Below, in pieces: positions 1 through 64,000 of a stretch of DNA of 64,000 nucleotides (its first letter is position 1; the number at the start of each line of letters is the position of its first letter). The notes beneath the pieces were generated by a model, which made no database searches, was not told where the DNA came from, and saw only the letters and a program-made list of their open reading frames with translations. This DNA comes from Pedobacter segetis (GTDB lineage Bacteria > Bacteroidota > Bacteroidia > Sphingobacteriales > Sphingobacteriaceae): assembly GCF_016623585.1 (NCBI RefSeq), contig NZ_JAEHFY010000021.1, positions 1-64,000 of the forward strand, in the 5' to 3' direction. A program made the translations under genes and the position numbers.

Positions 1-1
1 A

Positions 2-847
2 TTATTTGATTTTCTGGTTCAGCTGATCTATTAAAAACCTTGAAACTTCGTTAAAATATCTTTTACGGTTAAAGCCCATAACCCATTGTATCCCTTTAGA
101 GGCGTTGGTAATAAAAACCTCTTCTACTTCTTCTAAAATCTCTGGATTTATCTGTGCTTCAATCATTTGCAGGTCTTTTTCTTTTGCCAATTGCATCACA
201 ACTTGCCGCATAACGCCACCTATGCAACCTTCGCTTAAAGCCGGGGTATAAAGAATGCCCTTGTAAACCAAAAACAGGTTGGCACTTATGGCCTCGCACA
301 AAAATCCGTTTTGGTTTAGGATAAAAGCTTCATCCAATCGCATTTGATCTTTAAAGATGCCCCCCATAACGTAAGGGAGCGCATTACAGGTTTTTAGATT
401 TGAAATCTTATTGATAGGTTTTTGGATATCGTTATAAATATCCATGATCAAACCTTTTGGGTTTATCTCATAAAGTGGCGATTCTAAAGCAGTTACTTCT
501 AAAGTATAGCCATGTTTATTTTGCGATGGCGCATACAAGCCGCCGCCATCTCTATAAACGTTTAACCTTAATCTTGCGTTTTGCCCAATTTTATTCCTTT
601 TACAAAGCTCCTCGGCCTTATCTTTCAAAAAATAAGCATCCATGGTAGAAAAGCCTTCCAATTTTAAGGTTTTCATGCCGTTTTGAAGTCTATCCGCATG
701 TAGATCGGCAAAATTTAGCCTGCCAAAAGACATCCTCATAGATTCAAATAAGCCATCGCCGTATTTAAACCCCCTATTGGCGATACCAAATATTTTATCA
801 TCCGCATCTAAAATCTCTCCGTTAAAATTGATGAAGTTTTTTGACAT
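2..847 (-). CDS. Class IV aminotransferase (branched-chain aminotransferase / aminodeoxychorismate lyase family)
   Basis: This is a complete 281-residue fold-type IV PLP enzyme. Its stop codon is almost at the left window edge. The N-terminal region has the family pattern NRGFKYGDGLFES (about residues 24-36), and the probable PLP lysine is K152 in NLKTCNALPYV. The C-terminal half has the EAISANLFLV segment typical of IlvE/PabC proteins. Family members either transaminate branched-chain amino acids or release 4-aminobenzoate from aminodeoxychorismate. The sequence does not let me choose, but the short length and divergence from true IlvE make a PabC-like role plausible. It is 33 bases downstream of rluD on the same strand, so the two may be co-transcribed. 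It also has its own -7-like element at 855-862. Family confidence is high and substrate confidence is low. Confidence 0.85.
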   Translation of the reverse strand: MSKNFINFNGEILDADDKIFGIANRGFKYGDGLFESMRMSFGRLNFADLHADRLQNGMKTLKLEGFSTMDAYFLKDKAEELCKRNKIGQNARLRLNVYRDGGGLYAPSQNKHGYTLEVTALESPLYEINPKGLIMDIYNDIQKPINKISNLKTCNALPYVMGGIFKDQMRLDEAFILNQNGFLCEAISANLFLVYKGILYTPALSEGCIGGVMRQVVMQLAKEKDLQMIEAQINPEILEEVEEVFITNASKGIQWVMGFNRKRYFNEVSRFLIDQLNQKIK

Positions 848-854
848 AAGATTG

Positions 855-862
855 CAAATCTA
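855..862 (-). promoter_or_regulatory. TAnnTTTG -7 element 7 bases before the aminotransferase start
   Basis: On the minus strand TAGATTTG lies seven bases upstream of the ATG at 847 and matches the Bacteroidota -7 consensus exactly. No clear TTG -33 element is seen at the usual distance inside the rluD end. If it is used, transcription would start at or within a few bases of the start codon. Confidence 0.35.
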
Positions 863-880
863 TTCCTTTCTATTTAATAT

Positions 881-1909
881 TTATTGATTTTTGAGATATG
901 CGCCCCATTTTTCTAAAACATCGTTAAAATCTTTTGGTAAATCTGTTTCAAAATTTACGTAATTTTTCTTTGTTGGGTGTATAAACCCTAATGTTTGGGC
1001 GTGTAAAGCCTGCCTGGGCATAATTTGGAAACAGTTCTCTACAAATTGTTTGTATTTGGCAAATAATGTCCCTTTTCTAATCTTATCTCCTCCGTAAGGT
1101 GCATCATTAAATAAGGGATGCCCAATATGTTTCATGTGGGCCCTAATTTGATGGGTCCTCCCTGTTTCTAATTCGCAAGAGATCAAGGTTACGTAATTAA
1201 ACCTTTCTATTACCTTGTAATGGGTAACGCTCCATTTTCCTTTTTCCTCATCATCATAAACATCCATTACTTTTCTATCTTTTGCGCTACGCCCAATGTA
1301 TCCGGTAATGGTTCCGTCTTCAGGTAGATCGCCCCAAACTAAGGCCAAATATTTTCTGGTGATGCTGTGATCATAAAATTGCTTTGCCAATTGGGTCATT
1401 GCCTTTTCGTTTTTACTGATGAGCAACAGGCCGGATGTATCTTTATCTATACGGTGCACCAGACCCGGCCTACCATCGTTACCGGGCAGTTGCGGTAATT
1501 GTTTAAAATGAAAAACCAGGGCGTTTACCAAGGTACCGTCCCAATTGCCGTACCCCGGATGAACCACCATGCCGGCCTCTTTGTTTACCAATAACAAATC
1601 ATCATCTTCATAAATGATATTGATAGGGATATCTTGCGGGTAAACTTCGGTATCGCGAGGTGGATGGGGCAAAACTATGCTGATTTGATCTAAAGGCTTA
1701 ATCCTATAACTTGCTTTTATGGTTTTGCCGTTTACCAAAACATTTTCTGCATCTATCGCATTCTGTATTTTGCTTCGCGAGGCATTTTCTAGGCGCAACA
1801 TCAAAAATTTATCGATCCGCAAAAGCGATTGGCCTTTATCTACGGTTATGGCAAAGTGTTCAAAGAAATCGTTGTCCTCTTTATCCTGAAGCTCAAAATC
1901 ATTATCCAT
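881..1909 (-). CDS. rluD: RluD/RluA-family 23S rRNA pseudouridine synthase
   Basis: This 342-residue cytoplasmic RNA-modifying enzyme is of the RluD type, which makes pseudouridines in helix 69 of 23S rRNA. An S4-like RNA-binding region lies near residues 28-80 (RIDKFLMLRLENASRSKIQNAI). The catalytic domain carries the signature HRIDKDTSGLLL with catalytic aspartate D155, followed by LETGRTHQIRAHMKHIGHP. Length and domain order are normal for RluD. The ATG at 1909 is preceded five bases upstream by TAATTTTG, a good -7 element. An aminotransferase follows 33 bases downstream. The exact target uridines are inferred from the S4-containing subfamily and are not visible in the sequence. Confidence 0.93.
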   Translation of the reverse strand: MDNDFELQDKEDNDFFEHFAITVDKGQSLLRIDKFLMLRLENASRSKIQNAIDAENVLVNGKTIKASYRIKPLDQISIVLPHPPRDTEVYPQDIPINIIYEDDDLLLVNKEAGMVVHPGYGNWDGTLVNALVFHFKQLPQLPGNDGRPGLVHRIDKDTSGLLLISKNEKAMTQLAKQFYDHSITRKYLALVWGDLPEDGTITGYIGRSAKDRKVMDVYDDEEKGKWSVTHYKVIERFNYVTLISCELETGRTHQIRAHMKHIGHPLFNDAPYGGDKIRKGTLFAKYKQFVENCFQIMPRQALHAQTLGFIHPTKKNYVNFETDLPKDFNDVLEKWGAYLKNQ

Positions 1910-1914
1910 TGCTG

Positions 1915-1922
1915 CAAAATTA
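1915..1922 (-). promoter_or_regulatory. TAnnTTTG -7 element immediately upstream of rluD
   Basis: The minus strand reads TAATTTTG, then five bases, then the rluD ATG. A TTTG that could be the -33 element lies at 1948-1951, giving a 25-base spacer, slightly longer than usual for Bacteroidota. Use of this promoter would give an essentially leaderless mRNA. Confidence 0.45.
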
Positions 1923-2120
1923 AACCTTTTAAATTATTTTCTATCTACAAATAAACGGCGGTATCATTTTTGATATTGGTTACGTACCTATTAATATTGA
2001 ATGTTAACCTTAAAGATTGCAACATGAGAGAATTTACAAGAAAATTTGTGTTTGTATTAAACTTTTTTCCATTTCTTATTAAAAAAATATATTTTCGGGA
2101 TTGATTTTAATCTCTTATAA

Positions 2121-3182
2121 ATGAAGTTTTTAAAGCCCCTACTAGCGTCAGTTGTTTTTGTTTCTTTCTTGTCTGCTTCTTACGCTCAACAAATTAACAA
2201 CCTTATTAATAACGGCCCCAGCGATGCCACAAAGCTAGCTAGGGCTTATTTTATGCCCGCATTTAAAGGCTTTGGTTTTGGGATGAACAGTGCTTGGTAC
2301 AATTCTGCAAAAGCAAAGAATCTGGGCAAGTTTGATATAAAAATACAAGGAACTGCAGCTTTAGTGCCCGCTCAAGATCAAACATTTGATATTTCTAAAT
2401 TGGGTTTGTCTAATGCTGCGTCTGCAAAAGGCAATCCGGTTTCTCCAACCTTTTTGAGCGATAATAATAATGCCGCTTCTGTTTCATTAAAAGATGATAA
2501 CAACAACGAGGTAGCAAGTATAGATTTACCAAAAGGCAGCGGTATTAAATTTGCCCCTTCCTCGCAATTGCAAGTTACGGTAGGTATTATAAAAAATACG
2601 GATGTTTCTGTACGATATACCCCCCAGATAGGGAAAGAAACCGGAAAGTTTGGTACCTTACAAGTTTTAGGCTTTGGTTTAAAACATGAAATCACAAAAT
2701 ATTTATTCCCTGGTAAATTAGATAAAATTATCCCTATTGATTTGGCTTTAGCTTTTGGCTATAACCAACTCACCTATAACTATAAATTACCAATTGCAGA
2801 CCAACAAGATGATCAAAATACAGGAAGGGATTTGGGGCAAAAAGTAGATGTGAAGTTAAGTGGTTTTACTGTTGATGCCATTTTATCTAAAAAATTATCG
2901 GTTTTTACCCCTTTCGTTTCTGTTGGATACAATTCGTCTCAAACGCAATTAAAGGTTTTGGGCGATTTTATTGTGAACACAGGCATTAACAACGGGCTGC
3001 CCCCTACTCCAAGATATACCACTTTTACCGATCCCGTAAACATCAAACAGAACGACATTTCTGGTTTGAGGGCAAATATTGGGTTCTCTTTACATTTGGC
3101 GTTTTTTAGGTTGTACGGTTCTTATTCTATAGGGCAATACCAGGCCGTTTCTGGAGGGATTGGTTTTGGGATTGGAAAATAA
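2121..3182 (+). CDS. DUF6588-family outer-membrane beta-barrel protein
   Basis: This 353-residue exported protein has a signal peptide (MKFLKPLLASVVFVSFLSASYAQ) cleaved near residue 22. The mature part alternates polar and hydrophobic residues as in beta strands, has many Gly/aromatic turns, and ends in GGIGFGIGK. The N-terminal pattern (LINNGPSDATKLARAYFMPAFKGFGFGMNSAWYNSAK) is what I associate with DUF6588 proteins of Bacteroidota, which are predicted outer-membrane barrels of unknown function. It stands alone, with a terminator at 3208-3238. No transport substrate can be assigned. The family call is fairly secure; the barrel topology is inferred. Confidence 0.75.
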   Translation: MKFLKPLLASVVFVSFLSASYAQQINNLINNGPSDATKLARAYFMPAFKGFGFGMNSAWYNSAKAKNLGKFDIKIQGTAALVPAQDQTFDISKLGLSNAASAKGNPVSPTFLSDNNNAASVSLKDDNNNEVASIDLPKGSGIKFAPSSQLQVTVGIIKNTDVSVRYTPQIGKETGKFGTLQVLGFGLKHEITKYLFPGKLDKIIPIDLALAFGYNQLTYNYKLPIADQQDDQNTGRDLGQKVDVKLSGFTVDAILSKKLSVFTPFVSVGYNSSQTQLKVLGDFIVNTGINNGLPPTPRYTTFTDPVNIKQNDISGLRANIGFSLHLAFFRLYGSYSIGQYQAVSGGIGFGIGK

Positions 3183-3207
3183 ACCCAATATATTTTAAGA
3201 TAATTAT

Positions 3208-3238
3208 ATCCTAGGTTTGATGAAATCCTAGGATTTTT
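3208..3238 (+). terminator. Rho-independent terminator after the DUF6588 gene
   Basis: A perfect 8-bp stem (ATCCTAGG at 3208-3215 with CCTAGGAT at 3227-3234) encloses an 11-base loop and runs into a five-T tract. It starts 25 bases after the stop codon. Confidence 0.75.
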
Positions 3239-3251
3239 AATTTATGAGTAG

Positions 3252-4136
3252 ATGATTGATTTAAAGTTTGTCAGTAGAGAAGAAGAAATCAACTATCCCC
3301 CAATTACCGATCATGTAAAACTTTTTATCAAAAGAGACGATACGATCCATCCGTTTATTTCTGGTAATAAATGGCGAAAACTAAAGTACAACCTTATTGA
3401 TGCCAAAGAAAAACAAAAAACACACTTGGTAACTTTTGGAGGTGCTTTTTCTAATCATTTGCTGGCTACTGCGGCCGCGGGCGCAAAGTTCGGTCTTAAA
3501 ACTACTGCTTTTGTGAGGGGAGAAAAAGTTAATAACCCCGTATTGGATTTATGCCAATTATTTGGGATGAATTTGATATTTATTACACGAAAAGATTATA
3601 AAGACAAACCACGGTTATTTAAAAGTTATTTTGATGAGGATAATGAATGTTTTCTTTTGGATGAAGGAGGATATGGATTAAATGCGGAGAAGGGCTGCCG
3701 AGAAATAATTACCGAATTGAAAAACGGTTACGATCATATTTTTTGTAGCGCAGGGACGGGTGCAACGGCGGCAGGTATAATCAATCAGGTTTTCATTTCT
3801 AAATTAAATACAAAAGTGAACATTGTACCCGCATTAAAAGGTGGCGAGTTTTTAAAGCCCGAAATTGATAATTTATTGATAGATAAAATTGATTATCAAT
3901 TACATACCCACTGGCACTTTGGTGGATATGCCAAAACAAAACCTGAATTAATTAACTTCATCAAAGATTTCACTCAAAAAACCGGTATTTTAATTGATCC
4001 AGTTTACACCTCAAAAACACTTTATGCTATCAAAGATTTGGTTTCAAAAAATCATTTTAAAAAAGATGATAAAATATTAATGATACACACCGGCGGGTTA
4101 TTCGGGATTTTAGGGATGATGGATAAGCTGGTTTAA
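3252..4136 (+). CDS. PLP-dependent D-cysteine desulfhydrase / ACC deaminase-like protein
   Basis: This 294-residue cytoplasmic fold-type II PLP enzyme belongs to the ACC deaminase/D-cysteine desulfhydrase group. The PLP lysine is K40 in FISGNKWRKLKYNL. THLVTFGGAFSNHLLATAAAG (about 57-77) forms the phosphate and substrate region, and a glycine-rich SAGTGATAAG follows near residue 168. It is about 30-40 residues shorter than E. coli DcyD, as is usual for the Bacteroidota homologues. It probably removes H2S and ammonia from D-cysteine or deaminates a related D-amino acid. True ACC deaminase activity is unlikely but not excluded. It follows a terminator, so it is probably monocistronic. Confidence 0.8.
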   Translation: MIDLKFVSREEEINYPPITDHVKLFIKRDDTIHPFISGNKWRKLKYNLIDAKEKQKTHLVTFGGAFSNHLLATAAAGAKFGLKTTAFVRGEKVNNPVLDLCQLFGMNLIFITRKDYKDKPRLFKSYFDEDNECFLLDEGGYGLNAEKGCREIITELKNGYDHIFCSAGTGATAAGIINQVFISKLNTKVNIVPALKGGEFLKPEIDNLLIDKIDYQLHTHWHFGGYAKTKPELINFIKDFTQKTGILIDPVYTSKTLYAIKDLVSKNHFKKDDKILMIHTGGLFGILGMMDKLV

Positions 4137-4154
4137 AGAACCGAGAAAAAATAA

Positions 4155-4188
4155 CCAAGAGCCAAGAGCCAAGAAACAAGAGCCAAGA
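4155..4188. repeat. Short AAGAGCC-type degenerate tandem repeat
   Basis: In the spacer between two convergent genes, the unit CCAAGAG/CCAAGAA recurs four times in about 34 bases, with one unit diverged. The sequence is purine-rich on the plus strand and does not form a convincing hairpin. I believe similar AGAGCCAAGA stretches occur between genes in related genomes, but cannot confirm that here. Confidence 0.5.
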
Positions 4189-4264
4189 TTAAAGGGCAAA
4201 GAAAAGATGCTATGGTAACCCAAGCATACGCAAAGCAAATCCTAATCAACCAATGGCCTATGAA

Positions 4265-5029
4265 TTAACCCAACCTCTGCCTAACTGCTTCGTACAAAAT
4301 TACACCAGCAGATACCGAAACATTTAAAGATTCAATAGTGCCAACCATTGGTATTTTTGTGAGATGATCGGCGTTTCTCATCAATTCAAAAGAAATACCT
4401 TCATCTTCTGCCCCCATAATGATTGCCGTTGGTAAGGTAAAATCTGGTTTATAAATAAAATCCTCTGTTTTCTCGGTACAGGCCACAATTTGGATACCGC
4501 TATCCTTTAAAAACCTTAAAACCATTAAAAGGTTATCATGCCTACAAACCGGTATTTTATGCAAAGCACCAGCAGAGGTTTTTATGGCATCGGGGTTAAT
4601 TTGTGCCGAACCTTTTTTGGGGACAACAATTGCATGGGCACCGCAACATTCGGCAGTACGGGCAATTGCCCCAAAATTACGCACATCCGTTACGCCATCC
4701 AGCATCAAAATCAATGGTACTTCTCCTTTTTCAAAGATCTGTGGCACCAAATCTTCAATTTTTTGGTAAGTGATAGGAGAAATAAATGCAATAACGCCTT
4801 GGTGGTTTTTGGTGGTAATCCTGTTTAATTTTTCAATGGGCACTTGTTGCGACGGAATATCAAACTGACGCAACAAAGTTTTAAGCTCAGAAATCAAGCC
4901 TCCACTTAAGCCCTTTTGCAAAAACAAAGACTCTATATCTTTACCAGAACCAATGGCTTCTATTACCGCCCTAATGCCAAAAACCATTTGGTTAACTTCT
5001 TTTTGCTCTCTTTGAAATCTTTTTTCCAT
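4265..5029 (-). CDS. rlmB: 23S rRNA (guanosine-2'-O)-methyltransferase RlmB (TrmH/SpoU family)
   Basis: This SpoU-class SAM-dependent methyltransferase is about 254 residues long. It has an N-terminal substrate-binding domain (VFGIRAVIEAIGSGKDIESLFLQKG) and a C-terminal SPOUT knot with the motifs LDGVTDVRNFGAIARTAECCGA, IIMGAEDEGIS and IPMVGTIESLNVSVSAGVILYEA. The known role is 2'-O-methylation of a guanosine in domain V of 23S rRNA (G2251 in E. coli). The frame is open further upstream to 5089, but the extra residues look untranslated, so I start at ATG 5029 (MEKRFQREQ). On the minus strand TAATTTCG, one base off the -7 consensus, lies six bases before this ATG. Confidence 0.9.
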   Translation of the reverse strand: MEKRFQREQKEVNQMVFGIRAVIEAIGSGKDIESLFLQKGLSGGLISELKTLLRQFDIPSQQVPIEKLNRITTKNHQGVIAFISPITYQKIEDLVPQIFEKGEVPLILMLDGVTDVRNFGAIARTAECCGAHAIVVPKKGSAQINPDAIKTSAGALHKIPVCRHDNLLMVLRFLKDSGIQIVACTEKTEDFIYKPDFTLPTAIIMGAEDEGISFELMRNADHLTKIPMVGTIESLNVSVSAGVILYEAVRQRLG

Positions 5030-5266
5030 ACGCTGCGAAATTAAACAAAAACAGATAACCCTATTAATAAAACACTTATAAAAAAACAAATACTAAATGT
5101 TTGTTAACAACCTGCCAATTTACCAACATCTGCTTTAAGCTGTTTTAAATAACAACTTATTTAAAAGGCTAACACTTTCTTAACAATTGTTGTTGATAAT
5201 TAGCCTGATAACTTATTGCAATCGGCATAGTGTAACCAATACACAAAAAATGGTGTTAAAAACTAC

Positions 5267-5298
5267 TTGATCTGGTGGCAAATTTTTATATATTTTTG
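5267..5298 (+). promoter_or_regulatory. dnaB promoter (TTG, 21 bp, TATTTTTG)
   Basis: TTG at 5267-5269 and TATTTTTG at 5291-5298 are separated by 21 bases, a near-ideal Bacteroidota sigma-A promoter. The dnaB ATG begins at 5304, five bases beyond the -7 element, so the predicted transcript would begin almost exactly at the start codon. Confidence 0.65.
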
Positions 5299-5303
5299 TA
5301 ATC

Positions 5304-6860
5304 ATGAGTTTAGAACCAGAATCAAACAAAGCGACTTTTCCAAAAGAAAAAAGAGGTAGGCTTACCAATTTAGTTTCTGGCTTAGGTAAGCTCCCACCAC
5401 AAGCCTTAGATTTAGAAGAGGCCGTTTTAGGTGCTTTAATGCTAGAAAAAGATGCACTTTCTGCCGTTATAGATATTTTAAAGCCCGATGTTTTTTATAA
5501 AGATGCGCATCAAAAAATATTTGAAGCCATACAACAATTATTTACCGCATCCTCTCCTGTTGATATTTTAACCGTTTCTGCACAATTAAGGCAACAAGGC
5601 GATCTAGAGATGATCGGCGGTGCTTTTTACATCACCGAATTAACAAACAGGGTTGCCTCTGCTGCCAATATAGAATACCACGCAAGGATAATTTCCCAAA
5701 AATTTATCCAGAGAGAACTGATAAGGATCTCTACAGACATCATCAACCAATCTTATGAGGATACCAGCGATGTTTTTGAACTGTTGGATTATGCAGAAAA
5801 AAACCTCTTTGATATTGCACAAAACAATTTAAGGAGAGATTCCCGCAAAATGGACGACATTGTTAAAGAATCTTTAAAAATGTTGGAATCTTTAAGGGGC
5901 AAAGATGATACCCTAACCGGCGTTCCATCGGGTTTTACCGCTTTGGATCGGGTTACAAACGGTTGGCAAAAATCTGACCTGATCATTATAGCTGCCCGCC
6001 CCGCAATGGGAAAAACAGCTTTCGTTTTAACCTGTGCAAGAAATGCAGCCGTACAATTTAATAAGCCCGTAGTGGTTTTTTCTTTAGAGATGTCTTCTGT
6101 GCAACTGACCAACCGTTTGATTTCTGGAGAGGCAGAAATTGAGCAAGAAAAAATCAGAAAAGGGCAACTAGAAGATTGGGAATGGCATAAAATGACCTCA
6201 AAAATTGGGGGTTTGAGTGAAGCCCCATTAATTATTGACGATACCCCGGCATTAAACGTATTTGAATTTAGGGCAAAATGTAGGAGGTTAAAAGCCCAAT
6301 ACGATATCCAGATGATCATCATCGATTATTTACAATTGATGCAAGGCAAAGCCGACGGAAAAGGCGGAGGCGGAAACCGTGAACAAGAAATATCTAGTAT
6401 TTCTAGGGCGTTAAAACAAGTTGCCAAAGAATTGAACGTACCTGTAATTGCGCTTTCCCAGTTGAGCAGAGCGGTAGAAAACCGCCCAGGGGGATCTAAA
6501 AAACCAATGCTCTCCGATTTAAGGGAATCCGGAGCTATTGAGCAAGATGCCGATATGGTTTTGTTCCTTTACCGCCCAGAATATTACGGTTTAGATCAAG
6601 ACGAGAATGGAAACCCAACGGCAGGTATTGGCGAGGTCATCATCGCAAAGCACAGAAATGGCGAAACAGGATCTGTTCCTTTGAGGTTTATCGGTAAATA
6701 TGTGAAATTTGCCGATCTGGAAGACGGTTTTGGGGGTATCGGCACTTCAGAAAATGCCGCTTCTGATCCTTTTTCTAGTTTAGGGCCATCTTCTCAATTT
6801 GAGAGCATTACATTAAAACCCAAAAATTGGGATAATGAAGAAGAAGAACCGCCTTTTTAA
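5304..6860 (+). CDS. dnaB: Replicative DNA helicase DnaB
   Basis: This 518-residue hexameric helicase unwinds DNA at the replication fork. The N-terminal domain starts around residue 30 (LPPQALDLEEAVLGALMLEKDALS). The RecA-type C-terminal domain has Walker A in AARPAMGKTAF, Walker B in IDYLQLM, and the conserved ALSQLSRAVENRPGGSKKPMLSDLRESGAIEQDADMV block (too long to be chance). A Gly-rich loop (GKGGGG) sits after the Walker B region. The acidic C-terminal tail (DNEEEEPPF) is typical of Bacteroidota DnaB, and no intein is present. It has its own promoter directly before the ATG. The GtrA gene 60 bases downstream has a separate -7 element. Confidence 0.97.
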   Translation: MSLEPESNKATFPKEKRGRLTNLVSGLGKLPPQALDLEEAVLGALMLEKDALSAVIDILKPDVFYKDAHQKIFEAIQQLFTASSPVDILTVSAQLRQQGDLEMIGGAFYITELTNRVASAANIEYHARIISQKFIQRELIRISTDIINQSYEDTSDVFELLDYAEKNLFDIAQNNLRRDSRKMDDIVKESLKMLESLRGKDDTLTGVPSGFTALDRVTNGWQKSDLIIIAARPAMGKTAFVLTCARNAAVQFNKPVVVFSLEMSSVQLTNRLISGEAEIEQEKIRKGQLEDWEWHKMTSKIGGLSEAPLIIDDTPALNVFEFRAKCRRLKAQYDIQMIIIDYLQLMQGKADGKGGGGNREQEISSISRALKQVAKELNVPVIALSQLSRAVENRPGGSKKPMLSDLRESGAIEQDADMVLFLYRPEYYGLDQDENGNPTAGIGEVIIAKHRNGETGSVPLRFIGKYVKFADLEDGFGGIGTSENAASDPFSSLGPSSQFESITLKPKNWDNEEEEPPF

Positions 6861-6885
6861 AACTTTATCCATTATATAAATGCTG

Positions 6886-6914
6886 TTTCAGAATTTTAAA
6901 AGCTCTTATATTTG
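6886..6914 (+). promoter_or_regulatory. Candidate promoter of the GtrA gene
   Basis: TATATTTG at 6907-6914 fits the -7 consensus exactly and lies six bases before the ATG at 6921. TTTC at 6886-6889 is a poor -33 match with a 17-base spacer. If it is used, the mRNA has almost no 5' leader. Confidence 0.45.
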
Positions 6915-6920
6915 AGATAA

Positions 6921-7424
6921 ATGTTCGCCAAGGCCCATCTCGTCATAAAAAAGCTAGTTTTAGGGATTATAACTGCATTTTATCCGCTTTTCAGAAAATT
7001 TATGCCCGCTCAAACCTTCAGATATGCAGTTTGTGGCGGGGGAAATGCAGTATTAAACTTTACCATATTCTCTATCACGGAAAATATCATACTAAAAAAA
7101 CAGGTGGTGCACATCATCCCCAACGTTGCCATTAGCTCCCACATATTTTCTTTTCTGGTTGCATTCTCTATCACTTTTCCGATTGGTTTTTACCTCAATA
7201 CCTACGTGGTTTTTGATGGTTCGTACCTGCAAAAAAGAATACAGCTTTTTAGGTATTTCACCATCGTAATTGTATGCTTCCTATTAAATTACCTGTTTAT
7301 GAAGCTTTTTGTGGATCGTTTTGGCTGGTATCCAACACCTTCTTACATCTTAACTTTTTTTGTTGTTACGCTATTCAGCTATTTTTCCCAAAGAAACTTC
7401 ACTTTTAAAAAAAAATTGGGTTAA
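6921..7424 (+). CDS. GtrA-family membrane protein
   Basis: This is a 167-residue inner-membrane protein with four predicted membrane segments. Conserved GtrA features include FRYAVCGGGNAVLNFTIF after an N-terminal basic stretch, a central segment ending in FPIGFYLNTYVVF, and the C-terminal FSYFSQRNFTFKKK. GtrA proteins are thought to help flip or hand over lipid-linked sugars for cell-surface glycosylation. There is no glycosyltransferase next to it, so its partner is unknown. Its last four bases overlap the end of the convergent DUF3820 gene. Confidence 0.85.
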   Translation: MFAKAHLVIKKLVLGIITAFYPLFRKFMPAQTFRYAVCGGGNAVLNFTIFSITENIILKKQVVHIIPNVAISSHIFSFLVAFSITFPIGFYLNTYVVFDGSYLQKRIQLFRYFTIVIVCFLLNYLFMKLFVDRFGWYPTPSYILTFFVVTLFSYFSQRNFTFKKKLG

Positions 7425-7633
7425 CCTTTTCTCAAGGGTTTTAATAAATCTTCTAAACCGTTTAGTTTAATCTCATAAATAGTGGCTAATTGCTGCCCCA
7501 ATTTACCCGGCGGCCAACCTTTACCGGCAAACCATTCGAGATAAGAGATAGGTAAATCACAAAGTAACCTGCCTTTATATTTTCCAAAATACATTCTTTC
7601 TTTTACCAGGTCTAGCAGAATCTGCGTATCCAT
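7421..7633 (-). CDS. DUF3820-family small protein
   Basis: This 70-residue soluble protein matches the DUF3820 pattern: MYFGKYKGRLLCDLPISYLEWFAGKGWPPGKLG, followed by a basic helix ending KPLRKG. The family is widespread and uncharacterised, and names such as 'quorum-sensing-regulated virulence factor' come from a single distant case. It is convergent with the GtrA gene and overlaps it by four bases. The strand just upstream has no obvious promoter. The family call is good and the function is unknown. Confidence 0.8.
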   Translation of the reverse strand: MDTQILLDLVKERMYFGKYKGRLLCDLPISYLEWFAGKGWPPGKLGQQLATIYEIKLNGLEDLLKPLRKG

Positions 7634-7728
7634 AAATGCCAGTTATTATTCTATGATTTAATCATATTTAAAGGCCATAAATTATCGATTTTATTTTAGA
7701 AAAACCAAAGTAATCCCATTTAACAAAA

Positions 7729-7821
7729 ACCCGTCTGGCTTTACGCTATACTCCGCTTTCCCTCCTACCGTCGGCAAATGCGTGGTGCCGCTTCAATCCA
7801 GTTTAGGAACGCGGTTCAAAC
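7729..7821. repeat. GC-richer island, likely decayed dispersed intergenic repeat
   Basis: The 370-base gap 7634-8003 is AT-rich except for this block, which contains CTGGCTTTACGCTATACTCC, a CCTCCTACCGTCGG segment, GTGCCGCTTCAATCC and GGAACGCGGTTC. It has no open frame and its composition differs sharply from its flanks. The 'gctttacgctatactcc...gccgcttcaatcc' pattern resembles intergenic elements I associate with Flavobacteria and Sphingobacteria. That resemblance is from memory. The only other item seen in the gap is the bamD promoter. Confidence 0.4.
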
Positions 7822-7968
7822 CAATTAAATTGAAAATATAATGTGGCAACCATATTTCTTTTAATCTTATCATTGGCATGATCTTATAATAAAACCTGTT
7901 AAAATTTGTTAATTAAACTATCAAATAAAAGAATAAGCATAGTTTAGTATTTTGCTATTCATAAAATA

Positions 7969-7999
7969 TTGACTTGTATTATTTATTAACCTATCTTTG
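7969..7999 (+). promoter_or_regulatory. bamD promoter (TTG, 20 bp, TATCTTTG)
   Basis: TTG at 7969-7971 and TATCTTTG at 7992-7999 are 20 bases apart, which fits the Bacteroidota consensus in both elements and spacing. The ATG at 8004 is four bases past the -7 element. This promoter also argues against an upstream TTG start at 7974, which would lie inside it. Confidence 0.7.
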
Positions 8000-8003
8000 C
8001 CCG

Positions 8004-8870
8004 ATGTTTAAAAACAAGAGCTTAACAATCTTAGGCTTTATCTTATTTATTGCTATTGCTTTCACGGGTTGTAAAAGCAAATTCGAGAAATTACGTACCA
8101 GTACAGATACAGGTAGAAAATATCAAGAAGCCATCAAACTTTATAACAATAAAGATTATGCAAAAGCTTTGATCTTGTTTGATGATCTGGTGCAACGCTA
8201 TCGTGGAAGGGCAGAATCTGAGGATCTGTACTACTATTATGCCTATACAAATTATAAATTAAAAGATTATCTCTCTGCCCGTTATCATTTTAAAACCTTT
8301 GCAGATACCTATCCTAGCAGCCCAAAAGCAGAAGAATGTAGGTTTTTAGCTGCTTACTGTTATTATTTAGATTCTCCAAATTATTCTTTGGATCAAGATA
8401 ATACCTATAAGGCAATTGAATCTCTGCAGCTTTTCATCAACCTTTACCCTAAGAGCGATAGAGTTGCAGAAGCAAGCAAATTAATTTTAGATCTAAGGGA
8501 TAAGCTAGAGCGTAAGTCTTATGAAAACGCAAAGTTGTTTTTGGATATAGGGGATTACCAATCAGCCGTAATTGCTTTCAAAAATTCGATAATAGATTTT
8601 CCGGATACTAAGTATGCAGAAGAGATGGAATTTTTAACCATTAAATCCCAATATCTTTATGCTAAAAACAGTTTAGAGACCAAGCAGGAAGAAAGGTATC
8701 AAGAAGCTATTGAAGATTATAACGCTTTTGCAGAAAAATACCCAAAAAGCGTTTACTTAAAAGAAGCATCAGACATAAAAGACGATGCTTTGAAAGGAAT
8801 AGAAGAAACAAAAAAAATATTAGAATTATATTCGGGAATTAAAACTGAAAAAAAAGATGAGCAACAATAA
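8004..8870 (+). CDS. bamD: Outer-membrane assembly lipoprotein BamD
   Basis: This 288-residue lipoprotein is a component of the BAM complex, which folds beta-barrel proteins into the outer membrane. The signal peptide MFKNKSLTILGFILFIAIAF ends in the lipobox FTGC. Tetratricopeptide-like helical repeats follow (YQEAIKLYNNKDYAKALILFDDLVQRY; YYYAYTNYKLKDYLSARYHFKTFADTYPSSPKAEECRFLAAYC; the C-terminal YQEAIEDYNAFAEKYPKS), as in BamD/YfiO. The frame is open from a TTG at 7974, but that codon lies within the promoter. ATG 8004 gives a standard lipoprotein signal. The end overlaps rpoZ by 14 bases, indicating translational coupling. Confidence 0.9.
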   Translation: MFKNKSLTILGFILFIAIAFTGCKSKFEKLRTSTDTGRKYQEAIKLYNNKDYAKALILFDDLVQRYRGRAESEDLYYYYAYTNYKLKDYLSARYHFKTFADTYPSSPKAEECRFLAAYCYYLDSPNYSLDQDNTYKAIESLQLFINLYPKSDRVAEASKLILDLRDKLERKSYENAKLFLDIGDYQSAVIAFKNSIIDFPDTKYAEEMEFLTIKSQYLYAKNSLETKQEERYQEAIEDYNAFAEKYPKSVYLKEASDIKDDALKGIEETKKILELYSGIKTEKKDEQQ

Positions 8871-9195
8871 CGAAATAGCAAAGCCTACAGTTTCTAGCAC
8901 TACAATTACTAGAGATTTACGCACTTTAGATACAACAACAGACAATATCTATGAGTCTTTAGTGATCATCAGCAAAAGGGCAAATCAAATTGCTGCCAAC
9001 ATGAAAGAAGAATTGCATGGTAAATTGGCAGAATTTGCAAGTTCTAATGATAACCTAGAGGAAATTTTTGAAAACAGAGAACAAATTGAAATCTCAAAGC
9101 ATTACGAAAGAATGCCCAAGCCTTCTTTAGTGGCAATTGATGAATTTGTACACGGAAAAGTTTATCACAGAAATCCGGCTAAAGAACAAAAGTAA
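8857..9195 (+). CDS. rpoZ: DNA-directed RNA polymerase omega subunit
   Basis: This 112-residue protein matches the Bacteroidota form of omega. An unconserved N-terminus is followed by TRDLRTLDTTTDNIYESLVIISKRANQIAANMKEEL, the RpoZ/Rpb6 core that supports beta' folding, and then an acidic C-terminal extension. The start lies inside the 3' end of bamD, and coaBC follows 17 bases downstream. bamD-rpoZ-coaBC is a conserved order in Bacteroidota, which supports the call despite low similarity to E. coli RpoZ. Confidence 0.85.
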   Translation: MSNNNEIAKPTVSSTTITRDLRTLDTTTDNIYESLVIISKRANQIAANMKEELHGKLAEFASSNDNLEEIFENREQIEISKHYERMPKPSLVAIDEFVHGKVYHRNPAKEQK

Positions 9196-9212
9196 TTGTT
9201 TTATATTTGAGC

Positions 9213-10412
9213 ATGGCTAATGTGCTTAAAGATAAAAATATTCTTCTTGGGGTTTGCGGCAGTATTGCAAGTTACAAAGCAGCAGAAATTGTTAGGTTAT
9301 TTGTAAAAGCTGGCGCAAACGCTAAAGTGGTAATGACAAAAGATGCTACCTCTTTTATTACGCCACTTACACTTTCTACCCTTTCAAAAAATCAAGTTTT
9401 CAGTAATTATTCTAACCCCGAGACCGGAGAATGGAATAATCATGTAGAATTGGCACTTTGGGCAGATTTTATTTTAATTGCCCCTGCCACCGCAAATACC
9501 ATAGCTAAATTTGCCAATGGTTTATGTGATAATTTGCTCTCTGCAATCTATCTATCGGCAAAATGCCCCATCTACGTTGCGCCTGCCATGGATCTAGATA
9601 TGTGGAAACATCCAACTACTAAAAAGAACATCGAAAGGTTAATGTCTTTTGGCAATATCATCATCAACCCTAATTCTGGAGAATTAGCCAGTGGTTTAAA
9701 TGGCAAAGGCAGATTGGCCGAACCTCAAGAAATTTATGATTTCATTATTGCCAAACTCGATCAAAATCTACCTTTAAAAGGCAAAAAAGTATTGATAACC
9801 GCCGGCCCAACTTATGAAGCCATAGATCCAGTTAGGTTTATAGGCAACCATTCTTCGGGCAAAATGGGCTATGCCCTGGCAGAAGAATCATTAAAAAACG
9901 GGGCAGAAGTCATTTTAATAAGTGGCCCAACCAATCTATTGTCAAACGCATCCATCAAAAAAATTGATGTTACTTCTGCAAAACAAATGTTAGATGCCTG
10001 TTTAACATACTTTGATGAGGTTGATATCTGTGTGATGAGCGCTGCGGTTGCAGATTATGCACCATCAATTGTGGAAGAGCAAAAAATAAAGAAGCAAACA
10101 GAATCTTTTACTATCGATTTAACCAAAACTAAAGACATTCTTTATACATTAGGCCAGAAAAAAAAGAAACAAATATTAGTTGGTTTTGCTTTAGAAACAC
10201 AAAACGAAGAAAAAAACGCCCTTGATAAACTGCAAAGAAAAAACCTTGATTTTATTGTTCTAAACTCTTTGAATGATAAAGGCGCAGGCTTTAAACATGA
10301 TACCAATAAGATTACCATCTTAGATAAAAATCATCAAAAAACCACGTTTGATCTAAAGACAAAAAAAGAAATTGCAAAAGATATTTGCGCAAAAATAATA
10401 TCCATCTTATGA
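9213..10412 (+). CDS. coaBC: Bifunctional phosphopantothenoylcysteine decarboxylase / phosphopantothenate-cysteine ligase
   Basis: This enzyme of about 399 residues carries out two consecutive steps of coenzyme A synthesis. The N-terminal CoaC flavoprotein domain begins KNILLGVCGSIASYKAAEIVRLF, has the active-site histidine in NHVELALWADF, and the motif PAMDLDMW. The C-terminal CoaB domain has ITAGPTYEAIDPVRFIGNHSSGKMG and the KIKK region. I chose ATG 9213 over a TTG at 9207 because the latter adds only two residues and overlaps a TATATTTG sequence (9202-9209). The stop overlaps the start of porD in an ATGA, so the two are translationally coupled. Confidence 0.95.
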   Translation: MANVLKDKNILLGVCGSIASYKAAEIVRLFVKAGANAKVVMTKDATSFITPLTLSTLSKNQVFSNYSNPETGEWNNHVELALWADFILIAPATANTIAKFANGLCDNLLSAIYLSAKCPIYVAPAMDLDMWKHPTTKKNIERLMSFGNIIINPNSGELASGLNGKGRLAEPQEIYDFIIAKLDQNLPLKGKKVLITAGPTYEAIDPVRFIGNHSSGKMGYALAEESLKNGAEVILISGPTNLLSNASIKKIDVTSAKQMLDACLTYFDEVDICVMSAAVADYAPSIVEEQKIKKQTESFTIDLTKTKDILYTLGQKKKKQILVGFALETQNEEKNALDKLQRKNLDFIVLNSLNDKGAGFKHDTNKITILDKNHQKTTFDLKTKKEIAKDICAKIISIL

Positions 10413-11308
10413 TAAAAAAGCTTTTTGTAATTTTACTGATTTGCTTGGCTATAAAATCTAGTGCCCAAGATCTTAATGCAAGGGTCCAGATTTTATCCCC
10501 ACAGATACAAAACACCAACAATAAACCCATTGAGGCCCTGCAACAAGCCATGACAGAGTTTTTAAACAATAGAAAGTGGAGCGTAAATGAATTAAAACCT
10601 CAAGAACGTATAGATTGCACCATAGTTTTTAACCTAAAAGAATGGGATGGATCTAGTAATTACAAAGGTGAGGCACAAATTATAAGCAGCAGGCCAGTTT
10701 ACGGCACTTCGTACAACACCACCTTGTTAAGCGTGAGCGATAAAAACTTTGAGTTTAGCTATACAGAAGGCCAGTCTTTAGATTTTTCCGATCAAAATTT
10801 CCAGAGTAATTTAAGCTCTATTTTGGCATTTTATGCTTATGTAATTGTTGGCTTAGATGCCGATAGTTTTTCTAAATTGGGCGGTACAGATTATTATGCG
10901 AAAGCACAAACAGTACTCAATAATGCCCAAAATGCCCCCTTTGGAGGTTGGAAAGCATTTGAAAATCTAAGAAACCGCTATTGGATAATAGAAAACCTGC
11001 AGAACAAAACCTTTTTATCGCTAAGGGAAGTTCTTTATACTTACCACAGGTTGGGGTTAGATTTGATGAGCGATGACCTAAATAAAGGCAGAAAAAACAT
11101 TGCCGCATCACTAGCCCAGCTTACAGAGCTTGACAAACAAAAACAAGGTTCTATTTTAAACAACATATTTTTTTCTGCCAAAGCAGATGAAATCATCGAT
11201 ATATTTAAAAATTCTGATCCATTAGAAAGAACGAAGGTTTATAACATAATGGTAGAGGTAGATCCAGCAAATTCTTCTAAATATGAAGAATTGAAAAACG
11301 GCAAATAA
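10409..11308 (+). CDS. porD: DUF4835 / type IX secretion-associated protein PorD
   Basis: This exported protein of about 299 residues has the signal peptide MIKKLFVILLICLAIKSSAQ. The mature sequence (DLNARVQILSPQIQNTNNKPIEALQQAMTEFLNNRKW; QSNLSSILAFYAYVIVGLDADSFSKLGGTDYYAKAQ) matches DUF4835, the family of P. gingivalis PorD. PorD is needed for type IX secretion, though its biochemical role is unclear. Start ATG 10409 overlaps the coaBC stop (ATGA). The coaBC-porD-recN order is common in Bacteroidota. The presence of a T9SS cargo domain in this window (44373-46937) fits a working T9SS in this organism. Confidence 0.85.
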   Translation: MIKKLFVILLICLAIKSSAQDLNARVQILSPQIQNTNNKPIEALQQAMTEFLNNRKWSVNELKPQERIDCTIVFNLKEWDGSSNYKGEAQIISSRPVYGTSYNTTLLSVSDKNFEFSYTEGQSLDFSDQNFQSNLSSILAFYAYVIVGLDADSFSKLGGTDYYAKAQTVLNNAQNAPFGGWKAFENLRNRYWIIENLQNKTFLSLREVLYTYHRLGLDLMSDDLNKGRKNIAASLAQLTELDKQKQGSILNNIFFSAKADEIIDIFKNSDPLERTKVYNIMVEVDPANSSKYEELKNGK

Positions 11309-11329
11309 TTACCAAATTTCTAAAAACAC

Positions 11330-12985
11330 ATGCTCAGCAGATTACTCATAAAAAATTATGCTTTAATAGATAACCTAGATATTAGTTTCGGCAATGATCT
11401 TAACGTGATCACGGGAGAAACCGGAGCAGGAAAATCAATTGTTTTGGGTGCTTTAGGTTTAATTTTGGGACAAAGGGCAGAAGGGAAATATTTCTTTAAC
11501 CAACAAAAGAAATGTATAGTAGAAGGTTTTTTTTCGATAGCAGAATATCAATTGAAAAATTTCTTTACGGATAATGATCTGGATTATGAGGATGAAACCG
11601 TTTTAAGGAGAGAAATAGCCTTGGATGGAAAATCGAGGGCATTTATTAATGATACACCTGTTACGCTGGCTATTTTAAAAAATTTAGGTCAGCAATTGAT
11701 AGATGTGCATTCGCAACACGCCACTTTAGAGATCAACAATTCAGATTTTCAGCTCTTGGTAGTAGATGTAGTTGCAGCGCACCAAGATCTATTAGCAGAA
11801 TATAAGGCCCTGTTCCAATCTTTCAAAAAAAACCAGCATGAGCTTAAAGCTTTAAAAGAAGAAAACGAACAGGCAAAAGCAGATCAAGATTACTTCCAAT
11901 TTCTATTTGATGAACTGGATTTTGCAGCTATCAACAAGGGCGAACAAGAAGAGCTAGAAAATGAATTGAACAGCCTAACGCATGCGGAAGAAATTAAGAC
12001 AAATTTGTTGGGCGCACATTATTTGATACAAAACGGTGAAGATGCCGCGTTGCCAAAACTGAGAGAAGCGTTAAGCTATATTCAAAGCCTAGAGAAATAT
12101 CAACCCCATATTATGGCTTTCGCCGATAGATTAAAAAGCACCATAATTGAGATCAAGGACATAAACGATGAGCTTGAAAATTTAGAGCAGGCAACTTCTT
12201 TTAATGAAAACCGAGCGGAAGAGATCAACGAAAGGTTAAGTTTGTTTTATTCCCTTCAAAAGAAACATCGTTTAAACAATAACGAAGAGCTAATTGCATT
12301 TAAAAATGAGCTTTCAGAAAAACTGAATAAAATTCTTTTTGCAGATGAAGGATTAGAAAACTTGGAAAAAGATATAGCAAAAACAGAGAAAGATTTACAA
12401 CAAAAAGCAGCTACGATCAGCTCGAACAGAAAAAAAGTTATTCCACAAATTGAGCAGCATATTTTAGAAACGCTTGCCGAAGTTGGCATGAATAATTCCC
12501 AAATAAAAATAGAGCAAAAGATAACCGATGTTTTGGATAAAGATGGTTTAGACCAAATCAGGTTTTTATTTAATGCCAATAAAGGCCATCAATTAAACGA
12601 GTTGAATAAAGTAGCATCGGGCGGGGAATTATCTCGTTTGATGCTGAGCATCAAATCTTTGATTGCTAAAAAGACCGCTTTGCCAACCATTATTTTTGAT
12701 GAGATAGATACCGGGGTTTCTGGCGAGATTGCAAACAGGGTTGGTTTGATCATGGAAGAACTGGCAAAAAATATGCAGGTAATTACCATTACTCATTTAC
12801 CTCAAATGGCGAGCAAAGGAAAAGCCCATTATTTTGTATATAAAGCCACAAAAGATAACTTTACCTACACCCAAATAAAACGTTTGAATGACGAAGAGCG
12901 AGTTTTAGAGATTGCCAAAATGTTGAGCGGAGAAAACCCAAAAGAATCAGCTTTGCAAAATGCCAGGGAATTATTGTATAATTAA
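11330..12985 (+). CDS. recN: DNA repair protein RecN
   Basis: This 551-residue SMC-like ATPase acts in recombinational repair of double-strand breaks. It has an N-terminal Walker A (GETGAGKSIVLGALGLILG, about 32-50), the QLIDVHSQHATLEI Q-loop region, and long central coiled-coil arms (about 150-365). The C-terminal ABC signature and Walker B are in ASGGELSRLMLSIKSL and PTIIFDEIDTGVSGEIA, followed by the ITHLPQMAS switch histidine. Full length. It is preceded by porD with a 21-base gap. A promoter for the downstream antitoxin overlaps its last codons. Confidence 0.96.
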   Translation: MLSRLLIKNYALIDNLDISFGNDLNVITGETGAGKSIVLGALGLILGQRAEGKYFFNQQKKCIVEGFFSIAEYQLKNFFTDNDLDYEDETVLRREIALDGKSRAFINDTPVTLAILKNLGQQLIDVHSQHATLEINNSDFQLLVVDVVAAHQDLLAEYKALFQSFKKNQHELKALKEENEQAKADQDYFQFLFDELDFAAINKGEQEELENELNSLTHAEEIKTNLLGAHYLIQNGEDAALPKLREALSYIQSLEKYQPHIMAFADRLKSTIIEIKDINDELENLEQATSFNENRAEEINERLSLFYSLQKKHRLNNNEELIAFKNELSEKLNKILFADEGLENLEKDIAKTEKDLQQKAATISSNRKKVIPQIEQHILETLAEVGMNNSQIKIEQKITDVLDKDGLDQIRFLFNANKGHQLNELNKVASGGELSRLMLSIKSLIAKKTALPTIIFDEIDTGVSGEIANRVGLIMEELAKNMQVITITHLPQMASKGKAHYFVYKATKDNFTYTQIKRLNDEERVLEIAKMLSGENPKESALQNARELLYN

Positions 12986-13007
12986 ATAAGCGGTTTGCTT
13001 ATATTTG
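12974..13007 (+). promoter_or_regulatory. Promoter of the toxin-antitoxin operon
   Basis: TTG at 12974-12976 (within the recN end) and TATATTTG at 13000-13007 have a 23-base spacer. The -7 element is a perfect consensus match 20 bases before the antitoxin ATG at 13028. Confidence 0.5.
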
Positions 13008-13027
13008 TATTAACGATATTTAAAATT

Positions 13028-13228
13028 ATGACTACTTTAACCATACAGATTGATGACCAAGAAAAAGATTCCTTAAAAAAAGTTTTAAGAAAGATGAATG
13101 TCGAAATTTTAAATGAAACAAATCTTATACCTAATAAAATTACTCAAAAAACTATTGAACAAGCTAGAAAGGGTAAAGGCTTAGGAAAAGTTATTACCGA
13201 CATTGACGAATTTATGGATTCTATTTGA
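13028..13228 (+). CDS. RelB/DinJ-like antitoxin
   Basis: This small protein of about 66 residues begins MTTLTIQIDDQEKDSLKKVLRKMNVEIL, an N-terminal ribbon-helix-helix-like segment with the beta strand TLTIQID. An acidic and basic C-terminal tail (ARKGKGLGKVITDIDEFMDSI) would wrap the toxin. The frame is open to 12995, but ATG 13028 follows a promoter. The stop codon overlaps the toxin ATG (TGATG), the classic coupled antitoxin-toxin layout. The toxin gene is frameshifted, so this antitoxin may be an orphan that still represses its own promoter. The assignment is mainly from context and fold pattern. Confidence 0.75.
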   Translation: MTTLTIQIDDQEKDSLKKVLRKMNVEILNETNLIPNKITQKTIEQARKGKGLGKVITDIDEFMDSI

Positions 13229-13508
13229 TGGATAAACTTATACCCACCAATCAATTTAAAAAAGATTTAAAAAAAGTAAAGAAACAAAATCCCTCTAAAT
13301 TTTATTGATAACTAAATTTTTAAAAAACCTAACAATTGATGGTGTTTTGGGAATTGATAAAAGATTTAAAGCTCATAAATTATCAGGAAATTATAAAGAT
13401 AATTGGGAGGCACATATTAAGCCAGATTTGTTAATTATTTGGCTCGAAATAAAAGATAACAATGAAATAAATTTGATTAGAACTGGCTCACATTCTGAAT
13501 TATTTTAA
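13228..13508 (+). pseudogene. Frameshifted YafQ/RelE-family mRNA interferase toxin
   Basis: The first frame from ATG 13228 reads MDKLIPTNQFKKDLKKVKKQ and stops at 13306 after 26 residues. From about 13305 the adjacent frame continues (L)ITKFLKNLTIDGVLGIDKRFKAHKLSGNYKD and ends with AHIKPDLLIIWLEIK and LIRTGSHSELF. Joined, the two parts make a normal YafQ-length toxin of about 93 residues with the family landmarks F-K-K-D-L near the N-terminus, H-x-L-x-G-x-Y in the middle, and RTGSHSELF at the end. One missing base near 13299-13305 would explain the break. No stop codon lies in the second part before 13508, so the lesion looks recent, or it is a sequence error. Programmed -1 slippage is unlikely because no X-XXY-YYZ heptamer is in register. 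Confidence 0.8.
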
Positions 13509-13611
13509 ATTAATATTCAATATTTAAGAAATTTTAATATTCGATATAAATATATTAGCGTAAAAAAGCATCTTGATACTGAAATCTTGATACTTGAATA
13601 AAAACACAAAC

Positions 13612-14430
13612 ATGGCATACAACTTACTAAAAGGAAAAAGAGGAATTATTACCGGCGCATTAGATGCCAATTCAATAGCTTGGAAAGTAGCAGAAAAAGC
13701 ACATGAAGAAGGTGCAACTTTTGTTTTGACCAACGCCCCTATCGCCATGCGAATGGGAGAGATAAATACTTTGGCAGAAAAAACAAATTCCCAAATTATA
13801 CCCGCTGATGCAACCAACGTTGAGGATCTAACCAAACTTTTTACAGAAGCCCAAGAAGTTTTAGGTGGGAAGATTGATTTTGTGCTACACTCTATAGGTA
13901 TGAGCGTAAACATCAGAAAGAAAATCCCTTATACAGAATCTAATTACGATTATTTTGCAAAGGGAATTGATGTTTCTGCCATGTCGCTACATAAAATGCT
14001 TGCGGTAGCCAAAAAATTAGATGCCATTAATGAAGGTGGGAGCGTAGTTGCCTTAACTTATATGGCAGCACAACGTACCTATCCTTTTTATACGGATATG
14101 GCTGATATTAAAGCGATGTTAGAGTCTATAGCCCGAAGTTTTGGTTACCATTATGGGGTGGACAAAAAAGTGCGTATTAACACAGTTTCCCAATCGCCAA
14201 CCCGCACAACGGCAGGTTCTGGAATTAAAGGTTTTGATAATTTTTATGATTTTGCCGACAAAATATCGCCTTTAGGGAATGCCGATGCCGCTTCTTGTGC
14301 CGATTATTGTATCACTTTATTCTCTGATTTAACCCGTATGGTTACCATGCAAAATCTTTTCCATGATGGAGGTTATTCTTCTACCGGTGTTAGCATGGAT
14401 GTAATGGATAAAATTGGTGGAGGAGAATAG
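13612..14430 (+). CDS. fabI: Enoyl-[acyl-carrier-protein] reductase (NADH) FabI
   Basis: This 272-residue short-chain dehydrogenase-type enzyme carries out the last reduction of each fatty-acid elongation cycle. MAYNLLKGKRGIITGALDANSIAWKVAEKA holds the FabI-type cofactor loop. FVLHSIGMS follows in the middle, and the catalytic Tyr-x6-Lys is YTDMADIK in the segment TYPFYTDMADIKAMLESIAR. The C-terminal SQSPTRTTAGSGI is the substrate-binding loop. The frame is open from 13594, but ATG 13612 (MAYNLLKG) is the usual family start. It is flanked by the broken toxin gene upstream and a strong terminator downstream (14456-14487), so it is probably transcribed alone. Confidence 0.95.
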   Translation: MAYNLLKGKRGIITGALDANSIAWKVAEKAHEEGATFVLTNAPIAMRMGEINTLAEKTNSQIIPADATNVEDLTKLFTEAQEVLGGKIDFVLHSIGMSVNIRKKIPYTESNYDYFAKGIDVSAMSLHKMLAVAKKLDAINEGGSVVALTYMAAQRTYPFYTDMADIKAMLESIARSFGYHYGVDKKVRINTVSQSPTRTTAGSGIKGFDNFYDFADKISPLGNADAASCADYCITLFSDLTRMVTMQNLFHDGGYSSTGVSMDVMDKIGGGE

Positions 14431-14455
14431 TTACTCTTTCTAGATATTTATTACG

Positions 14456-14487
14456 ATCCGATGATTTAAACGTCATCGGATTTTTTT
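14456..14487 (+). terminator. Rho-independent terminator after fabI
   Basis: A perfect 9-bp stem (ATCCGATGA at 14456-14464 with TCATCGGAT at 14473-14481) has an 8-base loop and is followed by a run of T residues to 14487. Confidence 0.85.
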
Positions 14488-14555
14488 GTCATCATTTTTG
14501 CTGTTAAAATTTATATCAATCTTTAACGTTTTGATTTTTAAACAATTATTAGATT

Positions 14556-15059
14556 ATGAAAAACTTAAAAACCTTATCTTATTTGATACTGATTTGTTTA
14601 TCCATTACCATTTTTTCTGCTTGTGCCAGCAAAAAAGAACAACAAAAAAGAATGGGTTTAATTGATAGTTTAATAAAAAACAATGATTTTAAATTTGAAG
14701 CGCAACAGGCAAATCCATTAAGGGCAGGTTTGGTTTCTCCTCAATTACAGCGTTTAAACGGATCTTATGATTTAAAGGTAAGTAAAGACAGCATCAATTG
14801 TTATTTACCTTATTTTGGGGTTGCCCAGCAAGCCCCTTATGGCTCTACAGATAATGGTATCCAATTTATAAGCACAAATTTTTCTTATGATAAAATTGCC
14901 GATAGTAAGGGTGGTTACATCATTACCATTTCTCCAAAAGATACCGATAAAGTTAGAACACTATACTTAACCATAAGCAAAAGCGGCAATGCTACCCTAA
15001 ACGTAAATAGCAACAACCGAGATGCCATTAGTTTTACGGGAAATATTGAAAAAAGATAA
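14556..15059 (+). CDS. DUF4251-family lipoprotein
   Basis: This 167-residue lipoprotein has a signal peptide ending in the lipobox FSAC (cysteine near residue 23). The mature part has the DUF4251 landmarks: DFKFEAQQANPLRAG, SYDLKVSKDSINCYLPYFGVAQQAPYGSTDNGIQF, and a beta-rich C-terminus ending NRDAISFTGNIEKR. The family is found in Bacteroidota and its function is unknown. It is probably surface- or periplasm-facing and anchored in the outer membrane. Its stop codon is directly followed by the end of the convergent cystathionine gamma-synthase-like gene, leaving no spacer. Confidence 0.8.
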   Translation: MKNLKTLSYLILICLSITIFSACASKKEQQKRMGLIDSLIKNNDFKFEAQQANPLRAGLVSPQLQRLNGSYDLKVSKDSINCYLPYFGVAQQAPYGSTDNGIQFISTNFSYDKIADSKGGYIITISPKDTDKVRTLYLTISKSGNATLNVNSNNRDAISFTGNIEKR

Positions 15060-16262
15060 TTAACCTAAAGCATTCTTTAAATCTTCTATTAAATCATCTA
15101 CATCCTCTACACCAACGCTCAACCGTAAAAGGTTATCAACAACCCCAACTTTTTCCCTTTCTTCTTTTGGGATAGAACCATGTGTCATAGATGCTGGATG
15201 ATTGATCAGAGATTCTACACCACCTAAAGATTCTGCCAATGTCCATACTTTAAAAGAGCCAGAAACCCTAAAAGTTTCTGCTAGGTCGGCACCTTTTAAA
15301 ACAATGGAAATCATCCCACCAAAGCCACGCATTTGTTTTTTAGCAATTTCATGGTTTGGATGATCTATAAATCCCGGCCAATATATTTTTTCTATTTTTG
15401 GGTGGGTCCTTAAAAAGGCAGCTATTTTCTCCCCATTTTCGCAATGGGCCTTCATTCTTAAATGAAGGGTTTTAATGCCCCTTAAAACCAGAAAAGAATC
15501 TTGAGGGCCTGGCGTTGCACCGCAAGCGTTATAAATGAACCAAAGTTTCTTATAAAGTTCTTCGTTATTGGTCAATAATGCTCCCATTACCACATCAGAA
15601 TGGCCACCAATATATTTGGTTACAGAGTGCATCACAATATCGGCCCCCAGATCTATCGGGTTTTGAAGGTAAGGCGAAGCAAAAGTATTATCTACAACTA
15701 AAGTTAAACCATGTTCTTTAGAAATATGGGAAACAGCTTCAATATCAACAATTTGCATCATTGGGTTTGTTGGTGTTTCTACCCAAATCAGTTTTGTGTT
15801 TTCATTGATGTAAGATGTAACATTATCGGCATCGGTTAAATCTATAAAATGGAATTTGATACCATAATTAGCGAAAACCTTTGTAAAAATACGATAGGAG
15901 CCGCCATATAAATCGTTACCTGTAATTACTTCATCTCCCGGCTTTAAAGTTTTCATCACGGCATCCGTGGCACCCATTCCGCTAGAAAAAGCCAAACCAT
16001 ATTTACAATTTTCTAATGCTGCCAAACAATCTTCTAATGCCTTGCGGGTTGGGTTTGTACCTCTTGAGTATTCATACCCTTTATTATCGCCCGGGGATTT
16101 TTGCCAGTAGGTTGAAGTTTGATAGATTGGTGTCATAACCGCTCCTGTAGTTGGATCTGGTTGTTGGCCAGCATGTATTGCTTTAGTAGCAAATTTCATC
16201 GGCTTATCCAAAGAGGAATGATTACTTGTCAAATTTTCATTATTATCTTTATTCTCTGTCAT
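15060..16262 (-). CDS. metB: Cystathionine gamma-synthase-like PLP enzyme
   Basis: This Cys/Met-metabolism PLP enzyme is about 400 residues long and forms cystathionine or acts as a gamma-lyase. Key motifs are KFATKAIHAGQQPDPTTGAVMTPIYQTSTYWQ, YEYSRGTNPTRKALE, ETPTNPMMQIVDI, VVDNTFASPYLQNP and the PLP lysine in MHSVTKYIGGHSDVVMGA. The C-terminal ESLGGVESLINHPASMTH and RLSVGVEDVDDLI are family hallmarks. The start is uncertain. The frame is open to 16361. ATG 16262 follows a run of A residues and gives a 21-residue polar N-terminal extension, while ATG 16199 (MKFATK) gives the usual family length. MetB versus MetC or methionine gamma-lyase cannot be separated with certainty from motifs alone. 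Confidence 0.85.
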   Translation of the reverse strand: MTENKDNNENLTSNHSSLDKPMKFATKAIHAGQQPDPTTGAVMTPIYQTSTYWQKSPGDNKGYEYSRGTNPTRKALEDCLAALENCKYGLAFSSGMGATDAVMKTLKPGDEVITGNDLYGGSYRIFTKVFANYGIKFHFIDLTDADNVTSYINENTKLIWVETPTNPMMQIVDIEAVSHISKEHGLTLVVDNTFASPYLQNPIDLGADIVMHSVTKYIGGHSDVVMGALLTNNEELYKKLWFIYNACGATPGPQDSFLVLRGIKTLHLRMKAHCENGEKIAAFLRTHPKIEKIYWPGFIDHPNHEIAKKQMRGFGGMISIVLKGADLAETFRVSGSFKVWTLAESLGGVESLINHPASMTHGSIPKEEREKVGVVDNLLRLSVGVEDVDDLIEDLKNALG

Positions 16263-16361
16263 AATTTTTTTTTTTGCGTTAACGATAGCAGCGGATACCT
16301 GCCTGTGGCTAATGCACTGTGCAGTATGAGCGAATAGCGTGTTTAAACGCCATGATTTCAT
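16263..16361 (-). promoter_or_regulatory. Possible structured leader upstream of the metB-like gene
   Basis: The block at about 16276-16350 is clearly GC-richer than its flanks. It has complementary outer arms (GCGTT at 16276-16280 with AACGC at 16346-16350), a 4-bp stem with a 7-base loop (GCAG 16288-16291, CTGC 16299-16302) and a dyad TGCAC-T-GTGCA at 16313-16323. On the minus strand it ends in a run of A residues before the ATG at 16262. It also translates without a stop in frame with the gene, as a 33-residue Ser/Ala/His-rich stretch beginning MKSWRLNTLFAHTAQCISH. It could be a sensing leader RNA, a leader peptide or an N-terminal extension. No known SAM riboswitch signature was recognised. 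Confidence 0.4.
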
Positions 16362-16416
16362 TTCTTCTTCAATTTTGATGTGAAAAATATAACCAAAGAG
16401 TCTTTCTTAAAATGGA

Positions 16417-16518
16417 TGTCATTCCGTTAGACAGCTGGATAATCGGAACCTCATCAAAATAAGTTTTCATTTAGCAAGTAACCTACCAATGGGATGCAGA
16501 AATAAATTCAGCATGACA
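16417..16518. repeat. Decayed dispersed intergenic repeat with TGTCAT...ATGACA ends
   Basis: The element begins TGTCATTCCG (16417) and ends TTCAGCATGACA (16518), with inverted TGTCAT/ATGACA termini and internal GGAACCTC and GGGATGCAGAAAT segments. It has no coding capacity. This layout is that of short non-autonomous palindromic repeats scattered between genes in many Bacteroidota genomes. The copy is degenerate because the internal arms no longer pair well. Confidence 0.5.
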
Positions 16519-16556
16519 AATTTTACCCTTTAGCCAATCTATTAAATATGAGGCTT

Positions 16557-18029
16557 TTAATAAGCCAATGCAAAAATCACTCTTTCTTTTGAAGGTTTTC
16601 CGGTTACTATACATATACCTTCTTCTTGTTTATTCTTTAATGGAATACAACGGATAGTAGCTTTTGTTTCCTCTTTTATTTTAGATTCGGTTTCTGGGGT
16701 ACCATCCCAATGTGCAGCAATAAAACCACCTTTTTCTTCTAACACCTTCTTAAACTCGTTGTAAGAGTTAACCTCAGTGGTCATCTCTGCTCTATAATCA
16801 AAAGCTTTTTTATAGATGTTTTCTTGAATTTCTTCCAAAAGTTTTTCAATCACATCTACTAAACCTTCCCTAGAAATGGTTTCTTTAGTTCTGGTATCTC
16901 TTCTGGCAATTTCAATGGTGTTGTTTTCTAGGTCCCTACCACCAAACGCCAATCTAATGGGTACACCTTTCAACTCATACTCTGCAAATTTAAAACCGGG
17001 GCGTTGTGTATCCCTATTGTCATATTTAAAAGAAATACCTTTCTTTTTTAACTCATTTGTGATTATTAAAACCTGTTCAGAAATCTCGTTCAACTCCTCA
17101 TCACCTTTATAAATTGGCACAATAACAACTTGTATAGGAGCTAATTTTGGGGGTAAAACCAAACCTTGATCATCTGAATGCGCCATAATGAGCGCACCCA
17201 TCAAACGGGTAGAAACCCCCCAAGAGGTTGCCCAAACATGTTCTAATTTGCCCTCTTTACTGGCAAACTTTACATCAAAAGCCTTGGCGAAATTTTGGCC
17301 TAAAAAGTGCGAAGTACCTGCTTGCAGTGCCTTTCCGTCTTGCATCAGAGCTTCTATACAAAGCGTATCTAAGGCACCTGCAAAGCGTTCATTTGCGGTT
17401 TTATGCCCTTTTAACACCGGCATCGCCATCCAATTTTCGGCAAAGTCTGCGTAAACATCCAACATTTGAGATGCTTCTGCTTGTGCCTCTTCTGAAGTTG
17501 CATGGGCGGTATGCCCTTCTTGCCAAAGAAATTCTGTTGTGCGTAAAAAAAGCCTTGTCCTCATTTCCCAACGCACCACATTAGCCCATTGGTTAACCAA
17601 AATTGGTAAATCTCGGTAAGATTGGATCCATCCTTTATAGGTGTTCCAAATGATGGTTTCTGAGGTTGGCCTTACGATCAATTCTTCTTCAAGTTTGGCC
17701 TCTTCATCAACAATAATATTTCCATTACCATCGTTTTTAAGGCGATAGTGAGTTACAACAGCACATTCTGTAGCAAAGCCATCAACATGTGATGCTTCTT
17801 TAGAAAAGAAGGATTTTGGAATAAATAGTGGGAAATACGCATTGCTATGGCCGGTATCTTTAAATTTTTGGTCTAGTACGGCCTGCATTTTCTCCCAAAT
17901 GGAATAACCATAAGGCTTAATTACCATACAACCCCTTACAGATGAGTGTTCTGCGAGGTCGGCTTTTGTAACTAATTCGTTATACCATTGAGAATAATCG
18001 TCAGATCTGCTAGTTAAACCTTTACTCAT
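16557..18029 (-). CDS. proS: Prolyl-tRNA synthetase (eukaryote/archaeon-like short form)
   Basis: This 490-residue class II aminoacyl-tRNA synthetase charges tRNA-Pro. It has the N-terminal [35 protein letters not shown], motif 2 in [24 protein letters not shown], the [17 protein letters not shown] proline-pocket region, and an anticodon-binding domain from about residue 280. The C-terminal zinc-binding-like domain is present and ends in Tyr (FALAY), as in the short archaeal/eukaryal-type ProRS common in Bacteroidota. There is no INS editing domain. It is divergently oriented to the lipoprotein gene at 18135, with 105 AT-rich bases between them. Confidence 0.96.
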
Positions 18030-18134
18030 GTTTTATTTGGAATAATTTTTGTATTTTTATATCAATATATTTTAACAGGCTCAAAGTTATAAATTTAATG
18101 GATTAAAGCTGAAAGCCCATAAAACCTAATAGCC

Positions 18135-19121
18135 ATGAAAAGTAAATATCAACCTTTAATTTTAGCTTCTTTATTTTTAGCTTCTTTTTTAAGTGCTTGT
18201 TCTACAAGTAAGTTAGCCTCGCAAAACAATGATGATGTTTATTTTTCTGATGTTACGGCAAATAAAATAAATTATGCTGCCGCACCAGAAAAAAATTATA
18301 AGGAGGGGTATTATAACGATAAAAATGGTTATGACCGTAATGATGATTATTATTATGACGGTTATGGGTATAACTCTAGGTTTAATTATGATTTGAATAA
18401 TTATACTTGGAGGGACAGGTATTATCAACAAAATTTATTCGGATATGACCCCTATTTTGACCCTAATTATTTGGGTTTCAATAACGGTTGGAGCATAGGA
18501 CTGGGCTATAACAATTATTTTAATTATGGTTGGAACAATAGTTATTTTACCAACGGTTGGAATTATTATGGTTCTTATTATGGCAATTCTCCATATTGGG
18601 GTATTTACTCTTACTATCAACCAGGTTATTTTGGGGGATATGGGAATTATTACGGTGGAAGCGGTTATTATGGATACCCTTACAACGGAAACGGAGTTGT
18701 TAAAAATTTAAGCCCTCGCCCAAGAGGTAGTTATGATAATGACAGACCGGCAGGCAGAACAATCCCTATACCTCCTTCTACAACCACGAGACCTGATTCT
18801 TATAATCCTAACAACGGTGGTAGAACAGTAGATAGCAGAGGAAACGGAACTTATAACCCTGTTTCTAGGCCTACAAGAGGGGGTTCTTCTTCAGATTCTA
18901 GATCTGGTGGATCAACGTCTCAACCTAGTAATAGACCAACCAGACCAACTTCCGCTCCTACAAGGAGTACAGATAATTCTAGATCTTCTGAACCAAGCAG
19001 CAGACCAGAAAGAGTAGAAAGGCCTTCTTCTCCACCACCATCATCTTCCTCTGATAATGGCAGGTCATCATCTGGCGGCGGTGGCAATTCATCACCAAGG
19101 CCTACAAGAGGAGGAAATTAA
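18135..19121 (+). CDS. Low-complexity Tyr/Asn/Gly-rich lipoprotein
   Basis: I do not recognise a characterised family. The 328-residue product has a lipoprotein signal with lipobox LSAC (cysteine near residue 22). A central region (about residues 50-190) is dominated by Tyr, Asn and Gly, with FGYDPYFDPNYLGF and repeated NYYG/YGYG words. The C-terminal third (about 195-328) is Ser/Arg/Pro/Gly-rich with repeated RPTRGG, SSRPERVERPS and SGGGG. No transmembrane or enzymatic motif is seen. Such composition suggests an extended, possibly adhesive or phase-separating, surface-anchored protein. It precedes the OmpP1-like gene by 12 bases, so the two probably form an operon. Confidence 0.7.
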   Translation: MKSKYQPLILASLFLASFLSACSTSKLASQNNDDVYFSDVTANKINYAAAPEKNYKEGYYNDKNGYDRNDDYYYDGYGYNSRFNYDLNNYTWRDRYYQQNLFGYDPYFDPNYLGFNNGWSIGLGYNNYFNYGWNNSYFTNGWNYYGSYYGNSPYWGIYSYYQPGYFGGYGNYYGGSGYYGYPYNGNGVVKNLSPRPRGSYDNDRPAGRTIPIPPSTTTRPDSYNPNNGGRTVDSRGNGTYNPVSRPTRGGSSSDSRSGGSTSQPSNRPTRPTSAPTRSTDNSRSSEPSSRPERVERPSSPPPSSSSDNGRSSSGGGGNSSPRPTRGGN

Positions 19122-19133
19122 AAACTGTTTTAA

Positions 19134-20606
19134 ATGAGATTTAAAAAAATATTATCGGTGGCTTTTATAGTAATAGCTGCCAAAACATCCTATGCCCAAT
19201 ATACAGAGGATGCCTTAAGGTTTTCACAGTTTCAAAATAGTAATACTGCAAGATTTGATGCCTTGGGCGGTTCCAAAACTGCTATTGGCGGAGATTTAAG
19301 CTCTTTATATGGAAACCCCGCCGGTTTAGGGATGTTTTCAAAATCTGAATTTAGTTTAACTCCAAGTTTAAAGTTAAGAAATAACGATATCAGTATTTCT
19401 AACCTTTCTGGCAATAGCACTAACAATACAAGCAGTAATCTAGATTTGAACAATGTTGGGGTTGTTTTTAATACCAAAACCTATAAATCAAAAGATCTAG
19501 ATAAAGGTTTGGTTAGCCTTTCTTTTGGAATAGGTTATCAAAAAAGAGGAAGCTTTAGGAATGATTTTAATTATGGCGGTAAAACCAACGCCAATGGCTT
19601 AGGCGATTTTTTTGCCCAAACAGCCTCTGCAGAAAACCGTCCGCAAAATAATTTAAACAACGTGAATGGTGCCGCTTACGATTCTTTTTTAATAAACGAA
19701 GACGGAAGCAGCACCAATTACGCTGCCATTACTTCTATTAAATCTGACCAATTACAAACCGTAAATAGAACCGGGGGCAACTCTAGCGTAGATTTTTCTT
19801 TGGGAGCAAACATTAGCAATAAACTTTTTTTAGGAGCAGCCATAGGGTTAGCTTCATTTAGATATAGCTCTATTGAGACTACCAATGAAACCGGTTTATA
19901 TAGACAGCCCAACACCACAAATGATTTTAATTATAATGTAGATTATACCCGTAATTTTGACACTCAGGGAACAGGCATCAATTTAAAATTGGGAGCAATT
20001 TTGCGCCCAACTAATGAGCTTAGGCTTGGTGTTTCTTTAGAGTCTCCAACTTGGTTTAGCGTAACCGATAATTATTCTGAAACCTTGTACAATAATATAG
20101 ATCCAATTGAAGGAACCGTTAACTACCCTTTCGAGTATAAATTAAGAACCCCTTTAAAAGTGAACGGGGGTTTAGCTTATTTCTTCGGGAAGAACGGATT
20201 TTTGAGCGCCGATATAGGTTACGAGGATTTTTCTACCATAAATTTTAGCTCTTCTGACTCTAACCAAGATTTTAAGTCTAATAAAGAAATAAAAACCGAA
20301 TATAAAAATGTAATTAACTACAGTTTGGGAGGTGAGTTGAGGGTTACCGATAATCTTTTATTAAGGGCGGGTTTTCAATCGCAAGCAAACCCATACAAAA
20401 ATTTAAACAATAAAGATTATACCATTAACTCTTATTCTGCCGGTTTTGGTTATAGATTTGGTACATATTATCTTGATTTGGCATATATCAATAGCAAGAA
20501 TCCGCTTTCTTACAATAATTATCAGTTAACAGGGGGCAACGCACCGCTTGCCAATATTACCACAAAAAGGAATAACGTTTCTTTGACATTTGGAGTAAGA
20601 TTTTAG
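19134..20606 (+). CDS. OmpP1/FadL/TodX-family outer-membrane transport protein
   Basis: This 490-residue outer-membrane barrel has the signal peptide MRFKKILSVAFIVIAAKTSYAQ. The mature N-terminus (YTEDALRFSQFQNSNTARFDALGGSKTAIGGDLSSLYGNPAGLGMFSKSEFSLTPSL) is the signature of the Bacteroidota OMPP1/FadL group, with its NPAGLG motif. The barrel ends in GVRF with a terminal aromatic residue, the BamA recognition signal. Members move hydrophobic molecules such as long-chain fatty acids, but the cargo here is unknown. It is 12 bases downstream of the low-complexity lipoprotein gene and converges on the first sulfatase with only 8 bases between them. Confidence 0.8.
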   Translation: MRFKKILSVAFIVIAAKTSYAQYTEDALRFSQFQNSNTARFDALGGSKTAIGGDLSSLYGNPAGLGMFSKSEFSLTPSLKLRNNDISISNLSGNSTNNTSSNLDLNNVGVVFNTKTYKSKDLDKGLVSLSFGIGYQKRGSFRNDFNYGGKTNANGLGDFFAQTASAENRPQNNLNNVNGAAYDSFLINEDGSSTNYAAITSIKSDQLQTVNRTGGNSSVDFSLGANISNKLFLGAAIGLASFRYSSIETTNETGLYRQPNTTNDFNYNVDYTRNFDTQGTGINLKLGAILRPTNELRLGVSLESPTWFSVTDNYSETLYNNIDPIEGTVNYPFEYKLRTPLKVNGGLAYFFGKNGFLSADIGYEDFSTINFSSSDSNQDFKSNKEIKTEYKNVINYSLGGELRVTDNLLLRAGFQSQANPYKNLNNKDYTINSYSAGFGYRFGTYYLDLAYINSKNPLSYNNYQLTGGNAPLANITTKRNNVSLTFGVRF

Positions 20607-20614
20607 TTTGGTGC

Positions 20615-22036
20615 TTATTCCTCATTATCGTTTATACTACCTTGTACGGGTTTATTAGTTGCCGTAATTTTTGTGGGCAAAGGTGCTTTAGTATGTTTTA
20701 ACCATGCCAATAAATCTTTTAAAAGCTCGTCTCGCATTTTTGGGTTTTTATTGGCCAAATTGTCTCTTTCGCCAATATCATCTTTCAAATTGTAAAGCTC
20801 AACTGCATTGTTGTGAGCTATGTTTTTGATACCGCCATTGTTTATCCATTCTTCATAGTATAACATCAGTTTCCAATCGCCCTTACGGATAACAGATACT
20901 GGTCTTGAACGGAAAATATCATCACGGCCACGAATTACCGGTTTGTTCAAATAGCCAGGAAAGTGCCAGAAAATTGCTTTTCTGGTTGTTGTCTCGCTTT
21001 TTCCCATAAATAACGGCAGTAGGTTTTCTCCGTCTAATTTTTTAGGTTTCGCATCGGCTAAAGCCAAAAAGGTTGGATAAAAATCTAAGTTGATGATAGG
21101 TGTGCTATTGAGAGTACCGGCTTTAATTTTATCTGGCCAATAAGCTATAAAAGGCTCGCGTATTCCCCCCTCATAATAACAGCCTTTGTTTCCCCTCAAA
21201 GGTTCTTGCGGAGATTCATTTATTGCACCATTATCACTGCTGAAAATCACAAGTGTGTTTTTATCTAATCCAGATTGTTTTAGAAACTTAATTACGGTAC
21301 CTACCGTTTCATCAAAATCTGATGTACAGGCGGCATATAAAGCTTTGTTTTTATCCAGTCCTTTGGCCTTATATTTCTCAAGTGTTGCTGGTCTGGCTTC
21401 TTGAATGCTATGTATTGCATGATGAGCCAGATAAGCAAAAAATGGTTTGTCATCATCTTTATGTGCTTTCATGTAATTAATAGCTTCCGTGGTTAAGGTA
21501 AACATCCCTTTAGGATCATCTGGGATGTTCCATTTTTTATTGGGGTTAGATTTTCTAGCATCTATGTAAACATCAAAACCTTGAGCCAATGGGCTGGTTT
21601 GCGCCGTGGTACCCAAATGCCATTTACCAAAAATAGCTGTTTGATAACCCTCGTCTTTCAATGCCTCAGCCACGGTTACGAATGATGGCGCTAAACTTTT
21701 GGTATTATCAACAGGTACAACTTTCATCTCTTTAACAGGCCCACGTGATGTACTCCCAACCGCAAACACACCATGCCGTGGGGTATAAAGTCCGCTGATC
21801 AAGCATGCTCTGCTTGGTGCGCAGTTTCCAGCACCTGCGTAAGCATTGTTAAACACCATCCCTGCTTTTGCCAAAGCATCGATATTAGGTGTCTCTATAA
21901 ATGAACTCCCGGTATAGCCGCAATCTTTATAACCAAGATCATCGGCAAATATCACTACTATGTTAGGCTTCTTAGTTTGCGCACCAACTGCTGTAGCGCT
22001 AAAAAAAACCATCAAAACAATAATAATCTTCTTCAT
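20615..22036 (-). CDS. Formylglycine-dependent sulfatase (S1 family)
   Basis: This 473-residue exported sulfatase has the signal peptide MKKIIIVLMVFFSATAVGAQ. Metal-binding aspartates lie in FADDLGYKDCG (about residues 30-40). The maturation motif is C72-A-P-S-R followed by ACLISG, where C72 becomes formylglycine. The SSDNGA motif and REPFIAYWP come later. It removes sulfate esters from sugars in the periplasm. The subfamily cannot be set from motifs alone. It is the left-most gene of the sulfatase-rich locus and is separated from the next sulfatase by 169 bases with no clear promoter. The maturation enzyme is not in this window. Confidence 0.92.
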   Translation of the reverse strand: MKKIIIVLMVFFSATAVGAQTKKPNIVVIFADDLGYKDCGYTGSSFIETPNIDALAKAGMVFNNAYAGAGNCAPSRACLISGLYTPRHGVFAVGSTSRGPVKEMKVVPVDNTKSLAPSFVTVAEALKDEGYQTAIFGKWHLGTTAQTSPLAQGFDVYIDARKSNPNKKWNIPDDPKGMFTLTTEAINYMKAHKDDDKPFFAYLAHHAIHSIQEARPATLEKYKAKGLDKNKALYAACTSDFDETVGTVIKFLKQSGLDKNTLVIFSSDNGAINESPQEPLRGNKGCYYEGGIREPFIAYWPDKIKAGTLNSTPIINLDFYPTFLALADAKPKKLDGENLLPLFMGKSETTTRKAIFWHFPGYLNKPVIRGRDDIFRSRPVSVIRKGDWKLMLYYEEWINNGGIKNIAHNNAVELYNLKDDIGERDNLANKNPKMRDELLKDLLAWLKHTKAPLPTKITATNKPVQGSINDNEE

Positions 22037-22163
22037 CTATAATTTTTAAATAAGTGGTGTTTGGTCTCTAAATTGCTACTGCAAAAACTTTCTTTTAAAG
22101 ATCATGGTTTTTTTTTAAAATATCAAATAACGCAAACAATAATTTTAGCCCATTATTTCTAAT

Positions 22164-22186
22164 ATCATATTTGTTTTTAATATGAT
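22164..22186. other. AT-rich inverted repeat between two sulfatase genes
   Basis: ATCATATT (22164-22171) and AATATGAT (22179-22186) form perfect 8-base arms around a 7-base loop, about 130 bases upstream of the sulfatase start at 22036. It could be an operator or a weak terminator of the upstream sulfatase. No long T tract follows on either strand. Confidence 0.35.
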
Positions 22187-22205
22187 AAGAATAAAAAACG
22201 TTAAC

Positions 22206-23666
22206 CTAATTGGGTTTATTAATTTTTAAATCGCTGCTTCTTTTTAAAGGGAAATAAGGATTTGGGGTGCGGGCAGTATCCATGATATGTTTTAAATCTG
22301 CTGCAATTTGAGGATATTTTGAGCTCACATCTTTACTTTCGGAAATATCAGTTTTCAAATTATAAAGTTCTACACCTTTTGCATCAGGATCGTGGCGTAC
22401 AGCTTTCCAATCTCCTTTTCTAACCGCTTGATCAGAGGTTTTGTTCTCATGAAATTCCCAATACAAAAACGGGTGCTGTTTTTGTGCCGATGTATTATCC
22501 GTTAAAGTGGGCATCAAAGAAAAGCCATCGGTAACTACTTTTTCTTTTTTTAGATCAACACCAAAAATATCGGCAAAGGTGGGCATAATATCCCAAAAAG
22601 CAGAGATTTGATTGCTTACTTGCCCCGGTTTCACAACACCTGGCCAGCTTACTATAAAAGGCTCTCTTATTCCGCCTTCGTAAACATCTCTTTTTGCACC
22701 ACGCAGATCTCCATTACTTTTATGATAGGCTGGGTTTGAGCCACCTTCTTTATGCGACCCATTATCACTGCTAAACATGATTACCGTGTTTTTATCTAGG
22801 CCCTGTTTTTTAAGTTGTGCTATTACCTTGGCAACATCCCTATCAATCCTTACTACCATAGCTGCGTAAGCTGCCGCAGGATATTTTTGACTACGATAAG
22901 CACCAAAATCATTTTCTCCGTTGGTACCCTGCTTCCCCTTTGTAAAAGGGATTTCTGGAAATTTACCAACAAAACTTCTAAAGATAGAATCATCAGGTAC
23001 AATCATTTCTGCATGAGGCGTAACATAGGCTAAATAAAGGAAAAAAGGTTTCCCTTTTTTTTGTTCGCTCACATATTTAATAGCTTCTTTGGTAAAAATA
23101 TCGTTTGAAAAAGCTCCGTTTTTGCCACCGCTATTTTCTTTTATGTATTCTTTCTTATTGTTTCGCCATAAATAATCAGGGAATTGATAATGTGCATGTG
23201 CTTGGTTTAAAAAGCCGTACATTAGATCAAAACCTTGCTTATTTGGTGCGCCGGTAGATTCTTCCATACCCATGCCCCATTTACCTATTACCGCAGTATG
23301 GTAACCAGCCATTTTTGCTACTTCACCCAAGGTAACATCGCTAGGTAGAAGTTCTAAACCAGCTCCAAACCCATCAGGGCCAACTTCGTAATTCCCTCTA
23401 ACGCGGCAATGCGCAGGGTCGCGACCGGTCATTAATGATGCTCTTGAAGGGGCGCAAACTGGGCTACCCGCATAATGTTGTGTAAAACGCATTCCGCTTT
23501 TTGCGATACTATCTATGGTAGGTGTGGCAAAATCTTTTTGCCCATAGCAGCTTAAATCACCATAGCCCATATCATCGCACAAAATATAAACTATATTGGG
23601 TTTGTTTTGGGCAATGCCATTGAGAACGTAAAAGGAGAATAGAAATATTAAAGTTAGTTTTTTCAT
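22206..23666 (-). CDS. Formylglycine-dependent sulfatase (S1 family)
   Basis: This 486-residue exported sulfatase has the signal peptide MKKLTLIFLFSFYVLNGIAQ. Metal ligands are in ILCDDMGYGDLSCYGQ (D31, D32), and the maturation motif is C71-A-P-S-R with ASLMTG. SSDNGSH and REPFIVSWPG are further metal and structural motifs. Members with this N-terminal pattern (MGYGDLSCYGQ, HCRVRGN after the CAPSR motif) are often called arylsulfatase A-like. It lies in tandem with the 20615 sulfatase and behind the PQQ enzyme, all on the minus strand, with 156-169-base spacers. The PA14 sulfatase at 31430 is similar around the active site (CAPSRAS plus RVRG/NVRDNQ). Confidence 0.92.
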   Translation of the reverse strand: MKKLTLIFLFSFYVLNGIAQNKPNIVYILCDDMGYGDLSCYGQKDFATPTIDSIAKSGMRFTQHYAGSPVCAPSRASLMTGRDPAHCRVRGNYEVGPDGFGAGLELLPSDVTLGEVAKMAGYHTAVIGKWGMGMEESTGAPNKQGFDLMYGFLNQAHAHYQFPDYLWRNNKKEYIKENSGGKNGAFSNDIFTKEAIKYVSEQKKGKPFFLYLAYVTPHAEMIVPDDSIFRSFVGKFPEIPFTKGKQGTNGENDFGAYRSQKYPAAAYAAMVVRIDRDVAKVIAQLKKQGLDKNTVIMFSSDNGSHKEGGSNPAYHKSNGDLRGAKRDVYEGGIREPFIVSWPGVVKPGQVSNQISAFWDIMPTFADIFGVDLKKEKVVTDGFSLMPTLTDNTSAQKQHPFLYWEFHENKTSDQAVRKGDWKAVRHDPDAKGVELYNLKTDISESKDVSSKYPQIAADLKHIMDTARTPNPYFPLKRSSDLKINKPN

Positions 23667-23701
23667 GAGTTTATTTTTTTAATGTGCTTTTGTTATTTTA
23701 T

Positions 23702-23741
23702 CAAAAACAAGCAAGCCTTTATTAAAATTTAACGTTGCTTG
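23702..23741 (-). terminator. Candidate terminator after the PQQ-enzyme gene
   Basis: On the minus strand CAAGCAA (23735-23741) pairs with TTGCTTG (23708-23714) across a 20-base AT-rich loop, and a T tract covers 23703-23707. A second 7-base pair of arms (23744-23750 with 23768-23774) lies just upstream in the same spacer. The large loop makes this call moderate. Confidence 0.45.
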
Positions 23742-23822
23742 AGATTCTAATTTTATAATATCATCATTTAGAATGATCTATTTTTCGATTATAATTGAAA
23801 TCTCGTTTTTAAGCGTTCAGAT

Positions 23823-25265
23823 TTATTTCCCTACTGGTACAATTTTATAAACCCTACCCGGATTTTCTACCGCCATGTAAAGGTATCCATCGGGCGCAAG
23901 CCTTATATCCCTAACCCTGCCAATATTTTTGAACAATATTTCCTCTTCTACTACTTTATTATTTTTTAACACGCATCTATCAAGATACTCGAAACGTAAA
24001 GAACCGATCATTAAGTTATCTTCCCAACCCTTGTAAATTTTTGTGTTTACGAATGCCATACCACTTGGGGCTATGGATGGTATCCAATATTTTATAGGTG
24101 GTTCAATACCTTCTTGTTCTGTTTTGTTGGTAAAAGTTGTACCATCGTAATTAATCCCGTAAGACACAATTGACCATCCATAATTCTTTTTAGCACCAAT
24201 AATATTTAGTTCATCGCCACCACGAGGCCCATGTTCATGCTCCCAAATGGTATTATCCTTAGGATTTAGGGCTAAACCTTGTGGATTTCTGTGCCCGAAA
24301 GTGTAAATAGACGGCACCACATTTTTATCGTTTACAAAAGGGTTATCTGAGGGAATACTGCCATCGGCCTTAATACGGTGAATTTTACCCAAACTGTTAT
24401 CAATTAAATTTTGTGGGCTTCCTGTTTCATCACCACGGGTACCTACAGAAAAATATAAATATCCATCTGCCCCAAATGCCATCCGCCCCCCAAAATGGTG
24501 TGCTGTTGTTGCATAAGGCAATGCCACAAAAATATCTTTTTGATCTACAAGTTCATCCCCCACCAAACGGCATTGCATTATTGCTGTTGTGGCATAAGTT
24601 TTTTTATCCTCTTCTTTAAATTTGGAGTAAGAAAGATATAAGAGATTGTTTTTAGCAAAATCGGGATGTAAAACAACATCTAGAAGACCGCCCTGCCCTT
24701 TAACCCTAACGGGTGGAACGCCCTTTATCTCGGTTACTTCTTTATTTTTTGATACCCTATTAAGCGTTCCCGCCCGATCTGTTACCAAAAAGCCCCCATC
24801 TGGTAAAAAAGCCATAGACCAAGGCACCTCTCCTTTTGCGTAAACGGTATCAAGTCTAACTGTTAAATGCTTAGTTTTGAATATATTAGATTTTGGCTTA
24901 TCGTCATTTGTATATTTTTTAATATTTTCAATGCCTGTTAAAATATAATCAGACAGATTAAAGATTTGCTTATCTGTAAAAGTTTTGGAAAAAGAAGGCA
25001 TTCCATCATCTGGATAGCCGTTCTTTATAGCTTTGAACAAATCTTCTCTTCCGTTTCCGTATTTCCACTTCCGATCCACAAAAGCATCCATTTTTTCTCC
25101 ATGGCAACCGCTACAATAATTTTTGTAATTTGCTGCTGCTTCTTTATTATCAATTAAAGATTCGGTTTTTTTTATGGGTAAATAACTTTTATTTACTTTA
25201 TCTGGCCCCTTTAACATTGCCATTAAAGCAATGCCGGTAAAGGTTATACTTAGTATTTTTATCAT
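23823..25265 (-). CDS. Cytochrome c fused to PQQ-dependent aldose sugar dehydrogenase
   Basis: This 480-residue periplasmic enzyme has an N-terminal export signal or anchor and then a class I cytochrome c domain: C51-S-G-C54-H55 with likely axial Met M89 in PDDGMPSFSK. A six-bladed propeller of the soluble glucose/sorbosone dehydrogenase family follows (about residues 130-480). It has GEVPWSMAFLPDGGFLVTDRAG, KGQGGLLDVVLHPDF, HHFGGRMAFGADGYLYFSVG, FGHRNPQGLALNP and EHEHGPRGGDELN. It would oxidise aldoses to lactones and pass electrons to the heme. Its place beside sulfatase genes suggests oxidation of a monosaccharide released from the polysaccharide. A weak -7 element lies at 25318-25325. Confidence 0.85.
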   Translation of the reverse strand: MIKILSITFTGIALMAMLKGPDKVNKSYLPIKKTESLIDNKEAAANYKNYCSGCHGEKMDAFVDRKWKYGNGREDLFKAIKNGYPDDGMPSFSKTFTDKQIFNLSDYILTGIENIKKYTNDDKPKSNIFKTKHLTVRLDTVYAKGEVPWSMAFLPDGGFLVTDRAGTLNRVSKNKEVTEIKGVPPVRVKGQGGLLDVVLHPDFAKNNLLYLSYSKFKEEDKKTYATTAIMQCRLVGDELVDQKDIFVALPYATTAHHFGGRMAFGADGYLYFSVGTRGDETGSPQNLIDNSLGKIHRIKADGSIPSDNPFVNDKNVVPSIYTFGHRNPQGLALNPKDNTIWEHEHGPRGGDELNIIGAKKNYGWSIVSYGINYDGTTFTNKTEQEGIEPPIKYWIPSIAPSGMAFVNTKIYKGWEDNLMIGSLRFEYLDRCVLKNNKVVEEEILFKNIGRVRDIRLAPDGYLYMAVENPGRVYKIVPVGK

Positions 25266-25773
25266 GATTTAGATGCAAATTTTTATTTAAGGCTTATATT
25301 GAAATGTAAGTATCTGACAAAAATAATAACTAATAAATTACTTGGAATGCTTAACTTCAATTAACCAAAGCTATAAAATGTTAATATAAATACAGGTGCA
25401 GAGATCGATAAAACTTGATGGGCATTTTCGTAAATATGCCGAATTTGGTTATCTCAAAACTTTGCTAAACTTAACTCTGCATCTGCTATACTTTATTTTC
25501 AGATGATAATATTTTGTCCTTGTACCCATTTTAAATTTTTAAACTTCTTGCCCTATTATTAAGCAGACTTAAAAAAAACAAAAAAAGAAGTAATCAAAGC
25601 GTTTTAATTAATTCTCCCCTGTTAAAAAACGAATTTGACTTTTTTTATTGCTCTTTTTTGTATGAATTTTGTACTTCAAATTATAAACTAGCTTTCAGGC
25701 TAATTTCTTTAATAACCAACAATTATTGCATCAGAAAACACTATATTTTTAATTTTTTATATAAATAATTTCC
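25266..25773. other. 508-base divergent intergenic region with regulatory elements
   Basis: This is the largest gap in the window and lies between the leftward PQQ-enzyme gene and the rightward GH operon. It contains TATTTTTG on the minus strand (25318-25325), about 52 bases before the PQQ-enzyme ATG, as a possible -7 element. For the rightward operon it contains the conserved 25-bp box (25615-25639) followed by a TTTTG element ending at 25671. The stretch from about 25340 to 25600 is AT-rich and shows no open frame or convincing hairpin. Confidence 0.6.
25615..25639 (+). promoter_or_regulatory. Conserved 25-bp PUL box (copy A), candidate regulator operator
   Basis: The box has three blocks: TCCCCTG, then TTAAAAAACGA, then ATTTGAC. 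It matches copy B (61412-61436, minus) at 22 of 25 positions and copy C (44293-44317, minus) at 20 of 25. A GAATTTTG element ends at 25671, exactly 32 bases after the box, and the GH gene starts 103 bases later. Equal spacing in all copies points to an activator site placed against the promoter. Confidence 0.75.
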
Positions 25774-27213
25774 ATGAAAAAAGAATTACGCTTTATCCTA
25801 TTATTAGTAGCGATATATCCTTCCATAGCCTTCTCACAAGAAGAACCCGAAGCCAAATTTATTACCGGCAGAAATCAATTTGTAGATTCTGTTCCTTACG
25901 CCTTAGTAAATGCGGATAAACCTCAATGGAAAATTTCTAAATACTTAACCGGGCAACATTTTGTTTATGCCAATGAGCCGGATTCTTTATATGCCGATGA
26001 ACGGATAAGCCAATTTATGCGTGATAGCAAAACAGGCACCATCAGATGGCCCGGAGGAACGGTGGTACAGTTTTACCATTGGGATCATTTAACCGGTATC
26101 CCGTTTAGCAATGATAGCTGGGACCCGAATTATAACGGCGAAAAACGCTCGGGCGAAAAGTTTATGGATTTAGACGAGTACATCGCTTTTTGCCGTAAAG
26201 TAAACGCAGATCCAATGGTAGGCGTAAACATCAAATCGGGACGGCAATACAACAGGGTTGCCGAATCTTTAGACGAAGCCAAACGCCTGATTACCTATTG
26301 CAAACAAAAAAATTACCATGTAAAATTTTGGTACATCGGCAATGAAGGTTATGCCAAAGGCATCTCCTATAAAGAATACACCAAAGATATTGATGCTTAC
26401 GCCGAGGTATTAAAAAGCGTTGACCCAAACATTACCATTATTGGCGATTGGAAATTTGGCCCGCTTAAAAAGAACCGGTTTGAGGAAGCGCTATACATTG
26501 CTAAAAACTCCAAACATTTAAACGTATTGGAATTCCACGAAAAATGGGGCGTAATTTGGGGGTTAAAAACCGGGCATACCGTACCACAATGGCAACAAGA
26601 GACACCTTTGTACGATGGAAGATTGGGTATGTACATACAACGTTTTAAAGACGAAATGCGCAAGGCCAACAAAGATGTTAAAATTAGCTTTAACGAATGG
26701 GGCTTAGGCACCATAGATGGCGGAAACAAATTCGATTATGCCATGGTGGCCGCCGATTACCTGATGGAAATGTTTAAAAACGATGTTTACCAAACCTGTT
26801 ATTGGAATTTAAACGCGGGCGAACGCCTATCCCGGGTGTTTGATACCAATGCGGAAGGAACACAAATCTTGCAGTTAAACCCCATCAGCAAAATATTTAC
26901 GCTATATGCCGATGCGCTGCAAAAAGATTATCTATACCTGGATTGTAATGAAAAATCTATCTACGGCTTTGGTGCCAAAGACCCGAAAGCAGGCAAAGTC
27001 TATCTTTACCTCCTAAATAAATCCGTTAAAGACTCGGCACTTAAATTAGGTATATTTGGTTTGGCCTCTAAAAATGCAGATTTAAAGATTGAACGATTTG
27101 TTAAGCCGGGCATCATCATTACAGAAAACTTAAAAGCCGTGGATATAAAAGAAAAAGAACTGGTTTTAAAAGCATCTTCTTTCACAAAAATAACTATTAA
27201 CACTATAAATTAA
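25774..27213 (+). CDS. Clan GH-A glycoside hydrolase, GH51-like
   Basis: This 479-residue exported enzyme has the signal peptide MKKELRFILLLVAIYPSIAFSQ. The TIM-barrel part has RWPGGTVVQFYHWDHLTGI (about 91-109), the GVNIKSGRQYNRV segment, the probable acid/base E191 in WYIGNEG, and the probable nucleophile E308 in ISFNEWGLG. A small beta domain follows from about residue 385. The pattern resembles alpha-L-arabinofuranosidases of GH51 but is not identical, so the CAZy family is uncertain. It is a paralogue of the catalytic part of the 44373-46937 protein. It is the first gene of a rightward operon with a sulfatase 5 bases downstream, then GH115, under PUL box A. Confidence 0.78.
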   Translation: MKKELRFILLLVAIYPSIAFSQEEPEAKFITGRNQFVDSVPYALVNADKPQWKISKYLTGQHFVYANEPDSLYADERISQFMRDSKTGTIRWPGGTVVQFYHWDHLTGIPFSNDSWDPNYNGEKRSGEKFMDLDEYIAFCRKVNADPMVGVNIKSGRQYNRVAESLDEAKRLITYCKQKNYHVKFWYIGNEGYAKGISYKEYTKDIDAYAEVLKSVDPNITIIGDWKFGPLKKNRFEEALYIAKNSKHLNVLEFHEKWGVIWGLKTGHTVPQWQQETPLYDGRLGMYIQRFKDEMRKANKDVKISFNEWGLGTIDGGNKFDYAMVAADYLMEMFKNDVYQTCYWNLNAGERLSRVFDTNAEGTQILQLNPISKIFTLYADALQKDYLYLDCNEKSIYGFGAKDPKAGKVYLYLLNKSVKDSALKLGIFGLASKNADLKIERFVKPGIIITENLKAVDIKEKELVLKASSFTKITINTIN

Positions 27214-27218
27214 TTTGA

Positions 27219-28802
27219 TTGATGACGTTTAAAAAGTCGGCATTTATTTTATTTTTTACCATTGCACAGGGCTTTTCTGCATTTTCGCAGCAGCCCAATA
27301 TTCTTTTCGCCATTAGCGATGACCAATCTTTTGCACATACTTCTTATGCAGGCTGTACTTTTGTAAATACGCCCGCTTTTGACCGTTTAGCCAAAGAAGG
27401 TTGTTATTTCCCCAACGCCTATGTGGCTTCCCCGGGATGTGCACCTTCCAGAGGGGCAATTATTACCGGTCGCTATCCCTGGCAAAATGAACAGGCAGGG
27501 CAACACGCCTCTTCCTGGCCCAAAAAGTATATTCCTTTTGTTGATCTATTGCAAAAAGCCGGTTATGATATTGGCAGAACCGGAAAAGGAGTTGACCCTT
27601 TTCAGTATGCCAGAAACGAAAAAGACAGCCTTTGGAGAATGGGAAATGCCGCCGGCCCATCAGATTATGAGGTTAAATTCGATAATAAAAATGTTCTCCC
27701 GGCCAAAGGCATCAGCAATACAAATTATAGTGCCGCATTTCAGGATTTTATCAAAAATAGAAAGAATAAAAACAAGCCTTTTTTCTTTTGGTACGGCAGT
27801 CATGAACCACACCGAGGCTACGAAAAAGGATCGTGGAAACGCAATAGTAAAAAGTTGAGCGATGTGATTGTACCCTCTTTTTTGCCAGATAATGAGGTCA
27901 TTCGTGGAGATTTATTGGATTATGCCGTGGAGATAGAATGGTTTGATCATCAATTGGATGAGATGATTGCCTACCTGAAAAAAATTGGCGAATACGACAA
28001 TACCATCATCATCGTAACATCAGACAACGGAATGCCTTTCCCAAGAACCAAAGCCAATTGTTACGAGTACGGAATCCATGTTCCGCTGGCCATAAAGTTT
28101 GCCAAAAACTCTCCGTTTAACGGAAAAAAATATACCGAAAATGTAAGCTTAACGCAGATAGCGCCCACCGTTTTGGAGCTTTTTGGAGTAAGCAATAAAG
28201 GCATGTTGCCCCTTACCGGCAAATCTTTGATTCCTCAGTTAAAAGGAAAAGCACCGGCACAAACGGTGTTTTCATCCAGAGAAAGGCATTCTTCCTCACG
28301 TTACCTCAACTGGGGCTATCCACAAAGAGCAGTTGTGGACAAGGGTTTTTTATTGATCTGGAATATGAAACCTAACCGCTGGCCCGCAGGTGCACCGCAA
28401 AGTTATGATGCAAAAGATAGTACCCGCTTATTAAATATGTACTCGTTGGATAAAAATGGCAAATACACAGAGGGCGAAATTTTTGCTGATGTGGATGCTT
28501 CTCCCAGCAAAACCTATTTGATTGAAAACCATGCAGTGCCACAAATTATCCCTTACTTTAACATGGCTTTTGATTTTAGGCCCGAGTTTGAGCTGTACAA
28601 CATCAAAACAGACCCGGATTGTATTCATAATCTGTATAACCAAACCGCTTATACTACGGTGGCTAAAAATTTATATCAAAAATTATTGAACGAGCTGCGG
28701 AAAACCAAAGACCCCAGAGTAGGCACCAAAAACCCGGAAATATTCGACAGCTATCTGCGGTATATGGATATGAGATATTTCCCTAAACCGGATAAAAATT
28801 AA
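27219..28802 (+). CDS. Formylglycine-dependent sulfatase (S1 family, heparan-sulfatase-like)
   Basis: This 527-residue exported sulfatase has an N-terminal signal ending AFSQ. Metal-binding residues lie in AISDDQSFAHTSYAG (D34, D35), and the maturation motif is C74-A-P-S-R with GAIITG. The DDQS start and the SSWPKKYIPFVDLLQKAGYDIGRTGKG segment recall the sulfamidase/S1_8-type branch, but N- versus O-sulfate specificity cannot be read from sequence. It starts 5 bases after the GH51-like gene and is followed by GH115 after 44 bases, so it clearly belongs to this operon. It probably removes sulfate to expose residues for one of the two neighbouring hydrolases. Confidence 0.9.
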   Translation: MMTFKKSAFILFFTIAQGFSAFSQQPNILFAISDDQSFAHTSYAGCTFVNTPAFDRLAKEGCYFPNAYVASPGCAPSRGAIITGRYPWQNEQAGQHASSWPKKYIPFVDLLQKAGYDIGRTGKGVDPFQYARNEKDSLWRMGNAAGPSDYEVKFDNKNVLPAKGISNTNYSAAFQDFIKNRKNKNKPFFFWYGSHEPHRGYEKGSWKRNSKKLSDVIVPSFLPDNEVIRGDLLDYAVEIEWFDHQLDEMIAYLKKIGEYDNTIIIVTSDNGMPFPRTKANCYEYGIHVPLAIKFAKNSPFNGKKYTENVSLTQIAPTVLELFGVSNKGMLPLTGKSLIPQLKGKAPAQTVFSSRERHSSSRYLNWGYPQRAVVDKGFLLIWNMKPNRWPAGAPQSYDAKDSTRLLNMYSLDKNGKYTEGEIFADVDASPSKTYLIENHAVPQIIPYFNMAFDFRPEFELYNIKTDPDCIHNLYNQTAYTTVAKNLYQKLLNELRKTKDPRVGTKNPEIFDSYLRYMDMRYFPKPDKN

Positions 28803-28846
28803 TCTGGATAAATTAAGATAAAAAGCCGTTTAAACATCATCAAAAA

Positions 28847-31294
28847 ATGATTAAAAAAATTGCCCTCCTCGCTTTCCTTTTCTTTTTTGTCATTTGCTCA
28901 TTCGCTTCAACTATTAAATTTAAACTGGCGAATGCTAACTCAACAGCAAATTTTTATGTAGATAAAAATACAGATAAACTGATCAAATGGGCATTGAATG
29001 ATTTGGCCGGAGACATCAAAGAAATCTCGGGCAAACAGGTTAAAATCACTTACGTGGATAAATACCAAAAAAACTATGAAGGCGTATTTATCGGCACTGT
29101 TGATGATGGATTGATGAAATCTATTTCTCCAGAATCTAAAACTGCTTTGAACGGCAAATGGGAAAGCTTCCAGATTAAACAAGAAAACAAAAATTTATTG
29201 GTTGCTGGCAGTGATATAAGAGGAACCGTTTACGCCATTTTTAAAATAGCCGAAGAAATTGGCGTTTCGCCGTGGCAGTGGTGGGCTGATGTTAAACCCC
29301 TGAAGCAGAAAAAAATAGATTTGATTTTACCAGATGAAGGATGGCAGGAAAGCCCTTCGGTAAAGTTTAGGGGCATATTTTTAAACGATGAAGATTTTGG
29401 CTTACAACCCTGGGCCGCCAAAACCTTTGAACCCGAAGTTGGCGATATTGGCCCACGTACTTACGAAAAAATTTTTCAGCTGTTGCTTCGCTTAAAAGCA
29501 AACTGCATTTGGCCGGCCATGCACAAATCAACCCGTTCATTTTTTAATGTAAAGGGAAACCATGAGATGGCCGAGAAATACCATATTTATGTGGGAACTT
29601 CACATGCCGAACCCATGTTGCGAAACAATGTGGATGAGTGGGATGAAAAGAAAAATGGCGATTTCAACTATTTTACCAATAAAAACAAGGTGCAGCAGTA
29701 TTGGAAACAACGGGTAGAAGAAGCTAAATCTGGCTATTACATTTACACCATGGGCATGCGGGGCATCCATGATTCTGGTATGGAAGGCGGGAAAAACAAT
29801 CAGGAAAAAACGGCAATGCTAGAGCAGATCATAAAAGATCAGCGAACGTTGCTTAGCGATGTGCTTCATCAACCGGCCAATAAAATTCCACAGGTTTTTA
29901 TCCCATATAAAGAAGTGCTTGATCTTTACAATAATGGGTTAGAAATACCGGATGACATTACTTTAATGTGGACGGATGATAATTATGGCTACATCAGACA
30001 TTTAAGTGATGAGCAAGAACAAAAACGAAATGGCGGAAGCGGGATTTATTACCATTTGAGCTATTGGGGCCGTCCGCATGATTACCTTTGGCTTTCTACC
30101 ACCCAACCCGGATTGATTTGGTACGAAATGAGCCGGGCTTACCAAAACGGCGCAAAAGATATCTGGATAGCCAATGTTGGCGATATTAAACCTGCCGAAT
30201 ACAACATCGAATTTTTTATGGATTTGGCCTGGAACATCAACAGCATACAAAAAAACACCATAAATGCCCATCTTAAAAATTGGGCAAAACGCGAATTTGG
30301 AGAACAGCAGGCAAAAGAAACCGCCGAAGTGATGGAAGAATATTACCGTCTGGCCATGTTGCGCAAACCAGAATTTATGGGCTGGAGCCAAACGGAGCCC
30401 AACACCAAAACAAAAGCCAGTGAATTTACCCGCTATAACCACAACGAACTGCAACGCCGCATAGATGCTTATCAGGCATTAAGCGAAAAAGTTGACGGAA
30501 TTAAAGGACATTTAAACCCTGAAAAATCAGCTGCTTTTTTTGAGTTGGTTGAATATCCTGTTAAAGCATCGGCTATGATGAATTTTAAATTTCTGGAATA
30601 TCAAAAGTACCTGCAAAGCAACAATAAAAATGATTTAGACAAAGCGAAAGAAGCTTATGAAGGCATTGTTTCGCTCACTGAAAAATATAATGGTTTAAAT
30701 AATGGAAAGTGGAATAATATGATGCAGATGAACCCACGTGGACTTTCTGCTTACGAAATGCCCGACTTTAAACTTACAGACAGTACAAAAACAAGCTCAG
30801 CTAATTTGAATGTAGAGCCTATTGCCATCCAGACCAATCAGTTTTCTAAATCAACGGCAACGGGCATATTTAGCTGGAAAACAATTGAAGGTTTGGGCTA
30901 CAGCGATAATACCGTAACATTATTCCCTTTCAAAAACCATAAGTTTGATGATCAAAAACCTTATCTCGAATATCAGTTTGAAATAAAAAAAGCCGGTAAA
31001 TATGAAATAGTCATACGCTGTTTACCTACCCATGCCAACAATTTCGACTTTAAGATTGGTGTACAGGTAGATGAAAATCCGGTAAAAGATTTCACGATCA
31101 ATACCCGGGGAAGAAGCGAGCAATGGAAAACAAATGTGCTCAGAAACTCGGCACAGGTAAACTATATCGCAAATTTTGAAAAGGCCGGCAAAAAAACCTT
31201 GAGAATTTATGTTAACCATACCGGTATTGTTTTAGATCAGATCGCCATCCATCCAAAAGCTTACCCGGCTTATTATGAAATCCCTAAAAGTTAA
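28847..31294 (+). CDS. GH115 alpha-glucuronidase
   Basis: This 815-residue exported enzyme has the signal peptide MIKKIALLAFLFFFVICSFAS. Family GH115 features run in order: an N-terminal domain with GTVYAIFKIAEEIGVSPWQWWADV (about 125-148), and a barrel with SVKFRGIFLNDEDFG, RLKANCIWPAMH, GTSHAEPML, TMWTDDNYGY and SYWGRPHDYLWLST. A helical region and a C-terminal beta-rich carbohydrate-binding-like domain (about 660-815) follow. Characterised GH115 enzymes remove glucuronate or 4-O-methyl-glucuronate from internal positions of xylans, and some act on arabinogalactan-type substrates. This is the best evidence that the target polymer carries uronic acid. It is the last gene of the rightward operon. 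Confidence 0.92.
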   Translation: MIKKIALLAFLFFFVICSFASTIKFKLANANSTANFYVDKNTDKLIKWALNDLAGDIKEISGKQVKITYVDKYQKNYEGVFIGTVDDGLMKSISPESKTALNGKWESFQIKQENKNLLVAGSDIRGTVYAIFKIAEEIGVSPWQWWADVKPLKQKKIDLILPDEGWQESPSVKFRGIFLNDEDFGLQPWAAKTFEPEVGDIGPRTYEKIFQLLLRLKANCIWPAMHKSTRSFFNVKGNHEMAEKYHIYVGTSHAEPMLRNNVDEWDEKKNGDFNYFTNKNKVQQYWKQRVEEAKSGYYIYTMGMRGIHDSGMEGGKNNQEKTAMLEQIIKDQRTLLSDVLHQPANKIPQVFIPYKEVLDLYNNGLEIPDDITLMWTDDNYGYIRHLSDEQEQKRNGGSGIYYHLSYWGRPHDYLWLSTTQPGLIWYEMSRAYQNGAKDIWIANVGDIKPAEYNIEFFMDLAWNINSIQKNTINAHLKNWAKREFGEQQAKETAEVMEEYYRLAMLRKPEFMGWSQTEPNTKTKASEFTRYNHNELQRRIDAYQALSEKVDGIKGHLNPEKSAAFFELVEYPVKASAMMNFKFLEYQKYLQSNNKNDLDKAKEAYEGIVSLTEKYNGLNNGKWNNMMQMNPRGLSAYEMPDFKLTDSTKTSSANLNVEPIAIQTNQFSKSTATGIFSWKTIEGLGYSDNTVTLFPFKNHKFDDQKPYLEYQFEIKKAGKYEIVIRCLPTHANNFDFKIGVQVDENPVKDFTINTRGRSEQWKTNVLRNSAQVNYIANFEKAGKKTLRIYVNHTGIVLDQIAIHPKAYPAYYEIPKS

Positions 31295-31429
31295 ACAGTA
31301 AACCTATACCACAATTATCCGCCCCAATAATATCAAATCAAAATTAATAGAAAAGAAAAGGTGATTTAGTCTTTAAAATCTGCATACGGTACAAATCCTA
31401 CTATCACTATCCATAATCCTCAACTAACT

Positions 31430-33511
31430 CTAATGGTAAAAAACCGATGCGGGTATTGTCTCTTTTGCCATGCCTGGTTTACTCCATTCCAAACTGATTT
31501 CATGTTTTCCAGAACCGTTGCTTGTTGTGTATAACCTAACTCGATGTAAACCGGCACCAAGATTAATACTCCCACTTTTAACAGAATTTGGGAAGTAGGC
31601 AAAATCGGCATCTACTACTACGGCATTGTTTATTTTTAATATTGCCCCGGTATTTGCAGAGACGTAAAAGGTATATCTGCCTTCTGCAGGGATTTTAATG
31701 TAACCATCAAAATAAAGACTCCCGGCTTGTTTGTTTTCCATTACGGATACATCAGGAACTGCTGTAACGCCGGAAGCATCTGGTTTTACACCCAACATTT
31801 CTGGTACCCAAGGAAAATCGCCGTTATAAGCTTTCCATAATAATCCTTTTTCTTTCGCAACTACCGCAAGTGAAGGCACCATTTCATCATCATAGGGCCT
31901 ATTGGCGGTACTGTTTGGCATACGGGATTGTAGTGCAAGATCTTTAAATTTTTGTTGAAGAGCTGCCATTTCGGGATTTTTTGCCAGATTATTCCCTTCT
32001 TGTGGATCATTTACCACATCGTAAATCTCAAAATCATCGCTTTGTTCTTTGATATCATACCTTACCCCAACAAAATTACCCAAACGTAATACCTGCATCT
32101 GGTTTCTTACCCGTGAGCGGTGTGCAGGTAAAAAATCCTTGAAATTTGGTGTTTTATCTTTCTGAAAATATTCTATATAAATATTGCTAGGTCGTTGGTC
32201 TCCCTTTTTTGTTAAAGATGGGACAAGAGATACTCCATCAGTAATTGCAGGAATTGGCGAACCTGCCATATCTATAAAGGTAGGCATCCAATCATAAGAA
32301 ATACTAGGGGTAGTGATATTATTGCCCGCCGGGATTTGCCCAGGCCACCTTGCAATAGTTGGCATACGTAAACCTCCCTCCCAACAATCACGCTTGATAC
32401 CGTCAAAAGGACCAAAACTTTTAAAGAATGTTGGCTGTATATCCTGCTTTGGCAAGTAAGACTCTATGGAAGGGCCGTTATCCGAGGTAAATACCACCAT
32501 AGTATTGTCATCGATTTTTAAATCCTTTAGCAATGCCAAAACATCACCTACTGCTTCATCAATACGGTGTACATCTGTGGCGTACCGCTTATAAACATTA
32601 GGCCAAGGTTTTTCTGGGGTTTCTTTATTGCCATCATCATCGTAAGTTGCTTTGGCATAATCTGGGTATATCCATGAATCTATTTTACCAGATGCTGTGC
32701 TGATCATTTGACCGGGCTTGCCCGTCCATTGCATACCGCCATTTAAACCTTTACCACTTGGGTAAGGTTGTGTTGGTAATTCTAGAACCGCATGAGGGGT
32801 ATCATAGGCCAAATACATGAAAAAAGGTTTGTTTTTATCCTCGCCTCTCTCATGTTTTACTATCCAACGTTTTGCGGCTGCTGTCCATAAATCAGTAGTA
32901 TAGCATTTATCCAAACCTGCCGTAATATCTATCCGGTTCTCATAAACTCTTTTTTTACCACGGTATAGGCCTTCTTTAGGATAATGTTCGTGGCCATCGC
33001 TATGACGAATATATCCCATATAGTAATCGAAACCACGGTTTAAGGGATGGGCAGACCAGTTTGGTTCATCATCTGCAATTCCTTGTAAGCCCCATTTTCC
33101 TATGGCCGCAGTGGTATAACCGCTTTTCTTTAATGCTACCGCCATGTTTAAGTTGTTCTCTAAAGCTTTATCAAACTGGTTATCCCTAACGTTCACTTCG
33201 CCCTGGCTTCTTCCCGAAATAATAGATGCTCTGGAAGGGGCACAAACAGGAGCAGCAGCATAACTTTGAGAAAGCAAAGCTCCCTGCCCGGCCATTTTAT
33301 CGAGGTTTGGTGTAAACTGCCTGGGAATACCCGATTTAAGATCAAGAGCAAGCTGGTTTTGGTAAAAAACACCCAAATCGCCATAACCTAAATCATCCGT
33401 AAGGATAAAAATAATATTGGGTTTTTGTGTTGCTTTTGAGGTTTTGGTAGTTTGTGCGTTTGCTATTACTGTAGAGGCGAGCAATAAAATTAAAGGAGCT
33501 GTTTTAAACAT
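31430..33511 (-). CDS. Sulfatase with C-terminal PA14-like domain
   Basis: This 693-residue exported protein has the signal peptide MFKTAPLILLLASTVIANAQ. The sulfatase domain occupies about residues 30-530, with metal residues in ILTDDLGYGDLGVFY, the maturation motif C90-A-P-S-R plus ASIISG, and VFTSDNGPSIES. After a linker, residues about 575-693 form a PA14-like beta domain (SLYFDGYIKIPAEGRYTFYVSANTGAILKINNAVVVDAD ... LHRVRLYTTSN ... LEWSKPG). PA14 modules often bind carbohydrate, so it may hold the enzyme on its polymer. It is the last gene of the SusCD unit. A strong terminator lies just before its start, so it is probably expressed by read-through or from an unseen promoter. Confidence 0.9.
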   Translation of the reverse strand: MFKTAPLILLLASTVIANAQTTKTSKATQKPNIIFILTDDLGYGDLGVFYQNQLALDLKSGIPRQFTPNLDKMAGQGALLSQSYAAAPVCAPSRASIISGRSQGEVNVRDNQFDKALENNLNMAVALKKSGYTTAAIGKWGLQGIADDEPNWSAHPLNRGFDYYMGYIRHSDGHEHYPKEGLYRGKKRVYENRIDITAGLDKCYTTDLWTAAAKRWIVKHERGEDKNKPFFMYLAYDTPHAVLELPTQPYPSGKGLNGGMQWTGKPGQMISTASGKIDSWIYPDYAKATYDDDGNKETPEKPWPNVYKRYATDVHRIDEAVGDVLALLKDLKIDDNTMVVFTSDNGPSIESYLPKQDIQPTFFKSFGPFDGIKRDCWEGGLRMPTIARWPGQIPAGNNITTPSISYDWMPTFIDMAGSPIPAITDGVSLVPSLTKKGDQRPSNIYIEYFQKDKTPNFKDFLPAHRSRVRNQMQVLRLGNFVGVRYDIKEQSDDFEIYDVVNDPQEGNNLAKNPEMAALQQKFKDLALQSRMPNSTANRPYDDEMVPSLAVVAKEKGLLWKAYNGDFPWVPEMLGVKPDASGVTAVPDVSVMENKQAGSLYFDGYIKIPAEGRYTFYVSANTGAILKINNAVVVDADFAYFPNSVKSGSINLGAGLHRVRLYTTSNGSGKHEISLEWSKPGMAKETIPASVFYH

Positions 33512-33532
33512 TTTTGTAGAGATTATGATATT

Positions 33533-33573
33533 AAAAAAAAGATGCGGTGCCGGCTTTTGGCCAGCAACACATC
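33533..33573 (-). terminator. Strong Rho-independent terminator between the SusCD unit and the PA14 sulfatase
   Basis: On the minus strand a 14-bp stem with one mismatch (arms 33560-33573 and 33541-33554) and a 5-base loop is followed by eight T residues (33533-33540). It lies 24 bases after the DUF1735 gene and 21 bases before the sulfatase ATG. Confidence 0.85.
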
Positions 33574-33597
33574 TTTTAAAATTTTGCCAACCGTAAT

Positions 33598-34506
33598 TTA
33601 GTAAATTTGGTTAACGCCGTCTATAACTCTGTTTCTAAATTGAAGTATATCAGAAGCTTTATAGTTTATCCCATTATCGGTAAATGAGTAATTAAGTTTA
33701 ATTTCATGTTTTGCTGGGTCAAAAGATGAACCGCCATTATCCGTAACAGAAACAGAACCCGCAACAGACTGTATGGTAATTGTATTATCATCTGCAATGG
33801 TAATTTGCATCTTATGGTTAGCGTCCCTAAACTGGGCTTCTCCGTTAACTATTAATGTTTTGGGCGAGTTTGTAGAGAGCGCAATCGCATCATTTATAGC
33901 ACCAGAATAGTTAATGGTTTCTGAATTAGCACCTGTGGTTTTAACAAAACTTCCCTTTTGGAAATAATTGCCCACAAGGCGGTTGGTATAGCCAAAACTA
34001 ATCACGGTTGATTTTAAATTTGACAAAATAGAATCGGCACCTATCACGTTGGTAAGTTTAAACCCTAAGGCATACTTTCTGCTAAAAGATAGAGGATCTG
34101 AAAGGAACTTGGTAGAATCGGGCTTAACATATACAAAACCCTGTACATTTCCTGCAGGTATAACAATCCTATTATTTGCAGGGTTTCCTTGGGCATCTAC
34201 CAATTGGTAATAGTTTGCAGGCAATGGGCTAAACGCTCCTCCGCTCAATAGCGCATCGTCTAATGAGAATTCTACCACAACGTTTTCCTTGTTGGTTAGG
34301 CGGCCGCCAAGCACCACACCCACACCTATCTTCATGCCCTCGCCAACTATAAAAGTTCTATCTATCTGTGGCTTTGGTAGATATACTGAGGTGTAAGTAA
34401 ACTGGTTGTCTAAAAAATCGTTATAAGCACAAGATGAAAAGGTTATCCCGATAATAGTGGCAAACAACAACATGATCGCTGCGGCCTTTGATTTATTTTT
34501 AGTCAT
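33598..34506 (-). CDS. DUF1735-type surface lipoprotein, probable glycan-binding protein
   Basis: This lipoprotein of about 302 residues has the signal MTKNKSKAAAIMLLFATIIGI ending in lipobox FSSC. The mature N-terminus (AYNDFLDNQFTYTSVYLPKPQIDRTFIVGEGMKIGVGVVLGGRLTNKENVVVEFSLD) is the pattern of DUF1735, an immunoglobulin-like domain common in SusE/F-like positions. The C-terminal part (about 185-302) is beta-rich and resembles DUF4361/lipocalin-like domains. It probably sits on the cell surface next to the second SusCD complex. The frame is open to 34533, but ATG 34506 gives a clean lipoprotein signal and a 20-base spacer to susD. Ligand binding is inferred from position. Confidence 0.8.
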   Translation of the reverse strand: MTKNKSKAAAIMLLFATIIGITFSSCAYNDFLDNQFTYTSVYLPKPQIDRTFIVGEGMKIGVGVVLGGRLTNKENVVVEFSLDDALLSGGAFSPLPANYYQLVDAQGNPANNRIVIPAGNVQGFVYVKPDSTKFLSDPLSFSRKYALGFKLTNVIGADSILSNLKSTVISFGYTNRLVGNYFQKGSFVKTTGANSETINYSGAINDAIALSTNSPKTLIVNGEAQFRDANHKMQITIADDNTITIQSVAGSVSVTDNGGSSFDPAKHEIKLNYSFTDNGINYKASDILQFRNRVIDGVNQIY

Positions 34507-34526
34507 GATATATATTCTTTTTTGTG

Positions 34527-36254
34527 CTACCATCCTTTATTTTGTTTTAAATTGCTATTTAACAGTAATTCGCTATATGGTAAAGGCAAATAACTGTTTT
34601 TGGCTTCGTAAGCCCGTTTTTCAACTACTATATTTTGATAAGTAAGCGAGTTATTTGGGTTTTTGATTATCTTAACTCCATTTACGTTTTCGGTATTGGT
34701 AATATTGTTCCATCTTCTCAAATCGTGAAACCTTTCTCCAGAGAAACAGAGTTCTAACCGCCTTTCGTTTTTTACCAAAGTTCTAAAATCAGACTGGTTT
34801 GAGGCCATTGTGGTTAGGTAAGGATCAACAGTAAAACCCGCCCTGATTCTGATTTTTGCCAACGCATCTTTGGCAGAAAAACTAAAGCCCGCAGGTACAA
34901 CGCTTGGCTGCCCGTAAGCTTCATTTAACGTTTCTGCATATATCAGATACATATCGGCAAGACCTAATTGTACATAAACTTTAGGCAGGTTGGTGGTAGC
35001 ATTGATAGCTGCCGGATCGAAATTTAGATTATTCAAAAACTTTTTAAGATAATAGCCTGTTCTAGTGCCTTCGTCTGGTATAAAGCCTCCAAAATTATCT
35101 AAGCCACCTTGATATATCTGTAAAGGTTTGTACGAGGTACAAGTTGGCCCATCATAACAGGCATCACCGTTATAAAAAATAAAACGATAAAACCTTTTAT
35201 CCCTTGAATTATAAGGGGTTGCAGCGTTATAGTTGCTTTGCGCTAGGCTGATTGGATAACCATTGGCGGCTGGAAAAGCCTCTACCAGGTTTTCTGATGG
35301 GTTTACTTCTCCCTGCCCGTAAAGCGTTGGTGGATATAGCCTCTTCTCTAAAGAATTATTTTGTCTGCCATTGCGCAATCTCCAAATTTGATCGGGGTTG
35401 TTCTCATTTGTATAATCATAAGGTTGCAGGTTTTTTAAGCCCCCATTCTTATCTATAACTTGTTTAACCAATGCTGCTGCGGTTTTCCATTTGTTTAGAT
35501 CATTAGTTGGGTTAAAAGCTGGGCTGGCTGCATAAAGGGCCACCTTAGCTTTAAGTGCATAAGCCGCCAAACCACTTGCTCTGCCGGTTTCGGCCGAGCT
35601 GTATCCAGGGTTGCTGGCACCCGCCCCAGAATAAACAAGCGGCAGGTTTGTAATGGCCACATCTAGATCAGACATTATTTGCTCCACGCATTCATCGTAG
35701 GTATTTCTTGGCAATTTTGCATAAGCATCGTTTTCTAAAATACCATTTACTATGGGAAAGCCCAACATTTCGCCAGTAGCGGACGGGCCACCGTATATTT
35801 GCAGTAATCTCCACTCGGCCCAAGCCTTTAAAAAGAAAGCTTCACCGTAATACCTAGCTATTGTTCTTGCATTTTCCAATGAATCTGCCGGATTTTCTAA
35901 ATATGGCAAGTTTTTATCGTGAACAAGCTGTATGTACTGATAAACCTGACGAATGTTGTTATATGATTGTTGCCAAACATACTCAAATGGATTACTGGTT
36001 GGCCCCCAATAGCCACTAGCCAATGCCGAAACATCAGAACTTGAAACACCGTTATCCGTAAGGTACTCTGAAGAAAAATCCCTGAAATAATCAAAAGAAT
36101 AACTTGTGTAAATATCATTTATGATACCTCTTGAACGTTGATCATAACTGGTTACATCCTTTTCGCGGACGTATTGAATTTGGTCGTCTAAAAAATCGCT
36201 ACAGCCAGCTAATGCAAAAAGACCGGCAAGCAATAATATATAAGTTAATTTCAT
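34527..36254 (-). CDS. SusD/RagB-family glycan-binding lipoprotein (second pair)
   Basis: This 575-residue surface lipoprotein has signal and lipobox in LLAGLFALAGCSDFLDD. SusD features are the RSRGIINDIYTSYSFDYFRDF start, the tetratricopeptide-like helical scaffold (EAFFLKAWAEWRLLQIYGG; AALVKQVIDKNGG) and the conserved C-terminal LVKNERRLELCFSGERFHDLRRW, ending in LPLPYSELLLNSNLKQNKGW. It caps the TonB-dependent porin encoded 25 bases upstream (36280-39063). Ligand specificity is unknown. It differs strongly from the first SusD (39173-41086), so this is not a recent duplication. Confidence 0.92.
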   Translation of the reverse strand: MKLTYILLLAGLFALAGCSDFLDDQIQYVREKDVTSYDQRSRGIINDIYTSYSFDYFRDFSSEYLTDNGVSSSDVSALASGYWGPTSNPFEYVWQQSYNNIRQVYQYIQLVHDKNLPYLENPADSLENARTIARYYGEAFFLKAWAEWRLLQIYGGPSATGEMLGFPIVNGILENDAYAKLPRNTYDECVEQIMSDLDVAITNLPLVYSGAGASNPGYSSAETGRASGLAAYALKAKVALYAASPAFNPTNDLNKWKTAAALVKQVIDKNGGLKNLQPYDYTNENNPDQIWRLRNGRQNNSLEKRLYPPTLYGQGEVNPSENLVEAFPAANGYPISLAQSNYNAATPYNSRDKRFYRFIFYNGDACYDGPTCTSYKPLQIYQGGLDNFGGFIPDEGTRTGYYLKKFLNNLNFDPAAINATTNLPKVYVQLGLADMYLIYAETLNEAYGQPSVVPAGFSFSAKDALAKIRIRAGFTVDPYLTTMASNQSDFRTLVKNERRLELCFSGERFHDLRRWNNITNTENVNGVKIIKNPNNSLTYQNIVVEKRAYEAKNSYLPLPYSELLLNSNLKQNKGW

Positions 36255-36279
36255 CTGTTTATATTTAATGTTAACTATT

Positions 36280-39063
36280 TTAAAAACTTAGTGAAGCACC
36301 TAATGTATATGTCCTCATCATTGGATATTCTGAAACCCCGGCGTTTAAATCTTCTGGGTCAAGGTCTTTCATTTTGCTAAAAAGAGCAATATTACTTCCC
36401 CTTACAAAAAACTTAACGCTATTTAAAGGCCCTTTAGCTATTACTTTATCAGAAAGGGTATAGCCTAATTCTAACAATGAGATTCTAAAATAGTCGCCTT
36501 TTATAAGCCAATAATCTGAGTTTATGTAATTATTATTGCTTTTTAATACCGCTAACCTTGGGTTGGCGTTGCCATTTGACAAGTTTTGGTTTACGGTGGC
36601 AAAATAACTTCCTAAGCCAAAGTTTTGATAATAGTTTCTGTTGAGGTTAATGTCATAGCCTGCCAAACCATTACCCACCACATCTATATTAAAGTTTTTA
36701 AAATTTGCACCGATGTTTATCCCATAATTAAAACGAGGGGTGTTGTTACCAATGGCTTTCTGATCCCTAGAATCAATCTTATTATCACCGTTTAGATCTT
36801 TGTATTTGATATCGCCTATTTGTACCGCACCAAATTGAGGTAAGGCGCTCCCAATATTTTGTGCGGTAAAAAGACCATCACTTACGTAACCAATGATATT
36901 ATCTTCTGGTTGGCCCTGTTGTAACCTGTATTGATCTGGGTAAGGGAGTTCTGCTATCCTCTCGCCAGTAATTTTATTATAGCCGGCATTTACACCAACA
37001 TAATATTTAAACTCGTTTTTGTTATTGTTGTAGCTGATATTTGCGTTAAACCCCTTATTTCTTCTGTTGGTAAAGTTTAGATAAGGCAGGTAAACATTGT
37101 TACCCAAAGCAGCGGCGTAAAGCTCGCTTGCCTGCGCAATTTGCCCTTTAATGGCAATATCGAAATAATTAATGTTTAAGTTAAAACTGTTAAACATACG
37201 AAGCTCTGCACCGGCATAAAATTGGTTATAGGTAATCCAGTTGATTCCTAAATTAGCGGTTTGGCTAAGGCTATAGGCAGAATTAGCGGGTGAGCTTCCA
37301 CCTATCCCATAATAAATGGTATTACCTCCTGTCCACTGGTTAAGGTAAAGAAAATTACTGGTAGCGTATTCTGTACCTATTACACCATAAGAAGTCCTAA
37401 ATTTAAGAAAGTTTATGCTACTGTTGTTTTTAAGGAAATCTTCGTTTGATACAACCCAGGCAAGCCCGCCGGTAGGGAAAAACCTAGTGCGGTTAGCACC
37501 TATAAACTTAGAGCTACTACTTGAGTTTACATTACCGAAAACGATATATTTTCTTTTGAGCGCATAAGATCCGTTTAAATTAAAAGTAAGCTGCCTTACA
37601 TCGGGCTGGCCCGAGGCTTTGGTTGGCTGAAAGTATAATAAATGGTTAAGGTTAAGGTTTAAGTCGCCTTGGCCGATGGTTTTAACGTAGCTAACATTCC
37701 CTCCGTAAACAAAATTACGCTGTATGCCAGAACTTGACCTAGAAACATTTAACTGTCTAATGGCGGTGTTATATGTCCTCAACGTAAGTGAGTCATTTCC
37801 GTTTACATCTGGTACATAGTTAATCGTATAAGTAGCCGGTGTATTATCAGCCAATAAGGTTTGGGAATTGAAGGTCCTCAGCATGGCATAGGTAGTGTAT
37901 TTTAAACCTTTTACATAGTCTTTAAAATCAAAATCAACACCAAAATCAAAGATCATACGGGCATCATAATCTGTATGTTTTCCACCTCCTTTAAGCTCTG
38001 AAAGTAGGTTATTATTATATTGATTGCTCACAACATAAGCGGTGTCTCCTACTTGTAATGGAAACGCGTTAGCTGGCGTAGTAGAAATCCAGTTGAACAT
38101 TGTATTGGGCGCTAAAACAGCTCGATCGTTTTGTCCAAATTTTCCATAAACACTTGCATGGGCTTCGATCAAATCGTTCATACGTGTCCTTATTTTTGTT
38201 CTGAAGGTTAGGTCATGCCCATTTATTTGTTTACCGATTTTCTCTAGCCCTTGCCAATCAGAGTATCCTAAAAAAGCACCGTATTTCACATTATCCTTGC
38301 CTCCATAAACATTAAGGGAAGCAAAATTTGAGGGCGAGGACTGTTTTAGAAACATATCCTGGTAATTTACGTTCGGGTATCTGATAGGATCAGATCCATC
38401 GCGATAAGCTTGTATAGCCGTTGGAGAATAAATATCCCCGAAACCATCGTTATTGCTTGCCTGATTAATCGCAGTAGCGTAATCTGCCGCAGATAAAAGT
38501 TGTGGTAAACGAGTTCTTATGTTTAAGCCTCTTTGATAATTGGCCTCTACAATTGGTTTGGATGCGTTTTCTCCTTTAGTAACTACGTAAATAAGCCCGT
38601 TATCTCCTAAAATGCCCAGCATAGAGTTGAAGGTGGCATCATTTAAAACATACACTTCTTCTACTTCTCTTAAATCTACCTCAAGGCCACGTGGCTCCCC
38701 ATCAATTAACACATAAGGTGTACCACCGTTTAGGGTAAAGGTATAACCTCCATCTTCGCCCGGTGTATTGTTTCCTCTGGTTACCTTCAAACCCGGTACC
38801 CGGCCCCTTAATGCTTCGGCTAAGCTGTTCCCTGGGGTTTTTCTAAGTTCGTTACCAGAAACCTTAAAAACTGCGCCAGTAGATTGGCTTAAATTAAAAA
38901 CCCCAAAGGGTGTGGATAAAATTTCGTCTGAATTTTTATTTGCCGTGGTATCGGTCTTTATGTTATTACCCATTGGAACAGTTTGGGCAGATACAGATCC
39001 GACAAGTATTATATTAAGTAAACAGAAGAGATAAATTTTTATATCTGTAATGGTTTGTTTCAT
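36280..39063 (-). CDS. SusC-like TonB-dependent receptor lacking the usual N-terminal domain (second pair)
   Basis: This 927-residue outer-membrane transporter has a signal peptide ending SVSAQ. It begins almost directly with the plug (VFKVSGNELRKTPGNSLAEALRGRVPGLKVTRGN; YVLIDGEPRGLEVDLREVEEVYVLNDATFNSMLGILGDNGLIYVVTKG), then a 22-strand-type barrel ending in YTLGASLSF. It lacks the CarboxypepD-reg-like domain and the VVVGYGTQ segment seen in the other SusC (41104-44184). The plug also diverges from the usual IESIEVLKDASA-type motif. It would import oligosaccharides with the SusD encoded downstream. Transcription probably continues from the first SusCD pair, as the 109-base spacer shows no clear promoter. 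Confidence 0.9.
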   Translation of the reverse strand: MKQTITDIKIYLFCLLNIILVGSVSAQTVPMGNNIKTDTTANKNSDEILSTPFGVFNLSQSTGAVFKVSGNELRKTPGNSLAEALRGRVPGLKVTRGNNTPGEDGGYTFTLNGGTPYVLIDGEPRGLEVDLREVEEVYVLNDATFNSMLGILGDNGLIYVVTKGENASKPIVEANYQRGLNIRTRLPQLLSAADYATAINQASNNDGFGDIYSPTAIQAYRDGSDPIRYPNVNYQDMFLKQSSPSNFASLNVYGGKDNVKYGAFLGYSDWQGLEKIGKQINGHDLTFRTKIRTRMNDLIEAHASVYGKFGQNDRAVLAPNTMFNWISTTPANAFPLQVGDTAYVVSNQYNNNLLSELKGGGKHTDYDARMIFDFGVDFDFKDYVKGLKYTTYAMLRTFNSQTLLADNTPATYTINYVPDVNGNDSLTLRTYNTAIRQLNVSRSSSGIQRNFVYGGNVSYVKTIGQGDLNLNLNHLLYFQPTKASGQPDVRQLTFNLNGSYALKRKYIVFGNVNSSSSSKFIGANRTRFFPTGGLAWVVSNEDFLKNNSSINFLKFRTSYGVIGTEYATSNFLYLNQWTGGNTIYYGIGGSSPANSAYSLSQTANLGINWITYNQFYAGAELRMFNSFNLNINYFDIAIKGQIAQASELYAAALGNNVYLPYLNFTNRRNKGFNANISYNNNKNEFKYYVGVNAGYNKITGERIAELPYPDQYRLQQGQPEDNIIGYVSDGLFTAQNIGSALPQFGAVQIGDIKYKDLNGDNKIDSRDQKAIGNNTPRFNYGINIGANFKNFNIDVVGNGLAGYDINLNRNYYQNFGLGSYFATVNQNLSNGNANPRLAVLKSNNNYINSDYWLIKGDYFRISLLELGYTLSDKVIAKGPLNSVKFFVRGSNIALFSKMKDLDPEDLNAGVSEYPMMRTYTLGASLSF

Positions 39064-39172
39064 CTGTATAATTTTATTTGTTTAATTGGTTAAACTGTAA
39101 ATAGATAAGCATTAAAAAATGCGCACCTGTGCCATTTTAAATTAGCTCTTATTAAATCGTTAGGTGATCAAA

Positions 39173-41086
39173 CTACCAGCCCGGTGTTTGTGAAAAACTA
39201 GGTGCGGCAACAAGTTCGCTACTTGGTATTGGCCACCAGTAATTTCTTTCATTAAACGTTTTTGCTAAGTTTGCTTTTTCTACTACATCATATTTGAAAC
39301 CCGTAGGGTAAGTTGCGCTTACTGCTCCTTGCCATCTCATTTCTAAAAAATACACTTTCTCGTTTTCTGGCAAACTTGCGTCTCTCCATCTCCTTAAATC
39401 GTCATATCTAAAGCCCTCGAAACAAAGTTCTATAGCCCTCTCGTTCTTTATCCTCTTTCTCAGCAGATCTTTTGAACCTGTGTACATGGCATTAACATTG
39501 GGCATCCCAACCCTATTTCTGATGAGGTTAACTGCTTGTAATGCCGTTATGCTTAGGCCTGGCGCACTCCCGTTTGGACCATAGGCTTCATTGGCGGCTT
39601 CGGCATAATTCAAATAAATTTCTGACATACGCATCAGGTTGTTATTGACATGAAAATCCCATGAACCTTTATTACCGTTTTCCCAATAAGCACCATTAGG
39701 GCACCATTTACGTACCATGTAACCTGTTAGGTTGCGCACACGCCATAGTAGATTGGCAGGTGTAGCGGGATCATGCAAATCCAATCCTAATTTACCTTGC
39801 TTGTTAACTACGGCTAGATCGGTAACACCCGTTGCGTTTAAGGCACCTACCGTATGTTTAAAGTTTACACCATTAAATAAGATATCGCTATAAAAACGTG
39901 GGTCTCTATTGATGAAAGGCTCTTGAGGGTTATAGGTTGCATCGTCTTCAATGGCCAAGCCATTCTTGGTTTCAAATTTCGACACAAAATTAGCCAAGGC
40001 ACCAATGCACATTGGGCTGTTGTTTCCTTTAAGGATATCAAAACCGGTAGTTAGGCTTAAACGTGGTATAGGATTGATAAATTTATTGCTTGGATAATCA
40101 AATAGCTGATTGGGTTCCATAAAAATTACCTCTTGAGGGATTTCTTTACTTACTCCTTGCCCAATAAAGATATTTCTATATGGCTTTAGGGCATCTAACT
40201 CTGGTTGGTTAAGATCTGCACCATTATGCCCTACGCTTATGCTGTTTGCGCCACTGGCACTTACTAATTGGTAAAGGCCGTTTGTGTTTGCAAAATTAAT
40301 CAGATCTGCAGCTGCTTTAGCGGCTGTTTCCCAAGGGCCTGGGCTATTTGTTGTATTAACCAAAGGGCTAGCAGCAAACAAAGTGATACGAGATTTTAAC
40401 GCCATAGCAGCACCTTTAGTAGGCCTGCCCACATTTTCTGATTCCCAAGTGATAGGAAGCTCATTGATGGCTAAATCTAAATCTGCGATCATGTTTGCCA
40501 AATTGCTGGCATAGCTTTCGCGTTTTCTATCCAATGATCCATTTAAGTCCAGGTTCTCTTTCAAATAAATTACACCTCCATGGCGTTTGGTTATCAGGTG
40601 GTAAAAAAATGCCCTTAAGAAATGTGCCTGTCCTTTTAGCCTTTCCACATCCGTTGGTGTTGAATTTTTGATCAGGTCCACATTTTCTAATAAACTATTT
40701 ACCGTTCTAATACCTTTCCATCCCTCAAAATAGCGATCAACAAAATAAGGCGTTTGTAAATCACCCGGTTTTCTGTTGATTAAGGTGATGTAATCTCCTT
40801 GGGCGTAAGAATTATAAGTTTCTGGTACGTTAAGCTCTAATCTTCCTGGGTAACCTTCGCCACCCATAGTCATTGCCGGCAACCAGTCAGAATCACCATC
40901 GCGGGCACTCACTTCAGACAATAGATTAGTGTATGCACCATCTAAAAAGTTTCTAGCCAATCGAATATCCGAGAAAACATCTTTTTGTTGAAGGCCATCA
41001 AACTCTGGAACCTTATCTAAATATTTTTCGCAGCCAAAAAGAAAGAAGCTGACCAAAAAGAGGTATAAATAATTATATTTTTTCAT
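39173..41086 (-). CDS. SusD/RagB-family glycan-binding lipoprotein (first pair)
   Basis: This 637-residue surface lipoprotein has the lipobox LFGC after a short signal (MKKYNYLYLFLVSFFLF). Landmarks are EKYLDKVPEFDGLQQKDVFSDIRLARNFLDGAYTNLLSE, the ERLKGQAHFLRAFFYHLITKRHGGVIYL helix region, and the C-terminal RIKNERAIELCFEGFRYDDLRRWRDASLPE, ending NYWWPIPSSELVAAPSFSQTPGW. It sits 17 bases after the susC gene at 41104-44184 and forms the lid of that porin. It is about 60 residues longer than the second SusD, which suggests a different or larger ligand. Confidence 0.93.
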   Translation of the reverse strand: MKKYNYLYLFLVSFFLFGCEKYLDKVPEFDGLQQKDVFSDIRLARNFLDGAYTNLLSEVSARDGDSDWLPAMTMGGEGYPGRLELNVPETYNSYAQGDYITLINRKPGDLQTPYFVDRYFEGWKGIRTVNSLLENVDLIKNSTPTDVERLKGQAHFLRAFFYHLITKRHGGVIYLKENLDLNGSLDRKRESYASNLANMIADLDLAINELPITWESENVGRPTKGAAMALKSRITLFAASPLVNTTNSPGPWETAAKAAADLINFANTNGLYQLVSASGANSISVGHNGADLNQPELDALKPYRNIFIGQGVSKEIPQEVIFMEPNQLFDYPSNKFINPIPRLSLTTGFDILKGNNSPMCIGALANFVSKFETKNGLAIEDDATYNPQEPFINRDPRFYSDILFNGVNFKHTVGALNATGVTDLAVVNKQGKLGLDLHDPATPANLLWRVRNLTGYMVRKWCPNGAYWENGNKGSWDFHVNNNLMRMSEIYLNYAEAANEAYGPNGSAPGLSITALQAVNLIRNRVGMPNVNAMYTGSKDLLRKRIKNERAIELCFEGFRYDDLRRWRDASLPENEKVYFLEMRWQGAVSATYPTGFKYDVVEKANLAKTFNERNYWWPIPSSELVAAPSFSQTPGW

Positions 41087-41103
41087 TTTAAATATATTTT
41101 AGA

Positions 41104-44100
41104 TTAAAAGCCTACGTTAATTCCGAAATTTACTCTTCTAACTATCGGATAAATACTCCCTGCAGAGTTACCCTCTGGATCACCAAACTTGACCTTTGAA
41201 ATAGTAAGCAGATCATTACCGCTTACATATAGCCTTAAGTTGCTCAAGGTTTTGGATTTCTTTAGATCAAAAGCATAGCCTAAGCTTAAACTCCTTAATT
41301 TGATGTAATCCAAATCTATAATCCTAGCGGTGCTAGGAGAAGCCAAATTTGGATTGCTTAAGGTATGTAATGCCGGGTAAGCAGCATTTGGGTTAGATGG
41401 TGTCCAGTAGTTTAATTGCTCAAATCGCCCAGCGGCATTTCCGCTTGGCAAGGCATAAGCTAAATCTGCATCAATTAAACCTTTATGGCCTGCCACCCCG
41501 CTTACCAATGCGCTAAGCGACCAGCCTTTATAAGAGCCACCCAAGTTGAGGCTGAAACTATTGCTTGGTGCTATGGGAAGATTAAACCTTACTTCATCTT
41601 GTGTTGGATCGCCCGTAATAGAGCCATTGGCATTATAATCTACATAGCGATAATCGCCTAGGCCGGCACTGCCTGAATAAGGATAGTTAACCAGCTCATC
41701 AATATTTTGAAAATAACCGCTAGCCTTTAAAAGCGGCGTTACCCCATCAGGCTTACCGGCTACTTGTGTATATTGTGGTGTACCCGGGCCGTCTGCTGCG
41801 CTAAACAAGATCCTGTTCTCGTTAAATGCGTAAAAACCGGTTATGTTGTAGTTTAAACCAAAAGAGGTTTTATTTCTGTAACTTAAAGTTAGTTCTATAC
41901 CGTGGCTCTTAGAAGCCCCAAAATTAGAGAACGGGAGCTGTGTAGAGCTTCCGAAATATCCCGGCACATCCGCTAATCTTCTACTGATCAAACCATCTCT
42001 TCCCTCTTTAAAAAGCTCTATCGTACCTGATATTTTATCATCGAACAAACCAAAATCAATCCCTAAGTTTTGCTTGGTTACAGTTGCCCATGTAAGGGTT
42101 GGGTTACCCAATTGATCTACGCCAATGAGGGTAAGCGGATCGTTGATATTTACACCAAAATAATACCTTGTGCGCTCTATGGGTGTTTGGTAATCATAAA
42201 AGCTAAGGTATTGGTAACGATTATTGCCTAAGCCAGATTTATCTCCGGTACGGCCGTATGAATACCTGATTTTAAAATTATTAAGCGCAGCAAATTTATC
42301 TGAAATGAATTTCTCGCGAGCCAGATTATAACCAACCGCTACCGAAGGAAAAAATTTAAAGCGGTATCCTCTGGCAAATGTTTCATCGCCATTGTAAGAA
42401 CCACTTACCTCAAAAAAGTATTTATAGGCGTAATTATAAGTGAAACGACTTACATAATCCTCGTTAAAAAAAGGAAATTGGGTATTGGTAAGTCTTTTGT
42501 TACGGCTTACCAAAGCTAAACCAGTTACATTGTGTTTGCCAAAACTATTATCATAGTTAAATTGTAACCTTTGGTAACCGATTTCATTGTTACTATTTAT
42601 TCCCTCACTTTGACGTATATGCGTTAAAGGGCGCTCGTAATTCCTGCCTTCAAAAGAAAACCATGTGCCGTCTCTATTTAGCGTATAGGTATCTATACGT
42701 GGGGATGTTATTTGATTCCATACGATGCTTTCTGATGAATTGTATAAACTTGTATAGTTATATTTACCCGTAACCGATAAGCCTTTTGTTAAAAAATCCA
42801 GCTTTTGTTCTAGCTCAAGATCAAGATTAAATACCGTGGTAAAATTCCTGTTTACACCTTGCGTATTGATATCTGCAAAAGGATTAGAGCCTGAGCCAAA
42901 CCTTCCTTCTACCAAACCTGGGTAAAGTGGATCGGGAAATTGGGCTAGCACTTCGGCCGGGTAATAGGGCACTACCCCACCAGGAGCCGAGGTATATAAA
43001 CCTCCAAAGATCCTACCTAAGTTGTTTGTGTTTCCCCCAGAAATCCTAGGCTGGCTGGCATCTTCATAACGGTTGCTTACACTGGTACGCAATTGGGTAG
43101 ATTTGGTAAGGTTAAAATCTAAATTCCCTCTAAAAGAATACCTGCTAAACTTAAATTTAGGGTCGTAATCAAAAAATTGTTGGGTGTTTATAACATCGCC
43201 TTCTTTAAGATAACCGGCAGACGCATAATATTTTACAAAATTTGTACCGCCTCGCACATCAATGGATTGGTTTTGGCTAAGGGCCGATTTTTTGATCATC
43301 GTACCAAACCAATCTGTATTTGGATATTGGTAAGGCAAATCGCCACTTTTCCAATGGGCTAAATCGGCATCGCTAGAATAGCCAGAATTAAATGCCAGAT
43401 CATTTAATATACCAACATTTAACGCACTTTGCGCATTATAAGCATCTAAAAGATTAGGAATCGTAGTTGGGGACCTTAAAGCTACTTCACTACTAAAGCT
43501 AACCTTTGGTTTACCTATTTTACCACGTTTGGTAGTGATGATGATAACGCCATTAGCCCCACGGATACCGTAAACCGCTGTTGCGGCACCATCTTTTAAG
43601 GTACTGATAGATTCTACATCGCGAGGGTTAATATTTGAAAAACCCCCAACTATCTCTACTCCATCTACCAATATCAACGGATTGGCATTACCACGGATGA
43701 AAATCTGACCATCATCACTGCCTGGCTGCCCAGAGCTAACTACAATGTTTAAGCCCGGAGAAACGCCGTTTAAAGCATTGGTTAAGTTAGCCGATCCGCT
43801 TTCTAGTAGTTTAGTACCATCTATTTGGTTGATGGCACTAAGTACACTTTCTTTCTTCTGTGTACCGTATCCTACCACCACTACTTCAGACAGGCTCTTA
43901 ATATCTTCTGCCATAGAGACATCAATAATGGTTTTCCCGGCAACTTTTATCTCTTGGCTAGTGTAACCTACAAGAGAAAACACCAATGTTGCATCCTTGG
44001 CAACAGAGATTTGGTACTTTCCATTCAAATCTGTGGTTGTTCCGTTTTTCTTTCCTTTTTCAAAAATGCCCACTCCCGGAACCGGCAATCCAGAAGCATC

Positions 44101-44184
44101 TTTTACGGTACCTTTTATCAAGGTTTGGGAAAAGGCGCAACAGGAAAAAACCATTAAAAATAAAAATAAGTTGAATTGCTTCAT
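41104..44184 (-). CDS. SusC-family TonB-dependent receptor (first pair)
   Basis: This 1026-residue outer-membrane porin has a signal peptide ending CAFSQ. The N-terminal CarboxypepD-reg-like domain (about 23-95) begins LIKGTVKDASGLPVPGVGIFEKGKKNGTTTDLNGKYQI. The SLSEVVVVGYGTQKKESV segment (about 97-114) contains the TonB-interaction region, and the plug has ISTLKDGAATAVYGIRGANGVIIITTKRG. The barrel runs from about residue 225 to the C-terminal NFGINVGF. It imports glycans energised by TonB together with the SusD 17 bases downstream. PUL box C lies 109-133 bases upstream of the ATG, with a TTTG element in between, so this is the head of the SusCD transcription unit. Confidence 0.95.
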   Translation of the reverse strand: MKQFNLFLFLMVFSCCAFSQTLIKGTVKDASGLPVPGVGIFEKGKKNGTTTDLNGKYQISVAKDATLVFSLVGYTSQEIKVAGKTIIDVSMAEDIKSLSEVVVVGYGTQKKESVLSAINQIDGTKLLESGSANLTNALNGVSPGLNIVVSSGQPGSDDGQIFIRGNANPLILVDGVEIVGGFSNINPRDVESISTLKDGAATAVYGIRGANGVIIITTKRGKIGKPKVSFSSEVALRSPTTIPNLLDAYNAQSALNVGILNDLAFNSGYSSDADLAHWKSGDLPYQYPNTDWFGTMIKKSALSQNQSIDVRGGTNFVKYYASAGYLKEGDVINTQQFFDYDPKFKFSRYSFRGNLDFNLTKSTQLRTSVSNRYEDASQPRISGGNTNNLGRIFGGLYTSAPGGVVPYYPAEVLAQFPDPLYPGLVEGRFGSGSNPFADINTQGVNRNFTTVFNLDLELEQKLDFLTKGLSVTGKYNYTSLYNSSESIVWNQITSPRIDTYTLNRDGTWFSFEGRNYERPLTHIRQSEGINSNNEIGYQRLQFNYDNSFGKHNVTGLALVSRNKRLTNTQFPFFNEDYVSRFTYNYAYKYFFEVSGSYNGDETFARGYRFKFFPSVAVGYNLAREKFISDKFAALNNFKIRYSYGRTGDKSGLGNNRYQYLSFYDYQTPIERTRYYFGVNINDPLTLIGVDQLGNPTLTWATVTKQNLGIDFGLFDDKISGTIELFKEGRDGLISRRLADVPGYFGSSTQLPFSNFGASKSHGIELTLSYRNKTSFGLNYNITGFYAFNENRILFSAADGPGTPQYTQVAGKPDGVTPLLKASGYFQNIDELVNYPYSGSAGLGDYRYVDYNANGSITGDPTQDEVRFNLPIAPSNSFSLNLGGSYKGWSLSALVSGVAGHKGLIDADLAYALPSGNAAGRFEQLNYWTPSNPNAAYPALHTLSNPNLASPSTARIIDLDYIKLRSLSLGYAFDLKKSKTLSNLRLYVSGNDLLTISKVKFGDPEGNSAGSIYPIVRRVNFGINVGF

Positions 44185-44292
44185 ACAGTCTTGTTTTTTC
44201 TGAATTGGTTAATATTTAGGTTTGTTAAATTGGTTTAGTTATTTCTGGCTTAACTAATACAAATATGTTAATTGCAAGCGGTTTAAGTAAAG

Positions 44293-44317
44293 GTCATAAT
44301 CGTTTTTTAAAGGGGGT
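44293..44317 (-). promoter_or_regulatory. Conserved 25-bp PUL box (copy C) upstream of susC
   Basis: On the minus strand the blocks are ACCCCCT, TTAAAAAACGA and TTATGAC. Twenty of 25 positions match copy A and 19 match copy B. CATATTTG ends at 44260, 33 bases after the box, and the susC ATG is 76 bases further on. The position fits an activator site directly upstream of the promoter. Confidence 0.72.
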
Positions 44318-44372
44318 ATTTTATTAAAAAGGCACTCTCTAAGCCATTTTTAGCTCTTTTTAATGTATATGC

Positions 44373-46937
44373 TTAATTATTTTGCTTTATTACTTTAACA
44401 AAACTTGAGTTGGCTTTATCATCAAAAAGATGTATAAAATATGTTCCGGCTTTTAAATCATTTAATTGTATAGTGCTTTTACCATTGAAATTGCCCTGTT
44501 TAACTTTTTGTCCGTTTGATGAATAAATAGTGAAAAATTTTAGCCTAAAATTGGAATCAGAGCTAATATTAACATCATCTGTTACTGGGTTTGGATAAAC
44601 TTTGATCAAAAAATTTGATTTCTGTGGGGTTTGGGCAGATGTAGATAAACCCTTTTTAAAAATAAAGCGGGTGTATGACATGGGAGGAAGTGTACCCTTA
44701 AACCCATCCTTACCATCATTGGTAACTCCGGTTACTTTCATTTCGCCAAATTCATCAGGAGTATTAACCAAGCTTTTACCTTCTGAAAATTGCTCTGAAA
44801 GTGATCCTGAGCCTATAAAATTAAGGTTTACATTTTGCTCAAGATTGGATTTATTTAATAGATAAACGTAGTACTCGTTATCTTTTTCGGCGGCAAATCC
44901 ATATACAGAAATATTATTCTCAATAGCAGTCATACCCAACATTTTAGCACCCTGTATTATGCCAAGCAGTTCAAACCCATAATGCATGGCGTTAAGCCTA
45001 AAGTTGTTTTCTCCACTTGCCACGCTAGTTGCATCACTGTTACTAAGTATTTGCGACCAATAACAGCTCATAAACCAGTTTCCAATGATATGCTCTTGCA
45101 ACATATCTATCACTAAAAGGTTACTTAAGTATCTATCAAAACCGATCAAGTTTTGTGATGAGCCCAAGCCATACTCGTTATCAGCAAATTTTAAGTTTGG
45201 ATAACCTGCTTCTGCAGCTGCCTGCTGTAAAATAGGTACTTCATTACGCCATTCTCGGTTATGGTTTTTACGGTCACGTAGAGGAAACTCCTTTTGCCAC
45301 TCCTCAAATGTACCAGGAGGCAAACCGGGAGTTCCGCCGTAAGGCCATTTTCCATGCGTTTCGGCGATATCAATATAATCTCCTGCTATGGCCAAGTAAT
45401 TTTTTAAATATTCTGGCGTAAGGTTATTATTGTTAAACATACATTTTATATTGGGGTCTATAGCCTTCATGGCCATTGCATGTTGTTTAAATAAATTAGC
45501 CTCATTAGCCGGGCTCCCGTTTGTGCCTTCGTTTCCTAAATACCAAAATGCCCCACCTAAACCTGCATCTTTAACATGTTGTACCATACGGGCGGCCCTA
45601 TCAATACTTTCCTGCACCCGGTTATATTTGTATCCTGATGTAATATTTACTCCAAACAGCGGAGTAATTCCGGAGGCTTTTACCACTGCGATATATTCAT
45701 CAAGACTAAGCCAGTTTTCTGCAGGGGCATTATTTGCAGTATCCCATTTGGGATCCCAAGAATCTTGATTTAAAATACCTGTGGGATGTTCCCAATCCCA
45801 ATATTTCACAACGGTACCGCCGGGATAACGCATGGTGCTGATATGCGTGTCTTTTAACCATTTTGCATAGCTACCATCAGCATAAAACTTATCTGGTTCT
45901 GAAGAATAAACAGAATGCATCCCTACCAAATAATTACTTATTTGCCACTTTACGCTATCAGTATTTATGATAAATGTATTGTTAATATCATTATCGGCAG
46001 AAGCTACGGGTTTTAAAGAATTTGGGAAATAACCCAAGTTATCAATGCAAACAGGCTTACCCAATGCTTTAACAGTTATTTTCACTTTCCCCCGATAGTC
46101 TAAATTGTCTAAAATAAAAGTTTTGATACCTTTTATTGGGGTGTTTCCTACCATTACGGAAACCCCAACTTTTGTTTCGGCACCGCCAGTTTCCAGTTCC
46201 TGTAAATAAACTTCAAAATAAGCGGTTTCATTTTCAGCTGTTTCAAACGCTTTTGTATAATCAAAAGACAAGCGGGTTACACCTCCGTTAACTGTTGCAG
46301 TTAAACTTGCACCATCTTGCCCACGCATCATTAAGGCTTTACCTTGTGCCCCATAATTTTGTGCATCGCGGCTATTGGTGTATGTCCAATTAACGGCATA
46401 ATCACCTTTATAACTACCGTTGTTACTGGTTGCTGTTCCAATTTGCAGATTTTCAAAACTTTCGGTTTTACCATTTGCTTCAAAAAGCAAACCCGAAAGC
46501 TCTACCGGTTTGCCTGAGGAGGCAAAATTTTCGGTATCAAAAACCTCTATTTTGTAATAAAGGTATTGCTCTACATTTTGTGTAGTGAATATTTTTCGAG
46601 AGCTACCCAATAGTGATATGACCTTTTCACTATCTAATATATCATAGTTAATCCCATCTAGTGAACCATAAAAACGAGAGGATTTAGGGCTGTTTTGCGT
46701 TGATGAATAAAGGCCATAACCAGTAAAAATATAAGGATTATCTTTGTTTGTAAACAAGATTGTACCCTTCCCGCTGCATGTCCATGTTGTAGAAATATCA
46801 TTATCAAAAAGATTATTTACAGTCTGCTGGTTTTCAGAAGCGTTAATGCTGCCTTTAGTATTAAGCCACAACATTTGCCCATTAACCATTTTACCACATA
46901 GTAAAAACATTATTAATATTGAGGCTGATTTTTTCAA
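44373..46937 (-). CDS. Multidomain GH51-like hydrolase with type IX secretion C-terminal domain
   Basis: This 854-residue secreted enzyme has several parts. A signal peptide (1-20) precedes a discoidin/F5-8C-like region (about 25-155) and a second beta domain (155-305, ending KALGKPVCIDNLGYFPN). The catalytic barrel (about 318-700) has RYPGGTVVKYWDWEHPTGI, likely acid/base E470 in WYLGNEG and likely nucleophile E588 in FADNEYGLG. A C-terminal type IX sorting domain (about 775-854: KVYPNPVTDDVNISS ... LKAGTYFIHLFDD ... VKVIKQ) follows. Its catalytic part is paralogous to the 25774 enzyme, which lacks the extra modules. The sorting domain places it on the cell surface or outside, where it probably acts on the intact polymer before import. 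The CAZy family is uncertain. Confidence 0.85.
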   Translation of the reverse strand: MKKSASILIMFLLCGKMVNGQMLWLNTKGSINASENQQTVNNLFDNDISTTWTCSGKGTILFTNKDNPYIFTGYGLYSSTQNSPKSSRFYGSLDGINYDILDSEKVISLLGSSRKIFTTQNVEQYLYYKIEVFDTENFASSGKPVELSGLLFEANGKTESFENLQIGTATSNNGSYKGDYAVNWTYTNSRDAQNYGAQGKALMMRGQDGASLTATVNGGVTRLSFDYTKAFETAENETAYFEVYLQELETGGAETKVGVSVMVGNTPIKGIKTFILDNLDYRGKVKITVKALGKPVCIDNLGYFPNSLKPVASADNDINNTFIINTDSVKWQISNYLVGMHSVYSSEPDKFYADGSYAKWLKDTHISTMRYPGGTVVKYWDWEHPTGILNQDSWDPKWDTANNAPAENWLSLDEYIAVVKASGITPLFGVNITSGYKYNRVQESIDRAARMVQHVKDAGLGGAFWYLGNEGTNGSPANEANLFKQHAMAMKAIDPNIKCMFNNNNLTPEYLKNYLAIAGDYIDIAETHGKWPYGGTPGLPPGTFEEWQKEFPLRDRKNHNREWRNEVPILQQAAAEAGYPNLKFADNEYGLGSSQNLIGFDRYLSNLLVIDMLQEHIIGNWFMSCYWSQILSNSDATSVASGENNFRLNAMHYGFELLGIIQGAKMLGMTAIENNISVYGFAAEKDNEYYVYLLNKSNLEQNVNLNFIGSGSLSEQFSEGKSLVNTPDEFGEMKVTGVTNDGKDGFKGTLPPMSYTRFIFKKGLSTSAQTPQKSNFLIKVYPNPVTDDVNISSDSNFRLKFFTIYSSNGQKVKQGNFNGKSTIQLNDLKAGTYFIHLFDDKANSSFVKVIKQNN

Positions 46938-46998
46938 GGATATGGCCTTAATTATACATAAATACCAACTGCAACTATGTTTATTATGCTTTTTTGTG

Positions 46999-49488
46999 TT
47001 ATAAACTAGTCTCTGAGCTATTTACTGTTTTGCCCACCGGAATTATCAATTGTTTAGAGACCAAGTTTTTTGCGCTTATCTTTATCTTTATCTCGCCCGG
47101 CTTATCGGTGCTTTGTACAAGTGCTAAACATTTACCGTTAAATGCTTTTCTTTGGCTTCCTTTACTTGAGCTTAGGTCCAAAACGTCTCCGTTTTCAACG
47201 CCTATCAATTTTCCGGGGCCGGTAACCTCAAAATTGATGAGGTTATTGGCATAAGGCACCTCGTTACCTTTTTTATCAATAATAGATATTTCTATTTGGG
47301 CAACATCTGCTTGGTTTGCGAGCATTGGTTTTGCTATCTTCTTAACAGAAAATGTATAGGCTTCTGAAGCCGTGTTTTGCACATCTGTGGCTACCACTTT
47401 ACCATTCTTTTTTGCGATAACTTTTAGCTGGCCAGGGGCATAGGGTACTTTCCAAAGGATCCTATAATCCTCAGTCATAGGTTTTTCGCCCAAAGATTTT
47501 CCGTTTAAAAACAGTTCTGCAGTATCGGCATTGGTATAGGCTATAACAGGTATCTCTACACCTTCTTTACCTGTAAGTGTCCAGTTTGGCAGTAAATGTA
47601 CCATAGGTTTATCTGTCCAAAGGCTTTGATACAGGTAATAGCTATCTGTTGGGAAATTGGCCAAATCTATTACGCCGTAATTCATTGTTCTGGCGGGCCA
47701 AGCAAAAGACTCTCCCAAATAATCAAAACCCGTCCATCTAAAACCGCCTAAAAAGTAGGTCAAATCTTTAGTGGTTCGCCAGTAATCTCTGATACTCATC
47801 CGTATAAGGTCATTATCATAAGATGAATGATATATTGGGTTTATATTTGTGAAAACTTCGTTCTTTGTTAAATCATCTTGCCAAAAAACCTTGTCTTGTA
47901 TAGAGCTGAATTTTTCTCCCTTTTCCCAAGGGGCAGGGTAATCCCTCATGCGGTATTTTGTTTGGGTCCTGTAAACGTTTCTGGTTTGCAAACCATGTGT
48001 CATTTCTGTACCGATAACGGGTTTATCCGGATTTTTTTTATGGAATTCTTCCAAGGCTCCTTTATACTCTCCATGGCCGTTAAACCCTGCTAAATCTACC
48101 CCTTTGGTAAAGTAACTACGCCCTTGAGATACCGGCCTACTGGTATCTATCGCTTTTACAAAGCTGATTAGTTTTTGTTGTGTTTCATCGGTATATCCCT
48201 TAATCTCGTTACCTATGCTCCAAATAATTACGCAGGGGTGGTTAAAGTCTCTTTTGATAAAATCGCCTAAATCTTTTCTCCACCAATCTTCAAAATAAAG
48301 CCCATAATCATATTCGGCCTTGGGTTTTTCCCAGCCATCAAAGGCTTCGTCCATAACCAAGAATCCCATTTGATCGCACAGATCATAAAACTCTGGCGCA
48401 AAAGGGTTGTGGGTTGTTCTAATTGCATTGCAACCCATTTGCTTTAACATTACCAGCCTGTTATAGAGTACATCGTAAGGAACTGCAACGCCTACCGCAC
48501 CACCATCTTGATGGTTACCAACACCTTTTAGAATGGTTTTTACACCATTAAGCAAAAAGCCTTTATCTGCACTAAACGAAATTGAGCGTACGCCAAAATT
48601 AGATTCATAAACGTCCCATGTTTTGCTTCCCTCTTTTACCTCTACTTTTAGTTTATATAAGTTTGGGGTTTCTGTTGACCATAAAAGAGGGTTTTTAAGA
48701 TTTAAGTTAAAGTTTAACTTATTGGTTCCCTTTTTTAAGGTTAGGTTTTTTTCATTTCTTACCTGTACCTCTCCATTTTTTGCAATGATATTGTAGAAAA
48801 CGCTAATCGTTTTATCGCTGGTTGTGCCGTTATCAATATCTAAATCTGTTTTTATTACCGCTTCTGTATTTTTTATCTCTGGTGTTGATATTAAAAGTCC
48901 GTTCTCTGGGACATAAATCTTTTCGGTAGCGATTACCCTTACGTGTCGGTAAATCCCCGAACCGGTGTACCACCTTCCGCTTGGTGCCTTTGAATGGTCA
49001 ACCTTTACGGCGATGATATTAAGCCCCTTTTTTAAATACGGGGTTAAATCATAAGAAAAACCTATGTATCCGTTAGGCCGGGTGCCCAATTTTATACCGT
49101 TGATCCAAACTGTAGAGTTGCAATAAACGCCATCAAACTGTATGCGCACATTTTTGTTTTGCCAGTTGGGCTGCCAATTAAAAGCTTTACGGTACCAACC
49201 GATACCTGTAGGTAAAAATGCACCTTCTACCCCTGCAGGATTATTTTTGTTATATGCTCCCTCGATACTCCAATCGTGAGGTACATTAAGTTTGCGCCAG
49301 CTATCATCTTTAAAACTAAATGCACTGGCTTTTACATCATCTCCCAATTTGAATTTCCAGTTACCATCGAAATTATAGACGATTCGGCCCGACCCATCTG
49401 TTTGCGGGTTTGCTTTACAAAAAATAGTGCTTGCAAAAACAAAAAACAATATGATGTTTAATTGCAAAAACATACGAAACTTGTTCAT
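46999..49488 (-). CDS. GH2 beta-galactosidase-like enzyme
   Basis: This 829-residue exported GH2 enzyme has an N-terminal signal and then a jelly-roll sugar-binding domain (YNFDGNWKFKLGD ... WRKLNVPHDWSIEG ... GWYRKAF). An immunoglobulin-like domain leads to the barrel with KGVGNHQDGGA, GCNAIRTTHNPFAPEFYDLCDQMGFLVMDEAFDGW, acid/base E428 in WSIGNEI and nucleophile E495 in IGTEMTHG. The C-terminal part contains a DUF4982-like region (HLLPNWTLTGKEGVEIPVIAYTNADTAELFLNGKSLG) and a last Ig-like domain. It probably removes a terminal beta-galactosyl or related beta-glycosyl unit. A 61-base spacer leads to the T9SS hydrolase gene. A weak copy D of the PUL box lies upstream. Confidence 0.92.
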   Translation of the reverse strand: MNKFRMFLQLNIILFFVFASTIFCKANPQTDGSGRIVYNFDGNWKFKLGDDVKASAFSFKDDSWRKLNVPHDWSIEGAYNKNNPAGVEGAFLPTGIGWYRKAFNWQPNWQNKNVRIQFDGVYCNSTVWINGIKLGTRPNGYIGFSYDLTPYLKKGLNIIAVKVDHSKAPSGRWYTGSGIYRHVRVIATEKIYVPENGLLISTPEIKNTEAVIKTDLDIDNGTTSDKTISVFYNIIAKNGEVQVRNEKNLTLKKGTNKLNFNLNLKNPLLWSTETPNLYKLKVEVKEGSKTWDVYESNFGVRSISFSADKGFLLNGVKTILKGVGNHQDGGAVGVAVPYDVLYNRLVMLKQMGCNAIRTTHNPFAPEFYDLCDQMGFLVMDEAFDGWEKPKAEYDYGLYFEDWWRKDLGDFIKRDFNHPCVIIWSIGNEIKGYTDETQQKLISFVKAIDTSRPVSQGRSYFTKGVDLAGFNGHGEYKGALEEFHKKNPDKPVIGTEMTHGLQTRNVYRTQTKYRMRDYPAPWEKGEKFSSIQDKVFWQDDLTKNEVFTNINPIYHSSYDNDLIRMSIRDYWRTTKDLTYFLGGFRWTGFDYLGESFAWPARTMNYGVIDLANFPTDSYYLYQSLWTDKPMVHLLPNWTLTGKEGVEIPVIAYTNADTAELFLNGKSLGEKPMTEDYRILWKVPYAPGQLKVIAKKNGKVVATDVQNTASEAYTFSVKKIAKPMLANQADVAQIEISIIDKKGNEVPYANNLINFEVTGPGKLIGVENGDVLDLSSSKGSQRKAFNGKCLALVQSTDKPGEIKIKISAKNLVSKQLIIPVGKTVNSSETSL

Positions 49489-49551
49489 TTATCTGGTTTA
49501 ATTTTAAGGTTTATTGCGCAAAATAAACTAAAATAAACAGCTAAATTGGGG

Positions 49552-49576
49552 GGTATTCTAAGACTTATTAAGGGGA
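49552..49576 (-). promoter_or_regulatory. Weak fourth copy (D) of the PUL box upstream of GH2
   Basis: On the minus strand it shares the TCCCCT block and scattered A/T positions with copy A (about 11 of 25). TTATTTTG ends at 49519, exactly 33 bases after the box, as in the better copies. A second C-run (ACCCCCC, 49549-49555) overlaps it. The spacing supports it more than the sequence does. Confidence 0.35.
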
Positions 49577-49656
49577 AAATAAGAATTTTGATCAACTTTC
49601 TAATATTAAGACAAAGCTGTATTTATTGTTTAATACTACAAACTTTATGAGGCTTT

Positions 49657-49757
49657 CTCTTTATCATCCCATCAGCCATTTGGCATCCCGTTTTCATGGT
49701 TATAAGCTAAATGGCAAGCTATTTTAATAAGGTACCGATTAGCCAGCTGATAAAGAG
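49657..49757. repeat. Nested inverted-repeat element in the spacer after the HTCS gene
   Basis: Perfect 10-base outer arms (CTCTTTATCA at 49657-49666, TGATAAAGAG at 49748-49757) enclose shorter nested pairs: ATCAGC 49671-49676 with GCTGAT 49746-49751, and GCCATTT 49675-49681 with AAATGGC 49709-49715. There is no open frame. Together with box D it occupies most of the 295-base gap 49489-49783. It may be a small palindromic repeat or a structured 3' end of the regulator mRNA. Confidence 0.45.
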
Positions 49758-49783
49758 GATGAATTCTGCTTTAAGGCAATTCT

Positions 49784-52700
49784 TTAGTTTTGGTTTATAA
49801 ATTCGCTAGGTGTGCAGCCAAATTGTTCTTTAAACTTTTCACGGAAATGCTTTTGATCATTTATACCCACCATAAACGCCACTTCAGAAATATTATATTC
49901 TTCTTTCTTTATAAGTTCTGCTGCCCTTTGCAGTCTTATATCCCTAATTAATTGTACTGCTGACCTTCCCGTTAGCTCCTTTATTCTCTTATAACAACTA
50001 GATTGGCTCATTCCCATTTCTTGCACCAGTTTCTGCACAGAAAATTCTTCATTCAATAGGTTGTTAAGTACTAATTTGTAAATTTTATCAAGAAATTTCT
50101 GCTCGGAGTTGGGCAGTTTTAACGTAGAAATTTCATTTTTTGCTAAACTGGCATAGGTTGCCCTATAATTCTCCCTAGCCAACAAAATATTGGCAATTTT
50201 TCCCTTTAAAACATTGATATTAAATGGTTTGGTAATATAATCTTGCGCACCAATTTCAATCCCTTCTAGTTCATAAAGATTTGCGGTTCTGGCGGTTAAC
50301 AAAATTACTGGAATAAAAGACAGGTTGATGTCTTTTTTTAGTTTGCCCAGCATTTCCAAGCCATCCATCTCTGGCATCATAACATCACTAATGATGATAT
50401 CTGGAAGATAAAAACCTGCTTTTTCATAGCCTTCTCTACCGTTAGAAGCAAGTATAACTTTGTATTCTTTTTTTAAATGCCCATTTAAGTATCCTTGTAC
50501 CTCTGCGTTATCTTCTACCAAAAGGATACGTTTTTTTAATTCATTACCTTCAACCTCTTCTTTTGTTTCATCAGGTTCTTGGATATATTCATCGATGTAA
50601 AAAGTTCTATCATCGCTCTTTTTAAAATCCTTCAAAATAACCTCTTCACTAAAATGTTTGTTACCAAAAGGTATTTTTATGATGAACCTAGAGCCTACGT
50701 TTTCTAAGCTTTCTACTTCTATTTCTCCATGGTGTAGCTCTACCAATCCTTTTACCAATGCCAAACCAATACCAGTACCGTGGATAGATAGTGTACTTAA
50801 CGATTTTACTTGGTAATACCGGTCAAATATTCTCTGTAGATCTTTTGGAGACATCCCAATCCCTGTATCTTTTATCACTATTTCTAGGTAGTTTCCGCTC
50901 AGTTTAAATCCGTTTTGTGTTTCTGAGAAAACCCCTGGCAGCCAATCACTACCGATAGCATTAAGGGAAACCGAAATTTCTCCTTTGTTTTTAGTGTATT
51001 TAATAGCATTTGAGATCAGGTTGGTTAATATAATCTCGAAGTTATTGCGATCAAATGTTAGGTTTATTCTTTCTGGGATGCTATGAAAACGATAATCTAT
51101 ATTTTTTTCTTCGGCCAATCCTTGAAAAAAGCGATAAATCTCTTTAGTAAATGCCGTGATATTTCCTTCAGCCACGCTCAACTGCATATTCCCAGTTTCC
51201 ATTTTTCTAAAATCTAGCAACTGATTGGTTAGGTTTAATAAACGGTTAACGTTTTTACGGATGAGGCTGAGCTTATCAAGGTGTTTTCTGTTATCGCTTT
51301 CTGCTTGGATAATATCATCCAGAGGGCCATGTATAAGCGTTAAGGGTGTACGTATTTCATGAGAGATACTGGTAAAGAATTTCATCTTCTCATCGTTCAA
51401 GTTTCTCTCTTTTTCTGCAATGATCAATTCGTTCTTAAGTTGCGATTGCCGCTTTACAAACTCGGCGTAATAATAAAGCGCTATCAAAATTATTACCATG
51501 TAAATGGTATATGCCCACCAGCTAGCCCACCATGGCGGTAATATTTTAATCTCCAAAGTGCGCACATCGCTCCATAAACCATCATTATTAGATACTTTTG
51601 CCATGAACTGGTAATTGCCAGAAGGTAGGTTAGCAAAGGTTATCTTACGCTGGTCTGCGGTTAAATACACCCAATTGTTGCTGTAGCCCTCAAGTTTATA
51701 GGCATATTTGTTTTTATAGGGATTGCTATAATGCAAAGCCAGTAGCTCAATGGTAAATTCGTTCTCATTGGCCTTAAATTCTAGTTTATTTATATGATTT
51801 AGTCTTTGGTTTAGTATTATCCTGCCATGGATATTATCACCAATATTAATGGTTTTGTTCAGGATTTTAAGCTCATCAAAGATCAGTTTTGGTTTGTGCG
51901 GATTGGGAACAATTAAGGCGGGGTTAAAATAATTTAGGCCGTTTATCCCACCAAAGTATAAAATCCCCCGTTTGTTTTTAAAAGCAGCACCTATTTTAAA
52001 AGAGTTAGACTGCAAGCCATCTTTTACATCGTACACAAAAAACGTTTGCTTTTGCGGGTTAAATTTTGTTAAACCTTTACCGCCTAACCATAGATTGCCA
52101 GCGTTATCCTCCAAAATAGATTCTATATCGTTATCTGGTAATCCATCTTTTTCGGTATATCGCTTAAAACCTTCTTTTTTACCGTTTATAATGAGCTTAT
52201 TTAAACCTGCACCAAGTGCCCCAACCCATAAATCCCCTTTTGATGATCTTAAGATAGGCCAAACATAATTTGATCCTAAAGAGGTGCTATCTTTTGGGTC
52301 GAACTCATATTTTGTTACCGAAATTTTAGAGAGGTCTTTAAAACTTACCTTTAATAAACCTTTATCCCTGCTGCCAAGCCAAGCAACGCCTTTAAGTTTA
52401 GGATCTAGGTATAAAAAATTAAGATTGTTGGTTGGCAGGTAACTCTTTATGTTTAATTCTGATAAAACATTTTTGGTTGCGGCATCAATGATCACTACAC
52501 CTTTGTTAAAGGTAGCTGCCCATATTCTCCCAAAATTATCTTCTGCGGCGCCCATAATTTCGCTGGTCGGAAATTCGCCGCTAGTATCGGCCTTAAAAAT
52601 CTTTAAAAGCTGATCGTTTTTGTAAACCCATAAACCATCATAACGCTTAGAGACCCATAATTGACCATTTCTGTCTTCAAAAATAGCAGCTATATGTCCG

Positions 52701-53815
52701 TCTGTTTTTAAAAAAGAGGTGCCTGTTTTTTTATTATACTCGGTTAGTCCGCTTCGGGTCCCTATCCAATAATTATTTTGATTTTCATAAATCGCGGTAA
52801 TGTAATTATCTGGGATGGTACTGTTTTCTTTGTTGATGAGGGCGAAGGGTTTGGCCCGCAAATCAATATAATGAACGCCGCCACCAGATGTGGCAATCCA
52901 TAAAATATCGAAAGAATCTATAAATAGTTGATTAATGCGATTTGTGCTCAACAAGTTTTTTGCGTTGTAAACTTGTTTTAACTGATAATTGCCGCCCGAA
53001 TCTGGTTGCAGCCATAAAACACCCTCATCAAACAAGCCTACCCATATATCGTTTTTATAATCCTTAATCAAACTACTTACCCTGCTTAACTTTCCGTGGT
53101 ATAGCTGTTTTATTTTAGATCGGTTGTTTATCGAAAAAACGCCGTTACTTGCGCCCACCAAAAGTTGATCCCCAAGTTTTTTAATAGAAAAGGGTTGTAA
53201 AATACCTTCTTTTTCTACTGGTTTAATTTCCCCGGTATTTTGGTTAAATCGCCATAAACCATCGGCACTTGTGCAAATCCATATTTGCGACATAAATGAG
53301 CTTATGGATACAATATCGCTTTTAAAAGGCAATAAAACTCCCGAGTTTTCTACACTATCATTTTTAAGCTGAAGTTTTAACAGCTCATTTGTATTGGTAG
53401 TTACCCAAATGTTTTCTTGCTCATCTTCAATAATTTGCGTACCAAAACGGTATTTTTTCTCGCTTAACGGGATTTTTTTAAACCTGCCAGATACTGGATC
53501 ATAATAGGCTATCACATTGGTTTCGGAAGCAATCCAAATCCTGTTTTTTGAATCGCAAAGCAAAGATTTTATCCGGTTATTTGGCAAGCTATTTTCATCG
53601 TTCAGATCATTTTTAAAAACCTTGAAATCGTAACCATCAAATCTGTTTAACCCGTTATTGGTACCCAACCATATAAAGCCAGATTTATCTTGCAACATTA
53701 CGCTAACATCACTATGGCTTAGCCCTTGGTTTACAGATAACTGATTGATAAGGTGCTGAGCATGGCTAATCAAAAAAGTTAAACAGAAAAACAATATGGA
53801 GAAGACTCGCTTCAT
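49784..53815 (-). CDS. Hybrid two-component system regulator (HTCS) of the PUL
   Basis: This 1343-residue one-protein sensor-regulator has a signal peptide (1-19) and a periplasmic sensor of repeated Reg_prop beta-propeller blades (about 25-640; motif IWLGTNNGLNRFDGYDF and relatives) followed by a Y_Y_Y domain (about 690-758). A membrane helix (about 765-787) leads to HisKA with the phospho-acceptor H819 in FFTSISHEIRTPLTLIHG, a HATPase (NLISNAIKYTKN, DTGIGM, GTGIGLALVKGL), a receiver domain (about 1095-1210) with phospho-acceptor D1144 in IISDVMMPEMDG, and a C-terminal AraC helix-turn-helix (about 1240-1343). HTCS proteins bind an oligosaccharide from the target polymer and switch on their PUL. 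It has no good copy of the PUL box upstream, so it is probably expressed constitutively. Confidence 0.95.
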   Translation of the reverse strand: MKRVFSILFFCLTFLISHAQHLINQLSVNQGLSHSDVSVMLQDKSGFIWLGTNNGLNRFDGYDFKVFKNDLNDENSLPNNRIKSLLCDSKNRIWIASETNVIAYYDPVSGRFKKIPLSEKKYRFGTQIIEDEQENIWVTTNTNELLKLQLKNDSVENSGVLLPFKSDIVSISSFMSQIWICTSADGLWRFNQNTGEIKPVEKEGILQPFSIKKLGDQLLVGASNGVFSINNRSKIKQLYHGKLSRVSSLIKDYKNDIWVGLFDEGVLWLQPDSGGNYQLKQVYNAKNLLSTNRINQLFIDSFDILWIATSGGGVHYIDLRAKPFALINKENSTIPDNYITAIYENQNNYWIGTRSGLTEYNKKTGTSFLKTDGHIAAIFEDRNGQLWVSKRYDGLWVYKNDQLLKIFKADTSGEFPTSEIMGAAEDNFGRIWAATFNKGVVIIDAATKNVLSELNIKSYLPTNNLNFLYLDPKLKGVAWLGSRDKGLLKVSFKDLSKISVTKYEFDPKDSTSLGSNYVWPILRSSKGDLWVGALGAGLNKLIINGKKEGFKRYTEKDGLPDNDIESILEDNAGNLWLGGKGLTKFNPQKQTFFVYDVKDGLQSNSFKIGAAFKNKRGILYFGGINGLNYFNPALIVPNPHKPKLIFDELKILNKTINIGDNIHGRIILNQRLNHINKLEFKANENEFTIELLALHYSNPYKNKYAYKLEGYSNNWVYLTADQRKITFANLPSGNYQFMAKVSNNDGLWSDVRTLEIKILPPWWASWWAYTIYMVIILIALYYYAEFVKRQSQLKNELIIAEKERNLNDEKMKFFTSISHEIRTPLTLIHGPLDDIIQAESDNRKHLDKLSLIRKNVNRLLNLTNQLLDFRKMETGNMQLSVAEGNITAFTKEIYRFFQGLAEEKNIDYRFHSIPERINLTFDRNNFEIILTNLISNAIKYTKNKGEISVSLNAIGSDWLPGVFSETQNGFKLSGNYLEIVIKDTGIGMSPKDLQRIFDRYYQVKSLSTLSIHGTGIGLALVKGLVELHHGEIEVESLENVGSRFIIKIPFGNKHFSEEVILKDFKKSDDRTFYIDEYIQEPDETKEEVEGNELKKRILLVEDNAEVQGYLNGHLKKEYKVILASNGREGYEKAGFYLPDIIISDVMMPEMDGLEMLGKLKKDINLSFIPVILLTARTANLYELEGIEIGAQDYITKPFNINVLKGKIANILLARENYRATYASLAKNEISTLKLPNSEQKFLDKIYKLVLNNLLNEEFSVQKLVQEMGMSQSSCYKRIKELTGRSAVQLIRDIRLQRAAELIKKEEYNISEVAFMVGINDQKHFREKFKEQFGCTPSEFINQN

Positions 53816-53898
53816 TTATATACTTGGTTTATTGGTTAAGTTGTTTAAAAATAGCAATATATCTTTTAAGTTTTAAGGGAATAGCACAAAGTTGCATA

Positions 53899-53932
53899 AA
53901 AACAATAACCCCAACACATTTGTATCGGGGTT
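53899..53932 (-). terminator. Rho-independent terminator after the GH2-like operon
   Basis: On the minus strand AACCCC and GGGGTT arms (53927-53932 and 53907-53912) flank a 14-base loop that can itself pair partly (ACA with TGT). ATTGTTTTT follows. It separates the hydrolase operon from the HTCS gene. Confidence 0.7.
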
Positions 53933-53955
53933 GCAATATATTTTAAAAAAATCAA

Positions 53956-56847
53956 CTATTCAATTTCTACGTTATAACCGTTAATGGCATTCCCTTTATC
54001 TCCATAAAAGTTGAGATAAACGGTCCCTTTTAAATCTTGGTTTATTTGATTTAGTTGCCCAGCTGGGCCTATTTCTTCTGGGGTCTTCCATTTTTCACCT
54101 ATTGGAGTAAGGTAGTTAAAGAAATAGACACCGCTATTTTTTGGATAATGGATGGCCGCATTTTCGGGCTGTTTGCCTTCGTTTGGTTTAAGCAGCCCTA
54201 AATAAAGATCATCTTCCGTTGCCATCCCTATGGTATGGTTGTTAAACAAATTTAACCTTGCCCAAAACCACTTGCCAAAATAGCCTTCAAACTCTGGGAA
54301 ATTATAAACGTTGCCGGGGATATTTTCTTTTTTGTTAACCTCCCACACATTCATACTGGTTCCCTGCAGCCTATTTTTGTAAACCCGGTATGGCCCTTCG
54401 CCTAACCAACGCTTACTTTTTACTGCTATTTCGGGCAAATCAAACCCTACTCCCGCATAATAATATTTTCCTTTTGGCAGGGTAAAATCATAATCTAACT
54501 TTAAAATACCATTTGGCATAACCGTCCAGATTAGATTGTTAAAACCATTTATATTTTGATAGCTGATGACCATATTGCCACCTTGCTTTTTAAGCGTTGG
54601 TTGATGCCACGTTGCAGGTTTAACATCATAAATCCCACTATCTGCCTCGGCAACAATTTGCGGGATACCAGAAATGGGGAATAGCGTACTATCTACTTGT
54701 ATAGCTACCGGCCCAAGCTTGTTTTCACTAAACTTAAACTTCACGTTGCCCGATTTGAAAAGCCATTTATCGGTTGAATCTTGTTTTACGATTTGCCCTT
54801 CAGAATTGGGCAAAAAACGAGCTAGATAATCACGTTTATCTTCAGGCAATAAACGCCAAGTCCACAATTGTTGGCCATAAGGATCAATAGCTGTAATCTC
54901 TAAGGCATCCATCTGTTTTAAATCTGCAAAGGTTGGTATTTGCAGAACGCCATTTTTACCGGGAGCTACATCAGGCCCAATCAAGTTTCCTTTTTTTAAA
55001 GTACGATAACCGTCAGAAGCCTCCATCGGCGCAGCAAAACGGATATATTTCCACTCGAAGGTGCATTGTTTAAGGTTGGTAAATGTGTATTTATTGATCA
55101 AATCGATTTTACCATTGAATGTAGAACCCAGTTTTTCTGTGGTAATTTGCACAGGAGACCATATTTCTTTTACCGCATTATAACTGCCTTTTTTTTCTTG
55201 ATTAGGGCCAACTATGCCATCAGGGGCTTTATTCCCTTGGTTATCTATTCTACCGCCTTCATCGGTACGGATGATGCCCTCATCGTACAATGCCCAAATG
55301 ATCAATCCGCCTCCAATTTTTGAATCTTCAATGGCTTTCCAATAATCAGCTAAACCTGCGCCTCCGCCCCCATCGTAAAGCGCATGCAATGTTTCATTGG
55401 GCATTACAATTTCATCTGATGCCAAACGGGAAGTTAGCTCCGCATAGGTAGGATAATATTGGGTGTTGATGAGTGGAAACCTACCCGGGTTTTTACCTGG
55501 CCAAGGTTCTGTTTTGGCTGCATTTTTATAAGGGCGGCGTTGCTGTATGTCCCATTTTAAAAACGCATCCTCTAACTCTGCATTGTGGGCCCTATGGTTA
55601 CCATTGCCCCACATCACTACTGATGGATGATTTACATCGCGAATTACCAATTCTTTAACCAATACATTGCCAATATCTGTTTTTAAAGGGCTTGACCAAC
55701 CCGGCAATTCATCTAAAACCATTAACCCAATAGAATCGCAAAGATCCAGAAAATGTACATCGGGTGGATAACAGGGCGTTCTAACGGTATTAAAATTCAA
55801 ATCTTTCATCATCCTTACGTCTGATAAATTATCTGAAGGATTTAAGCTTCTGCCAGTTTTTGGCCTAAAGCTGTGCATACTTGCGCCTTTTAACAATATA
55901 CGCTTACCATTAAGGTAAAAGCCATCGTGGTCTCGCACCTCAAAAGTGCGGAAACCAAAACGCTGCATAATGGTATGGATGGTTTTGCCTCCCTGCATAA
56001 GGGAAAGCTTTAAATTATATAGGCTTGGGAACTCTGGCGACCAAGCTTTTACATTACTGATTTTGCTTTGCAGAGCAGCACTTTCTAAAGAGCTTCCCAT
56101 TTTTATAGAAAATGGTTTTCCTATTGCTTTGCCATCAATTGTATAAACTTGGGCGGTAAGGGATTGCCCACTTTGTGCCTGATTTAGGAAAGCATCAATT
56201 TTTAGGCTTCCATCCATCTTTGCATTTAAAGCAATACGTTCTATATGTGAAACTGGCAAAATATCGATATAAACCGGACGGAATATTCCGCCAAAAAGCC
56301 AAAAGTCTGCAGAACGTTCTGAACGTTCTATTGATGTGTTTTTAGACGGCTTGCTAACTTCCACTTCAATTAAATTTTCTCCTTCTTTCACTAAATCTGA
56401 AATATTGTATGAAAACTGGGTAACGCCGCCTTGATGCACCTCGCCGGCAGGTTTGCCGTTGATGGTTACCTTTGTATCGGTCATGGAGCCATCAAAAACC
56501 AATCTAACGTATTTGTTTTTAGTATCTGGTAAGCTAAAAGTGTGTTTATAAAATCCAATTTCTGGGTTGGTTTTATAATCCTGATCATCGGTTTGGTAGG
56601 TATAATATCCAAAACCCTGTAACTCCCAGTTTGAAGGTACGGGAATACTTGTCCAGTAACCACTGTTGCGCCCCGCTGTTATTTTAAAATCCCAATTTAC
56701 GGCATCACTTGGGCCTTTGCCCGATAAATATTGACGTTGTTGTGCATCACTGCTTAAAGTTGTAAAAACAATGAGCATAAATATGCCGAGCTTTATAACA
56801 AGCAATTCGGTTTTAATCGACAATGGTTTTATTTTTGCCTTGATCAT
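53956..56847 (-). CDS. GH2-like protein with the acid/base Glu replaced by His
   Basis: This 963-residue exported GH2-type protein has a sugar-binding jelly roll (about 50-195: WTSIPVPSNWELQGFGYYTY; IGFYKHTF), an Ig-like domain and a barrel. The barrel has LLKGASMHSFRPKTGR, NFNTVRTPCYPPDVHFLDLCDSIGLMVLDE and HPSVVMWGNGNHRAHN, followed by large C-terminal beta domains. In GH2 the last motif should read GNE; here residue 418 is His (codon CAT), two or more base changes from a Glu codon. The probable nucleophile region, IVMPNETLHAL with E485, remains. The enzyme may use another acid, act on a special substrate, or only bind sugar. It is the last gene of a three-gene operon and is followed by a terminator. 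Confidence 0.8.
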   Translation of the reverse strand: MIKAKIKPLSIKTELLVIKLGIFMLIVFTTLSSDAQQRQYLSGKGPSDAVNWDFKITAGRNSGYWTSIPVPSNWELQGFGYYTYQTDDQDYKTNPEIGFYKHTFSLPDTKNKYVRLVFDGSMTDTKVTINGKPAGEVHQGGVTQFSYNISDLVKEGENLIEVEVSKPSKNTSIERSERSADFWLFGGIFRPVYIDILPVSHIERIALNAKMDGSLKIDAFLNQAQSGQSLTAQVYTIDGKAIGKPFSIKMGSSLESAALQSKISNVKAWSPEFPSLYNLKLSLMQGGKTIHTIMQRFGFRTFEVRDHDGFYLNGKRILLKGASMHSFRPKTGRSLNPSDNLSDVRMMKDLNFNTVRTPCYPPDVHFLDLCDSIGLMVLDELPGWSSPLKTDIGNVLVKELVIRDVNHPSVVMWGNGNHRAHNAELEDAFLKWDIQQRRPYKNAAKTEPWPGKNPGRFPLINTQYYPTYAELTSRLASDEIVMPNETLHALYDGGGGAGLADYWKAIEDSKIGGGLIIWALYDEGIIRTDEGGRIDNQGNKAPDGIVGPNQEKKGSYNAVKEIWSPVQITTEKLGSTFNGKIDLINKYTFTNLKQCTFEWKYIRFAAPMEASDGYRTLKKGNLIGPDVAPGKNGVLQIPTFADLKQMDALEITAIDPYGQQLWTWRLLPEDKRDYLARFLPNSEGQIVKQDSTDKWLFKSGNVKFKFSENKLGPVAIQVDSTLFPISGIPQIVAEADSGIYDVKPATWHQPTLKKQGGNMVISYQNINGFNNLIWTVMPNGILKLDYDFTLPKGKYYYAGVGFDLPEIAVKSKRWLGEGPYRVYKNRLQGTSMNVWEVNKKENIPGNVYNFPEFEGYFGKWFWARLNLFNNHTIGMATEDDLYLGLLKPNEGKQPENAAIHYPKNSGVYFFNYLTPIGEKWKTPEEIGPAGQLNQINQDLKGTVYLNFYGDKGNAINGYNVEIE

Positions 56848-56866
56848 TTAATGTTTTGTTTAAGCG

Positions 56867-58354
56867 TTAATTTTGCAATATGGTAACCGATAATGGCGAT
56901 AGCGTGATTTCTGTACTGTTACCAGAAATAGAAATAGCTTTTAAATCTTTTGTGTTTATGATGATACTTTCGGGAGAATCGCCTTTAAATTCTTTTGCTT
57001 TTAGGCTTTTGATATTTTTTGGTAATTGATTGAAATTTAGGATCAACTTTTGTGGCTCGTTGCTTTTGTTCAGCAAAAATACTTTACAATTATTCTTTTT
57101 ATCGTTGATGCTGGCATAAGAACGCACAAAATTTGCGTTGGTAGTAGTTTTTACCATATTGCCAAACAGGTTTTCGTTTACCAATTTTACAACCTCGCCA
57201 ATTGGTTTTCTTGAGTTATCGTCAACTCTTAAAAGCACTTCTACATCATGTGCGTCATTATCTTTTAAGCCAGTCCAAGGCGAATGTGTTCCCCAAAAAT
57301 ACGAATAGGCAACGTTAGGCATTGTTAGCTCGTTCATCAACATGTTAAAATACCATAATGCTTTATAAGTGTTATTGATATCGCCCATGCCCTTACCTAT
57401 TGGCGAAAGCCCGGTTTCTGTTATCACAATATCCATATCAGGCTTTTTTGAACGGCTTACGGCATCCTGCATTTCTTTTACCACGGGTATATAATCCTCT
57501 GTATTTGCCTTCCATTTTTCATAGTTAGAGCAAGATTTGATAAACTGCCAGGCATATTGGTGTGCAGATGTGAAATCTATGAGGTTTGGATATTTTGAGA
57601 CAATGGCATCAAAATATTCAGATTTTTCTAGAATGCCGGGGCCAACTTTGATACTCGGATCGGCCGCTTTCATGGCTGTGGTTATTTTCTGATAAAAATC
57701 AACATAAGCATCTTGAGAAAGTAATTTTCTATGATGGTCAACCTCGTTTCCAATTTGCCAATAAGCAACTTTATAGTTTTTTCTTTTCGCATACTTTACC
57801 CATTCGGTCGCAGCGGTAATCAATTCATCGGCAGTTGGGCCATCTTTATATTTTTGTGAAAAAACATTTACCACTACCAGAGGCTTTATATCTAGCTTTT
57901 GGCAAAGCCCCATATATTCGTCAAAATCCATGGCCGATTTAAAAGTTCCATCGTCATTTACCAACTCTTTCCAATTATAAGGTTGTTCTTCTTTTGAAGC
58001 AACTTTAGGGCGCAAACCATTTTTTGTGTCATCATAAGGTGGGGTGTGCCATAAATAGTTATCGGCCAAATGGCCATAAGGAAAGCGCAAAGAACCACAG
58101 CCAAGTTCTTTTATTGCGTTTGCAAAAGACTGCTTATCGTTAGGCCTTTTTTTATCAGAATCGGTTAGCCAACAAACATTTGCTGATGCAGCGCCTTTTC
58201 TAACATTCTTTTTTACAACTTTCCCAAAATCAATTTGGACATTTTGTTGCGCAAATACGGTGCATCCCATCGCTATAAAAAACACCGATAATACCATTTT
58301 ACTGAACAAGTATTTGGGTTTGATTTTTTTAGAAAGTGTGATTAAACTAATCAT
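56867..58354 (-). CDS. Clan GH-A glycoside hydrolase, GH51/GH39/GH79-like
   Basis: This 495-residue exported hydrolase has an N-terminal signal around residues 17-35 (MVLSVFFIAMGCTVFAQ). A start at the internal Met 20 (58297) is possible and gives a cleaner signal peptide. The barrel has LGCGSLRFPYGHLADNYLW (about 84-102), DFDEYMGLCQKLDIKPLVVVN, the likely acid/base E204 in YWQIGNEVD and the likely nucleophile E313 in VITETGLSP. A small beta domain forms the C-terminus. It resembles arabinofuranosidase-type enzymes but is only distantly related to the two other GH51-like proteins of the locus. It is 32 bases after the GH2 gene and 19 bases before the atypical GH2-like gene. Confidence 0.78.
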   Translation of the reverse strand: MISLITLSKKIKPKYLFSKMVLSVFFIAMGCTVFAQQNVQIDFGKVVKKNVRKGAASANVCWLTDSDKKRPNDKQSFANAIKELGCGSLRFPYGHLADNYLWHTPPYDDTKNGLRPKVASKEEQPYNWKELVNDDGTFKSAMDFDEYMGLCQKLDIKPLVVVNVFSQKYKDGPTADELITAATEWVKYAKRKNYKVAYWQIGNEVDHHRKLLSQDAYVDFYQKITTAMKAADPSIKVGPGILEKSEYFDAIVSKYPNLIDFTSAHQYAWQFIKSCSNYEKWKANTEDYIPVVKEMQDAVSRSKKPDMDIVITETGLSPIGKGMGDINNTYKALWYFNMLMNELTMPNVAYSYFWGTHSPWTGLKDNDAHDVEVLLRVDDNSRKPIGEVVKLVNENLFGNMVKTTTNANFVRSYASINDKKNNCKVFLLNKSNEPQKLILNFNQLPKNIKSLKAKEFKGDSPESIIINTKDLKAISISGNSTEITLSPLSVTILQN

Positions 58355-58386
58355 TAGGTTAAATTGGTTTTTTGGTTTGATGGATT

Positions 58387-61266
58387 TTATTTTTTAGCAT
58401 TAAAAAGCTCTTGAATGGTACTTATGCTCACTTCGGTTTGTGGGTTAAATTCTTTTGAAGCAATATAATTTAACAAGTTGTTGCGGAAAGTTTTAGTTAC
58501 CGGGCGTTTATCTAAATCGGTTTCCAAATCAATGGCACAAATCATCAATTTTCCTTTGCCAACTTTCAATTCTGATAATAGTGCCAGTTTTCTGTTGATT
58601 TTCCAAGTATCAATGGGTTGTATAGGTGCTTTATAAGATTTTGGAAAAGGGTTTACCGAATCGTACGAATCCAAAATAATGGGATGGGCGTAGGTCAATA
58701 AATCCCACCATTGCCAATTTACATGGTCTTCTGTTGGGAAATTTTTAAATACCGGATATTTGGTATCGATCAAAATACCTGCTGCTGATGACTGTCCGGC
58801 ATTTTCGCCAAAGCTTGTCCAGTAATAATTGGTAAAACAGATAGGCAGTTTACCTTTTAAATCTTCTTGAGCTGGTAAAAGCAAAACCGTTCCGCCTTTC
58901 TTTAACTTTTCTGCTACATCTGCGTTCCATTGCTTGGCAACGGTAATATTTTTTGGGATTTCCTTAACTTTAACATCTGGGAAAACCCATATATCCCAGC
59001 TATTTGTTAATTGTGGGCTTGCAGATTTCAGCTCTAAAACTAAATGGGTAGGTTGATCAACGGTGAGTTTTGGAGTAGCTATTTGACCGAGCATTTGTGC
59101 GCTGCCCTGCGCTATTTTTTGCTGTGACATATTCCATGATCGCAGTACTTTACCATCATCAGTTTTTAATTGCGCTGTAACCGATAGGTTGATATTCTCT
59201 TTACCAAAATGGCTAACCATTATATCGGCCTTAAAATCGGATAAAGAAGTAAATACTCTTTTTGGGATAGATGCCAATAATACGGTTGGTGCATTCCACT
59301 GCTTTACCATATTGGGGTTCACATAAGGTTTTGTATCGTAAAAAGCATCTGTAAACCCTACTGGTGCGGTATCTTGACCGGTAAAATCGGCCAGGCATAA
59401 CCAGTGGAAACCTGCTAAACCTTTGGTTCTATAATCAGCTTCGAACTCCTCTTTGGTTAACTGGATCTGCCACTTTCCGGATACCCTCACAAAATCGGGC
59501 ACTTGGTTTAGCATTCCTCTTTCCCGAAGTTGATCTTGGGCAATTTCAAGATAGGATGGGTTTAAGTAGCCCGTATATTTTGATATTTCATTCATCACAT
59601 CTGGGTAAGCACAGAACTGTGCATTTTCATGTTGAATCAAAGGTATATCTCTTTTTGATACACCTTCATCCCAGTTTATTGATGTACCCGGCACCTGACT
59701 TTGGAAAGCCGAATTTAAAGGTAAAGGCGGCCAGCCATCTTGATACCTGATCCTTTGAAAAGGGTTCCCGGTACCACGCAAAACCTCATAATCTATATTT
59801 TCTGGATTGCTTTTACTATTTGCTTTTATAGAATAAAGGTGGCGTGGATCGACGGTTTTCCAAGTCGCTATCAGTTGCCGAAAAAATTCTTTATCCCCAC
59901 CATTTTCATTCCCCTCTGCCAATTGCACAAAACTTGGATGGTTGCCATAACGGTTTAAAATCGCAAGACTTTCTTCCTTCAAAAAATCAAACTGGGGCTG
60001 TTTATTAACGGTTACCCATTCGCCAACCTCTGGGGCCAAATAAATCCCAATCTCATCGGCAGCAGTAAAAGCTGCTTCCGGTGGGCACCACGAGTGAAAC
60101 CTGGCCATGTTTAAACCAAAATCCTTGTAGGTTTGCCAAACCCGTTTCCATGAATTTACATCCATAGGAGTGTACCCTGTTTTAGGAAAAACCGCACAGT
60201 CCACGTTTCCACGTAAAAAAGTCTGTTGCCCGTTTATTGCAAACATTTTTCCGGCAATTCCAAAGCTGCGCATCCCAAAAGTTTGCGTGGCAACATTTAT
60301 TGTTTCAGCAGATTCTGAACCTAATTTCAGCATCAGGTTGATCTGGTATAAGTTTGCGTCAAATTCGTCCCAAAGTTTTACATCATCGCCCATAGGGAAA
60401 TTAAAATCAAAAGCATTTTCGGTAGATTTTAGCACTCCTGAAACTTTAAGAATTTTGAGTTTTTGTGCATCTCCGTTTAAGTCTTTAACACTTGCGTCCA
60501 ATAGCCATTGTGTGTTTGGGTCTGGCTGTTCGGTAACGATGGTTCCTTTTACCCTTACCAATTTTTTATTTACATCTGGATAAAGTTGAACATTTGTGAT
60601 ATGTATTGCCGATTGTGCCCTTAACTCTAGTTTGCCAATGATGCCGTTCCAAGTTCCGGCGGTTTGTTCAGAAACAGAATGTGGCTTGCCGCCTATGTTC
60701 ACTATTTCAGAATTATCAACCCTAAGCACCAAAGTGTGCCGCCCAGGTTTTATATTTTTTAAACGATAAATGTGGGGCGTACCAAGACTTCTGTTTTGCC
60801 CTATATACTCACCATCTAGCCATAACCTGGTTTCCCAATGGCAACGTTCTAAAAATAACTCAACATCTTTTTGTTCCCAACCTTTCGGGATATTTACTTG
60901 CAGGGTGTACCATGCAGCACCAATATAATGCCTGTCTGGTACTAAAAACTCTTGAAGCTTAAAATTTGATTTATCTTGGTATTTCGCCATCCAAGGGCGA
61001 TCGGTAAACCATTTGTGGAAATCCTCACCGTTCCACCATTTGGTATCAATAGATGGGATGTTACCGTAACCTTGCTCTTGCAAACAACCAGGCAACCTTA
61101 TAATGGCAGAATCTGATGGATTTTTAAACCATTTTTCTGATATACCCTTATTATCTGGATCTAACTTAAAATGCCATTCGCCAGCAAGGTTTAAAACTTC
61201 CTGAGCCAATAAAATATTTGTTTGTGCTAACAAAAAAACAAATAGAAATAAAAAGGTTCTTTTCAT
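58387..61266 (-). CDS. GH2-family glycoside hydrolase
   Basis: This 959-residue exported GH2 enzyme has the signal peptide MKRTFLFLFVFLLAQTNILLAQ. The N-terminal jelly roll (about 24-215: LNLAGEWHFKLDPDNKG; WYTLQVNIPKGWEQKDVELFLERCHWETRLWLDGEYIGQNRS) and Ig-like domain precede a barrel with QQTFLRGNVDCAVFPKTGY, FGLNMARFHSWCPPEAAFTAADEIGIYLAPEVGEW, acid/base E454 in LAEGNENGG and probable nucleophile E547 in LIQHENAQF. A long C-terminal region of about 300 residues includes a Rossmann-like segment (KKGGTVLLLPAQEDLKGKLP). Such GH2 proteins vary in specificity (galactosidase, glucuronidase and others), and this one cannot be assigned. It heads a three-gene operon behind PUL box B. Confidence 0.88.
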   Translation of the reverse strand: MKRTFLFLFVFLLAQTNILLAQEVLNLAGEWHFKLDPDNKGISEKWFKNPSDSAIIRLPGCLQEQGYGNIPSIDTKWWNGEDFHKWFTDRPWMAKYQDKSNFKLQEFLVPDRHYIGAAWYTLQVNIPKGWEQKDVELFLERCHWETRLWLDGEYIGQNRSLGTPHIYRLKNIKPGRHTLVLRVDNSEIVNIGGKPHSVSEQTAGTWNGIIGKLELRAQSAIHITNVQLYPDVNKKLVRVKGTIVTEQPDPNTQWLLDASVKDLNGDAQKLKILKVSGVLKSTENAFDFNFPMGDDVKLWDEFDANLYQINLMLKLGSESAETINVATQTFGMRSFGIAGKMFAINGQQTFLRGNVDCAVFPKTGYTPMDVNSWKRVWQTYKDFGLNMARFHSWCPPEAAFTAADEIGIYLAPEVGEWVTVNKQPQFDFLKEESLAILNRYGNHPSFVQLAEGNENGGDKEFFRQLIATWKTVDPRHLYSIKANSKSNPENIDYEVLRGTGNPFQRIRYQDGWPPLPLNSAFQSQVPGTSINWDEGVSKRDIPLIQHENAQFCAYPDVMNEISKYTGYLNPSYLEIAQDQLRERGMLNQVPDFVRVSGKWQIQLTKEEFEADYRTKGLAGFHWLCLADFTGQDTAPVGFTDAFYDTKPYVNPNMVKQWNAPTVLLASIPKRVFTSLSDFKADIMVSHFGKENINLSVTAQLKTDDGKVLRSWNMSQQKIAQGSAQMLGQIATPKLTVDQPTHLVLELKSASPQLTNSWDIWVFPDVKVKEIPKNITVAKQWNADVAEKLKKGGTVLLLPAQEDLKGKLPICFTNYYWTSFGENAGQSSAAGILIDTKYPVFKNFPTEDHVNWQWWDLLTYAHPIILDSYDSVNPFPKSYKAPIQPIDTWKINRKLALLSELKVGKGKLMICAIDLETDLDKRPVTKTFRNNLLNYIASKEFNPQTEVSISTIQELFNAKK

Positions 61267-61411
61267 TTAATTTATTTGTGAAGTTTAATTTTAGGCTGTA
61301 CAATAAATATTAGATGGTAAAACCATCCATCAACTTAAAGGGTTTATTTTGCACTCTTTTGACACAAGAGCATTGATTTCAAAATTCTCAAAATTTGATG
61401 TTTTTACTAGG

Positions 61412-61436
61412 GTCAAATTCATTTTTTAATAGGGGC
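61412..61436 (-). promoter_or_regulatory. Conserved 25-bp PUL box (copy B) upstream of the GH2 operon
   Basis: On the minus strand the blocks are GCCCCTA, TTAAAAAATGA and ATTTGAC, 22 of 25 identical to copy A. GAATTTTG ends at 61380, 32 bases after the box, the same element and spacing as in copy A. The GH2 ATG follows 114 bases later. The box shows that the GH2 operon has its own promoter apart from the upstream sulfatases. Confidence 0.75.
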
Positions 61437-61494
61437 ATTTAACTCATGTCCCTTAAAAATAACCTATGGGTTGGGCTATTTAGCGATCCTTTGA

Positions 61495-63390
61495 TTATTC
61501 GCTACTTTCGCTTTCATCGATATGAATGTCTAAACTTCTTAAAAAATCCCTTCCGGCCGACTGTACATTGTAGGCTAGCTTTTTATTGGAAAGCAAACCT
61601 TGTATCGTACTTAAAAAAACCTCTCTGTTAGGCGTATAAATTAGGTAGTTGATAGTCATTAAAGCCAACAGCTCATTATCGCTTTTGATCAATTTCTTTA
61701 AATTGCTTTCTGCTTGGGTATCCTTAAATGCAGCATAAGCCACGGCACATAATGTTGATTGTGCGGGCGGGTAGTTATCATTAAGGTTAGCTAAAATTTG
61801 CTTTTTATAGGGCTGTAATAAGTTAAAGGGCTGAGAGCGTAAACCTAATGCTGCCCAATAGCGAACAATTTTATTATCGTTTGATAATAGCCCTATTTGT
61901 TGCTTAACAATAGGAGCCCCTCTTTTGCCAGCCAATGAGGCTGCGGCGTAAATTTTATCAAAAGGATATTTAGGGTTATCCAAGCGGTATAGGTAAGGGC
62001 TTGTTGTTTTCGATATTTGTGCCAGCTCATATTCGGGCAAAAACATAATATCTTTTGATGCCTTTAATTTATCATCCAGCTGTTTCCGCATTTTTTGTAA
62101 AGCGGTTGCGTAAGCTATATCGTTCACTAAATTTCTGGTTTCCCAAACATCTTTAGAAAGATCAAACAAAAACTCTGTTGGCCTATCCTCAAATAAGCTT
62201 TTTTGTAAAGGATTTAGTTTTCCTTCGGCAAAATCTTTCCGCATCTGTTTTTTAATATCGCCAATCTCCATGTAATTGATATACCTGGCCTCGTTGATAA
62301 AAGGATAGTAATTACGAGAATAGATTAGGTTTCCGTTGGTTACGGAGCGCACCATATCCACGCCATTATCCGATCTATCGCTCGATAAAATTAAATGATC
62401 AACAGGTTTTGCCCTTTTAGCACCTATTAAAACCCGACCTTCCATATATTTAGGAACATCGGCCCCAGCCAAAGCAAGCATACTTGGCGCAAGGTCTTCA
62501 AAATCAATCAGTTCGTCAGTTACTATCCCGCCTGTTTTCCATGGTGATAGGTTTTTATACATCGATGGAAACCAAGCAATAAATGGTACTCGGTAACCAT
62601 AATCAATCCCGTTGGTTTTACCACGTGGCATACCCTCGCCATGATCGGCAAAACAAAAAACAATCGTACTATCCAACAAATTATCGTCTTTTAGTTTTTG
62701 TAGCAGTTCGCCTATTTTATTGTCTGTTAATTTTATGGAGTTGTAAACACGGGCAAATTGCTTGCGCATTTCTGGGGAATCTTTATAAAAAGGCGGCATT
62801 GCAAAGTCGTTTTCGCCTATCCTATCTGCCTCGGGCAGCTCATTAATAACAGAGCTGATATATTTTGGGTATGGGAATGTCATGGTGCGAGACTGGTGCG
62901 AATCCATATAATTGAAAACCGCAAAAAATGGCTGTCCAGGTTTTCTGTTCCACCAGCCGGCTTTGCCAGAGCTTTCATCCCAGGCCTGTTTAATAAATTC
63001 TTTGGGGTTGGCTACATTATAATCAGTTTTTGAGTTGTTGGTAGTATAATACCCTGCTTTTTGCATGTAATATGGAAACCCATGTATAAAATCAGGTATT
63101 TTATAATTACTTCGATGGTTTCCTGTACCCATTTCAAAAGTTCGCACACCGGTAATGAGGGTTGAGCGGGATGGGGAACAAACTGTACCGGTAGAAAAAG
63201 CGTTGGTAAACCTAATGCCTTCGGCGGCCAGCTTATCCAGAACTGGGGTTTTGGCATCCTTGTTTCCATAACAGCCAATAAATTGAGGGGAAGTATCTTC
63301 ATAGGTGATCCATAAAATATTGGGCTTTTTTTGTGCAAAAGCAAATTGCTGAATGCAAAGCAATAACATCAAAAGCTTTAAAAATTTCAT
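61495..63390 (-). CDS. Sulfatase with C-terminal HEAT-like repeats
   Basis: This 631-residue exported sulfatase has the signal peptide MKFLKLLMLLLCIQQFAFAQ. Metal residues are in WITYEDTSPQFIGCYG (the usual DD is ED here: E31, D32), the maturation motif is C71-S-P-S-R with STLITG, and DHGEGMPRGKTNG comes later. Residues about 490-631 form an alpha-helical repeat region (IVRYWAALGLRSQPFNLLQPYKKQILANLNDNYPPAQSTLCAVAYAAF) like HEAT repeats, which could bind a partner or polymer. It uses the CSPSR variant rather than the CAPSR of the other four complete sulfatases. It ends 228 bases before the GH2 gene and is 11 bases downstream of another sulfatase, so those two are co-transcribed. Confidence 0.9.
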   Translation of the reverse strand: MKFLKLLMLLLCIQQFAFAQKKPNILWITYEDTSPQFIGCYGNKDAKTPVLDKLAAEGIRFTNAFSTGTVCSPSRSTLITGVRTFEMGTGNHRSNYKIPDFIHGFPYYMQKAGYYTTNNSKTDYNVANPKEFIKQAWDESSGKAGWWNRKPGQPFFAVFNYMDSHQSRTMTFPYPKYISSVINELPEADRIGENDFAMPPFYKDSPEMRKQFARVYNSIKLTDNKIGELLQKLKDDNLLDSTIVFCFADHGEGMPRGKTNGIDYGYRVPFIAWFPSMYKNLSPWKTGGIVTDELIDFEDLAPSMLALAGADVPKYMEGRVLIGAKRAKPVDHLILSSDRSDNGVDMVRSVTNGNLIYSRNYYPFINEARYINYMEIGDIKKQMRKDFAEGKLNPLQKSLFEDRPTEFLFDLSKDVWETRNLVNDIAYATALQKMRKQLDDKLKASKDIMFLPEYELAQISKTTSPYLYRLDNPKYPFDKIYAAASLAGKRGAPIVKQQIGLLSNDNKIVRYWAALGLRSQPFNLLQPYKKQILANLNDNYPPAQSTLCAVAYAAFKDTQAESNLKKLIKSDNELLALMTINYLIYTPNREVFLSTIQGLLSNKKLAYNVQSAGRDFLRSLDIHIDESESSE

Positions 63391-63401
63391 TGTTTTGAGT
63401 T

Positions 63402-64000
63402 TTACTTGTTATCGTTTTGTTGGCTTAGGTAGTTAGCAATGTCGTATTTTATCCAGCCTCCACCTTTTGTCCATTTGGGCTTTTGTAACTGTGATTCCCA
63501 ACTTTTCAACTTATTAATTAAATCGGTTTTTACCTGTGGGTATTTTGCTGATAGATCAGTAGTTTCGGAAATATCTGCTTTTATATTATACAAAGTGTAA
63601 TCCCCTTCCGGGCTAAGCACCAGTTTCCAATCGTTATGCCTTACCGCGGCATTATCGCCAATACGCCAGAATAATGTTTCGTGAGGTTTATCACTTTTCT
63701 GTTTTAAAAGATATGGCATCAAATCAACTCCATCTAATGTTTTGCCCAAAGTTTGTTTGCCCCCACCAGCAGCATAAATAGTGGGTAAAAAATCAAACCC
63801 CATAATAGGCTCATTATATTTTTGGTTGGCTTTAAGTTTTGCAGGCCATTTTACAATACAGGGAACTCTAATTCCACCTTCCCAATTTTGTCCTTTATGG
63901 CCTCTTAGCACTCCATTATCGGCGGCAATATCTGGTGTACCTCCGTTATCGTTAAAAAAAATAAGAAGTGTGTTTTTATCTAAGCCTAATTGTTTAAGCG
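63402..64000 (-). CDS. Formylglycine-dependent sulfatase, C-terminal part (cut by window edge)
   Basis: The reading frame is open to the right window edge, so the N-terminal half with the maturation motif is missing. The visible part (about 199 codons) starts LKQLGLDKNTLLIFFNDNGGTPDIAADNG, where FFNDNG is the late metal motif of S1 sulfatases. It continues with LRGHKGQNWEGGIRVPCIVKWP and ends with the usual ELYNLKxDxSE-type region (YTLYNIKADISETTDLSAKYPQVKTDLINKLKSWES). It is followed after 11 bases by the HEAT-repeat sulfatase. The GTG at 63909-63911 is internal and not the start. Confidence 0.9.
   Translation of the reverse strand, partial: LKQLGLDKNTLLIFFNDNGGTPDIAADNGVLRGHKGQNWEGGIRVPCIVKWPAKLKANQKYNEPIMGFDFLPTIYAAGGGKQTLGKTLDGVDLMPYLLKQKSDKPHETLFWRIGDNAAVRHNDWKLVLSPEGDYTLYNIKADISETTDLSAKYPQVKTDLINKLKSWESQLQKPKWTKGGGWIKYDIANYLSQQNDNK

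Follow-up and report, generated by a model that had tools for sequence, protein, structure and literature searches.

The window analyzed here, a 64,000-nucleotide stretch of the Pedobacter segetis genome, carries a PUL of a second type, i.e., one with two SusC/SusD pairs, a regulator, a GalA-like GH2, and sulfatases, together with a GH2 whose acid/base Glu is replaced by His (His-GH2) (Table 1). Within the window there are also genes for a GH115, for a GH79-like protein that scores below the cut-off, and for additional sulfatases. Outside its limits come two GH43s, sulfatases, a further GH2, and a fragment bearing a beta-galactosidase small-chain domain. Parts of this arrangement recur in other genera. 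In Fulvivirga (L171), the same five genes of the SusCD region are found, with 62, 64, 60, 62, and 50% identity to those of the window, and are followed in order by a regulator, a GH2, a sulfatase, and that genome's own His-GH2, while Galbibacter (L105) preserves the order BT4151-like GH2, GH39-like hydrolase, and His-GH2.

Table 1. Features of the window, with positions counted from its first nucleotide
Feature	Position	Strand	Remark
Sulfatase with PA14 domain	31430..33511	minus	
Two tandem SusC/SusD pairs	34527..44184	minus	syntenic counterparts in Fulvivirga, 60-64% identity
GalA-like GH2 with GNE	46999..49488	minus	
Hybrid two-component regulator	49784..53815	minus	assigned by eye from the translation
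GH2 protein, 963 aa, LacZ-like architecture, BT4156-related, acid/base Glu replaced by His	53956..56847	minus	
Glu485, aligned nucleophile (PNET)	55393..55395	minus	28/28 His rows and 40/40 Glu rows; coordinates from ORF start
Tyr464, adjoining invariant Tyr465	55456..55458	minus	coordinates from ORF start
Codon CAT, His418, GH2 acid/base position	55596-55594	minus	
Hydrolase, weak GH39/GH51-like matches (Pfam GH39 below cut-off)	56867..58354	minus	syntenic with the His-GH2 in Galbibacter (L105)
BT4151-like GH2 with GNE	58387..61266	minus	syntenic in L105
Sulfatase	61495..63390	minus	

The ORF of the 963-residue protein begins with an ATG start codon, and the GH2 sugar-binding, Ig-like, and TIM-barrel domains (PF02837, PF00703, and PF02836) all score above the Pfam cut-offs. 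The top-scoring NCBIfam model is NF049891 (BT4156 exo-beta-1,4-galactosidase), with 699.5 bits over residues 26 to 935 compared to an equivalog cut-off of 1700 bits, which the protein does not reach. Few residues of retaining glycosidases are as well conserved as the acid/base Glu, and the first-pass annotation had reported that this protein carries a His in its place. This was confirmed: the codon CAT encodes His418 within the motif WGNGNH (VVMWGNGNHRAHN; 963-residue GH2, Pedobacter segetis), and in our alignment the usual GH2 motif NE reads NH in the window protein and 27 others. The remaining two GH2s of the window both have GNE, as had been stated, in the form of SIGNE in the GalA-like enzyme and AEGNE in the BT4151-like enzyme. 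GNE was also read at position 418 in all 30 BT4156-type relatives first aligned, i.e., the protein's own paralog (L002) and L009 to L037 from the same taxonomic family, chosen by similarity only, and in the loci L003 and L007; for L004, L005, L006, and L008, no aligned segment spans this position.

Relatives sharing the His were recovered by scanning 84,980 species genomes, one per species, with a DNA pattern for HPxxxxWxNGNH. The scan yielded 67 stretches, 27 of which encode GH2 homologs with 36 to 66% identity to the window protein; a peptide-based scan for close relatives found none, and the DNA pattern alone recovered them. Twenty-two of these homologs are from Bacteroidota (Galbibacter, Fulvivirga, Algibacter, Polaribacter, Maribacter, Zobellia, Echinicola, and others), and the other five are from two Planctomycetota, Pontiella (Kiritimatiellota), an Opitutales MAG (Verrucomicrobiota), and Paraglaciecola (Pseudomonadota), so that by NCBI names the clade spans five phyla. 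The other 40 stretches were rejected as GH2 since they gave no tblastn match to the query at 1e-5; by eye, they show no GH2 context, 34 of them lie in open frames of less than 300 codons, and their number is about that expected by chance for a pattern of this length (a rough estimate gives some 30). With 27 other loci encoding GH2 homologs that have the same His, the sharing of His418 exceeds chance.

As the search pattern itself required His, the invariance of this residue within the clade follows from the selection. Searches by similarity alone, in which His was not a selection criterion, covered overlapping sets of 397, 15, 12, 10, 395, and 390 genomes, with E thresholds of 1e-190 or 1e-180 for the first four sets and 1e-228 for the last two, the latter being a threshold that would hide the deepest clade members; at most two candidates per genome were scored in the 397-, 395-, and 390-genome searches. 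Every match above 45% identity falls at a place already read as His, and two matches at 39% identity (L145 and L149) read GNE. No clade member above 45% identity without the His was found in these searches, which returned few members, none of them new; the numbers are small, and several search centers had been chosen for carrying His. Among the matches listed for 301 genomes of the window's own family, none but the window exceeds 44% identity, and residue 418 was read in 30 of them, the paralog included.

In an alignment of these 28 His rows with 40 BT4156-type Glu rows, column 418 holds His encoded by CAC in 14 rows and by CAT in 14, and Glu encoded by GAA in 28 rows and by GAG in 12, so that the two codon sets are separated by two base changes. 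A single sequencing error, which had been judged insufficient to explain the His, is rejected in view of the 27 further loci with CAC or CAT.

Trees built from this alignment place all His rows on one side of a single branch, next to the 40 Glu-type relatives. The clade received an SH-aLRT support of 95 with 68 rows and column 418 omitted; 97 with 56 rows (the 68 minus 12 near-duplicates), a mixture model, partial length, and seven active-site columns omitted; and 98 when 50 of the 68 rows were kept and the tree was given a root on four other GH2s, each of which carries GNE. After three GH2_21-type and six further GH2 rows were added, the value was again 98, with the long branches of that tree meeting outside the His clade. 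All of these trees are quick searches with SH-aLRT as the sole support. Since the root lies among GNE enzymes, Glu would be ancestral and would have been replaced by His in a single event. Thus, a clade sharing the His, which the first-pass annotation had proposed to look for by alignment, is present, and in the trees built the acid/base Glu appears to have become His once, in this distinct group.

The catalytic framework around this replacement is largely kept. Ten residues, i.e., Asp181, Arg356, Glu380, Asn417, Tyr465, Glu485, His488, Trp518, Asp522, and Asp543, are constant in all 68 rows; in LacZ numbering, matched via LacZ-type rows, Asp181, Arg356, Tyr465, Glu485, His488, Trp518, and Asp543 correspond to Asp201, Arg388, Tyr503, Glu537, His540, Trp568, and Asn604. 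By alignment, Glu485 would supply the invariant nucleophile Glu in loop 7 that marks GH2 enzymes, and its motif PNET aligns with PTE in 39 and PSE in 1 of the 40 relatives and with CEY in three LacZ-type rows. In line with the earlier statement on retained GH2 landmarks and a likely nucleophile, Glu485 and most pocket residues are kept in 28 of 28 His rows. In these respects, the clade is like the BT4156-type GH2s of NF049891, sharing the nucleophile and pocket residues of the 40 Glu-type relatives, and it is unlike them in its His acid/base and in altered positions 414, 441 to 443, 464, and 484.

Of these altered positions, 464 is strictly linked to 418 in the 68 rows, with Phe in 17 and Tyr in 11 of the His rows and His in all 40 Glu rows. 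Position 484, beside the nucleophile, is Asn in 25 of 28 His rows versus Thr in 39 of 40 Glu rows; positions 441 to 443 are mostly Lys, Asn, and Glu or Ala in the His rows versus His, Pro, and Trp in the Glu rows; and position 414 also differs between the two groups. Further differences are seen at position 328 (Arg in 26 of 28 His rows versus Trp in 33 of 40 Glu rows), position 421 (His in 24 of 28 versus Phe or Trp in 35 of 40), and position 540 (Lys in 16 of 28 versus His in 25 of 40). A strict role of Arg328 is weakened by two His rows without it and two Glu rows with it, and it is not strictly tied to His418, as the deepest clade row (L130) keeps Trp328. Judged from the alignment, the net change in the clade appears to be the loss of one carboxylate and the gain of several basic residues, which may face the substrate. 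The window protein has lost a further pocket residue: it and five other clade proteins have Cys at position 359, which is His in the remaining 22 of 28 and in all 40 Glu rows.

The absence of the usual acid/base residue, the Cys at 359, and a Zobellia amurskyensis copy that is disrupted near the C-terminus could fit a catalytically dead binding protein or a decaying paralog, the former of which had been proposed in the first-pass annotation. We consider this highly improbable, as no variation is seen among the 28 clade rows at the nucleophile or at most pocket residues, the proteins form one clade across five phyla, and the window shares gene order with Fulvivirga and Galbibacter.

An AlphaFold2 model computed from the 68-row alignment (mean pLDDT 89.9, pTM 0.90; block means of 93 for residues 411 to 420 and 90 for residues 481 to 490) places His418 four residues past strand 410-414 and Glu485 four residues past the short strand 480-481. 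With this placement of residue 418 and a motif free of gaps in all 68 rows, a true acid/base Glu shifted by a loop, the caveat raised when the His was first noted, is ruled out. The structural matches listed are beta-galactosidases, beta-glucuronidases, and other GH2-type enzymes, the top one listed being 6b6l_B (Z 35.5 over 479 residues). Escherichia coli LacZ (3dyo_A) shares the fold of the model along most of its length (Z 33.7, rmsd 4.5, 838 residues aligned), and the catalytic motifs match those of LacZ-type GH2 rows; unlike LacZ, to which it is about 20% identical, the window protein has a His acid/base. In one alignment, its loop LPGWS replaces ANIETH of the LacZ magnesium-ligand loop, and in another alignment the loop is placed differently; the Glu-type paralog is also without this magnesium-ligand loop.

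When the 28 His rows were compared with the 40 Glu rows for residues acidic in at least 90% of the clade and found in no more than 20% of the other rows, only Asp339 and Glu817 emerged, both of which are probably off the active face of the barrel, judged from the secondary structure of the model; no clade-specific replacement acid was found by this comparison. GH2 enzymes altered at the acid/base position are described by Lebreton et al. 2025 (PMC12243196), with SD in GH2_16, TV, NA, and NQ in GH2_19, and Trp, also Lys, Arg, or Asn, in GH2_21, where another Glu is conserved; in the main text of that paper the word histidine is absent, and His is discussed only for another position. The alternative Glu of GH2_21 has been published as E402 of T2KN75. 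It is unlikely, though it ranks first among the alternatives, that a different carboxylate performs the acid/base work in the His clade too, as proposed for GH2_21 with its Trp and differently placed Glu. Such a reading can draw on the GH2_21 beta-glucuronidase, which works without the canonical Glu (PMC12243196, where a 2019 study of the ulvan cascade is cited for it), on GNW proteins in at least three of the five clade genomes searched (L184, L185, and L192), and on the invariant Glu380, which in the model ends strand 376-380, one before the acid/base strand. Glu380, however, is equally invariant in the Glu-type relatives and so is not a clade-specific replacement, Glu443 is present in only 16 of 28 His rows and is Ala in the window, and the acidic GESEDEGE-type loop of the GNW rows is missing from the His-clade rows aligned and compared. 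The Cys359 of the window makes a replacement carboxylate slightly more likely and an active His418 slightly less.

Like GH2_21, which is found in bacteria with ulvan genes (PMC12243196), the His clade consists of GH2s without the canonical Glu. Membership of the window protein in GH2_21 was nevertheless rejected on motif (GNW in that subfamily, not GNH), a different preceding loop, similarity, and a separate position in the tree; its match to the GNW protein L192 reaches 77 bits (25% identity over 375 residues), compared to 192 bits for a LacZ-type row. L192 itself scores 1303 bits to 6hpd, which, from the GNW motif, we take to be the GH2_21 ulvan enzyme and whose PDB name is beta-galactosidase.

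The same kind of substitution exists in LacZ as E461H, at the acid/base position that is the counterpart of His418, although that is a laboratory mutant and not an evolved clade. A study of this mutant, listed among the references of PMC10607238, reportedly concerns, by its title, altered metal specificity and metal inactivation, and such behavior gives little reason to expect that a His at this position catalyzes well. In other families, a His acid/base has been described for GH3 (NagZ/Nag3) (PMC8950772) and a His acid/base or general acid for GH117, with parallels in GH3 and GH156, where these His residues have an Asp partner (PMC11574756). The window protein differs from these enzymes in family, the Asp partner being described for those families. 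By comparison with GH3 Nag3, a cationic His might allow the glycosyl enzyme to be attacked by an anion such as phosphate, making the protein a phosphorylase or transglycosidase, which strikes us as very improbable: an export-type hydrophobic N-terminus is present in 26 of 28 clade proteins by a crude test, and phosphorolysis would be expected to take place intracellularly. In GH3, enzymes that have a His acid/base act as retaining phosphorylases, a property ascribed to the His, but the same 2022 review, in the passages cited here, limits retaining phosphorylases to GH3, GH13_18, GT4, and GT35 (PMC8950772). Among the papers listed for His acid/bases in GH2 and similar enzymes and for ulvan GH2s, mostly from outside subscription journals, no report of a natural GH2 with a His acid/base was seen.

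Evidence on the substrate comes from the neighboring genes, which were assigned by blastp to reference proteins in stretches mostly of 20 kb (three His loci are shorter than 9 kb, and the window was counted at 34 kb). A sulfatase is encoded in 24 of 28 His loci, a PL25-type lyase in 7, GH106 in 11, and GH78 in 6, compared to a sulfatase in 6 of 11 and none of the other three in any of the 11 Glu-type loci covered (of 40). The PL25 reference protein, which was taken from L109, is itself a match to the ulvan lyase 5uam (1.5e-155), and the PL25-type gene directly adjoins the His-GH2 in four of the seven loci. The data support sulfated glycans as the shared theme of the His-clade loci, with ulvan supported for part of the clade; literature on the ulvan pathway is available (PMC8511951 and PMC9549685; see also PMC8406133). 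Near clade members in various genomes, there are also matches to altronate dehydratase, a mannitol-dehydrogenase-type protein, glucuronate isomerase, and a rhamnose transporter, as well as to GH3, PL8, and heparinase II/III-like models. Of the substrate groups named in the first-pass annotation, a sulfated or anionic one is thus suggested by gene context, while a uronate at -1 finds no support in a comparison that covered LacZ-type rows and no hexuronidase: three LacZ-type rows have Asn at the position of the invariant Asp543. In the loop 8 region, where group I beta-hexuronidases have an NxK motif, the window protein reads GNKAPDG.

From these comparisons we infer activity, the role of His418, and the substrate as follows. 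The window protein would be exported and active as a retaining GH2, with His418 serving as both proton donor and acceptor, and would be suited to anionic substrates, a reading that we hold at a probability of roughly 0.56. The retaining double displacement would be kept, with Glu485 attacking C1; His418, protonated at the start, would donate its proton to the leaving oxygen and, once neutral, would take a proton from the incoming water. A cationic His418 together with Arg328, His421, Lys441, and Lys540 (16 of 28 rows) would fit a bond that has sulfate or carboxylate beside it and so repels a second carboxylate, candidates being bonds in ulvan and other sulfated glycans.

Somewhat less probable than a replacement carboxylate is a reaction that needs no general acid owing to a good or self-assisting leaving group, for which myrosinase is a precedent, with His418 acting only as a base or positioning water. 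Anionic substrates are plausible from gene context, and the acid/base has also changed in other GH2 subfamilies, such as GH2_19 with TV, NA, and NQ (PMC12243196); against this, His is able to carry a proton, and neighboring positions have changed along with it in the 28 rows.

Extended to the clade, the reading of His418 as a working acid/base becomes a tentative proposal, which we regard as possible but doubtful: a natural GH2 lineage in five phyla would use His as a retaining acid/base to cut beside sulfate or carboxylate in algal polysaccharides, with the change from Glu to His at 418, from His to an aromatic residue at 464, and the added positive charges being parts of a single adaptation. 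As GH2s without the usual acid/base are already known in GH2_21 and GH2_19, the His clade would be a variant rather than a new kind. It is a natural counterpart to LacZ E461H and lets one ask when an imidazole is better than a carboxylate. The automatic naming of its members as beta-galactosidase should be treated with care. Encoded close to ulvan lyase and sulfatase genes, this apparently uncharacterized enzyme may supply a missing step in the breakdown of sulfated glycans. Altogether, the clade is found mostly in degraders of algal sugars, and the exchange of Glu for His suggests that charged, sulfated sugars are cut by a different mechanism.

The double SusC/SusD region of the main polysaccharide utilization locus (PUL) is syntenic with a region in Fulvivirga (L171), which points to a locus that has been either transferred or deeply conserved. 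Facing this PUL is a row of consecutive plus-strand genes, perhaps belonging to the same pathway. The 854-aa protein shows, besides its sorting tail, only a stretch that is weakly glycosidase-like; it is possibly an unrecognised extracellular hydrolase or binding protein.

Features in the window and in the Zobellia amurskyensis locus
Feature	Coordinates	Strand	Remark
GH79-like protein (below cut-off), sulfatase, GH115	window:25774-31294	+	consecutive
Double SusC/SusD	window:33598-44184		
854-aa protein	window:44373-46937		type 9 secretion sorting tail
Z. amurskyensis His-type GH2 gene	L121:8728-11316		stops and frame change close to C-terminus

Among GH2 genes of the His type, with His at the position of the acid/base Glu, two lie on a single Algibacter contig (L111 and L116), approximately 74 kb apart, and represent different subgroups. 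The Z. amurskyensis gene may be broken or badly sequenced. In the loci L184, L185, and L192, GH2 proteins close to the structure 6hpd read GNW instead of GNE; all three genomes also carry a His-type GH2, and thus each holds two different acid/base replacements.
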